Made by a program: the position numbers and the translations under genes. From the NCBI RefSeq assembly GCF_963675165.1, contig NC_087377.1, forward strand, positions 5,332,042 to 5,396,041: DNA of 64,000 nt, in the 5' to 3' direction. Under the pieces are notes generated by a model. The model saw only the letters and a program-made list of their open reading frames with translations. It was not told where the DNA came from and made no database searches. Below, one piece after another: positions 1 to 64,000 of the stretch. Positions within the stretch are counted from its first letter, which is position 1, and every line of letters starts with the position of its first letter. This DNA comes from Halichondria panicea (lineage: Eukaryota > Porifera > Demospongiae > Suberitida > Halichondriidae).

Positions 1-274
1 TATTACGCCACAGTATTTATACAAAATGGTTCTAGCCAAACTATTTTTACTGTGTGCACCTGATGTCTATGCATGCATACACTTCAAGAAGCATGCATTT
101 AAGTAGCTCATCAGGCAATTTGGCAATTATGGGTAACAATATTCATAGCTATATTACCCCAAAGGAAGTACTGCTCATGTGACTGATTCATCAACACAGT
201 GCCATACACTAGAGTTTATACAATAATACATGACTGTATAAGTTATAGTTATGGGTGATTAAAGTTTAGTAGAA
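1..274 (+). promoter_or_regulatory. 5' flank of gene A1, duplicated before gene A2
   Basis: The 270 bases before the A1 start codon are repeated, with small indels, at about 5945-6199 directly before A2. Both copies share the stretch around GGTTCTAGCCAAACTATTT and end in the same TTTAGTAGAAATGGCT start context. Promoter and 5' UTR are probably inside this duplicated block, but no individual control site can be named. Confidence 0.45.
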
Positions 275-3200
275 ATGGCTACACCAGAAACGAAAGTGTT
301 GGAAAAGTGTTATCCTGATCTCGTGAAGTGTATTGAAATAGCACCTACTGATGTAGCAGTTAAGGTTAGACCACATGGATTACTTTCACCAAAGGATTTT
401 ATATACATCAACAATGACAATCGAGACAGAGATGATAAAGCAATAAGATTGTTAGACTCTGTGAGCAATCAGGTGTTGATAAACAAAGAATCTTTTCATC
501 TGTTTGTTAGTGCTTTGAAGGAAGCTGGAACTTTTACAAAGAGTGCAGTTGCTTTGCTTGAAGCAACATACAAGGACATTTCAAATCCTTCCTTTTGTGC
601 AGGTAAGATTATTGATCAATGCATAATTAAAGTGCTATGTTACTGCAAGTCTTCATAGCTTTGTAACTTCAATAACACCTTTTCAATATAATTATTATGG
701 GGTGGGGCACTTTTAATGTTACAGATGATCTCAATGTCAAGGAGCTGCCCCCTGATTCTGCAAGCAAATCTCCGACAGCTTCACAGCCTCATGCAGCTGC
801 CTGCAAGGTACACCTGCATGACCATAAACATTGTTTGTGTTCCTATATTATATGAATCGAGAGCCCCTATCAGCCATGGCACGGATCGGACATTCTGGTG
901 GCATTATATAATAATTATATACTCACTATAGGAACCACCCCCTCTAGCAGAACTCATAATTAGGCCACACCAAATTAATCTTATGTTTCACGAATTTTCC
1001 GGGTTATACTTTTGCAGAATACCCAAAAAAATAAACGAATTAGTGGTCCAGGTCAGAGGTCAGAATAGCCATGTGATCTAGCAAAACCAAGTGCGTATGA
1101 AGAGAAGAGGGCATGCAACTAATCAAATTACAAATGGGAGGGCGTGTGCACTAAAAATAGATTGCACGTGCACTTACTCCATAATAGTCACCAAGCCAGC
1201 TAGCTAGCTAGCACTGTACTGTTGGGTAGAGTTAGCCACAAAGGTCAACAAGCGGAAGAGAAGGACCAATGCTAGACTAGAAGTAGCCATTGATCAGCTC
1301 TTCTAAATTAATTGTGCGGCTAGTATAACAGTGTTCACGCCTACTATCACGCCTATTTACGTGTGGGCAGTTGGCTAAATATAGTATATCCTGCTGACTC
1401 ATCAGTATTTTGACGACTACATAGTATACATTGCGAGTTGCATGCCCTCTTCTCTTCATACGCCCTTGGCAAAATGTTATAGCTAAAGTGACTTTTTGTG
1501 GTGTGTTGTGACTCTGTTTGTGGTGTTATAATGATATTCATCAATTTTTTTTCTTTTTTTCCTGCCACCCTGATCTGTTTTTGGAGATTAAAAGTACGTG
1601 AAACATAAAATCAATTTGGTGTGGCCTTATGATCATGCACTGCATGGGTGATTATACAAATAAAAAAAGGAATTGGGTATTATTGATAGATCTCTCGTGT
1701 TTACTTTACTATACCCACTATTAGACCTCTATTTTCATTTATCACATGCATGGGCTTCAACTCTGGTGATATACATTATTCTATTTACATGTATGCCATT
1801 TTGTGCAGATAGAGGAGATGCAGATGTTTTGTACCGCTGACGATGAGAAATTGGAGCAGGTTGACCCCTCCAACATCCCAACAGATGCTCAGGGTGGGGT
1901 AGCACGACTCCACTTACTGTGGGATGTGGAGCAAATTCCAGAGCTGAAGATACATTTCTTGAATCCCGACATTCTTGAGGACGAGCACTGGAAATGTGGG
2001 CATGCGGGTCCCTTAACAGTCGACACTATCCTGGCTTGGGCTGCTGTCTGGAATAGCCATGCTGACAACTACCCACAGATTGCTGAGGGACTAGCAACAA
2101 AGGAAAAAGCCCATATCCGTGTGGAATTTCGGAGTATGTTCAGTTTCTATATACACTATAGCTGTATTGTAGCTCTTGGTTCTATCTATAGCTTATTGAA
2201 TTTCAGCTCAATGTGATATTACTTAGGCCATAGTCATGTACGTGCTTTAAGTGTTTGTTGTTACAGGGAAAGGGATCTCATGGTCCAAGGTTGGAACCAC
2301 AGCCACCTGGCAAAGTGACAAGAAGAAACCAACGATGGTGCTCAACTTGTATGGCATGACAAAAGCTGACCAGAGAAGCATGGTGATTCATGAGTTTGGC
2401 CATGCTCTAGGACTGGATCACGAGCATCAGCGATCTGACTTCTGGGATGTGCTGGAATCAAAAGATGAGGATGAAGAATATCGATTTATTATTGGGAAAA
2501 GGCGAATGAAGAGTGGAAATGGTGGGCGTTGCCAGCGAGCTTGTGATGCAGTTTTCAGAGCTAAGCTGAAGGAGCCATCCGGAAGAAAAGAATCCTGTTA
2601 CGATTCTGACAGTATTATGCACTATTGGTGAGTTGTACCATCACTATGATGATTAGCAGTGCTTATGCAACCACACTTATGCAACCACAAGTGCACTTCT
2701 TTGGATTCCTGCTTAATAGGTTATAGCCCTGCAATGTGCAACAGCTGTCACAAAAACCCACGTCCAACATCTGTAATTAACCAAACTTTTATCTCCTAAG
2801 GACTTATTAACCCGAGGCGTGCCGCGGCTAGGCCTGTGCCAAATATTCAAATTGTTTTCACCTATTATTCATTCGCACTTGATCAGCCTATTATTCAAAT
2901 TGATGACACCTATCAACATACACAGCAGTGAAAAATAAAACACCTATAAAGTATATATCGTATTACTAGAATATTTTGCTGGTGAAAAACCTTTGCGAAT
3001 GAGCCAAATCAGCAGAAAAGTTGACCCTTTGCGATCTAACTATTGCGTTTTGGCAAGGATCGTGTGTATTTATTAGTAACAATTTAGGTTTTGCGGATTT
3101 TATTGTTGCGAATTGATCAACCCTCGCAAAGTTCGATAATAATTCTGCAAAATGCATGGATACATGCACTAGTAGCATATTATGCTAACCTAATGTGTGC

Positions 3201-5383
3201 CCTGTATATAGTACTTACAATAGCGTGTACAAAGTAAAAATATTATACTAATGCAAGTGACAGAGGACAAAATCGATGTACTTTCCTGCAGCTCCAGTGG
3301 TAGTTCATTCCATATAGATATTGCTTTTGGGAAAAAGAGTTCGCATATGCATTTGTCCTGCAAATTGGTCTTTCAAACTGTATATTTTTTGTGCTTCTTA
3401 GATTGAGAGGGCATACTCTTCTTTCCAGTGGTATGTTTGATGCTCGCAGAACATTCTAGTAATACGGTAGCACAAAAAAATGGGATTATGTAATTTCAGC
3501 AGCGAACTTTAGCACAAAAAATGTGGTTTAAAATTGATTGGACTAACGATAATTATTAGATTTACTACCATGTAAAATGTGGGCTTGTTCTGAGCTACTG
3601 CGCATGTGCAACTCAATGAACTATTTTCACAGTGCTCAAATTGAAAAAAGGCTGTTCAAAAAATTATTCCGGACTATTTGGAACAGGCCTATAGCCACGG
3701 CTTATAGTAGTCAGTCAGTCTGTCTGTCTGTCGTTCTATGTATTCGGAGTCTATACTCACCTATGCGATAGCACAGTGTTTGTAGCATAGATAGCCTCAA
3801 TACCAAAAGGTAGTAGATTTTGAATTTTGATGTTAAGCTTCGTGTCGAATAAAAGCTAAGAAGCTAAAAAGCTCGAACCAGCACGTGTACAGGCGGCTTT
3901 GACTCGAGGCTGTAGACTCACTAAACTCAAACGAACGCCGAGGGTTTGCACTTCAGTTGCATGCATACACGGTTTCACAGTAAAAGGATCTAGTGCAGTG
4001 TAGTGAAATGCATGCATGGTTTAAATTGCAACTTGAGTGGATGTGTAAATTCTATATAATAATTATAGGTTTGACAAAAACTGGTTGTTGCCGGAGTATC
4101 ACAAAAGTGCGAATGTGGCTAAGGTTAGGAATGAGCGGGAGAGGAAGGTGCTATTTGGAGTTCATAAACGTGACTACCACAATGGGAATCTGGCAGAAAA
4201 ACCATCCAAGCTGGACTATGAGACATTGAATAGGGCCTATGAAAAACCAAGGTTTGATAATAATTATTATACTCAGCAAATGCAATACCAAATAATCAAA
4301 TATGACAAAATTGATAATTCATTAACTTGCCGAGTGAGGGGACTTAAATTCTACAATTTTGTGTCAGGGCCACAATGCTCCAACCATAATTTATGGGCCA
4401 ATTTTTGCCTCTCATAAATTAGGAACTGTACGTCAATGTAATGGGAACTCTTGTCCTCGTGTTCTTGTGAAAACAAAGCACAAAGCTTGCTCACTGCATT
4501 TAACGCTAAGTCTCATTTTAACTGCTTATGATTATACATGAGTACGGTAACATTTTTAGTGATCTAAAGTTCAAAGTACATGTGATTCATTGTGTAGAAA
4601 AGGCTGCAGTGAAATGGTCACATTTTGACTTCTCGTTAAATGTGCTTCTTGCATTTGTAGTGGGCTACCCGGCCCACCTGATGCTGCTGCTGCTCCTCCA
4701 ACGTTAACCACTGCCCAGTACACAAAGCCTGAAGGTGACCATAATTACACACATCACAAATAAATATTAATTATATCATTTCTGACACAATGCTATTTTT
4801 TGTTTCTATACCAGCCAACAAAACCCAAAGGTGAAGAGTACTATTCACCCACTGGGGGTACACAAATGCTAAACAATCACAATCATAATTATATAGTCTG
4901 TTATGTTTACTTATGAAAAAAATTGCAGCTTATTTTTTTATCTTTATACAGTTCAGACTGAAGCAACTGCAGCCCAGTTGAGTCAACAGTGTTCTAATGA
5001 CGCTCTCATCCAGTTGTCTACCGAGATTGCTGACTATAACGGTTTCAAAGTCAGGCTGGGCCTCAGTGATGCTGAAATTAACGCTATTGATCAGACACCT
5101 GCCACAATTAATGATATTCAAGGGAGATTTTTGACTGCTTTGAAAACGTGGCAGAGTACAGGCATGTTGGAAACACCAGCTACATGTACTTATGGTCGAT
5201 TAATGGACATTGCTAGGAATAAGAAGGACGGGTTTGCATTTAAGAGTATTCAAAGGGCTTGTATCAAGTATGCAGGTAAGTTTGTATTGCTCAGTATATA
5301 AAGTTTGAGTTCACACTCAAACATTGTACATGTACATTCTAGAGCCTCTAATGGAATGAACTTTTTTGCTTATAGGCTGCTGA
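275..5383 (+). CDS. Gene A1: CARD-like / metzincin protease / Death domain protein
   Basis: Predicted 561-residue protein from eight exons: 275-602, 725-807, 1809-2133, 2267-2627, 4069-4251, 4661-4734, 4952-5275 and 5376-5383. All introns are GT..AG and all phases agree. Residues about 5-105 resemble a CARD: LLSPKDF and KAIRLLDS, then a F..FV.ALKEAG helix. Residues 138-427 are a metzincin-type zinc protease: HEFGHALGLDH at about 287-297 gives the three zinc histidines and catalytic Glu, SIMHYW at about 361-366 is the Met-turn, and SKLDYETLNRAY looks like the closing helix. A proline/alanine linker ending KPEG leads to a Death domain (about 452-559). There is no signal peptide or membrane segment, so a cytosolic protein is inferred. 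The fold most resembles secreted microbial/fungal ZnMc peptidases or astacin-like ones, but without astacin's paired cysteines. The substrate is unknown. A 24-base microexon present in the paralogues has lost its acceptor here and is presumed skipped. Confidence 0.82.
2828..3694. mobile_element. About 865-bp TIR element in an A1 intron, absent from A3
   Basis: Begins CTAGGCCTGTGCCAAATA and ends TATTTGGAACAGGCCTATAG. In A3 the flanks GAGGCGTGCC and CCACGGCTTATAG are nearly adjacent (about 26632-26653), showing an unoccupied or cleanly lost site. A TACCGTATTAC-family element (2957-3469) is nested inside. No coding capacity. Confidence 0.7.
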
Positions 5384-6199
5384 GAAGGTATATACTTGAG
5401 GTAACAAGACATGCAGCGGACATATTTTTCACTATATATTATACTATTTTACATGCTCTTCATATTTTTTCTAGTTTATAAAAGTTTTATAATTTCATAA
5501 TAGAAACTATCTATAATTATAATAGCATTATAATTATTACATTATAATGGCTCCTGTTATATTAAACATGCAGGTCAAGGTGACGTCTAAGTGCACTCAC
5601 TGTAGCCATGGTACAATTCAATCAAAATTGGAGACATGCCTTTTTACCTGCGGGAAAGCAAGGCGTCCAGTTGTCTACACGCATGAGAAGTCAACTCATC
5701 TATTTTTCACTTGGTTGAGTTAATGGTCTTTACTCTTTTTCACCTGATGAGATCTATGCTGCATGCATGAGTGCACTAATGCTTGTAGAGTCACATGTGC
5801 AGGAAGCATAAAGTAGTGGATAGAGTGGAGTGGGGGAGTGGAGGCTAGGCACTCACCCCTCAATTATTATGTAATAGTGCTTAGGCCAAATTATTATAAT
5901 TATAGACACCTACATGCATTAATTTGCACCCATGTTTCAATCTGTTCCTATAATTTATGCCACAGTTTCAATTTTGCAAAATGGTTCTAGCCAAACTATT
6001 TCCACTGTGTGCACCTGTTCACACTGATGTCTATGCATGCATATACTTCAGAAGCATACATTCATGGCAATTATGGGGTAAACAATATTCATAGCTATAA
6101 TACCCCAAAGGAAGTACTGCTCTCATGTGACATCAGCCTGATTCATCAACACAGTGATACATTACTGTATATAGTTATGGGTGATCAAGTTTAGTAGAA
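5384..6199. other. Intergenic region between A1 and A2
   Basis: No gene seen. About 5577-5690 holds a block beginning near GTGCACTCACTG and containing CCTGCGGGAAAGCAAGG. It recurs at about 10671-10795 behind A2, so it is part of the duplicated unit and perhaps 3' UTR. From about 5945 the duplicated 5' flank of A2 begins. Confidence 0.5.
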
Positions 6200-9100
6200 A
6201 TGGCTACACCAGAATCGAAAGCGTTGGAAAATTGTTATCCTGATCTCGTGAAGTGTATTGAAATAGCACCTACTGATGTAGCAGATAAGCTTAAGCCATA
6301 TGGATTACTTTCACCAAAGGATTTTGTATACATCAACAATGTCAATCGAGACCCAGATGATAAAGCAAGGAAACTGTTAGACTCTGTGAGCAATCAGGTG
6401 TCGATAAACAAAAAATCCTTTCCTTCGTTTGTTACAGCTTTAAAGGAAGTTGGAACTTTTACAACGAATGCAGTTGCTTTGCTTGAAGCAACATACAAGA
6501 AATTTTTAAATCCTTCCGTTTGTGCAGGTAAGATTATTCTAGATCATATCAAGTGTACTATAATGTACTGCAGTTTTCGTAGCTTTGAAATTTCTATTTG
6601 CTCAACCTCTATAGTCTGAATCTACATTTTAAATCTTGTACAGGCCCCGATCCCATCGTCAAGGAGCCGCCCCCTGATTCTGAAAGCACTCCTCCACCAG
6701 CTTCACAGCCTCCCGAGGTACACCTGAACGTAAAATTATTTGTGTTCCTTATGACTGGAGAGCCTTCCTTATATCAGCCATAGATCGGATATTCTGATGG
6801 CATTTTGAGAGTATTCAGTGAATATGACATGCAGCATAAATTATAAATATTATTATAGTGAGGCAATACATGATTCATGCCCACTAGGAACCACCCCCCA
6901 CCCCTCAGGTAGAACTCAGTATGATCATTGCATGCATGGGTGATACGTTTTCTCAGGTATTGTAGATCATAAAGACTCTACTTTAAAGCTACCTATTAAA
7001 GTACAATTTAAATGACAAGGTGGTTTATGCAATTATTATAGAGCCATAACCTTATAGATAATGATTATCATGGGATCAATTCTGGTGGTACATCGTCCTA
7101 TATATTTATACGTGTGTGCAGAAAAAGGAGATGCAGAGGTTTTGTACCACTGACGATGAAAAACAGGTTGATCCAGCTGAGTCCTCCAACATCCCAATAG
7201 ATGCTCAGGGTGGGGTGGCACGATACCACTTGTTGTGGGATGTGAAGCAAGTTCGAGAGCTGAAAGTGCATTTCTTGAATCCCGACATTCTTAAGAAGGA
7301 AGACTGGAAATGTGGGCATGCGAGTTCCTTAACAGTCAACAATGTGCTCGACTGGGCCAATGTCTGGAATAGCCATGCTGACAACTACCCACAGATTGCT
7401 GATGAGCTAGCAACAAAGGAAGCTCATATCCGTGTGGAATTCAAGAGTATGTTCAGTCTATTTTGTATTAGTCTCTATAGTATAATAAGTGCTTGAGCTT
7501 CGCTCAATACATGTGAGATAAAAAAAAAAGCCACTACTTCTTTAAGACATCTCTTAGTCTGATTGATAATAATTATTATATACATTTCAATTAATCAGCT
7601 CATTATTATTGAGTGTTTATTTTTACAGGGAAAGGCATCTCATGGTCAAAGGTTGGAACCGCAGCCACCTGGGAAACTGATAAGAAGAAACCTACAATGG
7701 TACTCAACTTGTATGGCATGACAAAAGCTGACCAGAAAAGCATGGTGATTCATGAGTTTGGCCATGCTCTGGGACTGGATCACGAGCATCAGCATTCCGA
7801 CTTTTGGGATGTGCTGGAATCAAAAGATGATGAAGGTCAGTATCGTTTTATTATTGGGAAAAGTCGAATGAAGAGTGGAGATAGTAGGCATTGCCAGCCA
7901 GCTTGTGATGCAGTGTTTAGAGCTCAGCTGGATGCGCCATCTGGAAGAAAAGAATCCTGTTACGATTCTGACAGCATTATGCACTATTGGTGAGTTGTAC
8001 CATGCAGTGCTTCACCAATCTTAATGGAATGGTAGGAAAATTCACTTGTTAGGTTTTTGGTTAGCCCTGGTAACGTACATGCAGCAAGCCAGCTGTAATT
8101 TCACAAATGTAAAATGGATGAAACTTTATCCCTAATAAGGGCGCTTACTGCATGCATGCGTGGCTTCACAGTAAATTGAGTGATGGTGTAATTCTTAATG
8201 TATAGGTTTGACATCAATTGGTTGTTGTTGAAGTATCGCGACCGAGCATATATTGCCAAGCATGTGACAGATGATCGAGAGAGGAAGGTGTTGTTGGGAG
8301 TTCATGATCGTGACTACCACAATGGGCAGTTGGCAGAAAAACCATCCAAGCTAGACTATGAGACATTGAGCAGGGCCTATAAAGTACCAAGGTACGTGAT
8401 ATGATAGATGATTATTCGGCGAATAAGGCAATTGATTGAGAACTGCTATTGGCAAATTTTAGCACTCCATTCATTTGCCAAATCGCCATCGCCAATCGGC
8501 ATACCGTATTTACTTGATTAAACGTCCGAGCATTTATTTCCTAGCAGCATCTGTAAGGGGGCGTTTAAACGAGATGGGCGCTTATTCGAAACGGGCGTTT
8601 ATTGTTTTGTCTACTTCAAACTCTTGCTCATTAGCAGTTATTATGCTCTTTTTGGCTGCTGCCACAGCTCTCAGCTTAATCTTAAGTCGTAAGAGTGGTG
8701 TTTCTCCCTCTGTGTCCTCTCTGCCATCATAAATAGTATTCTATGCTGCCATTGTTTCAGCTGGTTCCACGTGCTAATTCAGCTCCACCCACAGTGCCAC
8801 GCCCCATACATGGGCGATTGATTAAGGGGCGTTTATTGACAAAGACAGCTTTTACCATGGGCGTTTAAACGAGATGGGCGTTTGTTTAATCAAGGAGGGC
8901 ATTTAATCAAGTAAATACATTAATTATATGTGACTGGCCATGTACATGCATCCATAATTATGGTCTTAATAATTATTGAACTTGTGCAATTCTATAGTGT
9001 GCTCTCCGCTACTAACAATTCACCCTCTGCCCAGCCTGAAGGTGAGTTACTATTATAATAGTGACACCTCTGATGAATGTGTTTTTTGCATAATTATAGG

Positions 9101-10279
9101 CTCCTGAGACGAGGTCACAAAACATAGGACAGTTATTATTTTTAGCATTAGCTGGCATATATTATATATTTTTTGAGAAATTTTGTGGTGCAAACTATAT
9201 ATACTTCCCATGTAGATCTTATCAACTAGCTAGCAATAAACGTGTCATACGCTATTCATGATGCCGATCTACTGTTATTATTATAGTATAGTGCATGCAG
9301 CAGTGTGGTTATGAGACATGATTTTTCCTTTTGGTATTGATGTGGTATGGGTACTCCACAATGGGTATGCATGGGTATTGATCAGGCTCTATTGCTGGTG
9401 GTCTCTATTGATGGGGTATTCCACATATCAAATATGGGGGTGGATACAAAGGAAGTGACTAGACTGCAACGCCAAGTCGCCATGTTCTACTGCATGACTC
9501 TGAATTTAGGAAACAATGTGAGTTAGAATTTAGTATGACTATCTATGCTATATTGTATAAATACACCCAGTATATATGCGTGTAGCTAGCACTGATGTGA
9601 GTATATTTAGACATTCTCTAACTAGCTCTAACCATTTAATCACTGAGTGAGCTGTAAATAATAGTCTGATTCGATAATATTGATAAGGTTTGTCTCAAAA
9701 TGAAAATGATTGTGTTGCAGAGCTTTAGAGCTGCGCATACAATGGATATCCTCTAGTCTGTCTGTCATTAGGCGTGCCACGAGTTATAGTAGTCGATATA
9801 CATGTGTATATAGCAATCCATTTCAAAGTAGCACAGTCTGAAACAATGTTGTTTTATGTTTCAGCCAACAATGAATAATTATATCATTTCTGACACAATG
9901 CTGTTTTAGAAGACCAGCCAACAAAACCCAAAGGTGAAGAGTACTATTCACCCACTGGGGTACACAAATTCTGCACAATCACAATCATAATTATATAGTC
10001 TGTTATGTTTACTTTAATATGAAAAAAATTGCAGCTTATTTTTTTTATCTTTATACAGTTCAGACTGAAGCAACTGCAGCTCAGTTGAGTCAACAGTGTT
10101 CTATAATGACGCTCTCATCCAGTTGTCTATATATAATTATACCGATATTGCTAACTATAACGGTTTCAAAGTCAGGCTGGGCCTCAGTGATGCTGAAATT
10201 AACGTTATTGATCAGTCACCTGTCACAATTAATGATATTCAAGGGAGAATTTTTATGCTCTGAAGAAGTGGAAGAGTAA
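6200..10279 (+). CDS. Gene A2: CARD-like / metzincin protease, Death exon frameshifted
   Basis: Second tandem copy, exons 6200-6527, 6644-6717, 7122-7446, 7629-7989, 8206-8391, 8998-9041, 9910-9933 and 10059-10279. The CARD-like exon and all three protease exons are open, with zinc motif HEFGHALGLDHEH and Met-turn SIMHYW intact. Linker exon 6 differs from A1 (ends AQPEG instead of KPEG). The 24-base EDQPTKPKG microexon is present. The last exon starts like the A1 Death exon, but a 2-base insertion near 10103 shifts the frame. The predicted protein (about 520 residues) therefore ends in about 60 unrelated residues. It would be a protease with its N-terminal CARD-like domain but no C-terminal Death domain. 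It may be a pseudogene or a functional shortened form; the intact protease exons favour recent damage or retained use. Confidence 0.72.
8506..8919. mobile_element. TIR element in an A2 intron
   Basis: Ends are inverted repeats: GTATTTACTTGATTAAACG on the left and its near complement on the right, with internal GGGCGTTTAAACGAGATGGG repeats. About 414 bases, no coding potential, absent at the matching place in A1 and A3. It is a non-autonomous DNA element of unassigned class. Confidence 0.65.
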
Positions 10280-10480
10280 AGGCAGCTTTAAATTGACAGC
10301 TGCTTACGGTCGATTAGTGGAAATCGCTAGGGAGGACGGATATGCATTTCAGAGTATTCAGTCTAAGTACCTGTATTGAGCATGCAAGTAAGTTCGTATT
10401 GTATAGTTTGAGTTCACACTCAATAATAATTATACTGTGTACATTCTAGAGCTTCGAAATGTTTTGCTATAGGCCCCTGA
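10059..10480 (+). pseudogene. Decayed Death-domain exon and stop exon of A2
   Basis: Aligned by eye with 4952-5275 and 61846-62169, this exon carries a 2-base insertion (TCTATAATGAC for TCTAATGAC), a 12-base TATATAATTATA insertion, a 1-base loss near 10250 and a 3-base insertion near 10357. The Death-domain reading frame cannot be followed through it. Its donor (about 10388) and the tiny stop exon GCCCCTGA at 10473-10480 are still recognisable. The change separates the A2 protease from its C-terminal interaction domain. Confidence 0.75.
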
Positions 10481-12234
10481 GAGTATGTATACTTGAGGTA
10501 ACAAGACCTGCAGCGGACAATTATTATTAATTTGCAAGATAATTATATAGTTGTGTTGAAAGTCATGTAGTCTAGTAATTATAATAGCACTATACATGTA
10601 TTATACGCTAATGACCCCTGCTTGAGTCTTGTTATTGATTAAATGCCGTAATTGATGCCATGAGGTCAAGGCGACGTCTTACTATAAGTGCACTCACTGT
10701 ATCCACTTTATACTAGAATCTAGACTGGAGACATGCCTTTCTACCTGCGGGAAAGCAAGGCGTCCATGCATGCAGTCGTCTACTAGGGCCCTGATAAATA
10801 CTATAGGCTCTATAATTTTTTCACCCATTATTCTATTCTTTAATTCTTGAAAAATGTGTCTGAGTCTCATAAAAAAATTTTTTCGTAAAAATGTGACATA
10901 ATAATAATAATCATAGGACGTAGACATATCAACACAGCACAGCACATGCAACTGGCACAAGACATTGAACTGATCCATAATAATAACCTTCAGCCAATTT
11001 TTGGCGCTGAGAATGCAAGTATATAATTATAATATGCAAAACTTAATGTAATGATCTTTACCAAAATACAACTATACAGCATAATTATTGCAATTGGTAA
11101 TTATGCGACAGCACATGTATCCATTAATTATGTATGGTCTTGAACTTGTGCAACTGAATGCATGCATGTATGTAGTGTGCCCCCATGCCCCACCCACCTG
11201 TACAAATTGCTTGCACAGTCCATGGTTTGTGACCTCTGAGTTTAATTGTTAGGCCTGTTGACCCTGCATGAGCATACATGCATGTCTGCACAGCATTACA
11301 CATAATAATTCATTTGCAGATCAGCATCATGCCGAATAGCGTATGACACGTTATTATAATTATGGCGGCTATACATTTTTATGAATAATCAAAATTTAAT
11401 ATATACATCACGAAATTTCTTAACTAAAAAAAAAAAATAATGTGCTCGCTAATGGATTTAAATAAGAACTGTCCCACTGCAGCATGTTAACTGTGACCTC
11501 ATCTCAGGAACCTATATAACTGTGCAAAAATCACATTCATCAGAGTGCATGGACTTCACTGTTTAATATTTAATAGTAACTCACATGACGCAGGCCTCAT
11601 GAATAATAAGAATAGTATCCGTCTGTCCTCGACGATTTCCATTAAACGACTGTAAGTAGCTGTTGATTTTGATGGACTATATATATATATATCGAAATCA
11701 ATGCTATTATTCTTCCATTTCTTTAAGACAGCATAAAATTTCCTTGGAACACTTGAAAATGTCTAGGGATTCTGATCTTTCATATTAGGCAGTAATCCTA
11801 TATATATACTGTCTTTCATTAGGCAGTAGTCCTACGTACTGTCTTTCATTAGGCAGTAGCAAACGATTTTTTTCATTGCTTTGCTAATAAACAGATCACC
11901 CATTGTTTAATACCAAAATAAGCAGTCAATTGAAATTTATTATTGCAAATGTTCAATAGCATCCCATTATTGTTTCGAGCATTCGAAAGCAGCATTGCGG
12001 TGCCATGTCAGTAGTTTGGTCAGCAGTACTTCACTTCAACATATATAGTCGAACACGTCTCCAAGATACACGCGTACACGCAAAGTGGGCTGTCCAGCAC
12101 ACATTCATGTATAATAATAATTATTAGCTATGAGACATGCATGATAAGGCACTAAGACATGCAGGTAACTAAGACATGCAGGTATATAAAATTATTATGT
12201 CGTCACATTTCAAACATAATACTTGATACATGCA
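10481..12234. other. Region behind A2 with rearranged gene fragments
   Basis: No intact gene. It contains the conserved 3' flank block (about 10671-10795), a copy of the segment before linker exon 6 (about 11135-11215), and at about 11390-11660 an inverted, decayed copy of the Death-exon tail and its 3' flank that lies forward at 29080-29340. These look like duplication and inversion debris of type A genes. Confidence 0.55.
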
Positions 12235-12235
12235 T

Positions 12236-12480
12236 TCTTTGCAGTGGTGTGGCCAGGATTTTGGGAAGGATTACTTTTCCTTAGCAGTAAGCATGCGCAT
12301 CAAATGGCCCTGCCCACATTTCAATTGCATGATTCATTTTAGTAACTATGCATGCAGTACTGCATGCAGAACAGATCGACAAATCACTGTGATTCAAATG
12401 CAAGCTAAGTTGGAGTTGATGGAGCACAAAAGGGGGGGCTCTAGCCCCATCAGCCCCCCTCTGCCTACACCACTGCAAAG
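12236..12480. mobile_element. Short TIR element nested in inverted repeat arm
   Basis: Begins TCTTTGCAGTGGTGTGGCC and ends in the near complement GCCTACACCACTGCAAAG, about 245 bases. Its right end (GGGGGGGCTCTAGCCCC followed by CTACACCACTG) recurs as GGGGG...CTACGCCACTG at 16628-16676 and 63946-63994, so these are dispersed ends of one family. The CAGTGGCGTA-type terminus is reminiscent of hAT elements, but no target duplication is clear. Confidence 0.55.
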
Positions 12481-12590
12481 ATACATTTTGTAGGCTAAGG
12501 AAAAATTACTGGAATAAAACGCTCCATCTAGTCTCATCCACAAAGCACATTTGTTTCACTATACACGGTTCAATTAAAAATATGAACGTA

Positions 12591-13006
12591 CAGTAGACTC
12601 TCGCTATTCCGGCTCTCTGAAATGCGGCCACCTCGATATACCGGCCATTTGGTTTGGCACGGAATGCTAGCTATATGTTTTCTACACAAAACTCGACCTG
12701 AAGTACGGCCACTCGCTATTCCGTTTGGCTGTCCCAAATAACGTTTTCAATGTAATTTTATATGTGTATTACGGCCGGATATGATGTTTTGGGTGTGGTT
12801 TAGTAAATAAAATTGGATTACACTTAAATAGAGAGCAGAATGATTCATTATCTTTCATTATCTTCGAGACAAGAACCGCAAATCAGTGATTAGATTCGAG
12901 GTAAGGTCTTTTTTAAGCCGCGGCTAATTATCTGAAGTACGGCCACCTCGCTATTCCGGCCAAGCTGCATGGTCCCAAGGGTGGCCGGATTAACGAGAGT
13001 CTACTG
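12591..13006. mobile_element. Pogo/Tc1-like MITE flanked by TA
   Basis: CAGTAGACTCTCGCTATTCC at the left and its near complement (GGATTAACGAGAGTCTACTG) at the right, each flanked by TA, about 416 bases and non-coding. TA target sites and a CAGT..CTCG..CCGG terminus are typical of pogo/Tc1-mariner-derived MITEs. Confidence 0.7.
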
Positions 13007-14456
13007 TACTTCTAAATGGGATGTTTGAATATGACATGTAAATAGGGATAAAAGAGGAGAAAAAGAGATGCAACGCACAGGGCCAGAAGTGGTAGTTTAC
13101 AGCTTGTAAACTATGTTTGTACTTGCGAATGTACATCATAGTTTACATGCAATGTTGTTGAATTTTAGTTCATCTACAATAGTTTCCTTCATAGTTTACA
13201 AAGAAAGTTGATAGTGTACAACGTTGTATATACTACTGTAAATGAACTATCTTGGCCCTGTGACGAATGCTCCGAATGTAAAAGAAGATTGTGGTTTGTG
13301 TCAAACATGCAAAGATGCTGTCGTGCTGTTGGGGGCAGTATATACGCAAGAAACAATGCTGTCAACATTATAATTAGTATATAGAAACTGTGTTTAAACA
13401 GTTAATGTGCAACTTAATCATTGATATATACTCACCAGCACAATGCAGGCATCTTGTAACCAAGACAATTTTCTCAGAGTATATTCGTTGGCATTTACAT
13501 GCAGGTACATTCATACATTAAAGCGTGTATATAGTGAAACAAAGAATTTACTGCTTTGTGGCTGAGATGAGATGCATGGACTCAGGAGTGTTTTTTTCCA
13601 GTAATTTCTCCTTAGCCTATATACAAGGAAATATATTGTACCAATAATTATGTTTGAAAAGTGACGAAATATATACCTGTCTTAGTGCCTTTATCCGTGA
13701 TCATCTCTCGAACAGTATATACGTATATAATTATGTTACTACATTTTGTTGTCTCCACTTTCTTTCCCGTTAGTATAGAGCTGCAAACTTTATTGCCCGG
13801 CTTTGTTTTTTGCTGGGTTCAATGGAAACACTAAAATTAATGATGGAAAGTATCAACTCATATACATGAATGTGTGCTGGACAGCCCACTTTGTGTACGT
13901 GCGTACCTTGGAGATGAGATATGTTGAAGTTTGTCCCTCAAAGTACTGCTCGGATCAAACTGCTGCTTTTAAATGCTCAAAACAATAAATCAGTGCATGG
14001 GATGCCATCGAATGAAGGATTCCAAAACACCGTTAACGATACATGTTCTTAATAATTTTAACTTACTGTCATTACTTACTTTGGTAACAATGCATGGGAG
14101 TCTGTTGATTGTCCATGCACCTGCACCTGCACCTTGCTCACGTACTGAAGTCCTGTACCAATATACTCATATAGTAGCTGTGCAGCTCTATAGGAGGCAT
14201 TCAACATCATCCACTGCTCCTCCATAATTATATATGTTGACCTATTGTTGTGCCCAGTGCCCCAGTTTGCCTTCCCTGCAACTGCTGAAGAATTCGAGGG
14301 GTGTGTTGTGGTTAAATTTAACTTCCGTTCTTGACATGAGTGAACAAAGCAAATCTGCATAACCTCCTCGAAAGATCTGCCACCGCTACACTGCTATACT
14401 GTACTCAGTATACTGTAGTCTCGCAAGCCTCTTTCTGGGTCTGGGTCCACAAGACT
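13007..14456. other. Non-coding stretch
   Basis: No supported gene. It contains the right arm of the large inverted repeat (to about 14000), then AT-rich sequence. Open frames here are short, differ between strands and have no recognisable domain. Confidence 0.4.
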
Positions 14457-14511
14457 ATGGCTACTGGTGGTGGACACGGTGTCGACAGTGGAGAGGCATC
14501 GCCACTAGATG
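14457..14511 (+). CDS. Possible orphan first exon (MATGGGHGV...)
   Basis: An ATG opens 18 codons rich in Gly/Asp/Ser, followed by a good donor (GATG then GTGAGT) in phase 1. A phase 1 acceptor exists at 19226, just before the Death exon of gene C, and would keep the frame of that gene. The match is only phase compatibility across a 4.7-kb gap with an inserted element, so this is a weak candidate for an upstream exon of gene C. Confidence 0.22.
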
Positions 14512-16368
14512 GTGAGTGGGGCAAGCTAATACTGCAGTGCAATACCTAATTTAAATGCATGGCAAGAGGTTGGTTATTTTGGAGGTTGAAAAATTGTATT
14601 GAATGTCGCATATAGAGAGTAGCATGTAGCTCTGGTCAGTGCTTAAAAACGTGCATTTTCTATCGGGCCGGCTATAGAGTGTGGCTAAATTTGCCCCCAT
14701 TTAGGACACGACATTAAAAATAATTGTCAACGCAACTGTCGCTATTTTTAGAGGTCAACAATTATTTATTTGGAGGTGAAGGCTTGATTAGAGGTCTTCG
14801 GGTAAACATACTGTCGGAGGAGGTCCGGCAGGCGCTGTGCACAGCTAAAGCAATTAGCCTCTAATTGCACATGTACTAGCAATAACAACACAACGTGGGC
14901 GGGTAATTAGGCAAAGGCTAATTACTAGAGCTGCACCGCGCCTGTCGTACCTCCTCTGGGTTGAGAGGAATGCCATGGTCAATTAAAACATGACGTGGCC
15001 TTATGTTTTACGGCATGTAAAACTGACTCGCTCTCCTGGGTTTACACACCACCAATACCACCAATAGTTTGATCCTTTTTATAATTGCAACAAAATCGGT
15101 AGAGCCTCGGACGAACTAGCTTGAGAGAATTAAGAGATATGGGTCATTCCATATAAATTCAACGAAATTTAAAGCGTGACGTCTTCAGAATTGCACGAAA
15201 CTTGGTGTATGTACATTATGAGGAATGGTATGATAACATCTTAGAAAAAATGTTGAGTTTTGTAAAAAAATATGGCTTCTGAGATTGAGTTGATTAAAAA
15301 ATGAAGAAATTCTCAACTTTTAGGAAGTGGCTGCTGTTAGTTACACTGTAACTGTGAGTGTCTAACCATTAACATTGAAGACTAAAATTGTGTATCATCT
15401 AGTTGCCTAAGAAATTCCGCATCTTTTGAACTCTTTTGAAGCTATGTTTTAGTTCATATCACGAGATATGTTGTAGGATGTAGTGTTACTTGGGCAATAA
15501 CTTTATTTGTTGTTTGAGAGAATACCTTAAAAATTTTTTTTGAGAAGTCTGAGTTCAAAGAACACTAATTAGATGCAATAACCAAACTGTATCGAGTGAA
15601 GCCATACAACATGCCAAATGATGCGGAATTTCTTAGGCAACAAGATGATAGAAGATTAAGATGATAAGATATGATATTAAGATCTTAGAAAGGGTGCTGG
15701 CCCACCTACGCCCACACGCTGTTGCTAGGGAAAACTAACTATGAAACTATACTGCCAGTAGAGACATGGGTCCTTCACTATACTTAAAAGCACTATCCTA
15801 CTAGTGCCTACCTCAAGAATCAAGAAGAAATATCACCCAGAAGAGGTACAGCAAGCCATTTTTAGTGAATAGCTAAAAATGGTTCCGCCTAGAAAACCAG
15901 TAGCAGAGGAGTAGGAAGATGTTTTTGTAAGGGGGTGCTGAGGTGGCCAGAGGCCACTGACAAATCTGGGGGTCCGGGGGCAAAATTTTGGCATTCTACA
16001 TTCCCGCAGATAAATTCTGAGCAAATTTGGTACAGTATCAAAATTTGCCAAAATAATTAATTCTACGTGAGTTTACCTGGATAAATTTTTCTGCTATATA
16101 CTTTAAATCTATAGAATCTGTTAAGTGTGTATGAATATACAATAAAAAAAGATTGCATTGTGTCATTGTACTTCGGAGGAATGTTTTCAATCTTCGCAGT
16201 GAAGAAAAAGAAAGGTTGGGCAGTTAGACAGCATGTCTATTTTAGGATCCAATTACACTTGACACTTGATAGTCTAGCTACCCTCTTTTTAGTAGCTGTT
16301 CATGAAAATTTACCATTGATGTCAAAAATGAGAGGAGACTTGCTTATTTACTTGCCATTGCAGATCGA

Positions 16369-16427
16369 TAGTCTCATAAATCAGCCGCACCTTTGGACAC
16401 CAAAGGTGCGGCTGATTCATGAGACTA
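16369..16427. mobile_element. Hairpin MITE with 8-9 bp target duplication
   Basis: Near-perfect palindrome starting TAGTCTCATAAATCAGCCGC and ending in its complement. It is flanked by GCAGATCGA on the left and GCAGATCGT on the right, an 8-9 base target duplication. The same terminal sequence forms the hairpin at 54313-54379. The duplication length suggests a Mutator-like origin. Confidence 0.65.
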
Positions 16428-17470
16428 GCAGATCGTGTATTAATTTTAAAAGATGTGCAAAATGTGCTTCCTCTTTATAAGAGATATCTACGATGTGGTT
16501 CATCTAGCTGACCTTTGTACTGTGTACGTAACGATGCTAGTATAGCTAGCTCAGTAACTATATTTTAATAAAATAGCTACTAGCTCTAGCTAGCTAGCTG
16601 CTATATCAAGCTAGCTAGCTTGAGATAAGGGGGTGCTCCAGCACCCTGAGCACCCGTGCTTCCTACGCCACTGAGTAGTGCTAGGGACTTGGTTTTTTAT
16701 GCTGTTTGAAATGCTTTTCAATAATTATTACTAAACGTTTTTTCCTGTGTTGTTCAATTTATAGACTTTTTTTGCTGTGACACACCCAGTTTAGACCATA
16801 TATGGATCAACATTTTGTTAACATGACATCATGGTTAACTATGCTAAATATAGGCCCTATCCTGCACGTGGAACTCTAGATCAAACGTTTTAGCGCTTAC
16901 TCTTTACGGTATTGGCTAAATAGCTCGCTTAAATGAAAGCCACGCCCCCAAATGATATTGTGCGTTCGTACGTGAGGATAGGCGCTAGTACGGTAGTACA
17001 ATGTACATGCGAGCGCAGCCACAACTAATGAGATAATGCACACGCAGTGATTGTAAACATTGCGCGTGTGCAATTATTGCAGCCATATACTATCTGCATT
17101 CTTGTGGTAAATTTGTTACTATGGTAAACTAAAGCTTCCTTCTCAGTTATGATTGACTCACATGAAGGCTTCTTCATCAGTATAGTAAGCTTTCTGAGTT
17201 AGCCTTGAACTACAGCGCTATAGCTATTGCTAAGCCAGAAAAGAGCTACAAGCTGCATATACATGCACGTATTCACTGCTAACCTCATTGGAAATCCACC
17301 CCTTTTTTCATTATTCATTGACAGGAAACACGCAATAACCTATTTCCTCTGGCTTCTATCCTTGAAGATCATCAAGCCATCACAATTATAGACTTTTCTA
17401 TAAAAAAAACTGTGTGATTCAGTGTCAGCATAACATTATAATTATTATACTAATTACTTCTCAAGTTCTA

Positions 17471-17657
17471 TACCGTATAGTGGATAATTTTCGTGGGGTA
17501 AAAATTGGAAAATGGTGATTTTCGTGAGTATAAATCTCGTTTCCTGCACTGCATTCATACCTTACAATAAGCCACACCTACATTAAAATACCGTGGAGGT
17601 CGGTGACCACGAAAATAACGAATTTTTACACCACAAAAATTACCCGCTGTAAATGGT
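17471..17657. mobile_element. TIR element of the TACCGTATAG family
   Basis: Left end TACCGTATAGTGGATAATTT with TTCGTGGGG inside, right end ACAAAAATTACCCGC. Related copies lie at 36898-37057 and 41788-41987, and split ends at about 35233-35458. About 190 bases, non-coding. Confidence 0.6.
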
Positions 17658-18464
17658 AAAATTAATCACTCTAATAACTTTTTGAGCGAAAGCAAAACAT
17701 AACAAGTGGAATTTATCACAGCGCAGCTTGCAACACTCGTTATAGAGGTTATGCACGGGGCGTGGTTTCAAGCAAAAATGTTAGCAACCGTTCCGTCGTG
17801 AGTGGCAACAACATTTTTTTACACAGAAGTGATTATGTATACTCGGGGCTTGTATCCGTAGTAATCACTTTGTTGAAGAGCATCCAGCAACATAATATTC
17901 TTATGCTCTCCAACAAAGTGATCAAGTTTACAGATCCAAGCCTGATATATACTGTTTTACTGCTGAGTCCACTCTCTGAGGGTCGTCGAAGCTATTATAT
18001 ATGTACACCTTTTCATTGGACCAGGAGTATTATATCAAGAGGAGTATCCAACTCTCACGCACATTCCAGGACTGATCATGAATCCGTCACTAACACTTGT
18101 AGTTGTATAAACTGTTAGATGTTGGCTGGAGGTACAAACCACAGCAGACCATGTGTGTGTATGCTGATATCATTTTTAAGTAATTAACCACTACACCTAC
18201 GCACCCACTTAAGATGTGGTCTGATAGTGACGTGGTATGACATACTCCTACCGTAACCTGGTTTACACTACAACTGCTACTGTAACAGTTGGATACTCTC
18301 TAGTGTACTCCTGATTGGACCCATGATGCATGCTAACAGAAAGTGTTATTTTATTAACATGCAGCACCTCTAGTATAAACAACTCTAGTCTAAAATAACA
18401 GATCTGTAGCTGCACAGCAACTCAACACGTTGATCAATTGTGCCAGTTTACTATCACTTGTGTG

Positions 18465-19058
18465 TACCGTAGTTAACTGTCGAACCGCCCATCCCCTACT
18501 TTTGCGCCTAATTGCAATCGTAGAAGCGCCCACTATTGCGCATGCATATAATTGGGTCAAAGGTCAACATAATGCAAGATTTTCACTGCATGTGTGGAGC
18601 TATTAAATAGCTTGTAGCTCATAAACGTGCATAAAACAAGACTTTAAAAGTTACTAGGACTATATAGCTATAGATCTAGTTAGATCTATCCTAGAACAGA
18701 CATCAAGTGTTCATGTTTCTTCTGGACACCAGAACACATGGTCTACTTTCAGCTAAGGCCCCTTTCTCTCTTGTGGCAGAGTGTCGTCTGCATGTGATCT
18801 GTAACTGTACAGAAGATGAGCTGTGGTAGTTTTCACAGAAAGTACCAGCATAACTCTCTTGGATGGGTGCTTGCACGGTTTAGTAGTCACATAATCAAAT
18901 ATCCGCCCACCCCTTGTTTAGCCTAAATGAGAGCTGTGCAGTATTGGATCTTTATACCAGTTATACTTTATACAGTTATTTGCTTGCCCAATCCTGCACC
19001 ATTATGGCCTAAATGAAGCCATCAAAACAGGTGGGCGGTTCGATGGTTAACTACGGTA
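18465..19058. mobile_element. 594-bp TIR element before gene C
   Basis: TACCGTAGTTAACTGTCGAA at the left is mirrored by GGTTAACTACGGTA at the right, followed inwards by the shared GGGCGGTTCGA core. No open frame of note. It ends about 170 bases before the Death exon of gene C, so it may carry or interrupt that gene's promoter or first intron. Confidence 0.65.
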
Positions 19059-19228
19059 TAATTATATAGATCTAGCTTTTTAATTTATTCACAGGACTGA
19101 GGTGTATAACAAATAAAACCCATTCCAGTGTATGCATGAGGGCATGACTTTCGAAGTGGAATCATTACAAGATATTATTGCACAGCATACACACACATAT
19201 ATACACATGCACCCACACGCACACAGAG

Positions 19229-20428
19229 ATGTGTGATGAACTGTTACCATTATATGATAAACTCTATGATGCTCGTACTAAGTGGTTTGATATTGGATTG
19301 AACCTGAACATCAATAATGACGACTTGAGTGCGATAAACGTATTAAACAGCAAACCCCCTGAAATATGTCTCCGTGAAATGCTGACTGAACGTCTGCACT
19401 CTGGTGGTCCCCTCTCATGGAGGGATGTGTGTGACTGTCTCCGATCTTCAACCGTGAAACGTAATGATGTGGCGGAGAAGATTGAGGAGTGGAGAATAGG
19501 TACCCAAATAATTATAACATAATTATTATTGATTAATTCAGCAAATGATCACTTTTTTTGCTCTTCAATAGGAATGATGAGCAAAAAGCAGTCTAAATTT
19601 CCGTCTCCTTTATCAGAAACTGGCCTAATAGGTAAATATTGATTTTCGTAACCTGAACAATCAGTCAATGCATTACATGCAGGCTCAGATTGCTCAAGCC
19701 TGGATGACCAAGTTAAACACCTGGAGGAGATCTTTAATTTGCTAACTAACGAAGGGTATCGACGAATTAAGAAATCTGGCATTAGTGTAGAAGATTTCTA
19801 TGCTATTATAACGAGCATGAGTGTATCGTTAAAACACATTGCAGGAAATTATGTTGAAGAATGCTTTGAGAAAGCAAACACGCTCGCAAAGATGTGGGGC
19901 AAGTTAAATCAATTCTGGGATTTCTTAAACTATGAGCTCTTCCAACATGTGGTTCGAGTTATGTTCACTGAAGCAGGCGATCCTTTGCTGAGGAAGCTAG
20001 CCGAGTACGAAAGTGAAAGGGAAACATTTCTAAATGAAACGAAACTTTGCGATTTTGTTGACCATTGGCCGTTTTTAATCGCAAAGCCAAAGAAACGATC
20101 AATAGTTAAGTTGAAACGAATAGTCGTTAAAGTATGCAAAGAATGGAAAGACTGTACTTTGTATGATGTGAAGACAACTAACAAACTTTTTTCAAAAGGA
20201 TTTTCCTTACCTCAAGAATTTATGCTTGTGGCAGGTGGTATCAAGAGCAGTGTCTCCATCATCTTATACGTCCCTCCTTCTCTGGCCTACTCAATAGAGG
20301 AACAGGTGAAGCAAGGAAAAGAATTTAATTTCTTAGCAGACAACGGCTTTCTATCTATCACCATCGATGGTATCCAGGTCTACCCCCTGAGGCAGGCCTC
20401 TCTACAAGGTACTAGTTCTATACCCTAA
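19229..20428 (+). CDS. Gene C: Death domain plus unrecognised 240-residue module
   Basis: Exons 19229-19499, 19572-19631 and 19683-20408 (or running on to a stop at 20428) join in phase 1. The first encodes a Death domain of the W..(I/L)GL.L type: KWFDIGLNLNINNDDLSAI, then LSWRDVCDCLRSSTVKRNDV. It resembles the C-terminal Death domains of B1-B3. The third exon encodes about 240 residues without a family I can name. Its centre, FLNYELFQHVV followed by LLRKLAEYESERETFLNET, matches gene D (FLNYKIVDKIV, then a similar acidic helix). No signal peptide or membrane segment. The start is uncertain: an acceptor at 19226 would also allow entry from an upstream exon. The GTACTAG at 20409 may be a true donor to unseen exons, so the 3' end is provisional. 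Probably an adaptor-type cytosolic protein; that is inference. Confidence 0.62.
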
Positions 20429-23400
20429 AATCTTATCACAAGCTTTAGCTAACTTAATTATCTCTCGGTGCACTCACCTTGAACTGCATTCAAGCGCGCT
20501 CTACACTTATAGCATAATTATGTGCTGGATTTAATCGCATTTGTAAAGCAGAATATCATTAATTTATCATTGCGGCTTTACTTTCACTATACACCTATAC
20601 CATATAGCTGGTTATTTTCGATGCACCCTTTAATAGCTTTTGTAAGGGTAAACTGTTTTAGCATTAGTCACTAAATGTTTACAAGAGTGCATGAATAGGA
20701 CCAACACCCACGCACTTCAATAGCAAAATTAATGCACATAATTTATGTTTTCTCACGGGAGCATTAGTAAAACCAGTAGGTTAGTACAACCAGTAGGTTG
20801 TACATAGGATTGACAGTGCAGTTGTGTGTGTTTTCAATTATTGCATAAATTTTGACTCGTGTTTAGACTGCTCTATTTCTGCAAGGAAAGGCCACAGTAA
20901 GAAATGGACTGGATAGATAGCTTAGCTACTTTAGTAAACCTTTGTAAAATTATACCGTAAACTAGTTTGTTTACTAGTTTCTTTACGTATTAATTTTAAC
21001 AAATATTTGTCTCCTGTGAAGCTGCATGTGGCTTATGCATGCTCTCTATTGCGTTGTCGAGAAGACTTGCTGGCTAGCTGTGGCCCTCTATGGTGTTGTC
21101 GAGAAGGCTTGCACACTAGTCTGAAGCCAGCAGAATGGAATTGGAAGCTCTCATTTGTACAGAAACCAAGTTCAAAACATCACGACCATCCAACCATCAT
21201 AGAGGTATATGAGAGCCTCTTCTGGTTTCAGACTAGTGTGCAAGCCTTCTCGACAACACCATATAGAGTGCCACAGCTATAGCTAGCTAGGCTATAAAGC
21301 TTCATGTACATAGTAGATAGCACGTGGGCGTGTATGGACCACGCCTATGATTAATTACACATGCAATAAGATACCAGGCCGTATTTTAATCGGTCTGGAT
21401 TCGAGGCTATGATCTGACGTTAGTAACTTTCTTGGAAAGCATTTCCTCCTTGTACAGACATGTTCAGAAGATTCTAGATACAGCCTCTAGTCAACTACAA
21501 CCCAGACCATGGGCGTTTTTCTCAGAATTGCGTTCGCTTCCAAGAGGCAGATGACCTCTCAGGCTCCACTTTTCTTACCTACGCAATTCCGCCATCTTTA
21601 AATGACTGCCACAGCAACGCACATGGCAACTTATGAGATGGGTGTGGCTTTGACATCGATTAACACAAAGCCTTCTTTCTTCAGCTCAGCTCTCCATTCT
21701 CTCACTTCAGGTATGCTACTGCCTAGACGTATGCTATAGCCATAGGCTTTTGCACTTGGAATTAAGTACATCTACAGTATAGTGAACTGCCATTTTATCA
21801 CATAGATAAATGATAATGTTTATTCCAGTTCTGTCTTCTCTTCTTGAACTTCTCTTGCTTCTTGATGTACCTCTTAGGTATTTCACTTTTATTATTGAGG
21901 AGTCCAACGACCACTTATATAAATTATTATCTTCAACAAGCTAGATTACAGGACGATGACAAATTAATCAATGTCACATTTATCTTATCATTAATGTACC
22001 TACTGTAATGAAAAAAGAATTAAAACTAAAAAACATTTGCAATGTGAACATTGCTAGGATTGCCAGGAAAAGAAAAGCGCAAAAAAGCGAAGAAACAAGA
22101 AATTCGGCGAGTGCATAACTCCAATCCGTTACAACGTCATGAACTGATGACTAGACACAAAAATAGCGCTGACTCAGCACATTTAGAGCTTTAATTGATA
22201 TTTTTGCAATTAATCTCAACTTCCTTCCAACCTCCTCTGGATTGAAGAGTTAGAGGGATAGGAAACGGAGTGGTGCACGTGATGATTTTACATTGAATCT
22301 GCAGTGGAGCCTCGAAAATTATCCGCGTTACGAGGCTATTAAGCACATTTTTGCCGGGTAACTCCCAAAGCTGTGTTTCCTCGAGACATCATCTCTTTTA
22401 ACATGCCTAGTCCATGAGCCACGTGTAGTACTTGCTAATGACTGACCACACCCAGTAAAAAAATAAAGTTATATGTTCCCAAGGCTGTTTTAGAGCTATT
22501 AGAACATATAACGTGTAAGCGTGCTGGTTATGACTACTACCTTGAAATACTAGAGCACTGAAGTAGTGCAAACCCTCGGCCGGCTGGTGACATGATTAAG
22601 AAACCATATATAAATGCAGTGCATGTAGTCTACATGTAGTGATGTATGACTGAGCTGTACGTCTATAGCATGCACAGCAACTCAGGAGCAATAAAACAGA
22701 TGCTGAGTTTTAGTGGTATATATATGCATGCACTGTGGATCACAGCAAAGAAACGATCATAGCCTTTTAAACTAGTAGGAAATGATGCTAACAATACTCA
22801 GTGATACTAGAAAGTGAGTAGCATAGTCATACTCGAAGTAATAAGCCAGAAACTAAGATTAGTCACAAAGTTCCAGTTGTTGCTGCACCTTCCTTGTTTC
22901 TTTGACTCTTGTCTTAATATAGCAGGTGTAGCAACGATAGTTTTAAACTACTAAGACAGACTAACAGGACACGTAAAAGAATACAGATATTATAAGCGCT
23001 CAAGAATGCCAAAATAAGATAAAAATGCTGACTCAGCGGGTTGGGTAGGTTGGAGTTCCTTCAATGGCTTCTGTGCATTTACTGTAGGAATTGGAGGTTA
23101 CAAAGAAAATTAGAAGATTAATTAACAATCGTGACCAACCTCCTCTGCACACACACACACAGTGACACAAACACACTACCGTATATCTCGCTTGCGCATG
23201 CGCATCGAGGCATAAATATGTAAAATATTGCTAAACCCACTGCCAATCCTTAATTATGTAAAACCTACTGGTTTACTATTAAATGTAGGCTGAAGCCTAG
23301 CCTCTCGATCTACTTGGAAGCCGGCTAGCTGAAGCCGGCCGTGCCCAAGACTATACAAAACATAAAAAGAGGTACTGTGAAAGTCAAGTGGGGCCTCCTC

Positions 23401-23649
23401 TCTGATCCTGGAGCCACAGCAGATCTATATTGTCCATGAAAAATTACCCCACCGGCACGGCCCTATTTCTCTAGCGCTTTGAGGCCCCTCCAACGATATA
23501 TGGGGCCTCCAGTTCCCCCACGTACTTATAACTTTCAGTGTAGATATATAGTGGTATCTATATGCATGTAGCCTCAGCCTCATGCTCTAGATGTCCCTTG
23601 CTGACTATAGATCTTGCACAGTACTTAGTTACTCATAATTATGTCCAAG
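20429..23649. other. Gene-poor region between C and A3
   Basis: No supported gene. An inverted repeat spans 21073-21283 (arms around GCTTGCACACTAGTCTGAA). A solo TAGCC-family end lies at 21372-21409. The rest is AT-rich sequence with short unsupported open frames. It ends where the truncated A3 copy begins. Confidence 0.45.
21073..21283. repeat. Inverted repeat (foldback)
   Basis: The left arm, including GGTGTTGTCGAGAAGGCTTG and CACACTAGTCTGAA, is repeated in reverse complement at 21220-21283, leaving a loop of about 80 bases. Open frames across it are the palindrome read in both directions, not genes. Confidence 0.65.
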
Positions 23650-24526
23650 TGCTTTGAAGGAAGCTGGAACTTTTACAAAGAGTGCAGTTGCTTTGCTTGA
23701 AGCAACATACAAGGACATTTCAAATCCTTCCTTTTGTGCAGGTAATTAAGATTATTGATCAATGCATAATTAAAGTGCTATGTTACTGCAAGTCTTCATA
23801 GCTTTGTAACTTCAATAACACCTTTTCAATATAATTATTATGGGGTGGGGCACTTTTAATGTTACAGATGATCTCAATGTCAAGGAGCTGCCCCCTGATT
23901 CTGCAAGCAAATCTCCGACAGCTTCACAGCCTCATGCAGCTGCCTGCAAGGTACACCTGCATGACCATAAACATTGTTTGTGTTCCTATATTATATGAAT
24001 CGAGAGCCCCTATCAGCCATGGCACGGATCGGACATTCTGGTGGCATTATATAATAATTATATACTCACTATAGGAACCACCCCCTCTAGCAGAACTCAT
24101 AATTAGGCCACACCAAATTAATCTTATGTTTCACGAATTTTCCGGGTTATACTTTTGCAGAATACCCAAAAAATAAACGAATTAGTGGTCCAGGTCAGAG
24201 GTCAGAATAGCCATGTGATCTAGCAAAACCAAGTGCGTATGAAGAGAAGAGGGCATGCAACTAATCAAATTACAAATGGGAGGGCGTGTGCACTAAAAAT
24301 AGATTGCACGTGCACTTACTCCATAATAGTCACCAAGCCAGCTAGCTAGCTAGCACTGTACTGTTGGGTAGAGTTAGCCACAAAGGTCAACAAGCGGAAG
24401 AGAAGGACCAATATGCTAGACTAGAAGTAGCCATTGATCAGCTCTTCTAAATTAATTGTGCGGCTAGTATAACAGTGTTCACGCCTACTATCACGCCTAT
24501 TTACGTGTGGGCAGTTGGCTAAATAT

Positions 24527-25107
24527 TAGCCTCGATCCCAGCCCCTCTCACCAGAGGGCCTGGTAAACACTGTTTGCGCGTGGGTGGATTCAATAGTAAA
24601 TTTGTTAGTAAAACTCTTTGCAATTAACCTTTTGTACTATGGTCACCCACGTGGTTGATAAAACTGAGAGAAATCGCCATCACAACTCTAGGCTCATACG
24701 AGGAGCACTGATCTTACTGAGATGGCATCAAACAAGTGTCTGGAAGCAAGTAGATTTGCTAGAGCCGGTCGGTACTGACAGAAAAACGCCTACCACTCTA
24801 CCACAGTACAAAAGAAGACAAAATCTGACTTTTCAACACTGGAGAGAGCTTGAGCAAGAGCAGAACAGAAGTAGAAGCCATCACAACAAAACTAGTTACT
24901 AGTCTAGGTCGTAAATGTTGTAAGTAGCTGTGTTATTTTATTAAAACTGCTGTGATTTGTGCAATGACATCATTGTAAAATATACAATATACTGACTAAT
25001 TTACTAAGATATCTCGATCCCCAAGAATCTTGGGGCAACTGACGCATGCGCAGACAATGTATACCAGGCCGTCTTTCCCAATTGAGAGCGGCCTGGAATC
25101 GAGGCTA
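24527..25107. mobile_element. 581-bp Mutator-like MITE in A3 with 9-bp target duplication
   Basis: Starts TAGCCTCGATCCC and ends GGAATCGAGGCTA. It is flanked on both sides by GCTAAATAT, and the A1 intron at about 1374-1382 shows the unoccupied site with a single GCTAAATAT. The element is non-coding; the 94-codon frame inside it has no recognisable domain. Terminal sequence TAGCCTCG recurs at 32767, 37131, 40798, 43864, 44958 and elsewhere. Confidence 0.85.
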
Positions 25108-26335
25108 GCTAAATATAGTATATCCTGCTGACTCATCAGTATTTTGACGACTACATAGTATACATTGTGAGTTGCATGCCCTCTTCTCTTCATACGCCCT
25201 TGGCAAAATGTTATAAGCTAAAGTGACTTTTTGTGGTGTGTTGTGACGCTGTTTGTGGTGTTATAATGATATTCATCAATTTTTTTTCTTTTTTTCCTGC
25301 CACCCTGATCTGTTTTTGGAGATTAAAAGTACGTGAAACGTAAGATCAATTTGGTGTGGCCTTATGATCATGCACTGCATGGGTGATTATACAAATAAAA
25401 AAAGGAATTGGGTATTATTGATAGATCTCTCGTGTTTACTTTACTATACCCACTATTAGACCTCTATTTTCATTTATCACATGCATGGGCTTCAACTCTG
25501 GTGATATACATTATTCTATTTACATGTATGCCATTGTGTGCAGACAGAGGGGATGCAGATGTTTTGTACCACTGGCGATGAGAAATTGGAGCAGGTTGAC
25601 CCAGCTGATGCCTCCAACATCCCAATAGATGCTCAGGGTGGGGTGGCACGATACCATTTACTGTGGGATGTGGAGCAAATTCCTAAGCTGAAGATACATT
25701 TCTTGAATGACGACATCCTTGAGGACGAGCACTGGAAATGTGGGCATGCGGGTCCATTAACAGTTGACACTATCCTGGCTTGGGCTGCTGTCTGGAATAG
25801 CCATGCTGACAACTACCCACAGATTGCTGAGGGACTAGCAACAAAGGAAAAAGCCCATATCCGTGTGGAATTTCGAAGTATGTTCAGTTTCTATATACAC
25901 TGTATTGTAGCTAAGCTCTTCGTTCTATAGCTCATTGAATTTCAGCTCAATGTAATATTACTTAGGCCATAGTCATGTATGTGCTTTAAGTGTTTGTTGT
26001 TACAGGGAAAGGGATCTCATGGTCAAAGGTTGGAACCGCAGCCACCTGGGAAACTGACAAGAAGAAACCAACGATGGTGCTCAACTTGTATGGCATGGCA
26101 AAAGCTGACCAGCGAAGCATGGTAATTCATGAGTTTGGTCATGTTCTGGGACTGGATCACGAGCATCAGCGATCTGACTTCTGGGATGTGCTGGAATCAA
26201 AAGATGAGGATGAAGAATATCGATTTATTATTGGGAAAAGACGAATGAAGAGTGGAGATGGTGGGCGTTGCCAGCGAGCTTGTGATGCAGTGTTCAGAGC
26301 TAAGCTGAAGGAGCCATCCGGAAGAAAAGAATCCT

Positions 26336-26449
26336 GTTACGATTCTGACAGTATTATGCACTATTGGTGAGTTGTACTATCACTATGATGATGTTACGAT
26401 TCTGACAGTATTATGCACTATTGGTGAGTTGTACCATCACTATGATGAT
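26336..26449 (+). repeat. 57-bp tandem duplication across an exon end in A3
   Basis: A 57-base unit from GTTACGATTCTGACAG through the Met-turn codons, the TATTG donor and the first intron bases is repeated head to tail (26336-26392 and 26393-26449, one mismatch). A1, A2, B2 and B3 have one copy. The second copy holds a duplicate donor site, and 57 is a multiple of three. Confidence 0.8.
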
Positions 26450-28349
26450 TAGCATGCAGTGCTATATTGCAACCACACTTATGCAACCACAAGTACACTT
26501 CTTTGGATTCCTGCATGCATGCAGAAATTAGGTTACAGCCGTGCAATGTGCAACAGCTGTCACAAAAACCCAATCCAACATCTGTAATTGACCAAACTTT
26601 TATCTCCTATATATAAGGACTTATTAACCCGAGGCGTGCCACGGGCCACGGCTTATAGTAGTCGGTCAGTCTGTCTGTCTGTCTGTCTGTCGGTCGTTCC
26701 ATGTATTCTGAGTCTACTCACCTATGTGATAGCACTGTGTTTGTAGCATGGATAGCCATGCACAACACCAAAGGGTAGTAGTTTTAAATTTGGTAGATTT
26801 GAATTTTGATGTTAAAGCTTTGTGTCGAATAAAAGAGAGCAAAAGCTAAGAAGCTAAAAAGCTCGAACCAGCACGTGTACAGGCGTCTTTGACTCGAGGC
26901 TGTAGACTCACTAAACTCAAATGAACGCCGAGGGTTTGCACTTCAGTTGTATACACGTTTCACAGTAAAAGGAGCTAGTGCATGCAGTGTAGTGAATCGA
27001 TGTTCACTATACATGCATGCATGCATGGTCTAAATTGCAACTTGAGTGGATGTTGTGAATTGCTACTTTTCAATGTGTATTATAGGTTTGACAAAAACTG
27101 GTTGTTGCCGGAGTATCAGGAAAGTGCGAATGTGGCTAAGGTTAAGAATGAGCGGGAGAGGAAGGTGCTATTGGGAGTTCATAAACGTGACCACAACAAT
27201 GGGAATTTGGCAGAAAATCCATCCAAGCTGGACTATGAGACATTGAATAGGGCCTATGAAATACCAAGGTTTGATAATCATTATTATAATCAACATTTGA
27301 ATTTGATGCATTGACATCAATAACAAAATTAATAATTCACATATCTTTTAACTTGCCGAGTGAGCGGACTTAAATAATTATTGTTATAAATGTTATGTTC
27401 CAACCATAATTTATAGGCCAATTCTCGCCTCATAAATTGGGAACTATACGTCAATGTAATGGGAACTCTTGTCCTCGTGTTCTTGTGACAAAGCTTGCTC
27501 ACTGCGCTAGTCTAATTTAAATGCTTATGATTACATGAGTACGGTAACATTAATTATTTTGTAGTGATCTATAGTTCAAAGTACACATAATTCATTGTGT
27601 AAAAAAGGCTGCAGTGAAATAGTCACATTTTATTTCTCGTTAAAATTATGTGCTTCTTGCATTTGTAGTGGGCTACCCCCACCTGATGCTGCTGCTGCTC
27701 CTCCAACGGTAACCACTGCCAAGTACACAAAGCCTGAAGGTGACCATAATTACACATTACACAAATTTGAATAATTATATGACACAATGCTGTTTTTTGT
27801 TTCTTTTATATAGAAGACCAGCCAACAAAACCCAAAGGTGAAGAGTACTATACACCCACTTTGTACACAAATTCTGCACAATCATAATTATATAGTCTGC
27901 ATAAAGAATTGTTTAGCTTATGAAAAATTTACAGCTAATTTTTTAAATCATTACAGTTCAGACTGAACCAACTGCAGCTCAGTTGAATCAACAGTGTTCT
28001 AATGACGCTCTTCTCCAGTTGTCTACCAAGATTGCTGACTATAACGGTTTCAAAGTCAGGCTGGGCCTCAGTGATGCTGAAATTAACGCTATTGATCTGA
28101 CGATTAGTGATATTCCAGGAAGGTTTTATACTGCTCTGAAAAGGTGGAAGAGTAAAGGCATGTTTGATTCGACAGCTACTTATGGTCGATTAATGGAAAT
28201 CGCTAAGAAGAAGGAGGATGGAGAGGCATTTCAGAGTATTCTAAGTGCCTGTATTGAGCATGCAAGTAAGTTGTATTGTGAACTCAAACTATACTGTATA
28301 CATTCTAGAGCTTCTAATGGAATGAAATGTTTTTGCTATAGGCCCCTGA

Positions 28350-29848
28350 GAGTACGTATACTTGAGGAAACAAGACCTGCAACGGACAGTTATTATTTTT
28401 ATATTTGAATGCTCTTCATATTTTTTCTAGTTATGTACTTTAGCAAGATAATTATATAGTTGTGTTGAAAAGTTATAAACTGATCCATAATAATACCTTC
28501 AGCCAATTTTTTGGCGCTGAGAACACATAGGTATATATATAATAATTATGCTAAACTTAATGTAATGATCTTTACCAAAATACAACTATACACATAATCA
28601 CATCATGCATGACATAATTGCATTCATTTGGTAATTATGTGACAGCACATGTATCCATTAATTATGTATGATCTTGAACTTGTGCAACTGCATGCATGCA
28701 TGTATAGTGTGCCCCCCATGCATGCACTGCTGCTATAATATTCGCCATTCACCCAATGCCCAACCTGAAGGTGAGAAATGCTATAGACACATACACTGCA
28801 TGGTCTTTATAAGAAAGCGAGGCACTTTTACTTATTTCACCATTTTTGTATAGTTTAAACAACACACTGCGACTGCAGTGAGTCAAAAGTGCTCAGATGA
28901 AGCTCCTTCCCAGTTGTCTACCAAGATTGCTGGCTAACAAATACGAATACCTGTTGGGCCTCAGGGATATTGAGATTGAGGATCAGAATCCCTAGACATT
29001 TTGTTCCAAGGAAATGTTATGCTGCCTTAAAGAAATACAAATAATACCATTGATTTCGATATAATTATATAGTCCATCAAAATCAACGGCTACTTACAGT
29101 CGTTTAGTGGAAATCGTCGGGACAGACGGATACTATTCATGAGGCCTGCGCCATGTGAGTTACTAATAATAGTGAAGTCCATGCATGCACTCTGATGAAT
29201 GTGATTTTTGTACACAGTTATAAAGGTTCTTGAGATGAGGTCACAATTAACATACTGCAGTGGGACAGTTCTTATTTTAAATCCATTAGCGAGCACATCA
29301 TTTTTTTTTTAGTTGAGAAATTTCGTGGTGCATACAGTAATTTTGCTTATTCATAAAAATGTCATATAGACGCCATAATTATAATAACGTGTCATACGCT
29401 ATTCGGCATGATGCCGATCTGCAAATGAATTATTATGTATAATGCTGTGCAGACATGCATGCTAGAAAATTAACTCATGCAGGGTCAACAACAGGCCTAA
29501 CTCAGAGGTACTAGGTCACAACCACCATAATTATATGCACTGCAAGCAATTTGTACAGGTGGGTGGGGCTAGGGGTGGATCGAGGGATACAAAGGAAGTG
29601 CATGACTGCTGATCAAAGAGTCACTAGAACTGTTTGCTGTGTGAGCCAGTACGTAGCCCAGTAACCATTGCCAAGCCAGTGAACCTAATGTGAGTTTATA
29701 GTATCGTAGTCTATCACGAGTATATACATGCTAGTATATCTATAATGTATTACAAACCCAGTATCATGCTTTTAGCCGGTTGGCTCGAGAGCATGTGAGT
29801 AATTTTTAATCAGTGAGCTGTAAATTGTCTGATTGCTGATAAGGTTTC
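28350..29848. other. Region behind A3
   Basis: Contains the type A 3' flank, a decayed linker and Death exon pair (28708-29155), and a tail (29080-29410) that also occurs inverted at 11340-11670 and, in part, forward at 9042-9240. From about 29560 it resembles 9430-9790. No intact gene. Confidence 0.5.
28708..29155 (+). pseudogene. Decayed linker exon plus Death exon
   Basis: 28708-28770 resembles the A2 linker exon (TGTGC start, ...CAACCTGAAG end, giving a NAQPEG-like tail). 28854-29155 then follows the type A Death exon: SQKCSDEAPSQLSTKIAG, a broken middle with several stops, and a tail ATYSRLVEIV. Indels and stops rule out a Death domain. It marks an extra, ancestral 3' unit behind A3. 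Confidence 0.65.
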
Positions 29849-30136
29849 TATAAATTATCGTGTTGGAGAGCTGCGCATACGTACGTTTACGGTAATAGAT
29901 CATAATTCCCTTATAGTACAGTCTGTGTGTCGTTACTGATCCAAGGTGTGCCACGAGTACGAGTTATAGTAGTCGGTCTCAAATCACACACGCACACACA
30001 CACACAGACCGACTAGATCTACTATAACTCGTGGCACGCCTTGGATCAGTAACGACACATAGGCTATAAATTGTACGGGATTATGATCCATTGCTGTAAA
30101 CGTACGTATGCGCAGCTCTCCAACACCCTAATTTAT
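29849..30136. repeat. 288-bp palindrome before gene B1
   Basis: Two arms of about 130 bases (29849-29979 and 30006-30136) are near reverse complements, for example GTTACTGATCCAAGGTGTGC against its complement at 30035-30054, separated by a (CA)n loop. It ends about 250 bases before the B1 start codon. Arms contain small differences, so it is probably a foldback element rather than an assembly artefact. Confidence 0.75.
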
Positions 30137-30147
30137 AGAAAAAAACT

Positions 30148-30283
30148 GTATACGTCTAATTCTCTAGCTTGTCTGTATGCAAATAATATCGTGTGTAGGT
30201 AGAGTCCAAAGGAAGCCTATAAAGACGTTCCTATGGTTTTGATCTAAAAGTCGACTTCACTGCTCGAGTATACATGTATAGCT
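30148..30283 (+). promoter_or_regulatory. Probable B1 5' region, also duplicated in B1 intron 1
   Basis: The 136 bases from GTATACGTCTAATTCTC to CATGTATAGCT lie just before B1. They are repeated with few changes at 30775-30909, inside the B1 intron. Position suggests promoter or 5' UTR sequence that was duplicated into the gene; no core element can be assigned. Confidence 0.4.
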
Positions 30284-30384
30284 ACATTTCTCTTCGGTTC
30301 AGTCGCACTGTCTTTGAGTTTTTGACATTATTATTATTATACCAGCCCTGAACATTCCTGTACATTTGGATTTACTAGAAAACG

Positions 30385-31542
30385 ATGGCTGCACTCACAC
30401 TCGACGATTTGATTCAGGAAACTAAAGTAACAGACGCTCAATTGGGACTGAAATGTACTGTAAAGCACTTGAAGGAACTTGCACCATCTGTCGGAAACTA
30501 CCCCAAATTTGCCTCTGCATTCAACTTGTCCGGTGGTGACCTATCTGATATTGAAACTGATCTCAAATTGTCATACACCTCAAAAACAGAGCGAGTGTTT
30601 CTATGGTGGAGTAAAAATATCAAAAATCCGACCTATTTGTCGTTTGTACGATCATGCCTCTACCTCAAGGAAGGCGGCTTAGCACGTAAAATGTGCATAC
30701 TCTGTCAAGGTATGCCACTGTATTATCTGCTAGCTCTCTTATATTATATAACTCGAGTTGAAATACAAATGTACGTATACGTCTAATTCTCTAGCTTCTC
30801 TGTATGCAAGTAATATCGTGTGTAGGTAGAGTCCAAAGGAAGCCTAAGACACGTTCCTATGGTTTTGATCTAAAAGTCGACTTCACTGCTCGAGTATACA
30901 TGTATAGCTTCGATTCAGTCTTATACAGTTGCATTTGCGTACTCTGAATATAGCCAGGTGCCTTAGGCTCTAGACTGAGGTTGTCCTCTAGCTACGAGTC
31001 AATCCATTCCAAACCAGTTTGTTAATAATTGATTTGTAGACCGAGAGTTAGGATCGCTGATAATTTGTATTCATGTTTCCATTTCTCCTCTGGGTACGTG
31101 TACGTATTGGTAGATGGATATGAGAAAGCAATTGGCCGTTATACAATTTCCAAAACTGGCCGTGTTAACAATGTGTGTGTGTGTGTGTATAGAATCATCA
31201 CCGGAGGAGGAGCTTCATTGCAAAAGCGAAATTGCAGAACGACCGTCCTCTGATCCCGTTGTTCTGACTCAAGATGATATTCTAACGATTTGTGAGAAGC
31301 TGAAGAGTGCAAGCAAAGATTGGTTCAATTTAGGATTGGCTCTCAAAGTGAAATTTACCGATTTGAAAAATATCCAAGATCAATACTCTGATAATAATCG
31401 CCGCCTAGCGGAGGTGGTTGGCAAGCGTGTTGAAGCCACTGATCCAGTCACATGGCCTTACATATGTAAATGTCTAAGGAATTGTGTGGTTGAACGTAAC
31501 GATCTAGCCAATGAAATTGAAAAATTAGGACTTTGTGACTAG
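30385..31542 (+). CDS. Gene B1: Death-Death two-domain protein
   Basis: Two exons, 30385-30709 and 31193-31542, join in phase 1 to give 224 residues. Residues about 8-108 form the type B N-terminal Death-fold domain (VTDAQLGLKC, then LAPSVGNYPKFASAFNLSG, then VFLWWSKN and LARKMC). Residues about 130-222 form the C-terminal Death domain (WFNLGLALKVKFTDLKNI, then TWPYICKCLRN). The first exon is nearly the same as that of B3. The linker, transmembrane, protease and KPEG exons present in B2/B3 are all absent between the two Death exons. The protein would be a small soluble two-Death adaptor, able in principle to pair with or compete for the partners of B2/B3; that is inference. It arose probably by internal deletion of a B3-like gene. 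The acceptor lies just after a GT microsatellite. Confidence 0.72.
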
Positions 31543-34500
31543 CTAGTATTCAAAATGTTGTTTCCACAAGCCACTAGACACTTTTCGTACAACTCTAGTT
31601 TTGTTTACATGTAGTTTTTACATTTGTACCAATCATTAATCAATGTGCAGATACTGTGTTTATACATACGCTAATTAAGATTGGAGGGGTTAATTGCTTA
31701 GATCGCTCTTTTGTCCATTCAGTTGCCCTATACTCACCAACACTATGACATTAAACAATCCACCTTGTTATCGCCTATAATTAAAGTGTCACTTCCTTGG
31801 GCTCTATATAAGTGTTAATTAACAGGAATGCATGAATAATAATCATTGGTGTTAACTTACGATCGCCTCTTGAGACTTAAGAGATACAGTTCTATTGTGT
31901 TAAGGTTTCTCTGTGATAATTATAGAGTACTATTGGCCGACAATGCTGCTATTGATTGGCAGTCATATGGTGCTCCAGTAGTGAATATGAACCTAGTCAT
32001 GTGATGGGTTAACTCTACAGTGGAACCCGTTCGTAACGAGCACCTTTCAGGTATACAACATTATTTTTATTATCATACAGAGGCGATCTATCTAGGTGAC
32101 TGATATATTGTTTTGTACACAAACTGTTCATTTTTGACCTAAATCTATGTGCCTGGCCTTTTACTGCAGTTTGCCTGTGTTTAGGGAAGCTAAGCCGAGG
32201 GGTTTTATCACTAGCTGTTGTATATAGACTTGTTGAGTTAAAAACTATTCACTCCATGTATACAGGCAGGCCTCATCAGTAATGATTTCAGAAGAACCAG
32301 ATATGAGAGAAGCACTTGGGGAGATTACGAGAACGCAACAGAATGGAACTATTCAACTCCTTAACTATAGGTATTTTGAACTACTCATCATTAGGCGCAT
32401 ATGCAGTTGGTTTTTACAGATTGACTCCTTGAACCTCAAACATTATAGTCGCGAAGTTTAATCATCGCTTACTTCTGGTAGTATAAGGAGCAAATCGAGC
32501 AATCCCTGAAGCGAAGTGTTTGTTTTGACCTATCTGTGAAATCAATGGTCCTCGAACACTTCGCTGTACCGGTAGCCATAAATTAGTATAGCTATAGTTA
32601 GTGAGATACAAAGCTCATAATGTAATTGCTATGTTTCATTGTCTATCCCATGTAGCCTTCACTATCTGTGGTCATCATCACGACCCACTCAATCAATACC
32701 CGAGAGTGTTGAGGTCAGTGCTCAGTCTGATAGGAGGTATAATTATATGACCTGCATGAGATTGAGTAGCCTCGATTCCAGGCCGCACTGAAGATGGAGG
32801 CCTTGTGAAGGAGGCCTTGTGAAGGAGGCTAGAGATTGAGCTGCTGGAGTCCAATATTGGCACTAGCTTGTGATGTGAGTGACGTTATAGCTACATGCCA
32901 AAAAGTATAGTAGGTACCATGTAAATACTATACTTGTTTATTGAGTACAATGTCCTTTCTATGACTTTTTTAGTTGTGGTTTTGATATATAAAGATAAAA
33001 TGAGGCAATCTATTGCTGTAGAATAATTTCGTAGGTTTTATGAATACAAAATAATTATATGAACTATATGAAAATAACCGGCTCTACGGTATATGTATAC
33101 AGGCATCAACCCGAGGACGCAGCCCTGTACTATTTATATTATTTATAGTTAAGCGCTTAACTTTCGTGTTGATGATTGGCTATAATGAAAATTCATATTA
33201 GCCTCCTTCACAAGACCTCCAGGATCGAGGCTATATAGTTTAATATAATTATGACTTTTTATTCATGCAGAATAGATTTTGGAAGGCCATACTGAGTCAC
33301 AACAGACTCATGGAATGGTGTACACAACTGGATGTCTTGTTCACAGCTATAGAATCTCCCGCTATATCAATAGAGTTAGTCTAGCTGTTGTTTTATTACA
33401 CTGGCTACAGTTTCTAGTCAATCTTTATAATTATAGTCATTGTCAATTTTACACATAATGGCATGCTGTGATACAGTATTGTGTCTGCCTTCTATTATGC
33501 AGTATATGCCAGTGTGAACTTGTTCATTGTTGTGTTATATTAGTGTCTACTGCATGGTGGTGGCCTCATCACTCAACTAGTACACCTGTTCACCAGAAGC
33601 CCAACTGGGGAGTACCACATTTACTAGCAATCCCATCAATCAATGTGCAGTGGTTTGCATCATTCTATAACCTTCACCCATTCCCTCACTTTCTCGGCCC
33701 CTCTGCATGTGTTTACCCTCATTGCAGGCCCCATGCATTTGAAAGGTTTTTCCTCACACTGGCAGTTCAATTAAGCGACAAGCATTCGATAAACATCTTA
33801 ATTGCTCATTATATCAGATCATACTTTCTCAATGTTTATTCGTATATCACTGCATGTTCTGCAGATTAACCATACTGTACAACTGTCCCTGCTATACCAT
33901 CCTCACACACACACACTTGTAGTTTACACTATAGCTCATCCAGTTAATAGTGCCTCAGGCTAACGGAAGCATTCATAATCAGTATACTCTATAATTATTA
34001 ATATTAGTCTGCGTGAGGTCTTATTACCAACCATGTAATGCTGACAGTCTCCATGCACAATAATATAGACTAGTACATGCACTTTAATTATTTTTTTGTG
34101 AGTTCCTAATTCCTTAGCTACAGGCTAACTTCTATCTGAAATTTCATTGCTTTTAGACGACTATAAAGTTTCGAACTAAGTATCATAATGATTGACCTTT
34201 CGATTTCTTTTTATGGTATGGGTATAGTGCACATCAGAGATAGCAGAGTCATGGGACTTTACTCACTTCAGTGGTGGTATGGTGTCACTAATTAACAATG
34301 AATATGATTATTGCTTTACATAAGGTCAAAATGGGTAGATAAAGAATGCACTATTAATTAACAGTACATTGTATCTTATATGAGAGCTTACTAGCTAGCA
34401 CTCCCACTACAGAACTGCTAACTGTTATTGTGCTCAGATTGTGGAATGAATGTGAGTAGATCTACTATATACACGCAAGTATTTGGGTATATATACATAA

Positions 34501-34776
34501 TTGTAGTATCAGTGCTGAAATTCAGCATGTGAATAACTCCTTTGATAGATCGAAGTAGTTATATACCTAGCCGTACCGTAGAGCTGATGAGATATAGATA
34601 CATATATTGTCGAGGTTCAGGTCAAGAACTGCACATATAGTTTTTGGTTTTAATAGCTATAATTATTATACAATGAACGAAGATGAACGGTATTTTCATT
34701 GTTATTGCTCTTAAAGATCTCGTATAATTATAGATGCATTGAATGTTGTACGTCTCACCTGCTTAGATTAAAAGTG
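31543..34776. other. Region between B1 and B2
   Basis: No supported gene. About 32257-32960 is a diverged direct copy of 55430-56180. A TAGCC-family element appears to lie at 32767-33233 (CTCGATTCCAGGCCG left, AGGATCGAGGCTA right, no clear target duplication). The 134-codon open frame at 33468-33869 has no domain I recognise. Confidence 0.45.
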
Positions 34777-37700
34777 ATGCCTAGGCTCAACATCAACGAT
34801 TTGAAGAAACAAACGAAAGTATCAGACGATCAATTGGGACAAGAATGCCAGAAAAAACACTTGAAAAAAATTACACAGGATGTCGAAAACTATCCTCAAT
34901 TTGCCTCTAAATTTGACTTGCCCCCTGATGTCAAAGCTGAAATTGACACTGATAATAAATTGTTGTATGGCCAAAAAACTGAGAAAGTTTTCCTGTGGTG
35001 GAGAAAAAATAGCGGAAATTCTACTTACTTGACGTTTGTGCAAGCATGCCTCGAGCTTGGCCAAGGGGATATAGCACGCAAAATGTGCAAAATGTGTAAA
35101 GGTATAATAATTATGCAACAGTTAACTACATAAGCTTAATTAACTTTGCAGAGTCAATGTAATGTATAGTGTTTCTTTTATGTAGAGGGTCTACCTGACA
35201 TGACAGCTAATTTATAGAAACTGAACTGAATAGATAGCGGGTAATTTTATTTTCGTATAAACTGATGCCCATTTATTTGTACAGATCAGTATAGTGATGT
35301 TGAACCTATTGCAGTATTGCAGAATAAGTATACGTGTAAGCTACCATTTTTGTCTATCGAGATATTTTGTTCCATCTTGCAGATACCGTAGTCAAGACAA
35401 CAACTAAATCTATACAATACGAAAAATTTCCACCATACGAAAATAACCCGCTATATTATTATTGATACCCATTCACATTTTAAACTTGCAGATACTATTG
35501 CCCAGCCAACCTCTGAATCTGGAAGTATTTCTCCACCAGTTTCACAGACCCTAGGCCTTCAACAACGCAGTACCGTACGCGACAAAATCTCAGTACCGTC
35601 TGATCGAAGTAAGGTAGTAACTAAGTAAGGAAGTATATATATATAATGAAGCCAACCACCGGCATACAAGTTACCCAAACTGAATGGTGAAACCTAACAT
35701 GTCATGTCATGTATGTAGGCTGTTACCATTTTTGTCTATCTATAGCCGATTAACAGGCATTTTGTTCCTCACATTATAAATTTTAATCTTGCAGACACCG
35801 AAGTCAAGGAGACAACCTCTAAATCTGCAAGTACTTCTCTGCCAGTTCGCCCAGTTGCCTTCAAAATTCCAGTACAGCATACTCAAGGTAAGGTATGATA
35901 TCACCAGCCTGTGCATTGGAGTGTGAAGCAAGTTGGACATATAATTATGGCCATTGGGCATATTATTATCTCCTTTGCCCAGCCGTAAGGTATTTTGTCT
36001 AGCCAGGTACCTGAACCAACATGCACTGAAACTGCATGCATGAAACAATTGATGGAAATGGGAAGAGAGAACAATATACATAGTGGAAACAAAATATATA
36101 GGTATAGCCAGGCTATACCACCATTTTTATGCTTTGAGGCGTATAGCTGCACGAAAAATTCAGTAAAGCTGACTGTATGTGCATGAGTGCATGTGTGTGT
36201 CTGCATGTCTGTTTATTCTAGCTGTAATCACATGTTGTCCTATTGTTCACTGGGATTCGTACAGTGAAATCGCGTATCAGTAATTGCACGTCGTCAAGGC
36301 AGTAATTGCACGTCATTATTAACGATGTGCAATTACTGCCTTGACGACAGCACATTCGAATAACGGCCGCGGCTAATTTTTTTTACTGAAACTGCAACTA
36401 AAAATGTCCTTAAAACTGCATCAAAAACGATTAACAATCAATAGTATGGCTACTCGTGCAATAAGGGATTAATAGCACTCATAACAAGCACTGGCAAGGT
36501 TAATAGCAATTAGTATCCTTGCCATTGCTTGTTACTCGTGCTATTAATCCCATATTGCAAGTTCTTAGCCATACTATTAAATGCATGCCCAACGGCTAAG
36601 CAACTCTAACAGCTTCTATATAATATAGCCATTTTCTCTTGGACTTTGATTGTGGATTTGCAAACGAGCTATGGTTTTAATTGTTGCAGTCTCTTTAGAA
36701 TCGTGTGCATGTATATACATATAGCATCATCTGTTCGCACAACGTTTCTATTCAATTTATGACCCTAGCTATAATTGCACCAAAGGCTTGCCTACAAGAG
36801 AGCTGCAATAAGCTGTACTGCAGCCATTTGTGCATTGAGAGTGCAAAGAGGTCAGAGTCATGACTCTGACCTCTTTGCAGATCCACTCATTGAGTAATAC
36901 CATATAGCGGGTAATTTTCTTGTAAAAATTTCGTTTGACTTCAGTACCAGCACTGCATTGCATGCGTTCCGACAACCATGCCTACGTTTTGTGGAAGTCA
37001 GCTAGCCCACGAAAGTAACTAATTTTACCCCATGAAAATTATACCCATTATACGGTACTGAACTTCTACCAACGTAAGACGACAACAAACATAATTGTAT
37101 GTTATGATTGTATTATGGTTACAGTTTACTAGCCTCGTTCCCAGGCCTTACTTTTTCTTGCTGTTGTCACTGTTCATCCATAAACATAAGAAAGACATAG
37201 TGAGGCAGCAAAGAAAGAAATGGGCGTACAGTTAAGAAAAGTAAGGCCTGGTTTGGGAAATCGCGTGATCCACAAGGATTTTTATGAACGTGGGCGATAT
37301 GTAGCCCACAATCGTGACGTAGGTATTCTCCCACGCATTCGGAGTAAGACTGTACTGTACTGCACTGAGACAACCACCAAGCTGTGCTGCAAGTCAGATC
37401 AGAGAACCAGCGTGGCCAGCTCTGGTGGCAGTAGCTACCTGCTATATGATAATGATGACTAAGCTATTCTACTATAGCATGTAGAAAGACACAAGAAAAG
37501 GTAATAGTGATAGAATCTAAACACACAATCTAGACTAGTAGATCATCTAGCTAAGCCTAAGGTATAGCTAGCTATAGTGCTTGCAAACTTCCAGTTCCAA
37601 GTCCATGTCCAGCTTGCTGCAGGCAAAGTTTTACTAGTCGTAGACCTCTGCGTGGGCAGTCCAACATCTCTAGCTCAGTATGCCCACGCTCATTTTCACC

Positions 37701-40543
37701 CTTCTACCACCCTTCTACCCTCACGCGACTTCCCGATACAGGCTCTCCTTTTTCCTAACTTTACGTCTATTTCTTTCTTTATTCCTCCAATTAATACTGT
37801 ATTTTATCTCATTGAACGAAAATACAGTATTTTATCTTATTGAACGATTGTGATAAAGAACAGAAAAAGGAGAGCCTGTGTAGAGGCTAACAGTTTACTA
37901 GCTATAATATTATTATAATTATGTACAGGTCAGTATGGTATACTTATAACTTGGTCCCCCGTGGGTGTTGCTACTCACAGAAAATATTCATCGGTCACCA
38001 ATATCAATTTATTCTTGTTCTATGCAGGTCTTGTACAGAAAATCCTATCAACCAGGCATGTACAATTTATTTGTGCATGCCTGGTTGCAATTGTGGGCTT
38101 CGCGATCCTGTATAATTTTATTGCAAAAGGTTTGTAGGCTTAGCTTGCTATAATGTGATATGACACCTAACTCTTATCAGCACACTTCCTTTCATAATCA
38201 ACGAATTACATGCATGCATCTGCATATAAATTAGGTGCATTCCTCAGTCTGCATGGATGTGCAGGGATGTGCAAGGAGAGTTTCTGTTTTGAACCTATCA
38301 TGAATGATGTCGGCCTGAACAATAAGTGCACTTTGTAAATTTATTTTAAACTGAGATTAGAAGCAACTTTTTACAGGCAATTTGGATCTGAACCTCATGC
38401 AGGTTCCGAATCTGCGACAGAGGGGATGCAGATGTTTTGTACCACCGAAAAAGAGGAGCTGGAGCAGGTTGACTCAGCTGATCCCTACAAGATCCCAACA
38501 AATACTCAGGGTGCATGGGTAGCACCATACCACTTGCTGTGGGATGTGAAGCAACTTCCCGATCTGAAAGTGCATTTTTTGAATCCTGACATTCTTGACA
38601 ACGAACACTGGAAATGTGGGCATGCGGGTCCCTTAACAGTCGACATTATCCTGGCTTGGGCCGCTGTCTGGAATAGCCATGCTGATCACTACCCTAAAAT
38701 TTCTAATTATGTAGCAAAAAGGAAAAAAGCTCATATCCGTGTGAAATTCACCAGTGACAGTGAGTATGTTCAGTCTCTATACACAGTACTGCAGTGTACT
38801 ATAAATGTTCCTCATAACAACCACCACATGCATAATTAAGACAGCACAGCTCTAGGTATAACACTCATGTACTACAAAGAGGCATGAACATGTATGTACC
38901 TTGCATTTACAGAGAAAGTGTTCTCATGGTCAACGGTCGGACGATCGGCGTTGGACGTAGACAAAAATGAGCCGACAATGATGCTCAACTTGTTTGGCAT
39001 GACGAAAGCTCTCCAGGGAAGCACGGTGATTCATGAATTTGGCCATGCTCTAGGACTGTATCACGAGCATCAGCGATCCGACTTCTGGGATGTCTTGGAA
39101 CCATTCACTATCGGAGAAAGTCGAATGAAGAGCGGAGATGGTGGACGTTGCGAGCCAGCTGTTAATGCTGTGTTCAGAGATAAGCTGAATGCGCCACACT
39201 GGAGTCAAATATCCAGTTACGACCCAGACAGTATTATGCACTATTGGTGAGTTAATTGTACTATGCAGCCCTTGCAGTGCCAAACACACTCTTTAGATTC
39301 CTGTTTACTGAAGTAGCAGGGGCTATTATTTCTAAAAGCTAATAATTATCATGCAATAATAGCGAACCCTATAGCTATAATAAGGATCTGCTTGGATGGT
39401 TTCACTGTAAAAAATTGAGTATACGATTGAATGATGATCGACATTTATGTAGGTTTGACACGAAATGGTTGTTATTGAAGTATCAAAATCGTTCAAATGT
39501 GGCCAAGTATGTGAAAGATGAGCGAGAGAGGAAGGTGCTGTTTGGAGTACATGACCGTGACTACTCCAATGGGGAGTTGGCAGAAAATCCCTCCAAGCTA
39601 GACTATGAAACATTGAATAGGGCCTATGAAGTAATAAGGTATTATGAGCTCTTGATACAACTATACATGCATGAGCTTGTATCTTTAATTTTTTACCGGT
39701 AAATTGTTGATAGTGAGTGCCTGCACCATACACAAGGCATTTCGTTTGTCATTGTCAGGTCCCCAAGGTAGCCTCTCTCATTTATTAGCATAGTTGCCAG
39801 GAGTAACATGCACATAATAGACGGCTGTATAATCATTATTATTAATTTGTGAGTCAATAATTATTATAATACGCACTTCTTTGCATAATTGTAGCGGACA
39901 AAAGGTGCCCCTAACTACAGCTGCTGCTGGTCCCCAAGGCACTTCCCAGCAAACAAAGCCTGAAGGTGAACAATTGCATGCATGAATGCTTAACTGAATC
40001 ATTGGAAGAAATTTAGCATACTGGATTGTTTCAGAATCAGGAACTTATTATTGTCTGGATAATTGGCCTCCAACATAAGGCTATTGCATGCACTGTATAA
40101 AAAAAGCTTAGCTGCATGGTATGAATAGCTCTTCGTGTGTATGTATCTAAAATGACCCAATTTGAGCTTTATGATTTGTATGACATCGTGCTTACGTGAA
40201 TACTTTAGGATCATCATCAGATGAGTATTCAAGCAAACAATCTAACGTCATAGAAATTGAGAAACAATCAATTGTTTTAACTGAAGCGGATATTCTAACA
40301 ATTTGCGAGGGTCTGAAAACTGCAAGCAATAATTGGTTAATTTTAGGATTGGCTCTCGGAGTGAAGTTATACGATTTAAAAAACATCGAAAGTAGATACC
40401 AAGATAACAGGCGCTGCCTAATGGAGATGATAATCAAGCTTCTTGAAATCGCTGACCCAAAACATCCAATCACCTGGCTCTACATATGTGAATGTCTAAG
40501 GAATATTGATCGTAAAGATGTAGCCAATCTATTATGTGGCTAG
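34777..40543 (+). CDS. Gene B2: Death / transmembrane / metzincin / Death protein
   Basis: Predicted 656 residues from exons 34777-35101, 35285-35335, 35492-35608, 35795-35887, 38028-38129, 38403-38759, 38913-39246, 39453-39638, 39895-39965 and 40209-40543; phases agree throughout. N-terminal Death-fold domain (about 1-108), Ser/Thr/Pro linkers from duplicated exons, then a single hydrophobic helix (FICACLVAIVGFAILYNFIA, about residues 207-226) preceded by basic residues. The protease keeps HEFGHALGLYHEH and SIMHYW but lacks about nine residues between them seen in A1 and B3. KPEG linker and a C-terminal Death domain (WLILGLALGVKLYDLKNI) follow. There is no signal peptide, so a type II membrane protein with cytosolic N-terminus is inferred. 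That would put the protease and last Death domain outside the cytosol, which is unusual. Regulation cannot be read from the sequence. Confidence 0.75.
35233..35458. mobile_element. Split TIR element carrying B2 linker exon 2
   Basis: AGCGGGTAATTTTATTTTCG at the left and CGAAAATAACCCGCTAT at the right are the ends of the TACCGTATAG family. Between them lie B2 exon 2 (35285-35335) and a damaged linker-exon copy (from 35384) that runs into the element. Either the element captured exon sequence, or an exon copy was interrupted by it. Confidence 0.5.
36290..36348. repeat. Palindrome in B2 intron
   Basis: GTCGTCAAGGCAGTAATTGC (36290 on) is mirrored at 36324-36348 around a short loop. It sits inside a larger unit that ends with ATAACGGCCGCGGCTA, a motif also found at 41761. 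Confidence 0.6.
36440..36579. repeat. 140-bp imperfect palindrome in B2 intron
   Basis: Arms of about 60 bases around GTGCTATTAATCCCATATTG and its complement, loop of about 16 bases. Non-coding foldback element. Confidence 0.6.
36898..37057. mobile_element. TIR element of the TACCGTATAG family in B2 intron
   Basis: TACCATATAGCGGGTAATTT at left, ATTATACCCATTATACGGTA at right, about 160 bases. Same family as 17471-17657 and 41788-41987. Confidence 0.6.
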
Positions 40544-41787
40544 ATCTAGTACATGTATATATGAAATGAAATTGTAGTGCCATTGGGTATTTACCTGTTT
40601 ACATAGCATGTACAGCTTATTTTTCCTTCTTGTACTGAGTTATGTGCATGTACATGATCACAGCATGCAGGGGGTTGATGGATTAAATATGTTGGCATAA
40701 CTTTTTTTTTTGAACACACAATCGTTTACACAATTTTTTGGTATGATAATTATAATTATGCTGGCATAATGGGCACCTTTGCATGCATGCATAACACTAG
40801 CCTCGTTCCTAGGCCGATTTGTCTCCAATTTAATGCTAGGTCATAATAGTTACAAGAATAAAATTAATAGGCAGGTTTTGGATATACAGGTCAGTACAAA
40901 GTTTGATCTAATAGGCCTTGCTGCATGGTGATAACCATACCAAACTGTTATAGTGTGTATCTGTTGGGCATGGCATCATTCCATACATGGTATATATAAT
41001 ATATATATCTGTCAAGATGTGAGATAGTGACAAACACTCCCATGCATGCACATAATAGTTGCATGAGCCTGTTGGCTGTTTTATAATTAGTCATGTGGCT
41101 ATTTTGATGTCAAACTTGCAATTGTGTGGTGAATTTTGTGCTTTGAATTCTCTTGTATAATTAATTTTATAGGCAATTGAGTAGTACTTTGAGCATAATC
41201 CACCAACCCCCCACGTACAGGCCAGGGGTGCTGGCAAAAAATCCTCGAACATGGCCTATCTATATAATTATAGAAGGTGAATTTTAACTACCGTATATGC
41301 AAATGAGGGCAGACTAATTAATGTGAAAATTAAAACAAGAAAACTTTTGCACATGCAAAGCTTGGTGGTTCATGAGTGTGGTTACTTGGCATTGAATATG
41401 AATACAACAGCGAACATTCAGAAGGCTCTCGAGCCATTATACATTTTCCAGTCGGATCTCAAATGAGAATCCATTATAACCTAAAGCCTACAAGAAACTA
41501 GGACTATACTGCTGAACAGATTCTTTTCATCATAAAACTCGCGATCGGGGTTGAAACTAAAAAGCAACTTTATACTCTTGGATCACAACTGTGGGCCAAT
41601 GTTCAAGATCAAAGATATCATCATGATCATCCCTGGAGAAATATACAGTAGAGCCACAAAGTTCAACGTCTATCACTGCTAACCTACAAGGAAAGACTCT
41701 CGTGTACATTAAGTGATTTGGCCGACATAATGTTCTACATAAACTCATATAAAAATCGAATAACGGCCGCGGCTATTTTTTTTACTG

Positions 41788-41987
41788 TACCGTATAGCGT
41801 GTAATTTTCGTGGGGGTAAAATATTCGTGGTTTTCTGACCACGAATATTTTACCCACGAATGAAGCGACCTTGCCTACCTTTACCTGGCAGTGCAAGCAG
41901 CAACCACGAAAATATTACCCCACGAAATGTCTCAATATTGCTGAACCACGAATATTTTGTCCCCCGAAAAATACCCGCTATACGGTA
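41788..41987. mobile_element. TIR element of the TACCGTATAG family
   Basis: TACCGTATAGCGTGTAATTT at the left and AATACCCGCTATACGGTA at the right, 200 bases, with internal palindromic ACCACGAATATTTT pieces. Non-coding. Confidence 0.7.
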
Positions 41988-42140
41988 TATTATTATTATA
42001 CACATTCTGACAATTATTGCTTAAATCACACGTATATTCCTCAAACGTTTTCTTTTTTTTTCAAGAACTCAAGTATACACACACGTATACACACAGTACA
42101 GCAACAAAGTAGAAAATGTTGATAATAAATAAAACAGTTA

Positions 42141-42690
42141 GTTACGTTCTAGGTGTCCCTCTGCAACCTGAACCTCGATTGGCTCAAGAAGTACATCCTT
42201 AGTTGGTCTGTTTCTTGATGACCTGGCACCCCTAATTGCCATAATGGATGCCCTCAGTAGAGCCAAGCTCAACTGGCATCGTATCCACCCTATCATTGTA
42301 TTTTAGGGTACATCTCTCTTCTCACTGAACATCGACGACAGTCTCTTGTAGAATGTTGTTGCAGCTCTTCCCATGCCTCCAGTAGACGAGAGGACTAGTG
42401 GTGTGAAAGTTGAGTGTTCCACTTCCTGAATACGCTGTTCATAGTGGCGTTTCTTTTCTAGCTCATGTCGTCTGTATGTAGATGTTTGCTGATTCGATTG
42501 GGCGCTTGGGTTAAACACCCTTACGTCAAAGAGTGCCTTTTCGAATCTGCCTCCCCAGAAGCCACATGCAATGTCAAGTCTTGATTGTTCTGCATACTTC
42601 CGTCAGCAGGGAGGCAGTAATGTCCCTTGTTTCTATAAATTGATGGGTATCCTCCAGTTGGACACGACGCTTTGTGAGACATTTCTATTA
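42141..42690 (-). pseudogene. Decayed retroelement reverse-transcriptase C-terminus
   Basis: On the minus strand, short segments match the C-terminal region of reverse-transcriptase polyproteins common in sponge and coral retroelements: RDITASLLTEVCRTIKT, then DIACGFWGGRFEKALFDVRV, YRRHELEKKRHYEQR, EVEHSTFTPLVLSSTGGMG, YKRLSSMFSEKRD, and a tail with IRGARSS. Frameshifts near 42600 and an in-frame TAA near 42307 break it. Family assignment is from memory of these motifs; the exact element class cannot be fixed. Confidence 0.65.
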
Positions 42691-43863
42691 CAATTATCTG
42701 CGTAATTTTGGCTCTGAAAATCCTTGCATGCATGCACCTTCCACTGTGCCAATACAACAAAAATTAATGTTGCAACACGTACGCTGGTCCATAATTAAAC
42801 ATGTTTCTGCAGACTTGCCCTCAGCATTATCATTGTCAGATCGAACTACGCAGTGGTGAAAGTAACTTTCATCCAGTCCCCAGGCTATACTTTTGTATAA
42901 GCTCTCCACAGAGCATGCACTACAGTATGGTGGTCAGAATATGCAGTGAGTCGAGTACAATGTAAAAAAGTTCGCAAGTAATCACGGTTGGACTATATAC
43001 ATATAGCAATAATTCAATGATGTGTGCACTTCAGACGGAATCAGACCTTAGCTATATTCTTACGATAAATAATAATATATAATTTTGTTGCATATCTGTA
43101 TATACACACTTGCCTTTTAGTATACCGGAACTATACAAAAATCTCATCATTGTTCCAAATTTGCAGAAGCATAAATTCAAGGTTCAGGTAAATCAGCAAA
43201 AACCACAAAATCAGTGCTCAAAATTTGATACGGTAGTAAAGTTGTCGTAAGATGTAATCCTGTTCTCTGTAAATTATATAATTATTAATTGCACATAATA
43301 AAGGTGTGCTACCGTCCATGCAGGCTCATTTGTAGTAAAATTATCTGTTGGTCTAATTGTTCACGCTCAATGTACCTTACTTTAATTAGAACCTTATTAA
43401 CACCTTGTGTTATGACTATTACTACCATTATATCATACTCTTTTCTAACAATTCTCGTTGTTAGTGCTCCACTTAATTCCTCCATTTGTTGTTGTGTGAG
43501 CCTCTGGGCGCTCCACGTATTTAAGGTTTTACTCCTCGATCTAAGAATTTGTTAAGCTACACGGTGAAGTCAATTTGTCTGTAACAAACTGTTGTTGCCT
43601 CTAGCTAGGAGCCTGTCTCTAGCTAATTTGTCTAGCCTGTCTAGAATCCCTCTACACCAAGATAAGAGCTCAACACTAATACTATATGCGTCCACGTCTT
43701 TCAGGACCTGCGAAGTTTCAAAGCCTACATGTTCACTAGAATCCATTTTGCTCCTCCTCAATCAACCACCATCGGCCATCGCCATGACAAATCACGAATA
43801 GCTATAGGACTCGCTTTGCTCGGAATCATCAGAAGGAGTACCTCTGATAAGAAAGGTAGTGGT

Positions 43864-43921
43864 TAGCCTCGAATCCAGGCCGATTAAAGTACGTATTTTA
43901 ATCGGCCTGGTCTCGAGGCTA
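43864..43921. mobile_element. 58-bp hairpin of the TAGCC family with 9-bp target duplication
   Basis: TAGCCTCGAATCCAGGCCGA at the left is mirrored by CGGCCTGGTCTCGAGGCTA at the right. GGTAGTGGT flanks both sides. Together with 24527-25107 this fixes the family's target duplication at nine bases, as in Mutator-like elements. Confidence 0.8.
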
Positions 43922-45064
43922 GGTAGTGGTTAGTTCACTGAAATTGTGGTGTTGTGCAGCAATTTACAGTGTATACGCTAATTAATAGATGTACTGCATG
44001 GGTATATGCTTTTAACTATGATCTATACACATTGTAAGCAAATTATCTCCCTCAAAAACACTATAATAAATAATTGTGTGATGTTTGAGTTGACTGAGAA
44101 TTGTTTGAGGTGCTGTGTGTTGTTTAATTTGTCGGCAGTGTATTGTATTTCAAAAATAGGATCTTAATTAAGACTAGATCTACTATACTGCAGAGAGGAG
44201 TTATTCAATCCAGGCTACATGTATTAAACTGCTGTTGGTGCATGCAATGCATAGATAGAGTGCATGTACATGTGTAGAAATGCTCCAGAGCTGAGCCGCC
44301 CCCACAACACAGAGGTCAAAGTTCATGGATACTTTCTCTTGTTAGGGTAATTATGATAAAGGCTAGTATGGCTAGGCTAGATAAAGGTCTATGTAGACTC
44401 TACCATTTAATATGCATTATGCTATGCCAGTGACTAATCTAGATCCAGCTATCTATATTTTGAGGAAGCAATATGTGAGTTACACTGGTACATAGTCTTG
44501 ATATACGATAGAAGATGTCTAGTATACCGTAAAAACTCGATTTATTACGTTTTGCAAAAGTAAAGTTTTAATGTACACACAAAAAAAGTTATATGGGCGA
44601 ATGTTAGAGGGTCGCCTTAAATCGAGGTTTTACGATAGTATATTAAAAAAATCATTGTAAAATTATGTGATCTAGGCTATAATGTACTGTTTTAGCATAT
44701 AGCGCATGTGCATAAGTGTTTAATTTGTCGGCAGTGTATTGCCGATATTTATTACCGGACCTCTATTAATTAAGACGACACCTTCCGGTTCTCGTTAGAG
44801 GTTGAAAAATTAGTAAAACTTGGTGTCACATGATTTATAATATATATTTATATTTAGATATTTTTGTTGCTTCTGGAGGTAACTCTACTCAATCTACTTG
44901 CCTTGATTTCTAGCCACTTAAAACGTGTATTTTCCAGTGGGCTAGAATCGAGGCTAAGGTGTGGTTACATTTACCTCCATTTAGGATGCGACATTAAAAA
45001 ATAATTTCCGTAAGTGATTATATGAATAATATTTTCATATGAAGACACTCGTGTACATGTATTA

Positions 45065-45326
45065 CAGTGGAACCTCTGCATGTTAACAACCACCTCCGAA
45101 TAAAGGCCGGTTGCTATAATTATAACGGCCAGGCACCCAGGTCCCAAATGAACAGTTTGTGTACAAAATAACCTCTCAACAAAGACCACCTCTGTATAAA
45201 GGTCAAAACATTGTTCCCCAAAGGTGTCCGTTATGATGCGATAGATAGATAGATAAATTTTCATTAGAATAGGAATGCTGCATCCACCATAACGGTAGGT
45301 TTTCATGTTAAGGAGGGGTTCCACTG
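45065..45326. mobile_element. TA-flanked MITE (CAGTGGAACC family)
   Basis: CAGTGGAACCTC at the left and GAGGGGTTCCACTG at the right, each next to TA, about 262 bases. A second copy lies at 55626-55803 and a partial one near 32020. Pogo/mariner-like by terminus and TA site. Confidence 0.7.
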
Positions 45327-45682
45327 TATGATAATTACTGTTGCCAGAAGATAGAATAGCTTTTATTCTCTCCAATACAGTGAGTCTTGTGAGCTCTCTT
45401 CGTTTTCTTTGCAGTTACCATAGAGCAAGGTATTGAGCAGTTTATTAATAATAAATGCGGTACACACACACCTGTGGTGCGCCTTGGGTTAAGAATGACA
45501 GATAGACTAAATTGTATGACATTTGTTTACCGTAAGACCTCTAATTAAGGCAACCCTCCTAATATGCGACAGGCAATTTTCTGACCTCTAAAAGTAGTGA
45601 CAGCTGCATTGACAATTAATGTTGCATCCTAAATTGAGGTAAATGTAGCCACACCCTAGCCTCGATTCTAGCCCATGGAAAA

Positions 45683-45868
45683 TACCGTATTACAAATGTT
45701 TTGCGAGCATCAAACATAATTATGCGAACTTTGCGAGGGTTGACCAATTTGCAACTAGTAAATACACACGATCCTTGCCAGAACACAATAGAGTTAGATC
45801 GCAAAGTGTCAATTTTTCTATTGATATTATGGCTCATTTGCAAAAGTTAAAAATATTCTAATACGGTA
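45683..45868. mobile_element. TIR element of the TACCGTATTAC family
   Basis: TACCGTATTACAAATGTTTTG at left, AATATTCTAATACGGTA at right, with internal GCGAGGGTTGACCAATTTGC. Copies at 57425-57617 and, with an insertion, 2957-3469. Confidence 0.6.
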
Positions 45869-46313
45869 CACGTTTTTAAGCGGCTAGAAATCGAGACAAA
45901 TATAGACTATATACTACCGCGGGGGTACTGCTTTTTACATACAGCAGAACATTTTTGTGAAATTTTCGGCAGGTGCAAAATTTCTCAGCAGAGCAGTCAA
46001 CGCAAAAATCACTTCCCACGCACCGGTAGTTTCACATGTAAAGCTATTGGTGGGTGTGGTTTCCTGGCATTGAAAAGCGAATAACATTTCTGCTGAGGGC
46101 TCTGGAGCCAAATAACAAAAATGTTCACCCACAAAAATTTCTCGCTATACTCTGTGTACAACACTCTGGTTGTCATGAGACGCTATAATAATTATACAAC
46201 CCCTGAGGGCCTATAGCAGCACATGACTTCAGTTCTCTAGTTTTGTCTATGCATTCTTGTCGTTAACAGAGCTAATTGCCATAATTATACCGGCTTGGAT
46301 TCACTAGAAAGCG

Positions 46314-49300
46314 ATGGGTCTTGCAACACTCGAAGATTTAAAGATGGAAACTAAAGTAACAGACGCTCAACTGAGACTGAAATGTACTGTAAAGCACTTG
46401 AAGGAACTTGCACCATCTGTCGGAAACTACCCCAAATTTGCCTCTGCATTCAACTTAACTGGTGGTGACCTATCTAATATTGAAACTGATCTCAAATTGT
46501 CATACACCTCAAAAACGGAGCAAGTGTTTCTATGGTGGAGTAAAAATACCAAGAGTCCGACCTATTTGACGTTTGTGAAAACATGCCTCAACCTCAAGGA
46601 AGGCGGCTTGGCACGTGAAATGTGCATACTCTGTCAAGGTATGCCACTGTGTGTCTGCTAGCTCTCTTATAATAGTTTGAGTTGTTGATAGAGAGTCTAT
46701 GTATTATACATCTATAGTTCTCTATAGCTGTATATACGCACAAACAATAATTATATAGACTTTCTTCCATGCTTTTAAGAGGTAAAGGTCAACTTCAACA
46801 AGCAGAAGTTTAGTCATTAAAGTAGAACCTTTAAATTTGAGGCTTCAATTCAGAATAAATACTAAAGCTCATAATTAAATTTAATCTTTGCATGAGTTGT
46901 TGATAGAGTCTACATCTAACTCTACACACACTAAATATTGTGTTTAGATTCCATCTGGACCAAATACTTTCTTCCATGCATGCATGCTTTTAAAGGTCAA
47001 CTTCAACAAGCAGAAGTTTATTATGCCTCGGTGCGCTAGTGTGTTTGTGTGTCTGTCTGTCTGTGTAGGCTGCTACAGCTACTCAAGGATCAATGAAGTT
47101 CAAGTAAGAGTTTTTATAGGCTTCTAGTCATGTTTTCTTGGACGTGGATTTGCAAAATAAGGCTTTGTTTTCAAGTTGTGCCTACTTGGAATGCCATTGC
47201 AACCTTTCACCTTTCAGTTCAGAAGAGTGCGTAGCAAAACTTGTCCATGGAGTGTTGCTACTCTACTTAGTAGTTAGCTCTGTACTAGAACGCTAGCTAT
47301 TGGTAGCTGCAAGAGTGAGAAGAAAACTGCAAGGCTCTGCTGGTGCAGCCATTCATTTTTAGACTTGGACTTTTGGCATCAATCGTTTTTAACAACAATC
47401 ATAGGTGATCATTACCCACTCCTTGAGTTTTCTCCCATCATGATATAATATGTGTATAGCTAAAATAGCTATAGTAGCTTTATGTTATGTAGCGTTGACA
47501 CCTCCACCGAGGCATCAGCACCCACGGTGCTTTCAGTTATTTAAATTGAGTTTAAATTTGAGGCTTCATGATTTCACAGTAAATACTGCGTGCAACTCAT
47601 AATCTTGCAGATACGAAAGACAAGGAGCCAATTACCTCTGAATCTGCATGTCTAAGTACCTCCAAGTTCCCAGTCCTGTCTACTCAAGGTATTGCCCCTA
47701 ATTATTATGCATATACTCAAAACAATAATTTGTTGAAACGTAACAGGTTGAACAATTATGGACATAATTACTAGCTGTTAGTATTGTCTCATTTGTCAAT
47801 TCGTATTAAAATTATATTCATGTAGACATTATTACCCGAGGCCGTGCCGTGGCCAGCGGGTATCATAGTAGTTGTCTGGTCTGTTTAATTGTTTCTTTGT
47901 GACATCTGAGTCTGCTGTACCTAGTCACATCTGTTCTTGTTCTATGTATGCAGGTCTGCTACAGAAAACGAAATTATCGACTAGGCATGTATGTGCACTT
48001 CTGGTGGTAGTCTCCGCGATCCTAGGCCTGTATGTCACTGGCTTACCGGATTGGAATACAATAAAACTTATTGCAGAAGGTTTGTAGACTTATAGGTTGG
48101 CTATAAGAATGATATGTACATAATTATGTCATCTATACTATATAAAATTATAGTCTGTATATAATTATAAGCATGCATGCGCACTCCCTTTCATAATCAA
48201 CTGTGCATGCATGCATGGTAAATTAATTACCGTGACTGCATATGCATTGATCAGTCTGTAAAGTATATTGTTTTTGCTTGATCCTGATAATTATATGCTT
48301 AGCATAATAGGTGTGTAAAGAATAATTGAGAGTAGGAGTCAACGCCAATTTTTGGTAAAGATCAGTTTTGCATTAACGACGTCACCATGGCACAAACAAT
48401 GCCTGAAGGTGAATATTATATTCTCTGGATCAATTCAAGTCAGCAAGATAACACTGAGAGTTATTTAATAAATTATGTCGTCTTCTTAATTTTGTTTATA
48501 ATTATGGGGAATAATTGGATTTTGTATGGAACCCTTTTCAAGAATGGGGGGGGAAAAATTATCGGACCTAATGTCTGCCCGAACAATACACTTCGTAACT
48601 GAGAATGGGGTACAAGTAATTTGGATCTGTACTTACAGATTCACCCTTTGCATCTGCAAGCACCTCTCCACAAGCTTCACAGCCTCCCGAGGTACCTGAC
48701 TGTATAAGATTGCTAAGTGAATGTTGAGATTCCCTACTGATCAGCGATGGATCAGATATTTCTGTACACTCTATAGCTACATGTATAGAGCATTCATGCT
48801 CAATATAATTATATCCACGTGCATGCATGAATACTAGTTTCATATTCAACTCTGCATGGTGGTACACAAAATAATAATACACATGCATGTGCAGATAGAG
48901 GGGATGCAGATGTTTTGCACCACTGACAAAGAGGAGCTGGAACATGTTGACCCAGCTGATCCCTACAAGATCCCAACAGATACTCAGGGTGCATGGGTAG
49001 CACCATACCACTTGCTGTGGGATGTGAAGCAACTTCCCGATCTGAAAGTGTATTTTTTGAATCCGGAAATTCTTGAGGATGAGCACTGGAAATGTGGGCA
49101 TGCGGGTCCCTTAACAGTCGACATTATCCTGGCTTGGGCCGCTGTCTGGAATAGCCATGCTGATCACTACCCTAAAATTTCTAATTATGTAGCAAAAAGG
49201 GAAAAAGCTCATATCCGGGTGATATTTAAGAAGGACAGTGAGTATGCTTATGCAGTTGTATCAAGCTAGAAATTAAGTGAGATATTATTTTATCACCACC

Positions 49301-51953
49301 TTTGAAGCATGCAGTTCTATAATTATAAAACCCGACTATAGACTACCTATCGATACACCATTTCAGGCACAAACATGAGTCACATGTTCTTTTCTTGTAC
49401 ATGCATGCAGAGAAGGTGATCTCATCGTCAAAGGTCGGACGTTCGGCATTAGATGTTGACACGAATGAGCCGACAATGGTGCTCAACTTGTATCGCATGA
49501 CAAAAGCTCTCCAGAGAAGCATTGTGATTCATGAATTTGGCCATGCTCTGGGACTGTATCATGAGCATCAGCGATCTGACTTCTGGGATGTGCTGGAATC
49601 AAAAGACAAGGACAACCAGTATCGATTCATTATTGGGATAGATCAAATGAAAACTGGAGATGGTGGTAATTGCAATCCAGCTGTTGATGCTGTGTTCAGA
49701 GATGATAATGCGCCACTCGAAAGTCAAAAATCCAGTTACGACCCAGACAGCATTATGCACTATTGGTGAGTTAACTATAAATTATGGTTATTTGGGGCAA
49801 TCCGCATAATGATAGCAGCTGTTACAAAACTAACATTAATTTGTATAAATTTGTGACAGGCTCTGGGAAAAAGGCCATATTGGAGCAGATATTGGTATTG
49901 AGCAATAGCCAAATTTAGGGACTACAGTGTATAATCTCATAATAATTTTTCTTAGCTTATAGTTATCTACAGTCTTTCTACTACCTCTCTGCAAAATCTG
50001 ATGCACTGAATCCAACGCGTTCCACCGAAGCGCTTTGACTAAGCAGCCGCCATTACCTTACTTTTCCCAATTTAGCAATCTTTAAGTGGGCGTTTCTCAA
50101 TACCGCTATTTCATAACTTTGAGTTTCCAACGCGCATAACTCAGGCATGGAACGAGGTATGTGCAAACTAAGCATATCAATACATAGGCAATTCTTTGCT
50201 CTATCATCTGGTATTTAAATCTCAACAATTGTAGCCTGCTCCAATATGGCCTTTTTCCCAGAGCCTGTCACTAATAATAAATTTTAGCAGACCGTATATT
50301 CAATGGTTTCATGTAAATGGTGTACAGTGTATAACAATTAACGAATGATCAATCCCAATGTATAGGTTTGACACAAACTGGTTACTAAAGAAGTATCGAA
50401 AGCGTTCAAGTGTGGCCAAACATGTGGAAGATGAGCGAGAGAGAAAGGTGTTGTTGGGAGTTCATGACCGTGACTACCACAATGGGCAGCTGGCAGAAAA
50501 TCCCTCCAAGCTAGACTATGAAACATTGAATAGGGCTTATGAAGTAATAAGGTATTATGAGCTCTTGACACAATTATACATGTATGCACAATACTTTCGA
50601 TTTTACTGGTCAATTTTTGAGAGTGAGCTGTCAGGTCCCCAAGGTGTGTTCCGCCAATTATCTTCCCTCTCATTTGTTACGCTCCGCCAATACTTGCCCG
50701 TATTTCCGTCACAACAAACTTTACACTCTTCACTGTCACTGCATGCAGACTCATGCTAATCCATGAATACATAATTATGGTTAGCCGGTTTAAAATTGTT
50801 GATCATTAATCCAACTGCAGGTGGTATTTTATCGAGCAATGTATTATAATGATTAAGCGATGTAACTCTATATATTTATGCAGAGATCCAACTCTATACA
50901 TTCAGCAATGGTAAGGTCATTCATCGAGCGATGAATAGGGTTAGCCCGCGGCCTTTAATCAAAGTACGCATGCCATTATTTCAGTCATGAATGTTTCTCT
51001 GTCTATTCATGTATACTTTGTTAAAGGCTACGGTATACAGTAACCTTTGAACCCTACACTCGTATTCGTCATGCGATGCATGACCTATCGTCGCTGTATG
51101 TATAGAGTTGCGTCCCTGGATAAATATAGAGTTACATCGCTCGATAATTGTATTACATTGTTCGATAAAATACCGCCTGTAGTTGTAAATGATCACATGC
51201 AATTTTGAAACAAATGGCTCTCCATAAATTCATGTACATATTTATAGTGCCATAAATACATGTACATAATTATTTATACTGCTAATAGAGGGCTGTAATA
51301 ATGGTCATATGTATTATAATTATGTGAGTCAATATAATAATTTGCAATGTATAGCGGGCAAAGGTTGCCCATAACTACAGTTGCTGATGGCCCTCCAGGC
51401 ATTTCCCAGAAAACAAAGCCTGAAGGTGAACACGTTGCATTATTATTTAGAATCAGGCGCTGGTTATTATTGTTATCAGTGTTGTACTCCAACATAATAA
51501 GCCTGCCATGCTTACAAATTTAATTATTATGTCCTGTTTTGAACTTAGACATGACATTGTACTAACGTGTTACTTATACTTATAGGATCATCAATAGGAT
51601 CATCATCAGAAGAGTATTCCAGCAAACACCCGAAAGTGGTAGAAACTGTGAAACAATCAGTTGTTTTGAATGAAACGGATATTTTAACAATTTGTGAGAA
51701 GCTGAAGAGTGCTCGCAAAGATTGGTTCGATTTGGGAGCAGCATTTGGACTGAAGCATTCACGGTTGAAAGACATTGAAGACCTATACCCTGATAATAAG
51801 CGCCGCCTAAGGGAGATGATAAGCAAGCGTCTTGAAGGCGCTGATTCAGATAATCCAGTCACATGGCCCTACATCTGCGAATGTCTAAGAAGTCCTACTG
51901 TTGAGCGTAAAGATGTAGCTAATCAACTTGTAGCAATAGGACTATGTGGCTAG
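46314..51953 (+). CDS. Gene B3: Death / transmembrane / metzincin / Death protein
   Basis: Predicted 634 residues from exons 46314-46638, 47611-47688, 47954-48079, 48639-48691, 48895-49237, 49411-49765, 50366-50551, 51355-51425 and 51586-51953; every phase matches. N-terminal Death-fold domain (about 8-108, LAPSVGNYPKFASAFNLTG), a short linker, then a clear transmembrane helix (VCALLVVVSAILGLYVTGL, about residues 147-165) preceded by KTKLSTRH. Next come the linker exon shared with type A (ASTSPQASQPPE), the protease (HEFGHALGLYHEH, SIMHYW, closing SKLDYETLNRAY) and the KPEG linker. The C-terminal Death domain (WFDLGAAFGLKHSRLKDI, then TWPYICECLRSPTVERKDV) ends the protein. Basic residues on the N-side and no signal peptide suggest N-in, C-out. 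This is the most complete type B copy. It lies in tandem with B2 and has no visible lesions. Substrate and partners are unknown. Confidence 0.8.
49853..50271. mobile_element. TIR element in a B3 intron
   Basis: GTGACAGGCTCTGGGAAAAA at the left, with its complement TTTTTCCCAGAGCCTGTCAC at the right, 419 bases, non-coding. Absent from the matching introns of A1-A3 and B2, so it inserted after those copies separated. Confidence 0.8.
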
Positions 51954-52320
51954 TATGAAAATGAAATTGTGGTGCTAGTTTTATATATAATTAATTATAT
52001 TACCCGTTTTTCGTATTTTTCTCTGCTTGTCAACTTTGTACTGAGTTATGTGTATACTTGTATGTTGCATGCGTGCAGATAAAGCGCATATATGCCCTAT
52101 ATACGTACTCGGCTTAAAGCAAACACGGAAATACATTTTAACAGCTAATTATGGTTATGGATACAATAGTAAGTTTTGATAATTATTTACAATACATTGA
52201 GCGTGTGAACAAGATCATATAATTTTAGAGCTGCAAAAAAGTAGAAGCTTTACTATACACTATAATTATACTACTGCACTGCAAGTAAGGACAAGTTCTA
52301 TAAAGCTAATGGCTAGACAA
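51954..52320. other. Convergent intergenic gap between B3 and the phospholipase D gene
   Basis: AT-rich, no open frame or repeat recognised. It should hold both 3' ends, since B3 runs forward and the phospholipase D gene runs backward. Confidence 0.4.
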
Positions 52321-54129
52321 TTAAGTCTCGACACTTTCATTGACCTGCCTTTGTATTCTAGGAGGGCCTTTTAACAAATCCAAATAATCCACTACCAAAT
52401 GCTGTGACTTTTCCCAATCATATTTACTTAAAAAAAACTGTGGAAATGTTACGATATGGCCACGAATTTGTCGTATCAAATTCCATTTTGATTTCTCAGA
52501 TAAGGAATTCGGTTTATTTTTCCACTTTTTCAAATCTTCCTCATTAGTGACGGTGTCAATCGGAACGATTTCTCCCTTAAACACCTCTTCATAATTATAT
52601 CTGAGTATTTCGGGCAGCTATTTTCGTGAGACTTTTACGGAAATGTTGACTAATCGGATCACTGACATCGATATCAACATGCAAACCTTTTAAAATCCCG
52701 AGATGCTCCTTAATGAGATGGCAACGTAATGAGTGAGAGAACTCGCCTACTTTATGTGAATTTCCATTCATTTTTACAACAATCATTTCTTGGTCTTCAA
52801 TTATCACATCTACTTCAGAATCTCTGTATCCAAGCATGCTTCGATCATTAATATTTGCTGAACCAATGATTGTAAGTCGGTCGTCAACAATAATCACTTT
52901 GCTGTGCACATAAATCTGCTCGGTAGTGAGAATGTCATTTATTAAGTCATAGGTACGCAATCCATAGACACTGATATACTTCTCAACAGACACATTTTTA
53001 ACGATTAACTTTCCAAATAGGGATTTCACTCCTTTGAAAAGTGTGAAATAAATTTTTTGGGTTTGTAATTCGAGAAAATTAGGACTGGATAAATTGCTCA
53101 GTTCACAGAATTCTCCAGGAAGATCTGATTTCAGTGGCAACACAACCATCACATGAAAGTCCTCATTGTTCTCATCAGCTCTGACTATTCTATCAACAAG
53201 ACTTTTTTGGATAGTATTTTTAATTGTTGTGTCATCCTGTGGACCAAAACAAAAAACTGGTTCTCTATGTAAATTGAATGGTTTGATACGTTAATAGCAT
53301 GGAGGTAAGCTTTCAAGATAGAATTTTCCAGACGTTGATTTGCAGACCAGCTTGTAGCAGAACGAACCACTTGAATCTTTGAGTTCCTGGTACTCGGATT
53401 CTGTATGCGATGAATAACATTTGGACGATGCTCAGGGAGCTTATGCCTAGTCCGGATTGCATTGAGTCTTTGAATAAAATGATTTGCAACATCCAAAGCT
53501 GGCTCTCCGTTAAACATACAAGATGCATCATGCCAAGGCAGTCGAGAGGAATTGGGGAAATCTTTGTCTGTTAGCCTATGATTAGATGTATCCCATCGAC
53601 GTAAAGCTAGGTCAATTCCACCTACAAAGGCAAGACCTCGATCAATAACGACTAGCTTCTCGTGATGACTCCAACGTACAGTATTCCTGAACCAATCGTG
53701 AGGATGATGAAGGACAGTTATGTTTGCATTCACAAGTACATTAGCATCCTTATTCCCGAGTTTGAGGACATCAATTGGATCGTTGTAGAGCAGAATATAT
53801 ATCTGAACACCTTCCATTGCTTTTTTCTTAAGGAGCATGTCTAGTCGCCACTCCTCAGTGGCATTGTTGGAATTTGAGCGCTTCAAAGACAAATTATAGC
53901 AGAACTCCCAGCCGGTTATTAAAACTTCATAAGTTGCATTGTTGATGCCATCAGCCACTTCAGACACGTAGTCTTTTCCATCCACAAGCCATTTTACCTC
54001 ATTTGGACCATCTCTTACTGGTGCAAAAGAATCGAATCTGTTAGATATACCAGTTGGCAACTGAGTTGCCCTAGAGCTATGAGTGAGAAGGCCTAGACTA
54101 ACAGTTATAAACACGCACACTATTAACAT
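52321..54129 (-). pseudogene. Secreted-type phospholipase D with two frameshifts
   Basis: Single-exon phospholipase D relative, minus strand. I chose the Met at 54129 because it begins a signal-peptide-like run (MLIVCVFITVSLGLLTHS). Then come RFDSFAPVRDG, the first HKD motif (HHEKLVVIDRGLAFVGGIDL, near 53680-53615), PWHDASCMFNG, YIENQFF, and the second HKD motif (YVHSKVIIVDDRLTIIGSAN, near 52915-52855) with DRSMLGYRDSEVDV. These match eukaryotic PLD1/PLD2-type enzymes that hydrolyse phosphatidylcholine, but no PX or PH domain precedes them. Two single-base shifts break the frame: a T run at about 53253-53258 one base short just after the NQFF codons, and one extra base near 52588-52592 in front of EEVFKG. 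All catalytic residues survive, so these could be recent lesions or sequence errors. Absence of introns suggests a retrocopy or transferred gene. Confidence 0.78.
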
Positions 54130-54240
54130 GATTCTTTCACTTAGAAATTGATTGTGGTAAATTTCTGCATTTGGGTGTATGATATGAGGCCAGATGATGA
54201 TGACTAAATCAACCTCCTGAACGGCTTCATGGCGCGGCAA

Positions 54241-54540
54241 AGCCCAGAGGAGGCGCGAAGCACTTAACCTTTGCTCATTAGGTCTCTAATTGCCGTTGTG
54301 TTAATTGCATGCCAGTCTCGTAAATTAGCCGCCCTTCCTAAGTGAGAGACCTAGGAAGGGCGGCTGATTTGTGAGACTAACCAACAAGCTGAAAGACATC
54401 TAGCCTCCTTCTCAAGGCCTGAAAGTGGTCGCAAAGCAGCTAGGCTAAACGCACAAGTTAGTTTTATTCTCTGTGTTACGTTTTAATAATCCATTCTCGT
54501 TCACACAGTTAATGTGCATGTGACGCTCATTCAACTCTAA
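54241..54540. other. Upstream flank of the phospholipase D gene
   Basis: No gene. It contains the hairpin 54313-54379 and a solo piece of repeat. Any phospholipase D promoter would lie here, but no element is recognisable. Confidence 0.4.
54313..54379. mobile_element. Hairpin MITE upstream of the phospholipase D gene
   Basis: CAGTCTCGTAAATTAGCCGC at the left and GCGGCTGATTTGTGAGACTA at the right form a hairpin of about 67 bases. Termini match the hairpin at 16369-16427. No target duplication is obvious at this copy. Confidence 0.6.
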
Positions 54541-54834
54541 AATGATCTTGTTGTTGCCAAACCAGTTCAAGATACGACAAGAAATGAAGATTTTGATGAG
54601 CTCGAGCATTCTTCCTCATTAGTATTCACACCTGAGTTTGCCAATGTGGTCAATGTCGATGGATTGAGAATTAAAGACGGCAAGGTGTTTGTTATTTGGA
54701 AGTGGCAGGTGCTACATCCACAAGACAAGACGGTAATAATAGTGAGGGGAATTGGTGTTTGTTTTCGGCCAACGAAACCCCGGACTATTCAGACGCAGAG
54801 TCATTGGAAATCGATCAACGCAAAATTAGGTTAA
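54541..54834 (+). pseudogene. Unidentified protein-like fragment
   Basis: Open for 97 codons with a protein-like composition (segments such as GLRIKDGKVFVIWKWQVLH and TVIIVRGIGVCFRP), ending at TAA 54832. The frame is closed by a stop at 54538-54540, with no Met or acceptor between that stop and the protein-like part. It looks like an exon tail or a gene fragment. I do not recognise the family. Confidence 0.25.
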
Positions 54835-54935
54835 GCGACAACAGTACTTAATCAATGTGTACTTCAACATTAATTTGATGGCCATATACCTTTCGTTGTT
54901 ATGTTAGCAAAAAAAACCTGGGCCCATACGGTATG

Positions 54936-55057
54936 ACATATTTGACCCACTTGAATGTTACAACAGTAATGTCATTCCTCATAAGGAATGACATTACTGT
55001 TGTAACATTCAAAAGGAATGACATTACTGTTGTAACATTCAAGTGGGTCAAATATGT
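54936..55057. repeat. Palindrome with an internal direct repeat
   Basis: An arm from ACATATTTGACCCACTTGAA to about 54979 is mirrored at 55012-55057. The inner part, GGAATGACATTACTGTTGTA, is present once more between them. So one arm unit occurs three times: once forward and twice inverted. Confidence 0.7.
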
Positions 55058-55625
55058 GTTAATTTAATTTAATGCATTAATTTAATTGTATAACACTCCA
55101 CGACAATAAACAATCATGTTCTAATAGCATTGTTCACCGCTCATGTCATTTTTTGTTGTACATTTCTATTGAAGTTCGACCAAGTGCAGCACTAACATGC
55201 ATCATATAATTATAGCTGTTAGCCATGAATATAATGCTCATGTTATCAATGTCCAATTTATAAATAGTTGTGGTCAGTTATATTGCAGTAACTTGTGAGG
55301 GAGGAGAAGGATGATCAACTGGCACATTGTAGTATATATTCGCACGTACATCAAATGAAGGCATTTGATAAAACTGTAATAATTGATGGCAACGAGGGAT
55401 CCATTCATTTGGGAGAACTTTCCTCCAATTTTACTTGACGCTTTTGTCAGTAATGATTTCAGAAGAACCAGATGTGCATGCTTCTCGAGATTACGAGAAC
55501 GCAACGGAAATGATGGAATTATTCTACTTGCTTATAACTATAGGTATTTTAATAATTGTGATTTATACTCATCATTAGGCGCATAATTTTTGCGTTAGAT
55601 TGACCCTTGAACCTAAAACATTATA

Positions 55626-55803
55626 CATTGGAACCCCTCTATAATGGATGCCTTTGGGAAACAATGTTTTGGCCTTTATACAGAGGTGGCCTTTGTTGAG
55701 AGGTTGTTTTGTACACAAACTGTTCATTTGGGACCTGGGTGCCTGGCCGTTACATAGCAGCTGGCCTTTATTCGGAGGTGGTTGTTAACAGGGGTTCCAA
55801 CTG
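55626..55803. mobile_element. TA-flanked MITE (CAGTGGAACC family)
   Basis: CATTGGAACCCCTC at left and AGGGGTTCCAACTG at right, flanked by TA. Short relative of 45065-45326 and inserted in the duplicated block shared with 32 kb. Confidence 0.6.
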
Positions 55804-57424
55804 TAGTCGTGAAGTTGACCTATCTGTGAAATAAATGGTCCTCGAATACTTCGCTGTACTGGTAGCCATAAATTATTACAGCTATAGTTAGTAAGATACA
55901 CTGATGTCTCATTATCTATATCCCATAACCTTCACTATCTGTGGAATCATGACACCATATGCATGCAGGGTGTTGAGGTCAGTACTCAGTCTGTGCATAG
56001 GAGGTCAGAGCCAAGTGGTATGACCTGCATGAGATTGAGCTGCTGGAGTCCAGTTGGCATGCACTATACCTTGTGATGTGAGTTATGCTATATGCAAAAA
56101 AGTTATATATAGCTAGTATATACCATGTAATTACTAATCTTGTTTATTGAGTATAATTATTATGTCCTTTCTATGACTTTTTTTAGTTGTGGACAGCCTC
56201 ATCAGGGGACCGGACCCACAGGAACACATTATGCCTTTCCTGCATGTATATAGCCTTACAGTGTAGGGTGTCGTTAAGTAGAGACTTGGCTTGATACAAT
56301 AAAGGGCGTAAGAACTCGATCAGTCATCTTTGCACAATTCTTCTATGTAACGGACTACAACTTCAGAATACAAAATAGTATACTGTTTAAATTACTGGCA
56401 GTATCCACAAATACACGGAACGGATTACCTCCTTTTTGGGGTAATGTACGCGCATGCGCATACAAGGTATATCAGGCCGCCTTTCTCTTCACGGCCTGGA
56501 ACCGAGGCTAGATTCCACTGTCCTATATGCAGTCCACTATATATATACTCACACTATCACTGACCTATACATGCAGTCGATGGAATTATATAACAGCGTG
56601 AATTTACAATGGAATATAAGTGTATCTATAATTATAGTAGTGTATAGCCTTTATTTTCCAAGTATTTGCATTGACCTGAATTCCTATACATGCACTTATC
56701 AGCTACTATAGTGGGTATGGTGTGTAAACAATCACTAGCCATTGTTATCGGTGGTATCCCTTCTGGTGAGAGAGGTATTTGCTTTTCACAACACCTGTTT
56801 ACCAACTGCATGGTTCCACATTGTGCAATAAGTTGATTTAATGTGTGTAACTGCATGCAATCCATTGCAGCAGCTTTAGGTTAAGGTGCAATGCATGTAA
56901 ATAAAGAAACTACATGTTTTTTTACCATGATTAAACGAGCTAGAGTCTAATTTTCCAACATATGGCTGCATGTACTCATAATTATAATTAGCTATTCATA
57001 ATTATGAGCAGTATACCTGAGCTATATATAAAGGACAGTTTTGAGTATTCAGTATTTAAATTGCTCTGTCTGTTATTATTTTTTGTTGAGGTATAATTAT
57101 ACCCTACTGCCTTTCCTTTTATTATTTGTTTATATATGCATGCATGCATATCACATAATGCACTTATTGATTGTAATTTTATAGCTCATCATTGTAAAGT
57201 AAATTACCGTATGCCCGAGGCATGTATCGTATATTCAAATTAAAGCAACATTTTTTACACAAACATAATGATGATAAGTAAACGTCGCCATTATTTTGGA
57301 GATTCATGAAGTCTGGCTAGTTGCATCTAAATGGAGTGTTATAATTATTATGTACATATAGATTTACATGCATGCATTCAAATGGCTGTATGGCGGAGTA
57401 CGTATATAATAAAATAATAATGAC

Positions 57425-57617
57425 TACCGTATTACTAGAATATTTTGCGGGTGAAAAACCTTTGCGAATGAACCAAATCAGCAGAAATTTTGACCCTTTG
57501 CGATCTGCGTTCTGGCAAGGATCGTGTGTATTTACTAGCAATAATTTGCGATTTTATTGTTGCGAATCGATAACCCTCGCAAGTTTGATGCTCGCAAAAC
57601 ATTCTAGTAATACGGTA
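57425..57617. mobile_element. TIR element of the TACCGTATTAC family
   Basis: TACCGTATTACTAGAATATT at the left and its complement ending TAATACGGTA at the right, 193 bases, with internal GGCAAGGATCGTGTGTATTT. Non-coding. Confidence 0.7.
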
Positions 57618-58412
57618 TAGTCTACTATCCAGGGCTACTATACAAACGTGCCTCAGAACAGCAGTAAATAATACTTTAGTGTCAAGTTATGGAGGCGAAA
57701 CAATTGTGTATGGCTGCATGCATGCATGCATGCAAAGTTTAATCAATTGTCATATACATAACGTGACAGAGAAAGAGTGTCATTAATAATTATGTTGATA
57801 TTAATTTGATTTGATAGGTTTAAGAGTATTCATTAGCTCACATGCAGAAATGATGCAGATGCATGTGGGCTGCACAGCATGACAATGATCAAATGAGGTA
57901 ACAGTATAAATTATACAGCCTCTTATATACATGAAGATTTTGAGAGCTCACTAGCTATACTGTACCAGTGTCTATGCACGCGTTGCAACTATTATAAGGA
58001 GCACTGTGAGTGAACTAGCTATATTATAGCTGAATCAACATGAAGATAAAATATGTATTGCAGATCTTCAATGCATGCATGCATGATTATACTGTAACGA
58101 TTTGCTCTGCAGCTGAATGTGTAATGTATGTGTAATTGTATAGAGTATACTTCCATGCATGCATGTTGTCTTAGTTATAGTAGACTAGCAGCTATCATTA
58201 TGCATTATATTTCTTTGTTTGTTGTGTTTCTCATTTGTGGCCCTGAAGATAATAATAATTATTATAAAAGTGACACTATTATATAGGTGGCGAAGTGTGT
58301 GTATAATTATAACTAAACAACAGTCCATGCACCGTGTCACGTGCATGTGTGAGGCGAGAATTGTTCGTCAATATTTTGTCCCCTGCAGATACAATTCTGT
58401 AAGAAGGGGGTG

Positions 58413-61400
58413 ATGTCTAGGAAGATTACAGTCAATGATTTGAAGGTAGAAAAAGAAGTGACAGATGAGCAACTGCGACAGAAATGTGCTATTGAGCATC
58501 TGAAGGATATTGCACCAGATGTCGAAAGCTACAAAAAATTTGCCAAGCACTACGAGATTCCCAAAGGTGAGCTAGCTGATATCACTGATCCCTTGAAATC
58601 TGTTGTCGAGAAAACTGAGGCTGTGGTCCTGTGGTGGAGAGAATTCAACCCGGATCCTACATACTTGCAGTTTGTAAATGACTGTCTCAAGCTTAGGGAA
58701 CCCAACCTAGCACGTAAAATGTGCAGCCTTTGCAAAAGTACGTTAGCTATATAATTATAGAGTGCATAATTATTGTGCTACTATGATATTATTGTTTCTT
58801 TGACACAGCAGGTGTTGAAGAAGATCCTGAGCCAAATTCAGGTAACTAACTCTACAGCAAGTATTGAATTCATGGTTACTGTTTTTTTGCATGTCTCTGC
58901 GCATTCAAGCAAGGTATATATATGGTAGTGTTGTGTGCATGTCGCCACTGTTGTAGTGCTACTTACAATGAAAGTGCATGCAGGTGTTAGCCAGTAAATT
59001 TGCAACACTCTTTTTGACCATTCACTACCAAAATATCTACCCCAAAATGTATTAAATACCTTTCATATGATAATATTTTAATTGTTATGTGAATTTAACT
59101 GTGACCAAAAAGCCACCTAGTTTCTATTGCACTGTATAGAGATTGGGTCATGTATGAACTATTTTACTGGTTAAAATAAATAGTCAGCTAGTTAACCTAC
59201 ACAACGTGATAGTAAACCATGGCAACAATGTTATCATCCTGGAATCGATACACAATGACAATGAATAGCCTTAACCAACCTAAATGCTAGTTGTTTGCCC
59301 GTTCGATAAAAGCGGCCAGGATCGAGGCTACATTCCTGCTAGCCACGTACCCAGGCTGATTTGTTAAGATAGAAAGAACAAATTCTGTCTGCATGGGATG
59401 AGGCTACATTAATCCTGGATGCAAAATAGCTATAATGCATGCAAAAAGTATAATAGTAGGTATTTTCGAGGCTTTCGAGGATTGACCCTCGAACCTAAAA
59501 AATTGAGTGCCTCAAAATAATATGAAGACCTTTCTACTGTAGTGGTGTGGTCATTTGAACCTATAATTATTAATGTGTAAACAAAGCTTCTTTCTCGAGT
59601 TATGGCTAGTTTGACTCACATTGAAGGCTGTTGCAGTCTCTTCAGAATCTTTCATAGCATCATCTGTCCGCACAAACTTTAATTATTCCTGTGGATGTAA
59701 TGCGCATGCGCGCTCATTCCCCATGTGTGAGAAAATAATATCCAAGATCCAGATCCAGATCCTCCTGGCAGAATCATCTTTGTCTTGAGGGCCTGGTAAG
59801 CCACAAAGCACTACCATATAACAATATAGATAACAATATGCATGTACACAGGTCTTTTCTTCTTAGATACACTGAACTACAGATCCTGGAAGAATCAATT
59901 TTCTTCTTTCTTGAGGTCCTGGTAAGCCACATAGTACAATAAATAACAACAATAGATGCATGTAAATAAGTCTTTTCTTCTCAGTGACTTTATATAGATA
60001 AGCTAACTTTATATAAAATTCATTATAGAAACTAATATAACACTCTAATACTTTTGAGCGAAAGCAAAAACATGGCGAGAGGCATTAGCACAGCGCCAGC
60101 TTGAACACTAGTTATCATTTGCATTGTAAAATTGGCAAAAATGTTTCCAGTTCTGATCCTCTGCGGAGATAGTTTAAACATTAGCGAAAATACTTACATG
60201 CACGTGTAACAAATAAAAAGCTTCAAAACTGGTCTAAATGATGCTATAATTATATATCAATGATGCTAAAAATATAATGTTTAATCTTTTTCTTTAGAGA
60301 TCCAAATCCACACATATTATGAAGATTATGAAGATTATGAGGTTTCACCTGGGCCCAGCTTCAACTGTCCATATTGTCAGAAATGCACGCTTGAAAAGTA
60401 CTTGTCAGAAAATGGGTGTCCCGAGGCGACTGGCAAAACTCTCTATCCATATCTCAAAACACCAGCACTCTCTGGTGAAGACCGATCAATATTAGAGGCC
60501 ACTCTCAGATCTGACACTCAGAAAATGATTGACCTTTTTGCTTTTACCGACGCTACTATTGCAGATAATCTTAAAAAGGATGTAAATGTGGTCAAAATCT
60601 TCGTTTTGAATTTGGTTCCATTAGAAAGTAACGTTGAAATAAAAGAAGCTGATACAATTCCAAAAATGTTTGTTGCCCTTACGCCATATAAATCTTTTCT
60701 AAACTACAAGATTGTCGATAAAATTGTATCGACCTTTGGCTCCAAAGAAAACAAGAAGATCATGAATGATTACGTAACTGCATTCAATGAATTTTGCAGA
60801 AGAAGTGCCTTCGAGATTCCCCGCAACGTCTTTCCCAGCTTATCTAAATCGAAGAACGATAAAATTTTGACAATGAAACTAACTTCAAGTGGATACATGA
60901 ACTCTTCTCTTCGTGATGCTTTTTTGGCCAAAGAGACCGTTGCTTCTATCTTTGGCGTGAAGGAATGGGAACTTCATTTATCCAGTATCGAGGATGGGTG
61001 CATGTGTCTGAGGTTCCTTCTTTCTGCAAATGCTTTTGCTCAGTTATATCCACCCACAGTTTCACAACTAGCTTCTCTCTGTGAGGCAGGGATCAGTATT
61101 TATGAAGATGTAGCACCTACGACTGTTAAGAGGTACATAATAATAATTATTGTAGTCATGTGTTGGTTAATATTTTTGGCTAACATTAATTTTTTGTAAC
61201 TTAATTTGTAACTTAGCAAGTGCTTCTAAAACAACATTGCCACGTCAAATAAATTCTTTTAACTTGCCGAGTGAGCGGAATTTTACAATTTTGTTATAAT
61301 TAATTTTATAGGCCAATTCTAGCCTCTCATAAATTGGGAACTATACGTCAATGTAATGGGAACTCTTGTCCTCGTGTTCTTGTGACAAAGCTTGCTCACT

Positions 61401-62252
61401 GCGCTAGTCTCATTTTAACTGCTTATGATTACATGAGTACGGTAACATTAATTATTTTGTAGTGATCTATAGTTCAAAGTACACATAATTCAGAAAAGGC
61501 TGCAGTGAAATATATAGTCACATTTTATTTCTCGTTAAAATTATGTGCTTCTTGCATTTGTAGTGGGCTACCCCCACCTGATGCTGCTGCTGCTCCTCCA
61601 ACGTTAACCACTGCCCAGTACACAAAGCCTGAAGGTGACCATAATTACACATTACACAAATTTGAATAATTATGTGACACAATGCTGTTTTTTAATAGAA
61701 GACCAGCCAACAAAACCCAAAGGTGAAGAGTACTATACACCCACTTTGTACACAAATTCTGCACAATCATAATTATATATATAGTCTGCATGAAAATTTG
61801 TTTGCTTATAAAAATTTACACAGCTAATTTTTTAAATCATTACAGTTCAGACTGAACCAACTCCAACTACAGCTCAGTTGAATCAACAGTGTTCTGATGA
61901 CGCTCTTCTCCAGTTGTCTACCGAGATTGCTGACTATAACGGTTTCAAAGTCAGGCTGGGCCTCAGTGATGCTGAAATTAACGCTATTGATCAGTCACCG
62001 GTCACAATTAATGATATTCAAGGGAGATTTCGTACTGCTCTGAAGAAATGGAAGAGTAAAGGCAGTTTTAAATCGACAGCTACTTACAGTCGATTAGCGG
62101 AAATTGCTAGGAAGAAGGAGGACGGAGATGCATTTCAGAGTATTCTAAGTGCCTGTATTGAGCATGCAAGTAAGTTGTATTGTAAACTCAAACTATACTG
62201 TATACATTCTAGAGCTTCTAATGGAATGAAATGTTTTGCTATAGGCCCCTGA
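58413..62252 (+). CDS. Gene D: Death / unrecognised module / Death chimera
   Basis: Predicted 539 residues from exons 58413-58737, 58809-58841, 60298-61132, 61564-61634, 61699-61722, 61846-62169 and 62245-62252; all phases match. Residues 1-108 are a type B-like N-terminal Death-fold domain (VTDEQLRQKC, LKDIAPDVESYKKFAKHYEI). A short acidic linker follows; its acceptor is a CAGCAG, so one residue may vary. Exon 3 gives about 278 residues: a CPYCQKC cluster, then the module shared with gene C (FLNYKIVDKIVSTFGS). The last four exons are type A linker (KPEG), EDQPTKPKG microexon, Death domain (LSTEIADYNGFKVRLGLSD) and stop exon. They are nearly identical, introns included, to 27660-28349 of A3. 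So the protease exons of a type A gene are replaced by another module, and the joint lies in the intron near 61250. No membrane segment. Function unknown. Confidence 0.74.
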
Positions 62253-62430
62253 GAGTACGTATACTTGAGGTAACAAGACCTGCAGCGGACAGTTAATTTG
62301 AATGCTCTTCATATTTTTTCTAGTTACTTTAGCAAGATAATATATAGTTGTGTTGAAAGTTATAATTTCGTGTAGTCTAGTAATAATAGATACCATCTTA
62401 ATTATAATAGCACTATTATACACTAATGCA
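62253..62430. other. 3' flank of gene D
   Basis: AT-rich, similar to the flanks at 28350-28470 and 10480-10570 (shared CTTGAGGTAACAAGACCTGC). No gene. Confidence 0.5.
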
Positions 62431-63676
62431 TTAATTAATGGACTAAGTGTGACAATTAGGCTTTGTGCTATTTAATTGTTTAGTGCATGCTCAGTTTATT
62501 GTGGCGAAATAATAATGTCTCTATTACGCATACAGATCCTATAGCCTCAAGTCATCGCAAAAGAGCTTTGGCATCAGATAAAGAAGTTGAAACTCCTTCA
62601 AAGCGTTGGAAAGAGGATATCGGTATGCTTTATTTTCATAATGAGTTTATAAATACATTGATTCAGTGAACGGCTTTGGCCACACACACTAAAAACCACT
62701 AAAAACCATGCACTTGTTTCTCAGGCACGTCTGCATGCTTACTAATTAAAAACAAACATGACTGTATTATTTTGGGGGTTTTATTATTTTGTGGGAATCT
62801 CTTATAAGACATGCTCATGTTCATTGATTGGAATGCACCACTCCTCCTCCTTAGCAGTACATGGTGCCCAACATGGTGCCCCAGTGGCTGCTACTGCAAG
62901 TTTTCTACAGGGTGATCAATCTGGTGCACAACCGGAAGGTGAGTAGCACCCATGCACACATTAATTAATGGACTAAGTGTGACAATTAGGCTTTGTGCTA
63001 TTTAATTGTTTAGTGCATGCTCAGTTTATTGTGGCGAAATAATAATGTCTCTATTACGCATACAGATCCTATAGCCTCAAGTCATCGCAAAAGAGCTTTG
63101 GCATCAGATAAAGAAGTTGAAACTCCTTCAAAGCGTTGGAAAGAGGATATCGGTATGCTTTATTTTCATAATGAGTTTATAAATACATTGATTCAGTGAA
63201 CGGCTTTGGCCACACACACTAAAAACCACTAAAAACCATGCACTTGTTTCTCAGGCACGTCTGCATGCTTACTAATTAAAAAAACGAGCTTTGGCATCAG
63301 ATAAAGAAGTTGAAACTCCTTCAAAGCGTTGGAAAGAGGATATCGGTATGCTTTATTTTCATAATGAGTTTATAAATACATTGATTCAGTGAACGGCTTT
63401 GGCCACACACACTAAAAACCACTAAAACCATGCACTTGTTTCTCAGGCACATCTGCATGCTTACTAATTAAAAAAAACGAGCTTTGGTATCAGATAAAGA
63501 AGTTGAAACTCCTTCAAAGCGTTGGAAAGAGGATATCGGTATGCTTTATTTTCATAATGAGTTTATAAATACATTGATTCAGTGAACGGCTTTGGCCACA
63601 CACACTAAAAACCACTAAAAACCATGCACTTGTTTCTCAGGCACGCCTGCATGCTTACTAATTAAAAAAAACGACG
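62431..63676 (+). repeat. Tandem array of exon-bearing repeats
   Basis: Four copies of one block: about 62431-62752 and 62963-63282 (long form, beginning TTAATTAATGGACTAAG), then 63283-63476 and 63477-63676 (short form of about 195 bases that begins within the exon). Copies differ by only a few bases, so the array is young. Copies one and two are separated by a unique segment carrying exon 62858-62938. The short copies lose the original acceptor. Confidence 0.85.
62536..63152 (+). CDS. Candidate extra or alternative exons (partial gene E)
   Basis: Three exon-like segments, all phase 1-1 with good splice sites: 62536-62622 and its copy 63066-63152 (segments RKRALASDKEVETPSKRWK, basic, nuclear-signal-like), and 62858-62938 (HGAQHGAPVAATASFLQG, ending AQPEG like other linker exons). 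No start codon exon is visible between gene D and here. They could extend gene D by skipping its 8-base stop exon, since the Death exon also ends in phase 1, or belong to a gene continuing beyond the window. No domain recognised. Confidence 0.4.
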
Positions 63677-64000
63677 TATAATTGACCTTTGACATTTTTT
63701 ATGCGATGATGCGAGTTTTTTTTATATAATTATGCTGATGCCTTGTCAAAAATGTGCATTCCCGCATCCGATTTTAAGGAAAAGGCCTGAAAAACAAGTG
63801 ATTTAGCGTGGGAAACAACTGTTAATTGTATACAGACACAAAGACGTATGAGTCCCAACTTTTATATACATTTTACATAACAACACAACATAACTCATTA
63901 GAGAAGGTATTATGGACAAATTGCAGCTTATTGATAGCCTAGAAATATGGGGGGGCTCCAGCCCCTAGAGCCCCCCCCCTTCCTACGCCACTGTATAATT
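63677..64000. other. Window end, repeat only
   Basis: AT-rich, no gene. From about 63946 the GGGGGGGCTCCAGCCCC and CTACGCCACTG terminus of the element family seen at 12236-12480 appears, cut or ending close to the window edge. Confidence 0.45.

Follow-up and report, generated by a model that had tools for sequence, protein, structure and literature searches.

Zinc proteases flanked by Death-fold-like domains in the sponge Halichondria panicea

To our knowledge, animal proteases gated by Death-fold domains are caspases and paracaspases, and a locus of the sponge Halichondria panicea raises the question of whether a zinc protease can occupy the same position. We analyzed the whole stretch of 64,000 nucleotides that holds the locus (contig NC_087377.1, positions 5,332,042 to 5,396,041; hereafter the window, in whose numbering coordinates are given). 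The CARD-like, metzincin and Death domains were confirmed to lie in a single gene model on the forward strand (275-5383), in which eight exons, with GT/AG at all introns and consistent phases, encode 561 amino acids. The product (P0001) is identical to the RefSeq ‘uncharacterized protein LOC135335838 [Halichondria panicea]’ (100% identity over 100%), so the initial annotation, which had read a CARD-like domain, a zinc protease and a Death domain in one phase-consistent gene, is borne out by the spliced model. Exon 1 (275..602) encodes the CARD-like Death-fold domain (residues 1-109), named from a Pfam score below the cut-off, from its relatives and from a family profile, and exon 2 (725..807) is a linker. 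Exon 3 (1809..2133) holds a proposed pro-segment with Cys145 and then the start of the catalytic domain, exon 4 (2267..2627) carries the active site (HEFGHALGLDHE, residues 287-298; Met-turn SIMHY, residues 361-365), and exon 5 (4069..4251) ends the catalytic domain. After a second linker (exon 6, 4661..4734), exon 7 (4952..5275), of phase 1-1, encodes a type-1 Death domain (D1) with relatives in COR-like/Ig/ZU5/Death loci, and the terminal exon 8 (5376..5383) contains the stop codon.

The protease belongs to the metzincins, as its HExxHxxGxxHE motif and Met-turn show; both are intact, as had been claimed from the letters alone, and they were read in 11 of the 12 units of a local array. The 561-residue protein passes the Pfam Astacin profile (PF01400; 30.2 bits vs a cut-off of 22.5) and has a glutamate after the third histidine (E298), which assigns it to family M12A, and no Peptidase_C14 match was found in it at E up to 10, as a caspase would have given. 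Judged from sequence and predicted structure, it is a bacterial-type M12A enzyme, nearest to myroilysin in fold and tree. The six canonical astacins of H. panicea form a clade separate from the Death-fold proteases, and the FxGD motif was absent in 13/13 sequences checked. Over 15-residue stretches, hydropathy in the first 45 residues of P0001 peaks at 0.99, vs 1.85-2.41 in the five bacterial relatives measured, which agrees with the first impression that no signal is present. With neither a hydrophobic start nor the FxGD aspartate switch, and outside the canonical clade, the protein does not class with animal astacins; tree, fold and the missing FxGD rule out descent from an animal astacin by loss of the signal peptide. 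Contamination by bacteria and a recent transfer are ruled out by the introns through the catalytic domain, the position of the array in an 18 Mb contig and the distance of the prokaryote relatives, whose identity is ≤34% over >100 residues and reaches 51% over ~65 among the best 80 of at least 128 confirmed. In the protein searches, no other named animal appeared among the 8000 scored candidates sharing most words. A metagenome relative (P0012) has a Death-like tail by eye, a signal-like start (hydropathy 1.98) and no upstream cysteine, and in P0006 a stretch at 170 is hydrophobic (hydropathy 2.67).

The flanking domains are better recognized in their relatives than in P0001 itself. Exon 1 alone scored 17.8 bits against Pfam CARD (E 0.0035; cut-off 23.9) and the C-terminal exon alone 14.0 bits against Pfam Death PF00531 (E 0.058; cut-off 22.6). 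Thus, of the three assignments proposed initially, the profile search upheld the protease above its cut-off and left CARD and Death below theirs. CARD was matched at E≤0.1 by 6 of 13 exon-1-like domains, exon 1 counted (best 2.1e-5), with one relative at exactly the cut-off of 23.9 bits. Death was matched by nine of ten exon-7-like domains, exon 7 counted (best 4.4e-7), and its cut-off is passed by four of the ten family proteins (P0002, P0004, P0005 and P0008). Against the PDB, the exon-1 family profile found the CARDs of ICEBERG, caspase-1 and procaspase-9 among its best matches, beside some unrelated helical chains; the D1 profile reached a Death domain only in a weak match to TNFRSF25 (E 1.2), ranked below two unrelated chains. 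A search of residues 1-109 against the protein collection recovered P0001 alone among 86 candidates. Structure prediction gave six helices in each region, with low confidence: residues 6-103 have 10-residue pLDDT means of 37-73 and residues 468-558 means of about 40-80 in AlphaFold. The first full-length model, from 10 sequences, was poor (pLDDT 46.2), and the second, from 68 sequences, reached a mean pLDDT of 66.7, with good quality confined to the catalytic domain. Structure-search matches were taken up by the protease part rather than by the CARD-like or Death folds.

The active site has 44 matches genome-wide, and the organization of the local array rules out a chance meeting of weak domain matches, as a Death-fold exon lies on both sides of the protease in 9/12 units, on one side in three and on neither side in none. 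Two of the nine two-sided units are flawed, the flanking exon being partial in unit 5 and frame-broken in unit 4, and six of the nine depend on an N-terminal D1b domain. All units placed here lie on the forward strand: the next unit (6200..10361) combines CARD-like, metzincin and frame-broken D1 parts, a duplicate unit (23648..28264) has a partial CARD-like exon with metzincin and D1, and two sister units (34783..40540, corresponding to P0004, and 46326..51935) join a Death-like D1b domain, a metzincin and a Death domain (D2). Pfam Death was matched by four of nine D1b domains (best 0.0004), and DUF1835 also by four of nine (best 0.012); of the three window copies scanned, one matched Death (0.025), more weakly than its own DUF1835 match. 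The D1b profile aligned with the D1 profile at a probability of 96.4 (E 1.3e-9), vs 0.3 with the CARD-like profile, and its PDB matches were the Fas death domain (E 0.022), then syntaxin-binding protein 1 (0.069) and ankyrin-2 (0.24). We keep D1b as a putatively Death-related domain. At the protein start, Pfam matched nothing in P0007 and only Ish1 in P0010 (0.15); a piece of P0011 matched SAM_2 (0.063). All ten family proteins found are named ‘uncharacterized’, and several already bear domain annotations of both kinds.

Elsewhere in the genome, Death exons similar to exon 7, with matching splice sites, occur in loci that also contain COR-like, Ig and ZU5 open reading frames (ORFs). From their order and strand, the COR-like, Ig, ZU5 and Death ORFs would form one gene; matches to Roc, COR-A, NB-ARC and ATPase_2 at these loci all fall below Pfam cut-offs. 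One ORF (L021:5422-6246) holds CARD-like and Death-like domains together, and at another locus (C8, L016) a CARD-like match (27%) precedes another N-terminal exon and a protease. These loci place the gene in a Death-fold network and provide candidate partners; the likeness of the Death exons may nonetheless reflect exon shuffling alone. An inflammasome- or DISC-like role of the zinc protease is what we would infer from the sequence. Caspase-type genes are present too, with 33 C14 matches that do not all come from separate genes.

Contrary to the initial view that no propeptide is visible, a likely pro-segment precedes the catalytic domain. It contains Cys145 (codon 1830..1832, motif FCT), which is kept in 12/12 array units and whose alignment column holds the upstream cysteine in 10 of 13 bacterial-type rows, so that a cysteine switch of the myroilysin type would probably lie here. 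The pro-segment (residues 104-167) has pLDDT <50 in AlphaFold, and in the alignments with the long myroilysin chains 5gwd and 5czw, the matched range begins at residue 1 of the model rather than close to Cys145.

We lean, without great assurance, toward a latent zinc protease of the cytosol, governed in its activity by Death-fold assembly and similar to an initiator caspase with another chemistry. Upstream sensors and adaptors with matching domains would be the docking partners of its CARD-like and Death domains, the candidates being STAND-like or ankyrin genes with a like CARD-like domain, COR-like/Ig/ZU5/Death genes with a like Death exon, and an adaptor with CARD and Death domains. The enzyme would be held off by the pro-segment that lies between its CARD-like part and its catalytic domain, with Cys145 as the likely zinc ligand, as in myroilysin. 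Clustering in the assembly could displace the pro-segment or allow its cleavage in trans, and the freed protease would then cut intracellular targets, leading to a death or immune output. The nearest analogue would be caspase-2 on its PIDD/RAIDD scaffold, here with a bacterial-type metzincin.

Other explanations bear on the gene model and on the array. That the predictor fused separate CARD-like, protease and Death transcripts is most unlikely. The N-terminus of P0005 also carries a D1-like domain (by eye; Pfam Death at 38-102), so a transcript beginning near D1 is conceivable; however, an AG acceptor stands at the D1 exon start in 9/10 contexts read, and therefore the D1 exon requires an upstream exon. 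Against a fusion also stand the identical domain order of 9/12 units, the single RefSeq proteins P0002, P0004, P0005 and P0008 with protease and Death above cut-off, and a locus (L015) with CARD-like, Death-like and protease exons within ~2.5 kb. A fast-turnover array made up mostly of decoys or non-functional copies is very unlikely as well: purifying selection acts on the catalytic exons (median omega 0.30 and 0.40; 0.30 for exon 4, 44 pairs of 10 units) and the motifs are legible in 11/12 units, whereas two units are broken (unit 4 in D1, unit 10 in the active-site exon) and the CARD-like exons of units 3 and 4 give dN 0.114 vs dS 0.088 on 27 vs 6 changes, too few to test.

With regard to function, the protease might act as a damper that docks on Death-domain sensors via D1, D2 or CARD-like contacts and cleaves sensors or adaptors to end the signal. 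Its Death modules resemble those of sensor-type loci, and therefore sensors are the nearest candidate substrates; the genome also retains its own caspase set. We consider this improbable, as the conserved upstream cysteine suggests an enzyme latent until assembly and nothing in the analysis indicates sensors as substrates. We give even less credence to an antimicrobial or digestive protease of phagosome or cytosol that degrades ingested microbes, with Death-fold domains for placement only. Sponges feed on bacteria, the catalytic domain is of bacterial type, and the relative P0012 has its signal-like start, but P0001 lacks a hydrophobic N-terminus, and placement alone hardly explains two Death-fold domains of sensor-locus kinds.

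If the protease is indeed a latent enzyme gated by assembly, the Death-fold system can drive unrelated proteases with different catalytic chemistry, and a protease of bacterial type has become an assembly-gated enzyme inside the cell. The Death-fold zinc proteases of H. panicea suggest that there may be, beside caspases, a zinc-based class of enzymes that switch death or immunity, and they offer a way to test directly if proximity activation is confined to caspases. More tentatively, and with considerable doubt on our part, the sponge may possess a complete zinc-based counterpart of the caspase initiators, comprising sensors of the COR-like/Ig/ZU5/Death type, adaptors with CARD and Death domains, and a family of metzincin zymogens gated by the Death fold. 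Such a family would have arisen in the sponge when a protease of bacterial type, with a cysteine switch, was fused to shuffled Death-fold exons, and its docking domains would diversify around a preserved active site.

In the accessible text of the open-licence literature, we found no published description of a protein with Death and metzincin domains. Expansions of Death and TRADD-N domains in Amphimedon carry caspase, PNPase and HD enzymatic ends, according to the accessible text of that study (PMC8195603). As far as that text goes, they share with our family a lineage-specific growth, in a sponge, of Death-like domains with variable enzymatic ends, and differ in that a metzincin is not among the ends it names (PMC8195603). 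Animal astacins are described, in the accessible part of one account, as extracellular, with a signal peptide and a prodomain with an FXGDI motif (PMC9848320). The sponge protein resembles them in exceeding the Pfam Astacin cut-off, whereas FxGD is absent in all 13 sequences checked and the protein falls outside the clade of the six canonical astacins of the species. Myroilysin and other bacterial M12A enzymes start hydrophobic in the five relatives measured, in contrast to the spliced, Death-fold-flanked sponge proteases, which have no such start. Among initiator caspases, caspase-2, -8 and -9 carry CARD or DED modules; common to both systems are Death-fold modules joined to a protease zymogen (a state proposed here for the sponge enzyme), whereas those caspases are clan CD cysteine proteases and the sponge enzyme is a metalloprotease. 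The PIDDosome consists of PIDD1 (ZU5-Death), RAIDD (CARD-Death) and caspase-2. The sponge set, known here from sequence alone, resembles it as a parts list, with ZU5/Death loci, an ORF with CARD-like and Death-like domains and a CARD-like protease, and differs in having COR-like and Ig parts in place of LRR and a metzincin in place of the caspase.

The gene at window 275-5383 joins a CARD-like domain, a metzincin and a Death domain in one phase-consistent model, as the initial annotation had proposed: its eight exons are separated by GT/AG introns, and the product equals the RefSeq entry "uncharacterized protein LOC135335838 [Halichondria panicea]" (P0001) over 561/561 residues. Exon 1 (residues 1-109) carries the CARD-like domain, exon 2 a linker, exon 3 (residues 138-245) a proposed pro-segment with the start of the catalytic domain, and exon 4 the active site, where the zinc-protease motifs are intact as first described (HExxHxxGxxHE, 287-298; SIMHY, 361-365). 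The catalytic domain ends in exon 5, exon 6 is a linker, exon 7 encodes the Death domain and exon 8 supplies the stop. P0001 has no hydrophobic N-terminus, in line with the earlier statement that no signal is visible.

Profile searches on the 561-residue model upheld the protease, with Astacin at 30.2 bits (Pfam cut-off 22.5), and left CARD and Death below threshold, at 17.8 bits for exon 1 (cut-off 23.9) and 14.0 bits for exon 7 (cut-off 22.6), each scanned alone; their relatives match better. These two weak calls were examined via relatives of each exon from the same genome. The exon 1 set comprises 13 domains including exon 1 itself, to which the others are 22-78% identical. CARD was matched by 6/13 (best 2.1e-5) and CARD_2 by 3/13, no other Death-fold family was listed by Pfam for these 13 domains, and four unrelated Pfam families each matched one domain. 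Against the PDB, the profile of this set matched the ICEBERG CARD (0.0021), a Gogy chain (0.0025) and the CARDs of caspase-1 (0.057) and procaspase-9 (0.065), with unrelated helical chains interspersed. The exon 7 set (10 domains including exon 7, the others 55-79% identical to it) matched Pfam Death in 9/10 (best 4.4e-7). Among the family proteins P0001-P0010, four of the ten pass the Death cut-off (P0002, P0004, P0005, P0008); P0006, P0007 and P0010 match weakly, P0001 matches only if exon 7 is scanned by itself, and P0003 and P0009 do not match.

The gene is a family member, not an oddity. Across the 131 Mb and 39 contigs searched (the window being C1:5332042-5396041), the related protein P0008 gave 87 matches, 44 of which cover the active-site segment by our own count from the match table. 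These matches fall into the window's own array on contig C1, a further array on C3 (1.36-1.46 Mb) and scattered loci. Twelve protease units were mapped at C1:5310001-5486000, head to tail and all on the plus strand; Death-fold exons flank the protease on both sides in 9/12, on one side in 3/12 and are lacking in 0/12. Among the nine two-sided units, the CARD-like exon of unit 5 is represented by its final part alone and unit 4 has a frame-broken Death exon; the active-site exon of unit 10 is broken. In six of the nine, the N-terminal domain is a Death-related one (D1b), poorly recognised by Pfam (Death 4/9, DUF1835 4/9). Its profile matches that of the exon 7-type Death domain (D1; probability 96.4, E 1.3e-9) and not the CARD-like profile (probability 0.3), and in the PDB it best matches the death domain of Fas (0.022). 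On contig C7, a span of 2.5 kb at locus L015 takes in a CARD-like and a Death-like exon, each 31% identical, along with protease exons; L014 has the same order, its CARD-like domain being seen by alignment only. The matches to Pfam Death at L015 and L014 are at 0.013 and 0.0077. The combination thus exists in an independent copy. At L015, protease exons are included in that span. A dynamin-like GTPase ORF (PF00350; L015:8091-9305) directly follows the L015 locus.

Several further features accompany the arrays. A second CARD-like/metzincin/D1 unit at window 6200-10361 has frame breaks in its Death exon and is likely decaying. Blocks at window 604-1780 and 23747-25515, in the gene and a copy ~23 kb downstream, are 99-100% identical, pointing to a very recent segmental duplication. 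The C1 array also contains a phospholipase D-like gene (window 52598-54285, minus strand; PF00614, PF13091), and a 258-residue open frame lies at window 19652-20425 with no Pfam match. The N-terminal regions of the C3 array proteins P0007-P0009 differ from those of the C1 array, and that of P0007, the one tested, was not identified by Pfam; the front module of the family seems to have been exchanged. P0011 (LOC135347766 isoform X2) combines a family protease, a weak SAM-like stretch and PF03637, which we take to be Mob1/phocein, in one RefSeq model, and may be a fused gene model.

The latch of the proposed P0001 zymogen would probably be a cysteine switch. The aspartate-switch motif FxGD of the animal astacin prodomain is missing from 13/13 family proteins, and a cysteine at the corresponding upstream distance, assigned by eye, is present in 11/13; P0012 lacks it, and the P0006 isoform does not include this region. 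Its setting is FCT, FCY or YCT in eight proteins and different in P0008, P0011 and P0013. The initial annotation saw no propeptide, a view at odds with the proposed pro-segment of exon 3 and with an upstream FCT in 12/12 units of the C1 array. In a 24-row alignment the cysteine falls in a single column for 8/11 sponge-type and 10/13 bacterial-type rows, counted by eye. The aligned range of the predicted model starts at residues 136-149 (pLDDT <50 there) against pro-astacin, pro-meprins and proMMP-9, and at residue 1 (pro-segment pLDDT <50) against the long chains 5gwd and 5czw of the bacterial metzincin myroilysin.

The active site is more strictly kept than the docking domains. The active-site exon has a median omega of 0.30 over 44 pairs from 10 units. 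For the first catalytic exon the median is 0.40 over 35 pairs from 9 units, with one pair at 1.05, and for D1 it is 0.56 over 21 pairs from 7 exons, two of which come from non-protease loci. Between units 3 and 4, the CARD-like exon shows 27 nonsynonymous against 6 synonymous differences, numbers too small for us to claim positive selection.

Related Death-fold exons also occur elsewhere. The D1 exon has 103 genome matches, mostly at 47-62% identity and chiefly at C1:0.05-3.1 Mb, of which three places were read. In L024, a COR-like ORF (COR-A 5e-6, under cut-off) and an Ig ORF that passes its cut-off accompany two D1 exons and a type-2 Death exon. L023 likewise has two D1 exons and one of type 2, together with a ZU5 ORF that passes its cut-off and an ORF judged COR-like by eye, without Pfam match. 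The 10 kb of L022 contain a single D1 exon and a single type-2 Death exon. The type-2 exons of L023 and L024 match Pfam Death below cut-off, and that of L022 does not match it. The Death exons of L022 (C1:1580001-1590000) lie among long tandem repeats whose unit resembles 'TVHTVGPHYRLCTPA'. Across 10 contexts, D1 exons start at TACAG|TTCA in 7 and at a variant AG acceptor in 2 (the context of L023:6541 does not include its acceptor), and the donor is GTRAGT at the same place in 10/10. For the type-2 Death domain of the sister protein P0004, 356 candidates yielded 150 scored matches; the top one outside the protease array (68%, C1:8.01 Mb) adjoins an ORF whose matches to Roc, COR-A and Ig are weak and in each case below cut-off. 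Matches to the CARD-like domain number 38 in the genome. Many of them cluster on C12, where one precedes an ankyrin ORF (L018); another, on C14 (L020), precedes an ORF that matches ATPase_2 and NB-ARC below threshold. At C1:8.01 Mb, a single 275-residue ORF unites a CARD-like part, 52% identical to exon 1, with a Death-like part (18.5 bits, below cut-off). Apart from this ORF, we infer the joining of separate ORFs into genes at these loci. From window 58413 to 64000 and on to C1:5399425, D1b, ORF, D1, D2 and D2b exons follow without a protease exon between them, the ~300-residue ORF (window 60285-61196) matching no Pfam family above cut-off; this stretch may represent a gene of adaptor or sensor type within the array.

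The enzymatic ends named for sponge Death-like proteins include caspase, PNPase and HD (Kaur and colleagues, PMC8195603), and rare metallopeptidase effectors are mentioned for bacterial conflict systems (the related PMC7159879). A Death + metzincin protein is not named in the portions of either paper that were consulted, nor did the records returned by our literature search report one. P0001 is not a caspase and, by defining features, not an animal astacin, and we withhold the label of inflammasome component. The genome also has 33 Peptidase C14 (caspase) matches, which would make the zinc proteases an arm alongside the caspases. The most economical reading is that P0001 would be a protease zymogen recruited through its Death-fold domains. 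Its proposed likeness to an initiator caspase is one of function, with the difference that a metzincin would be the cutting part.
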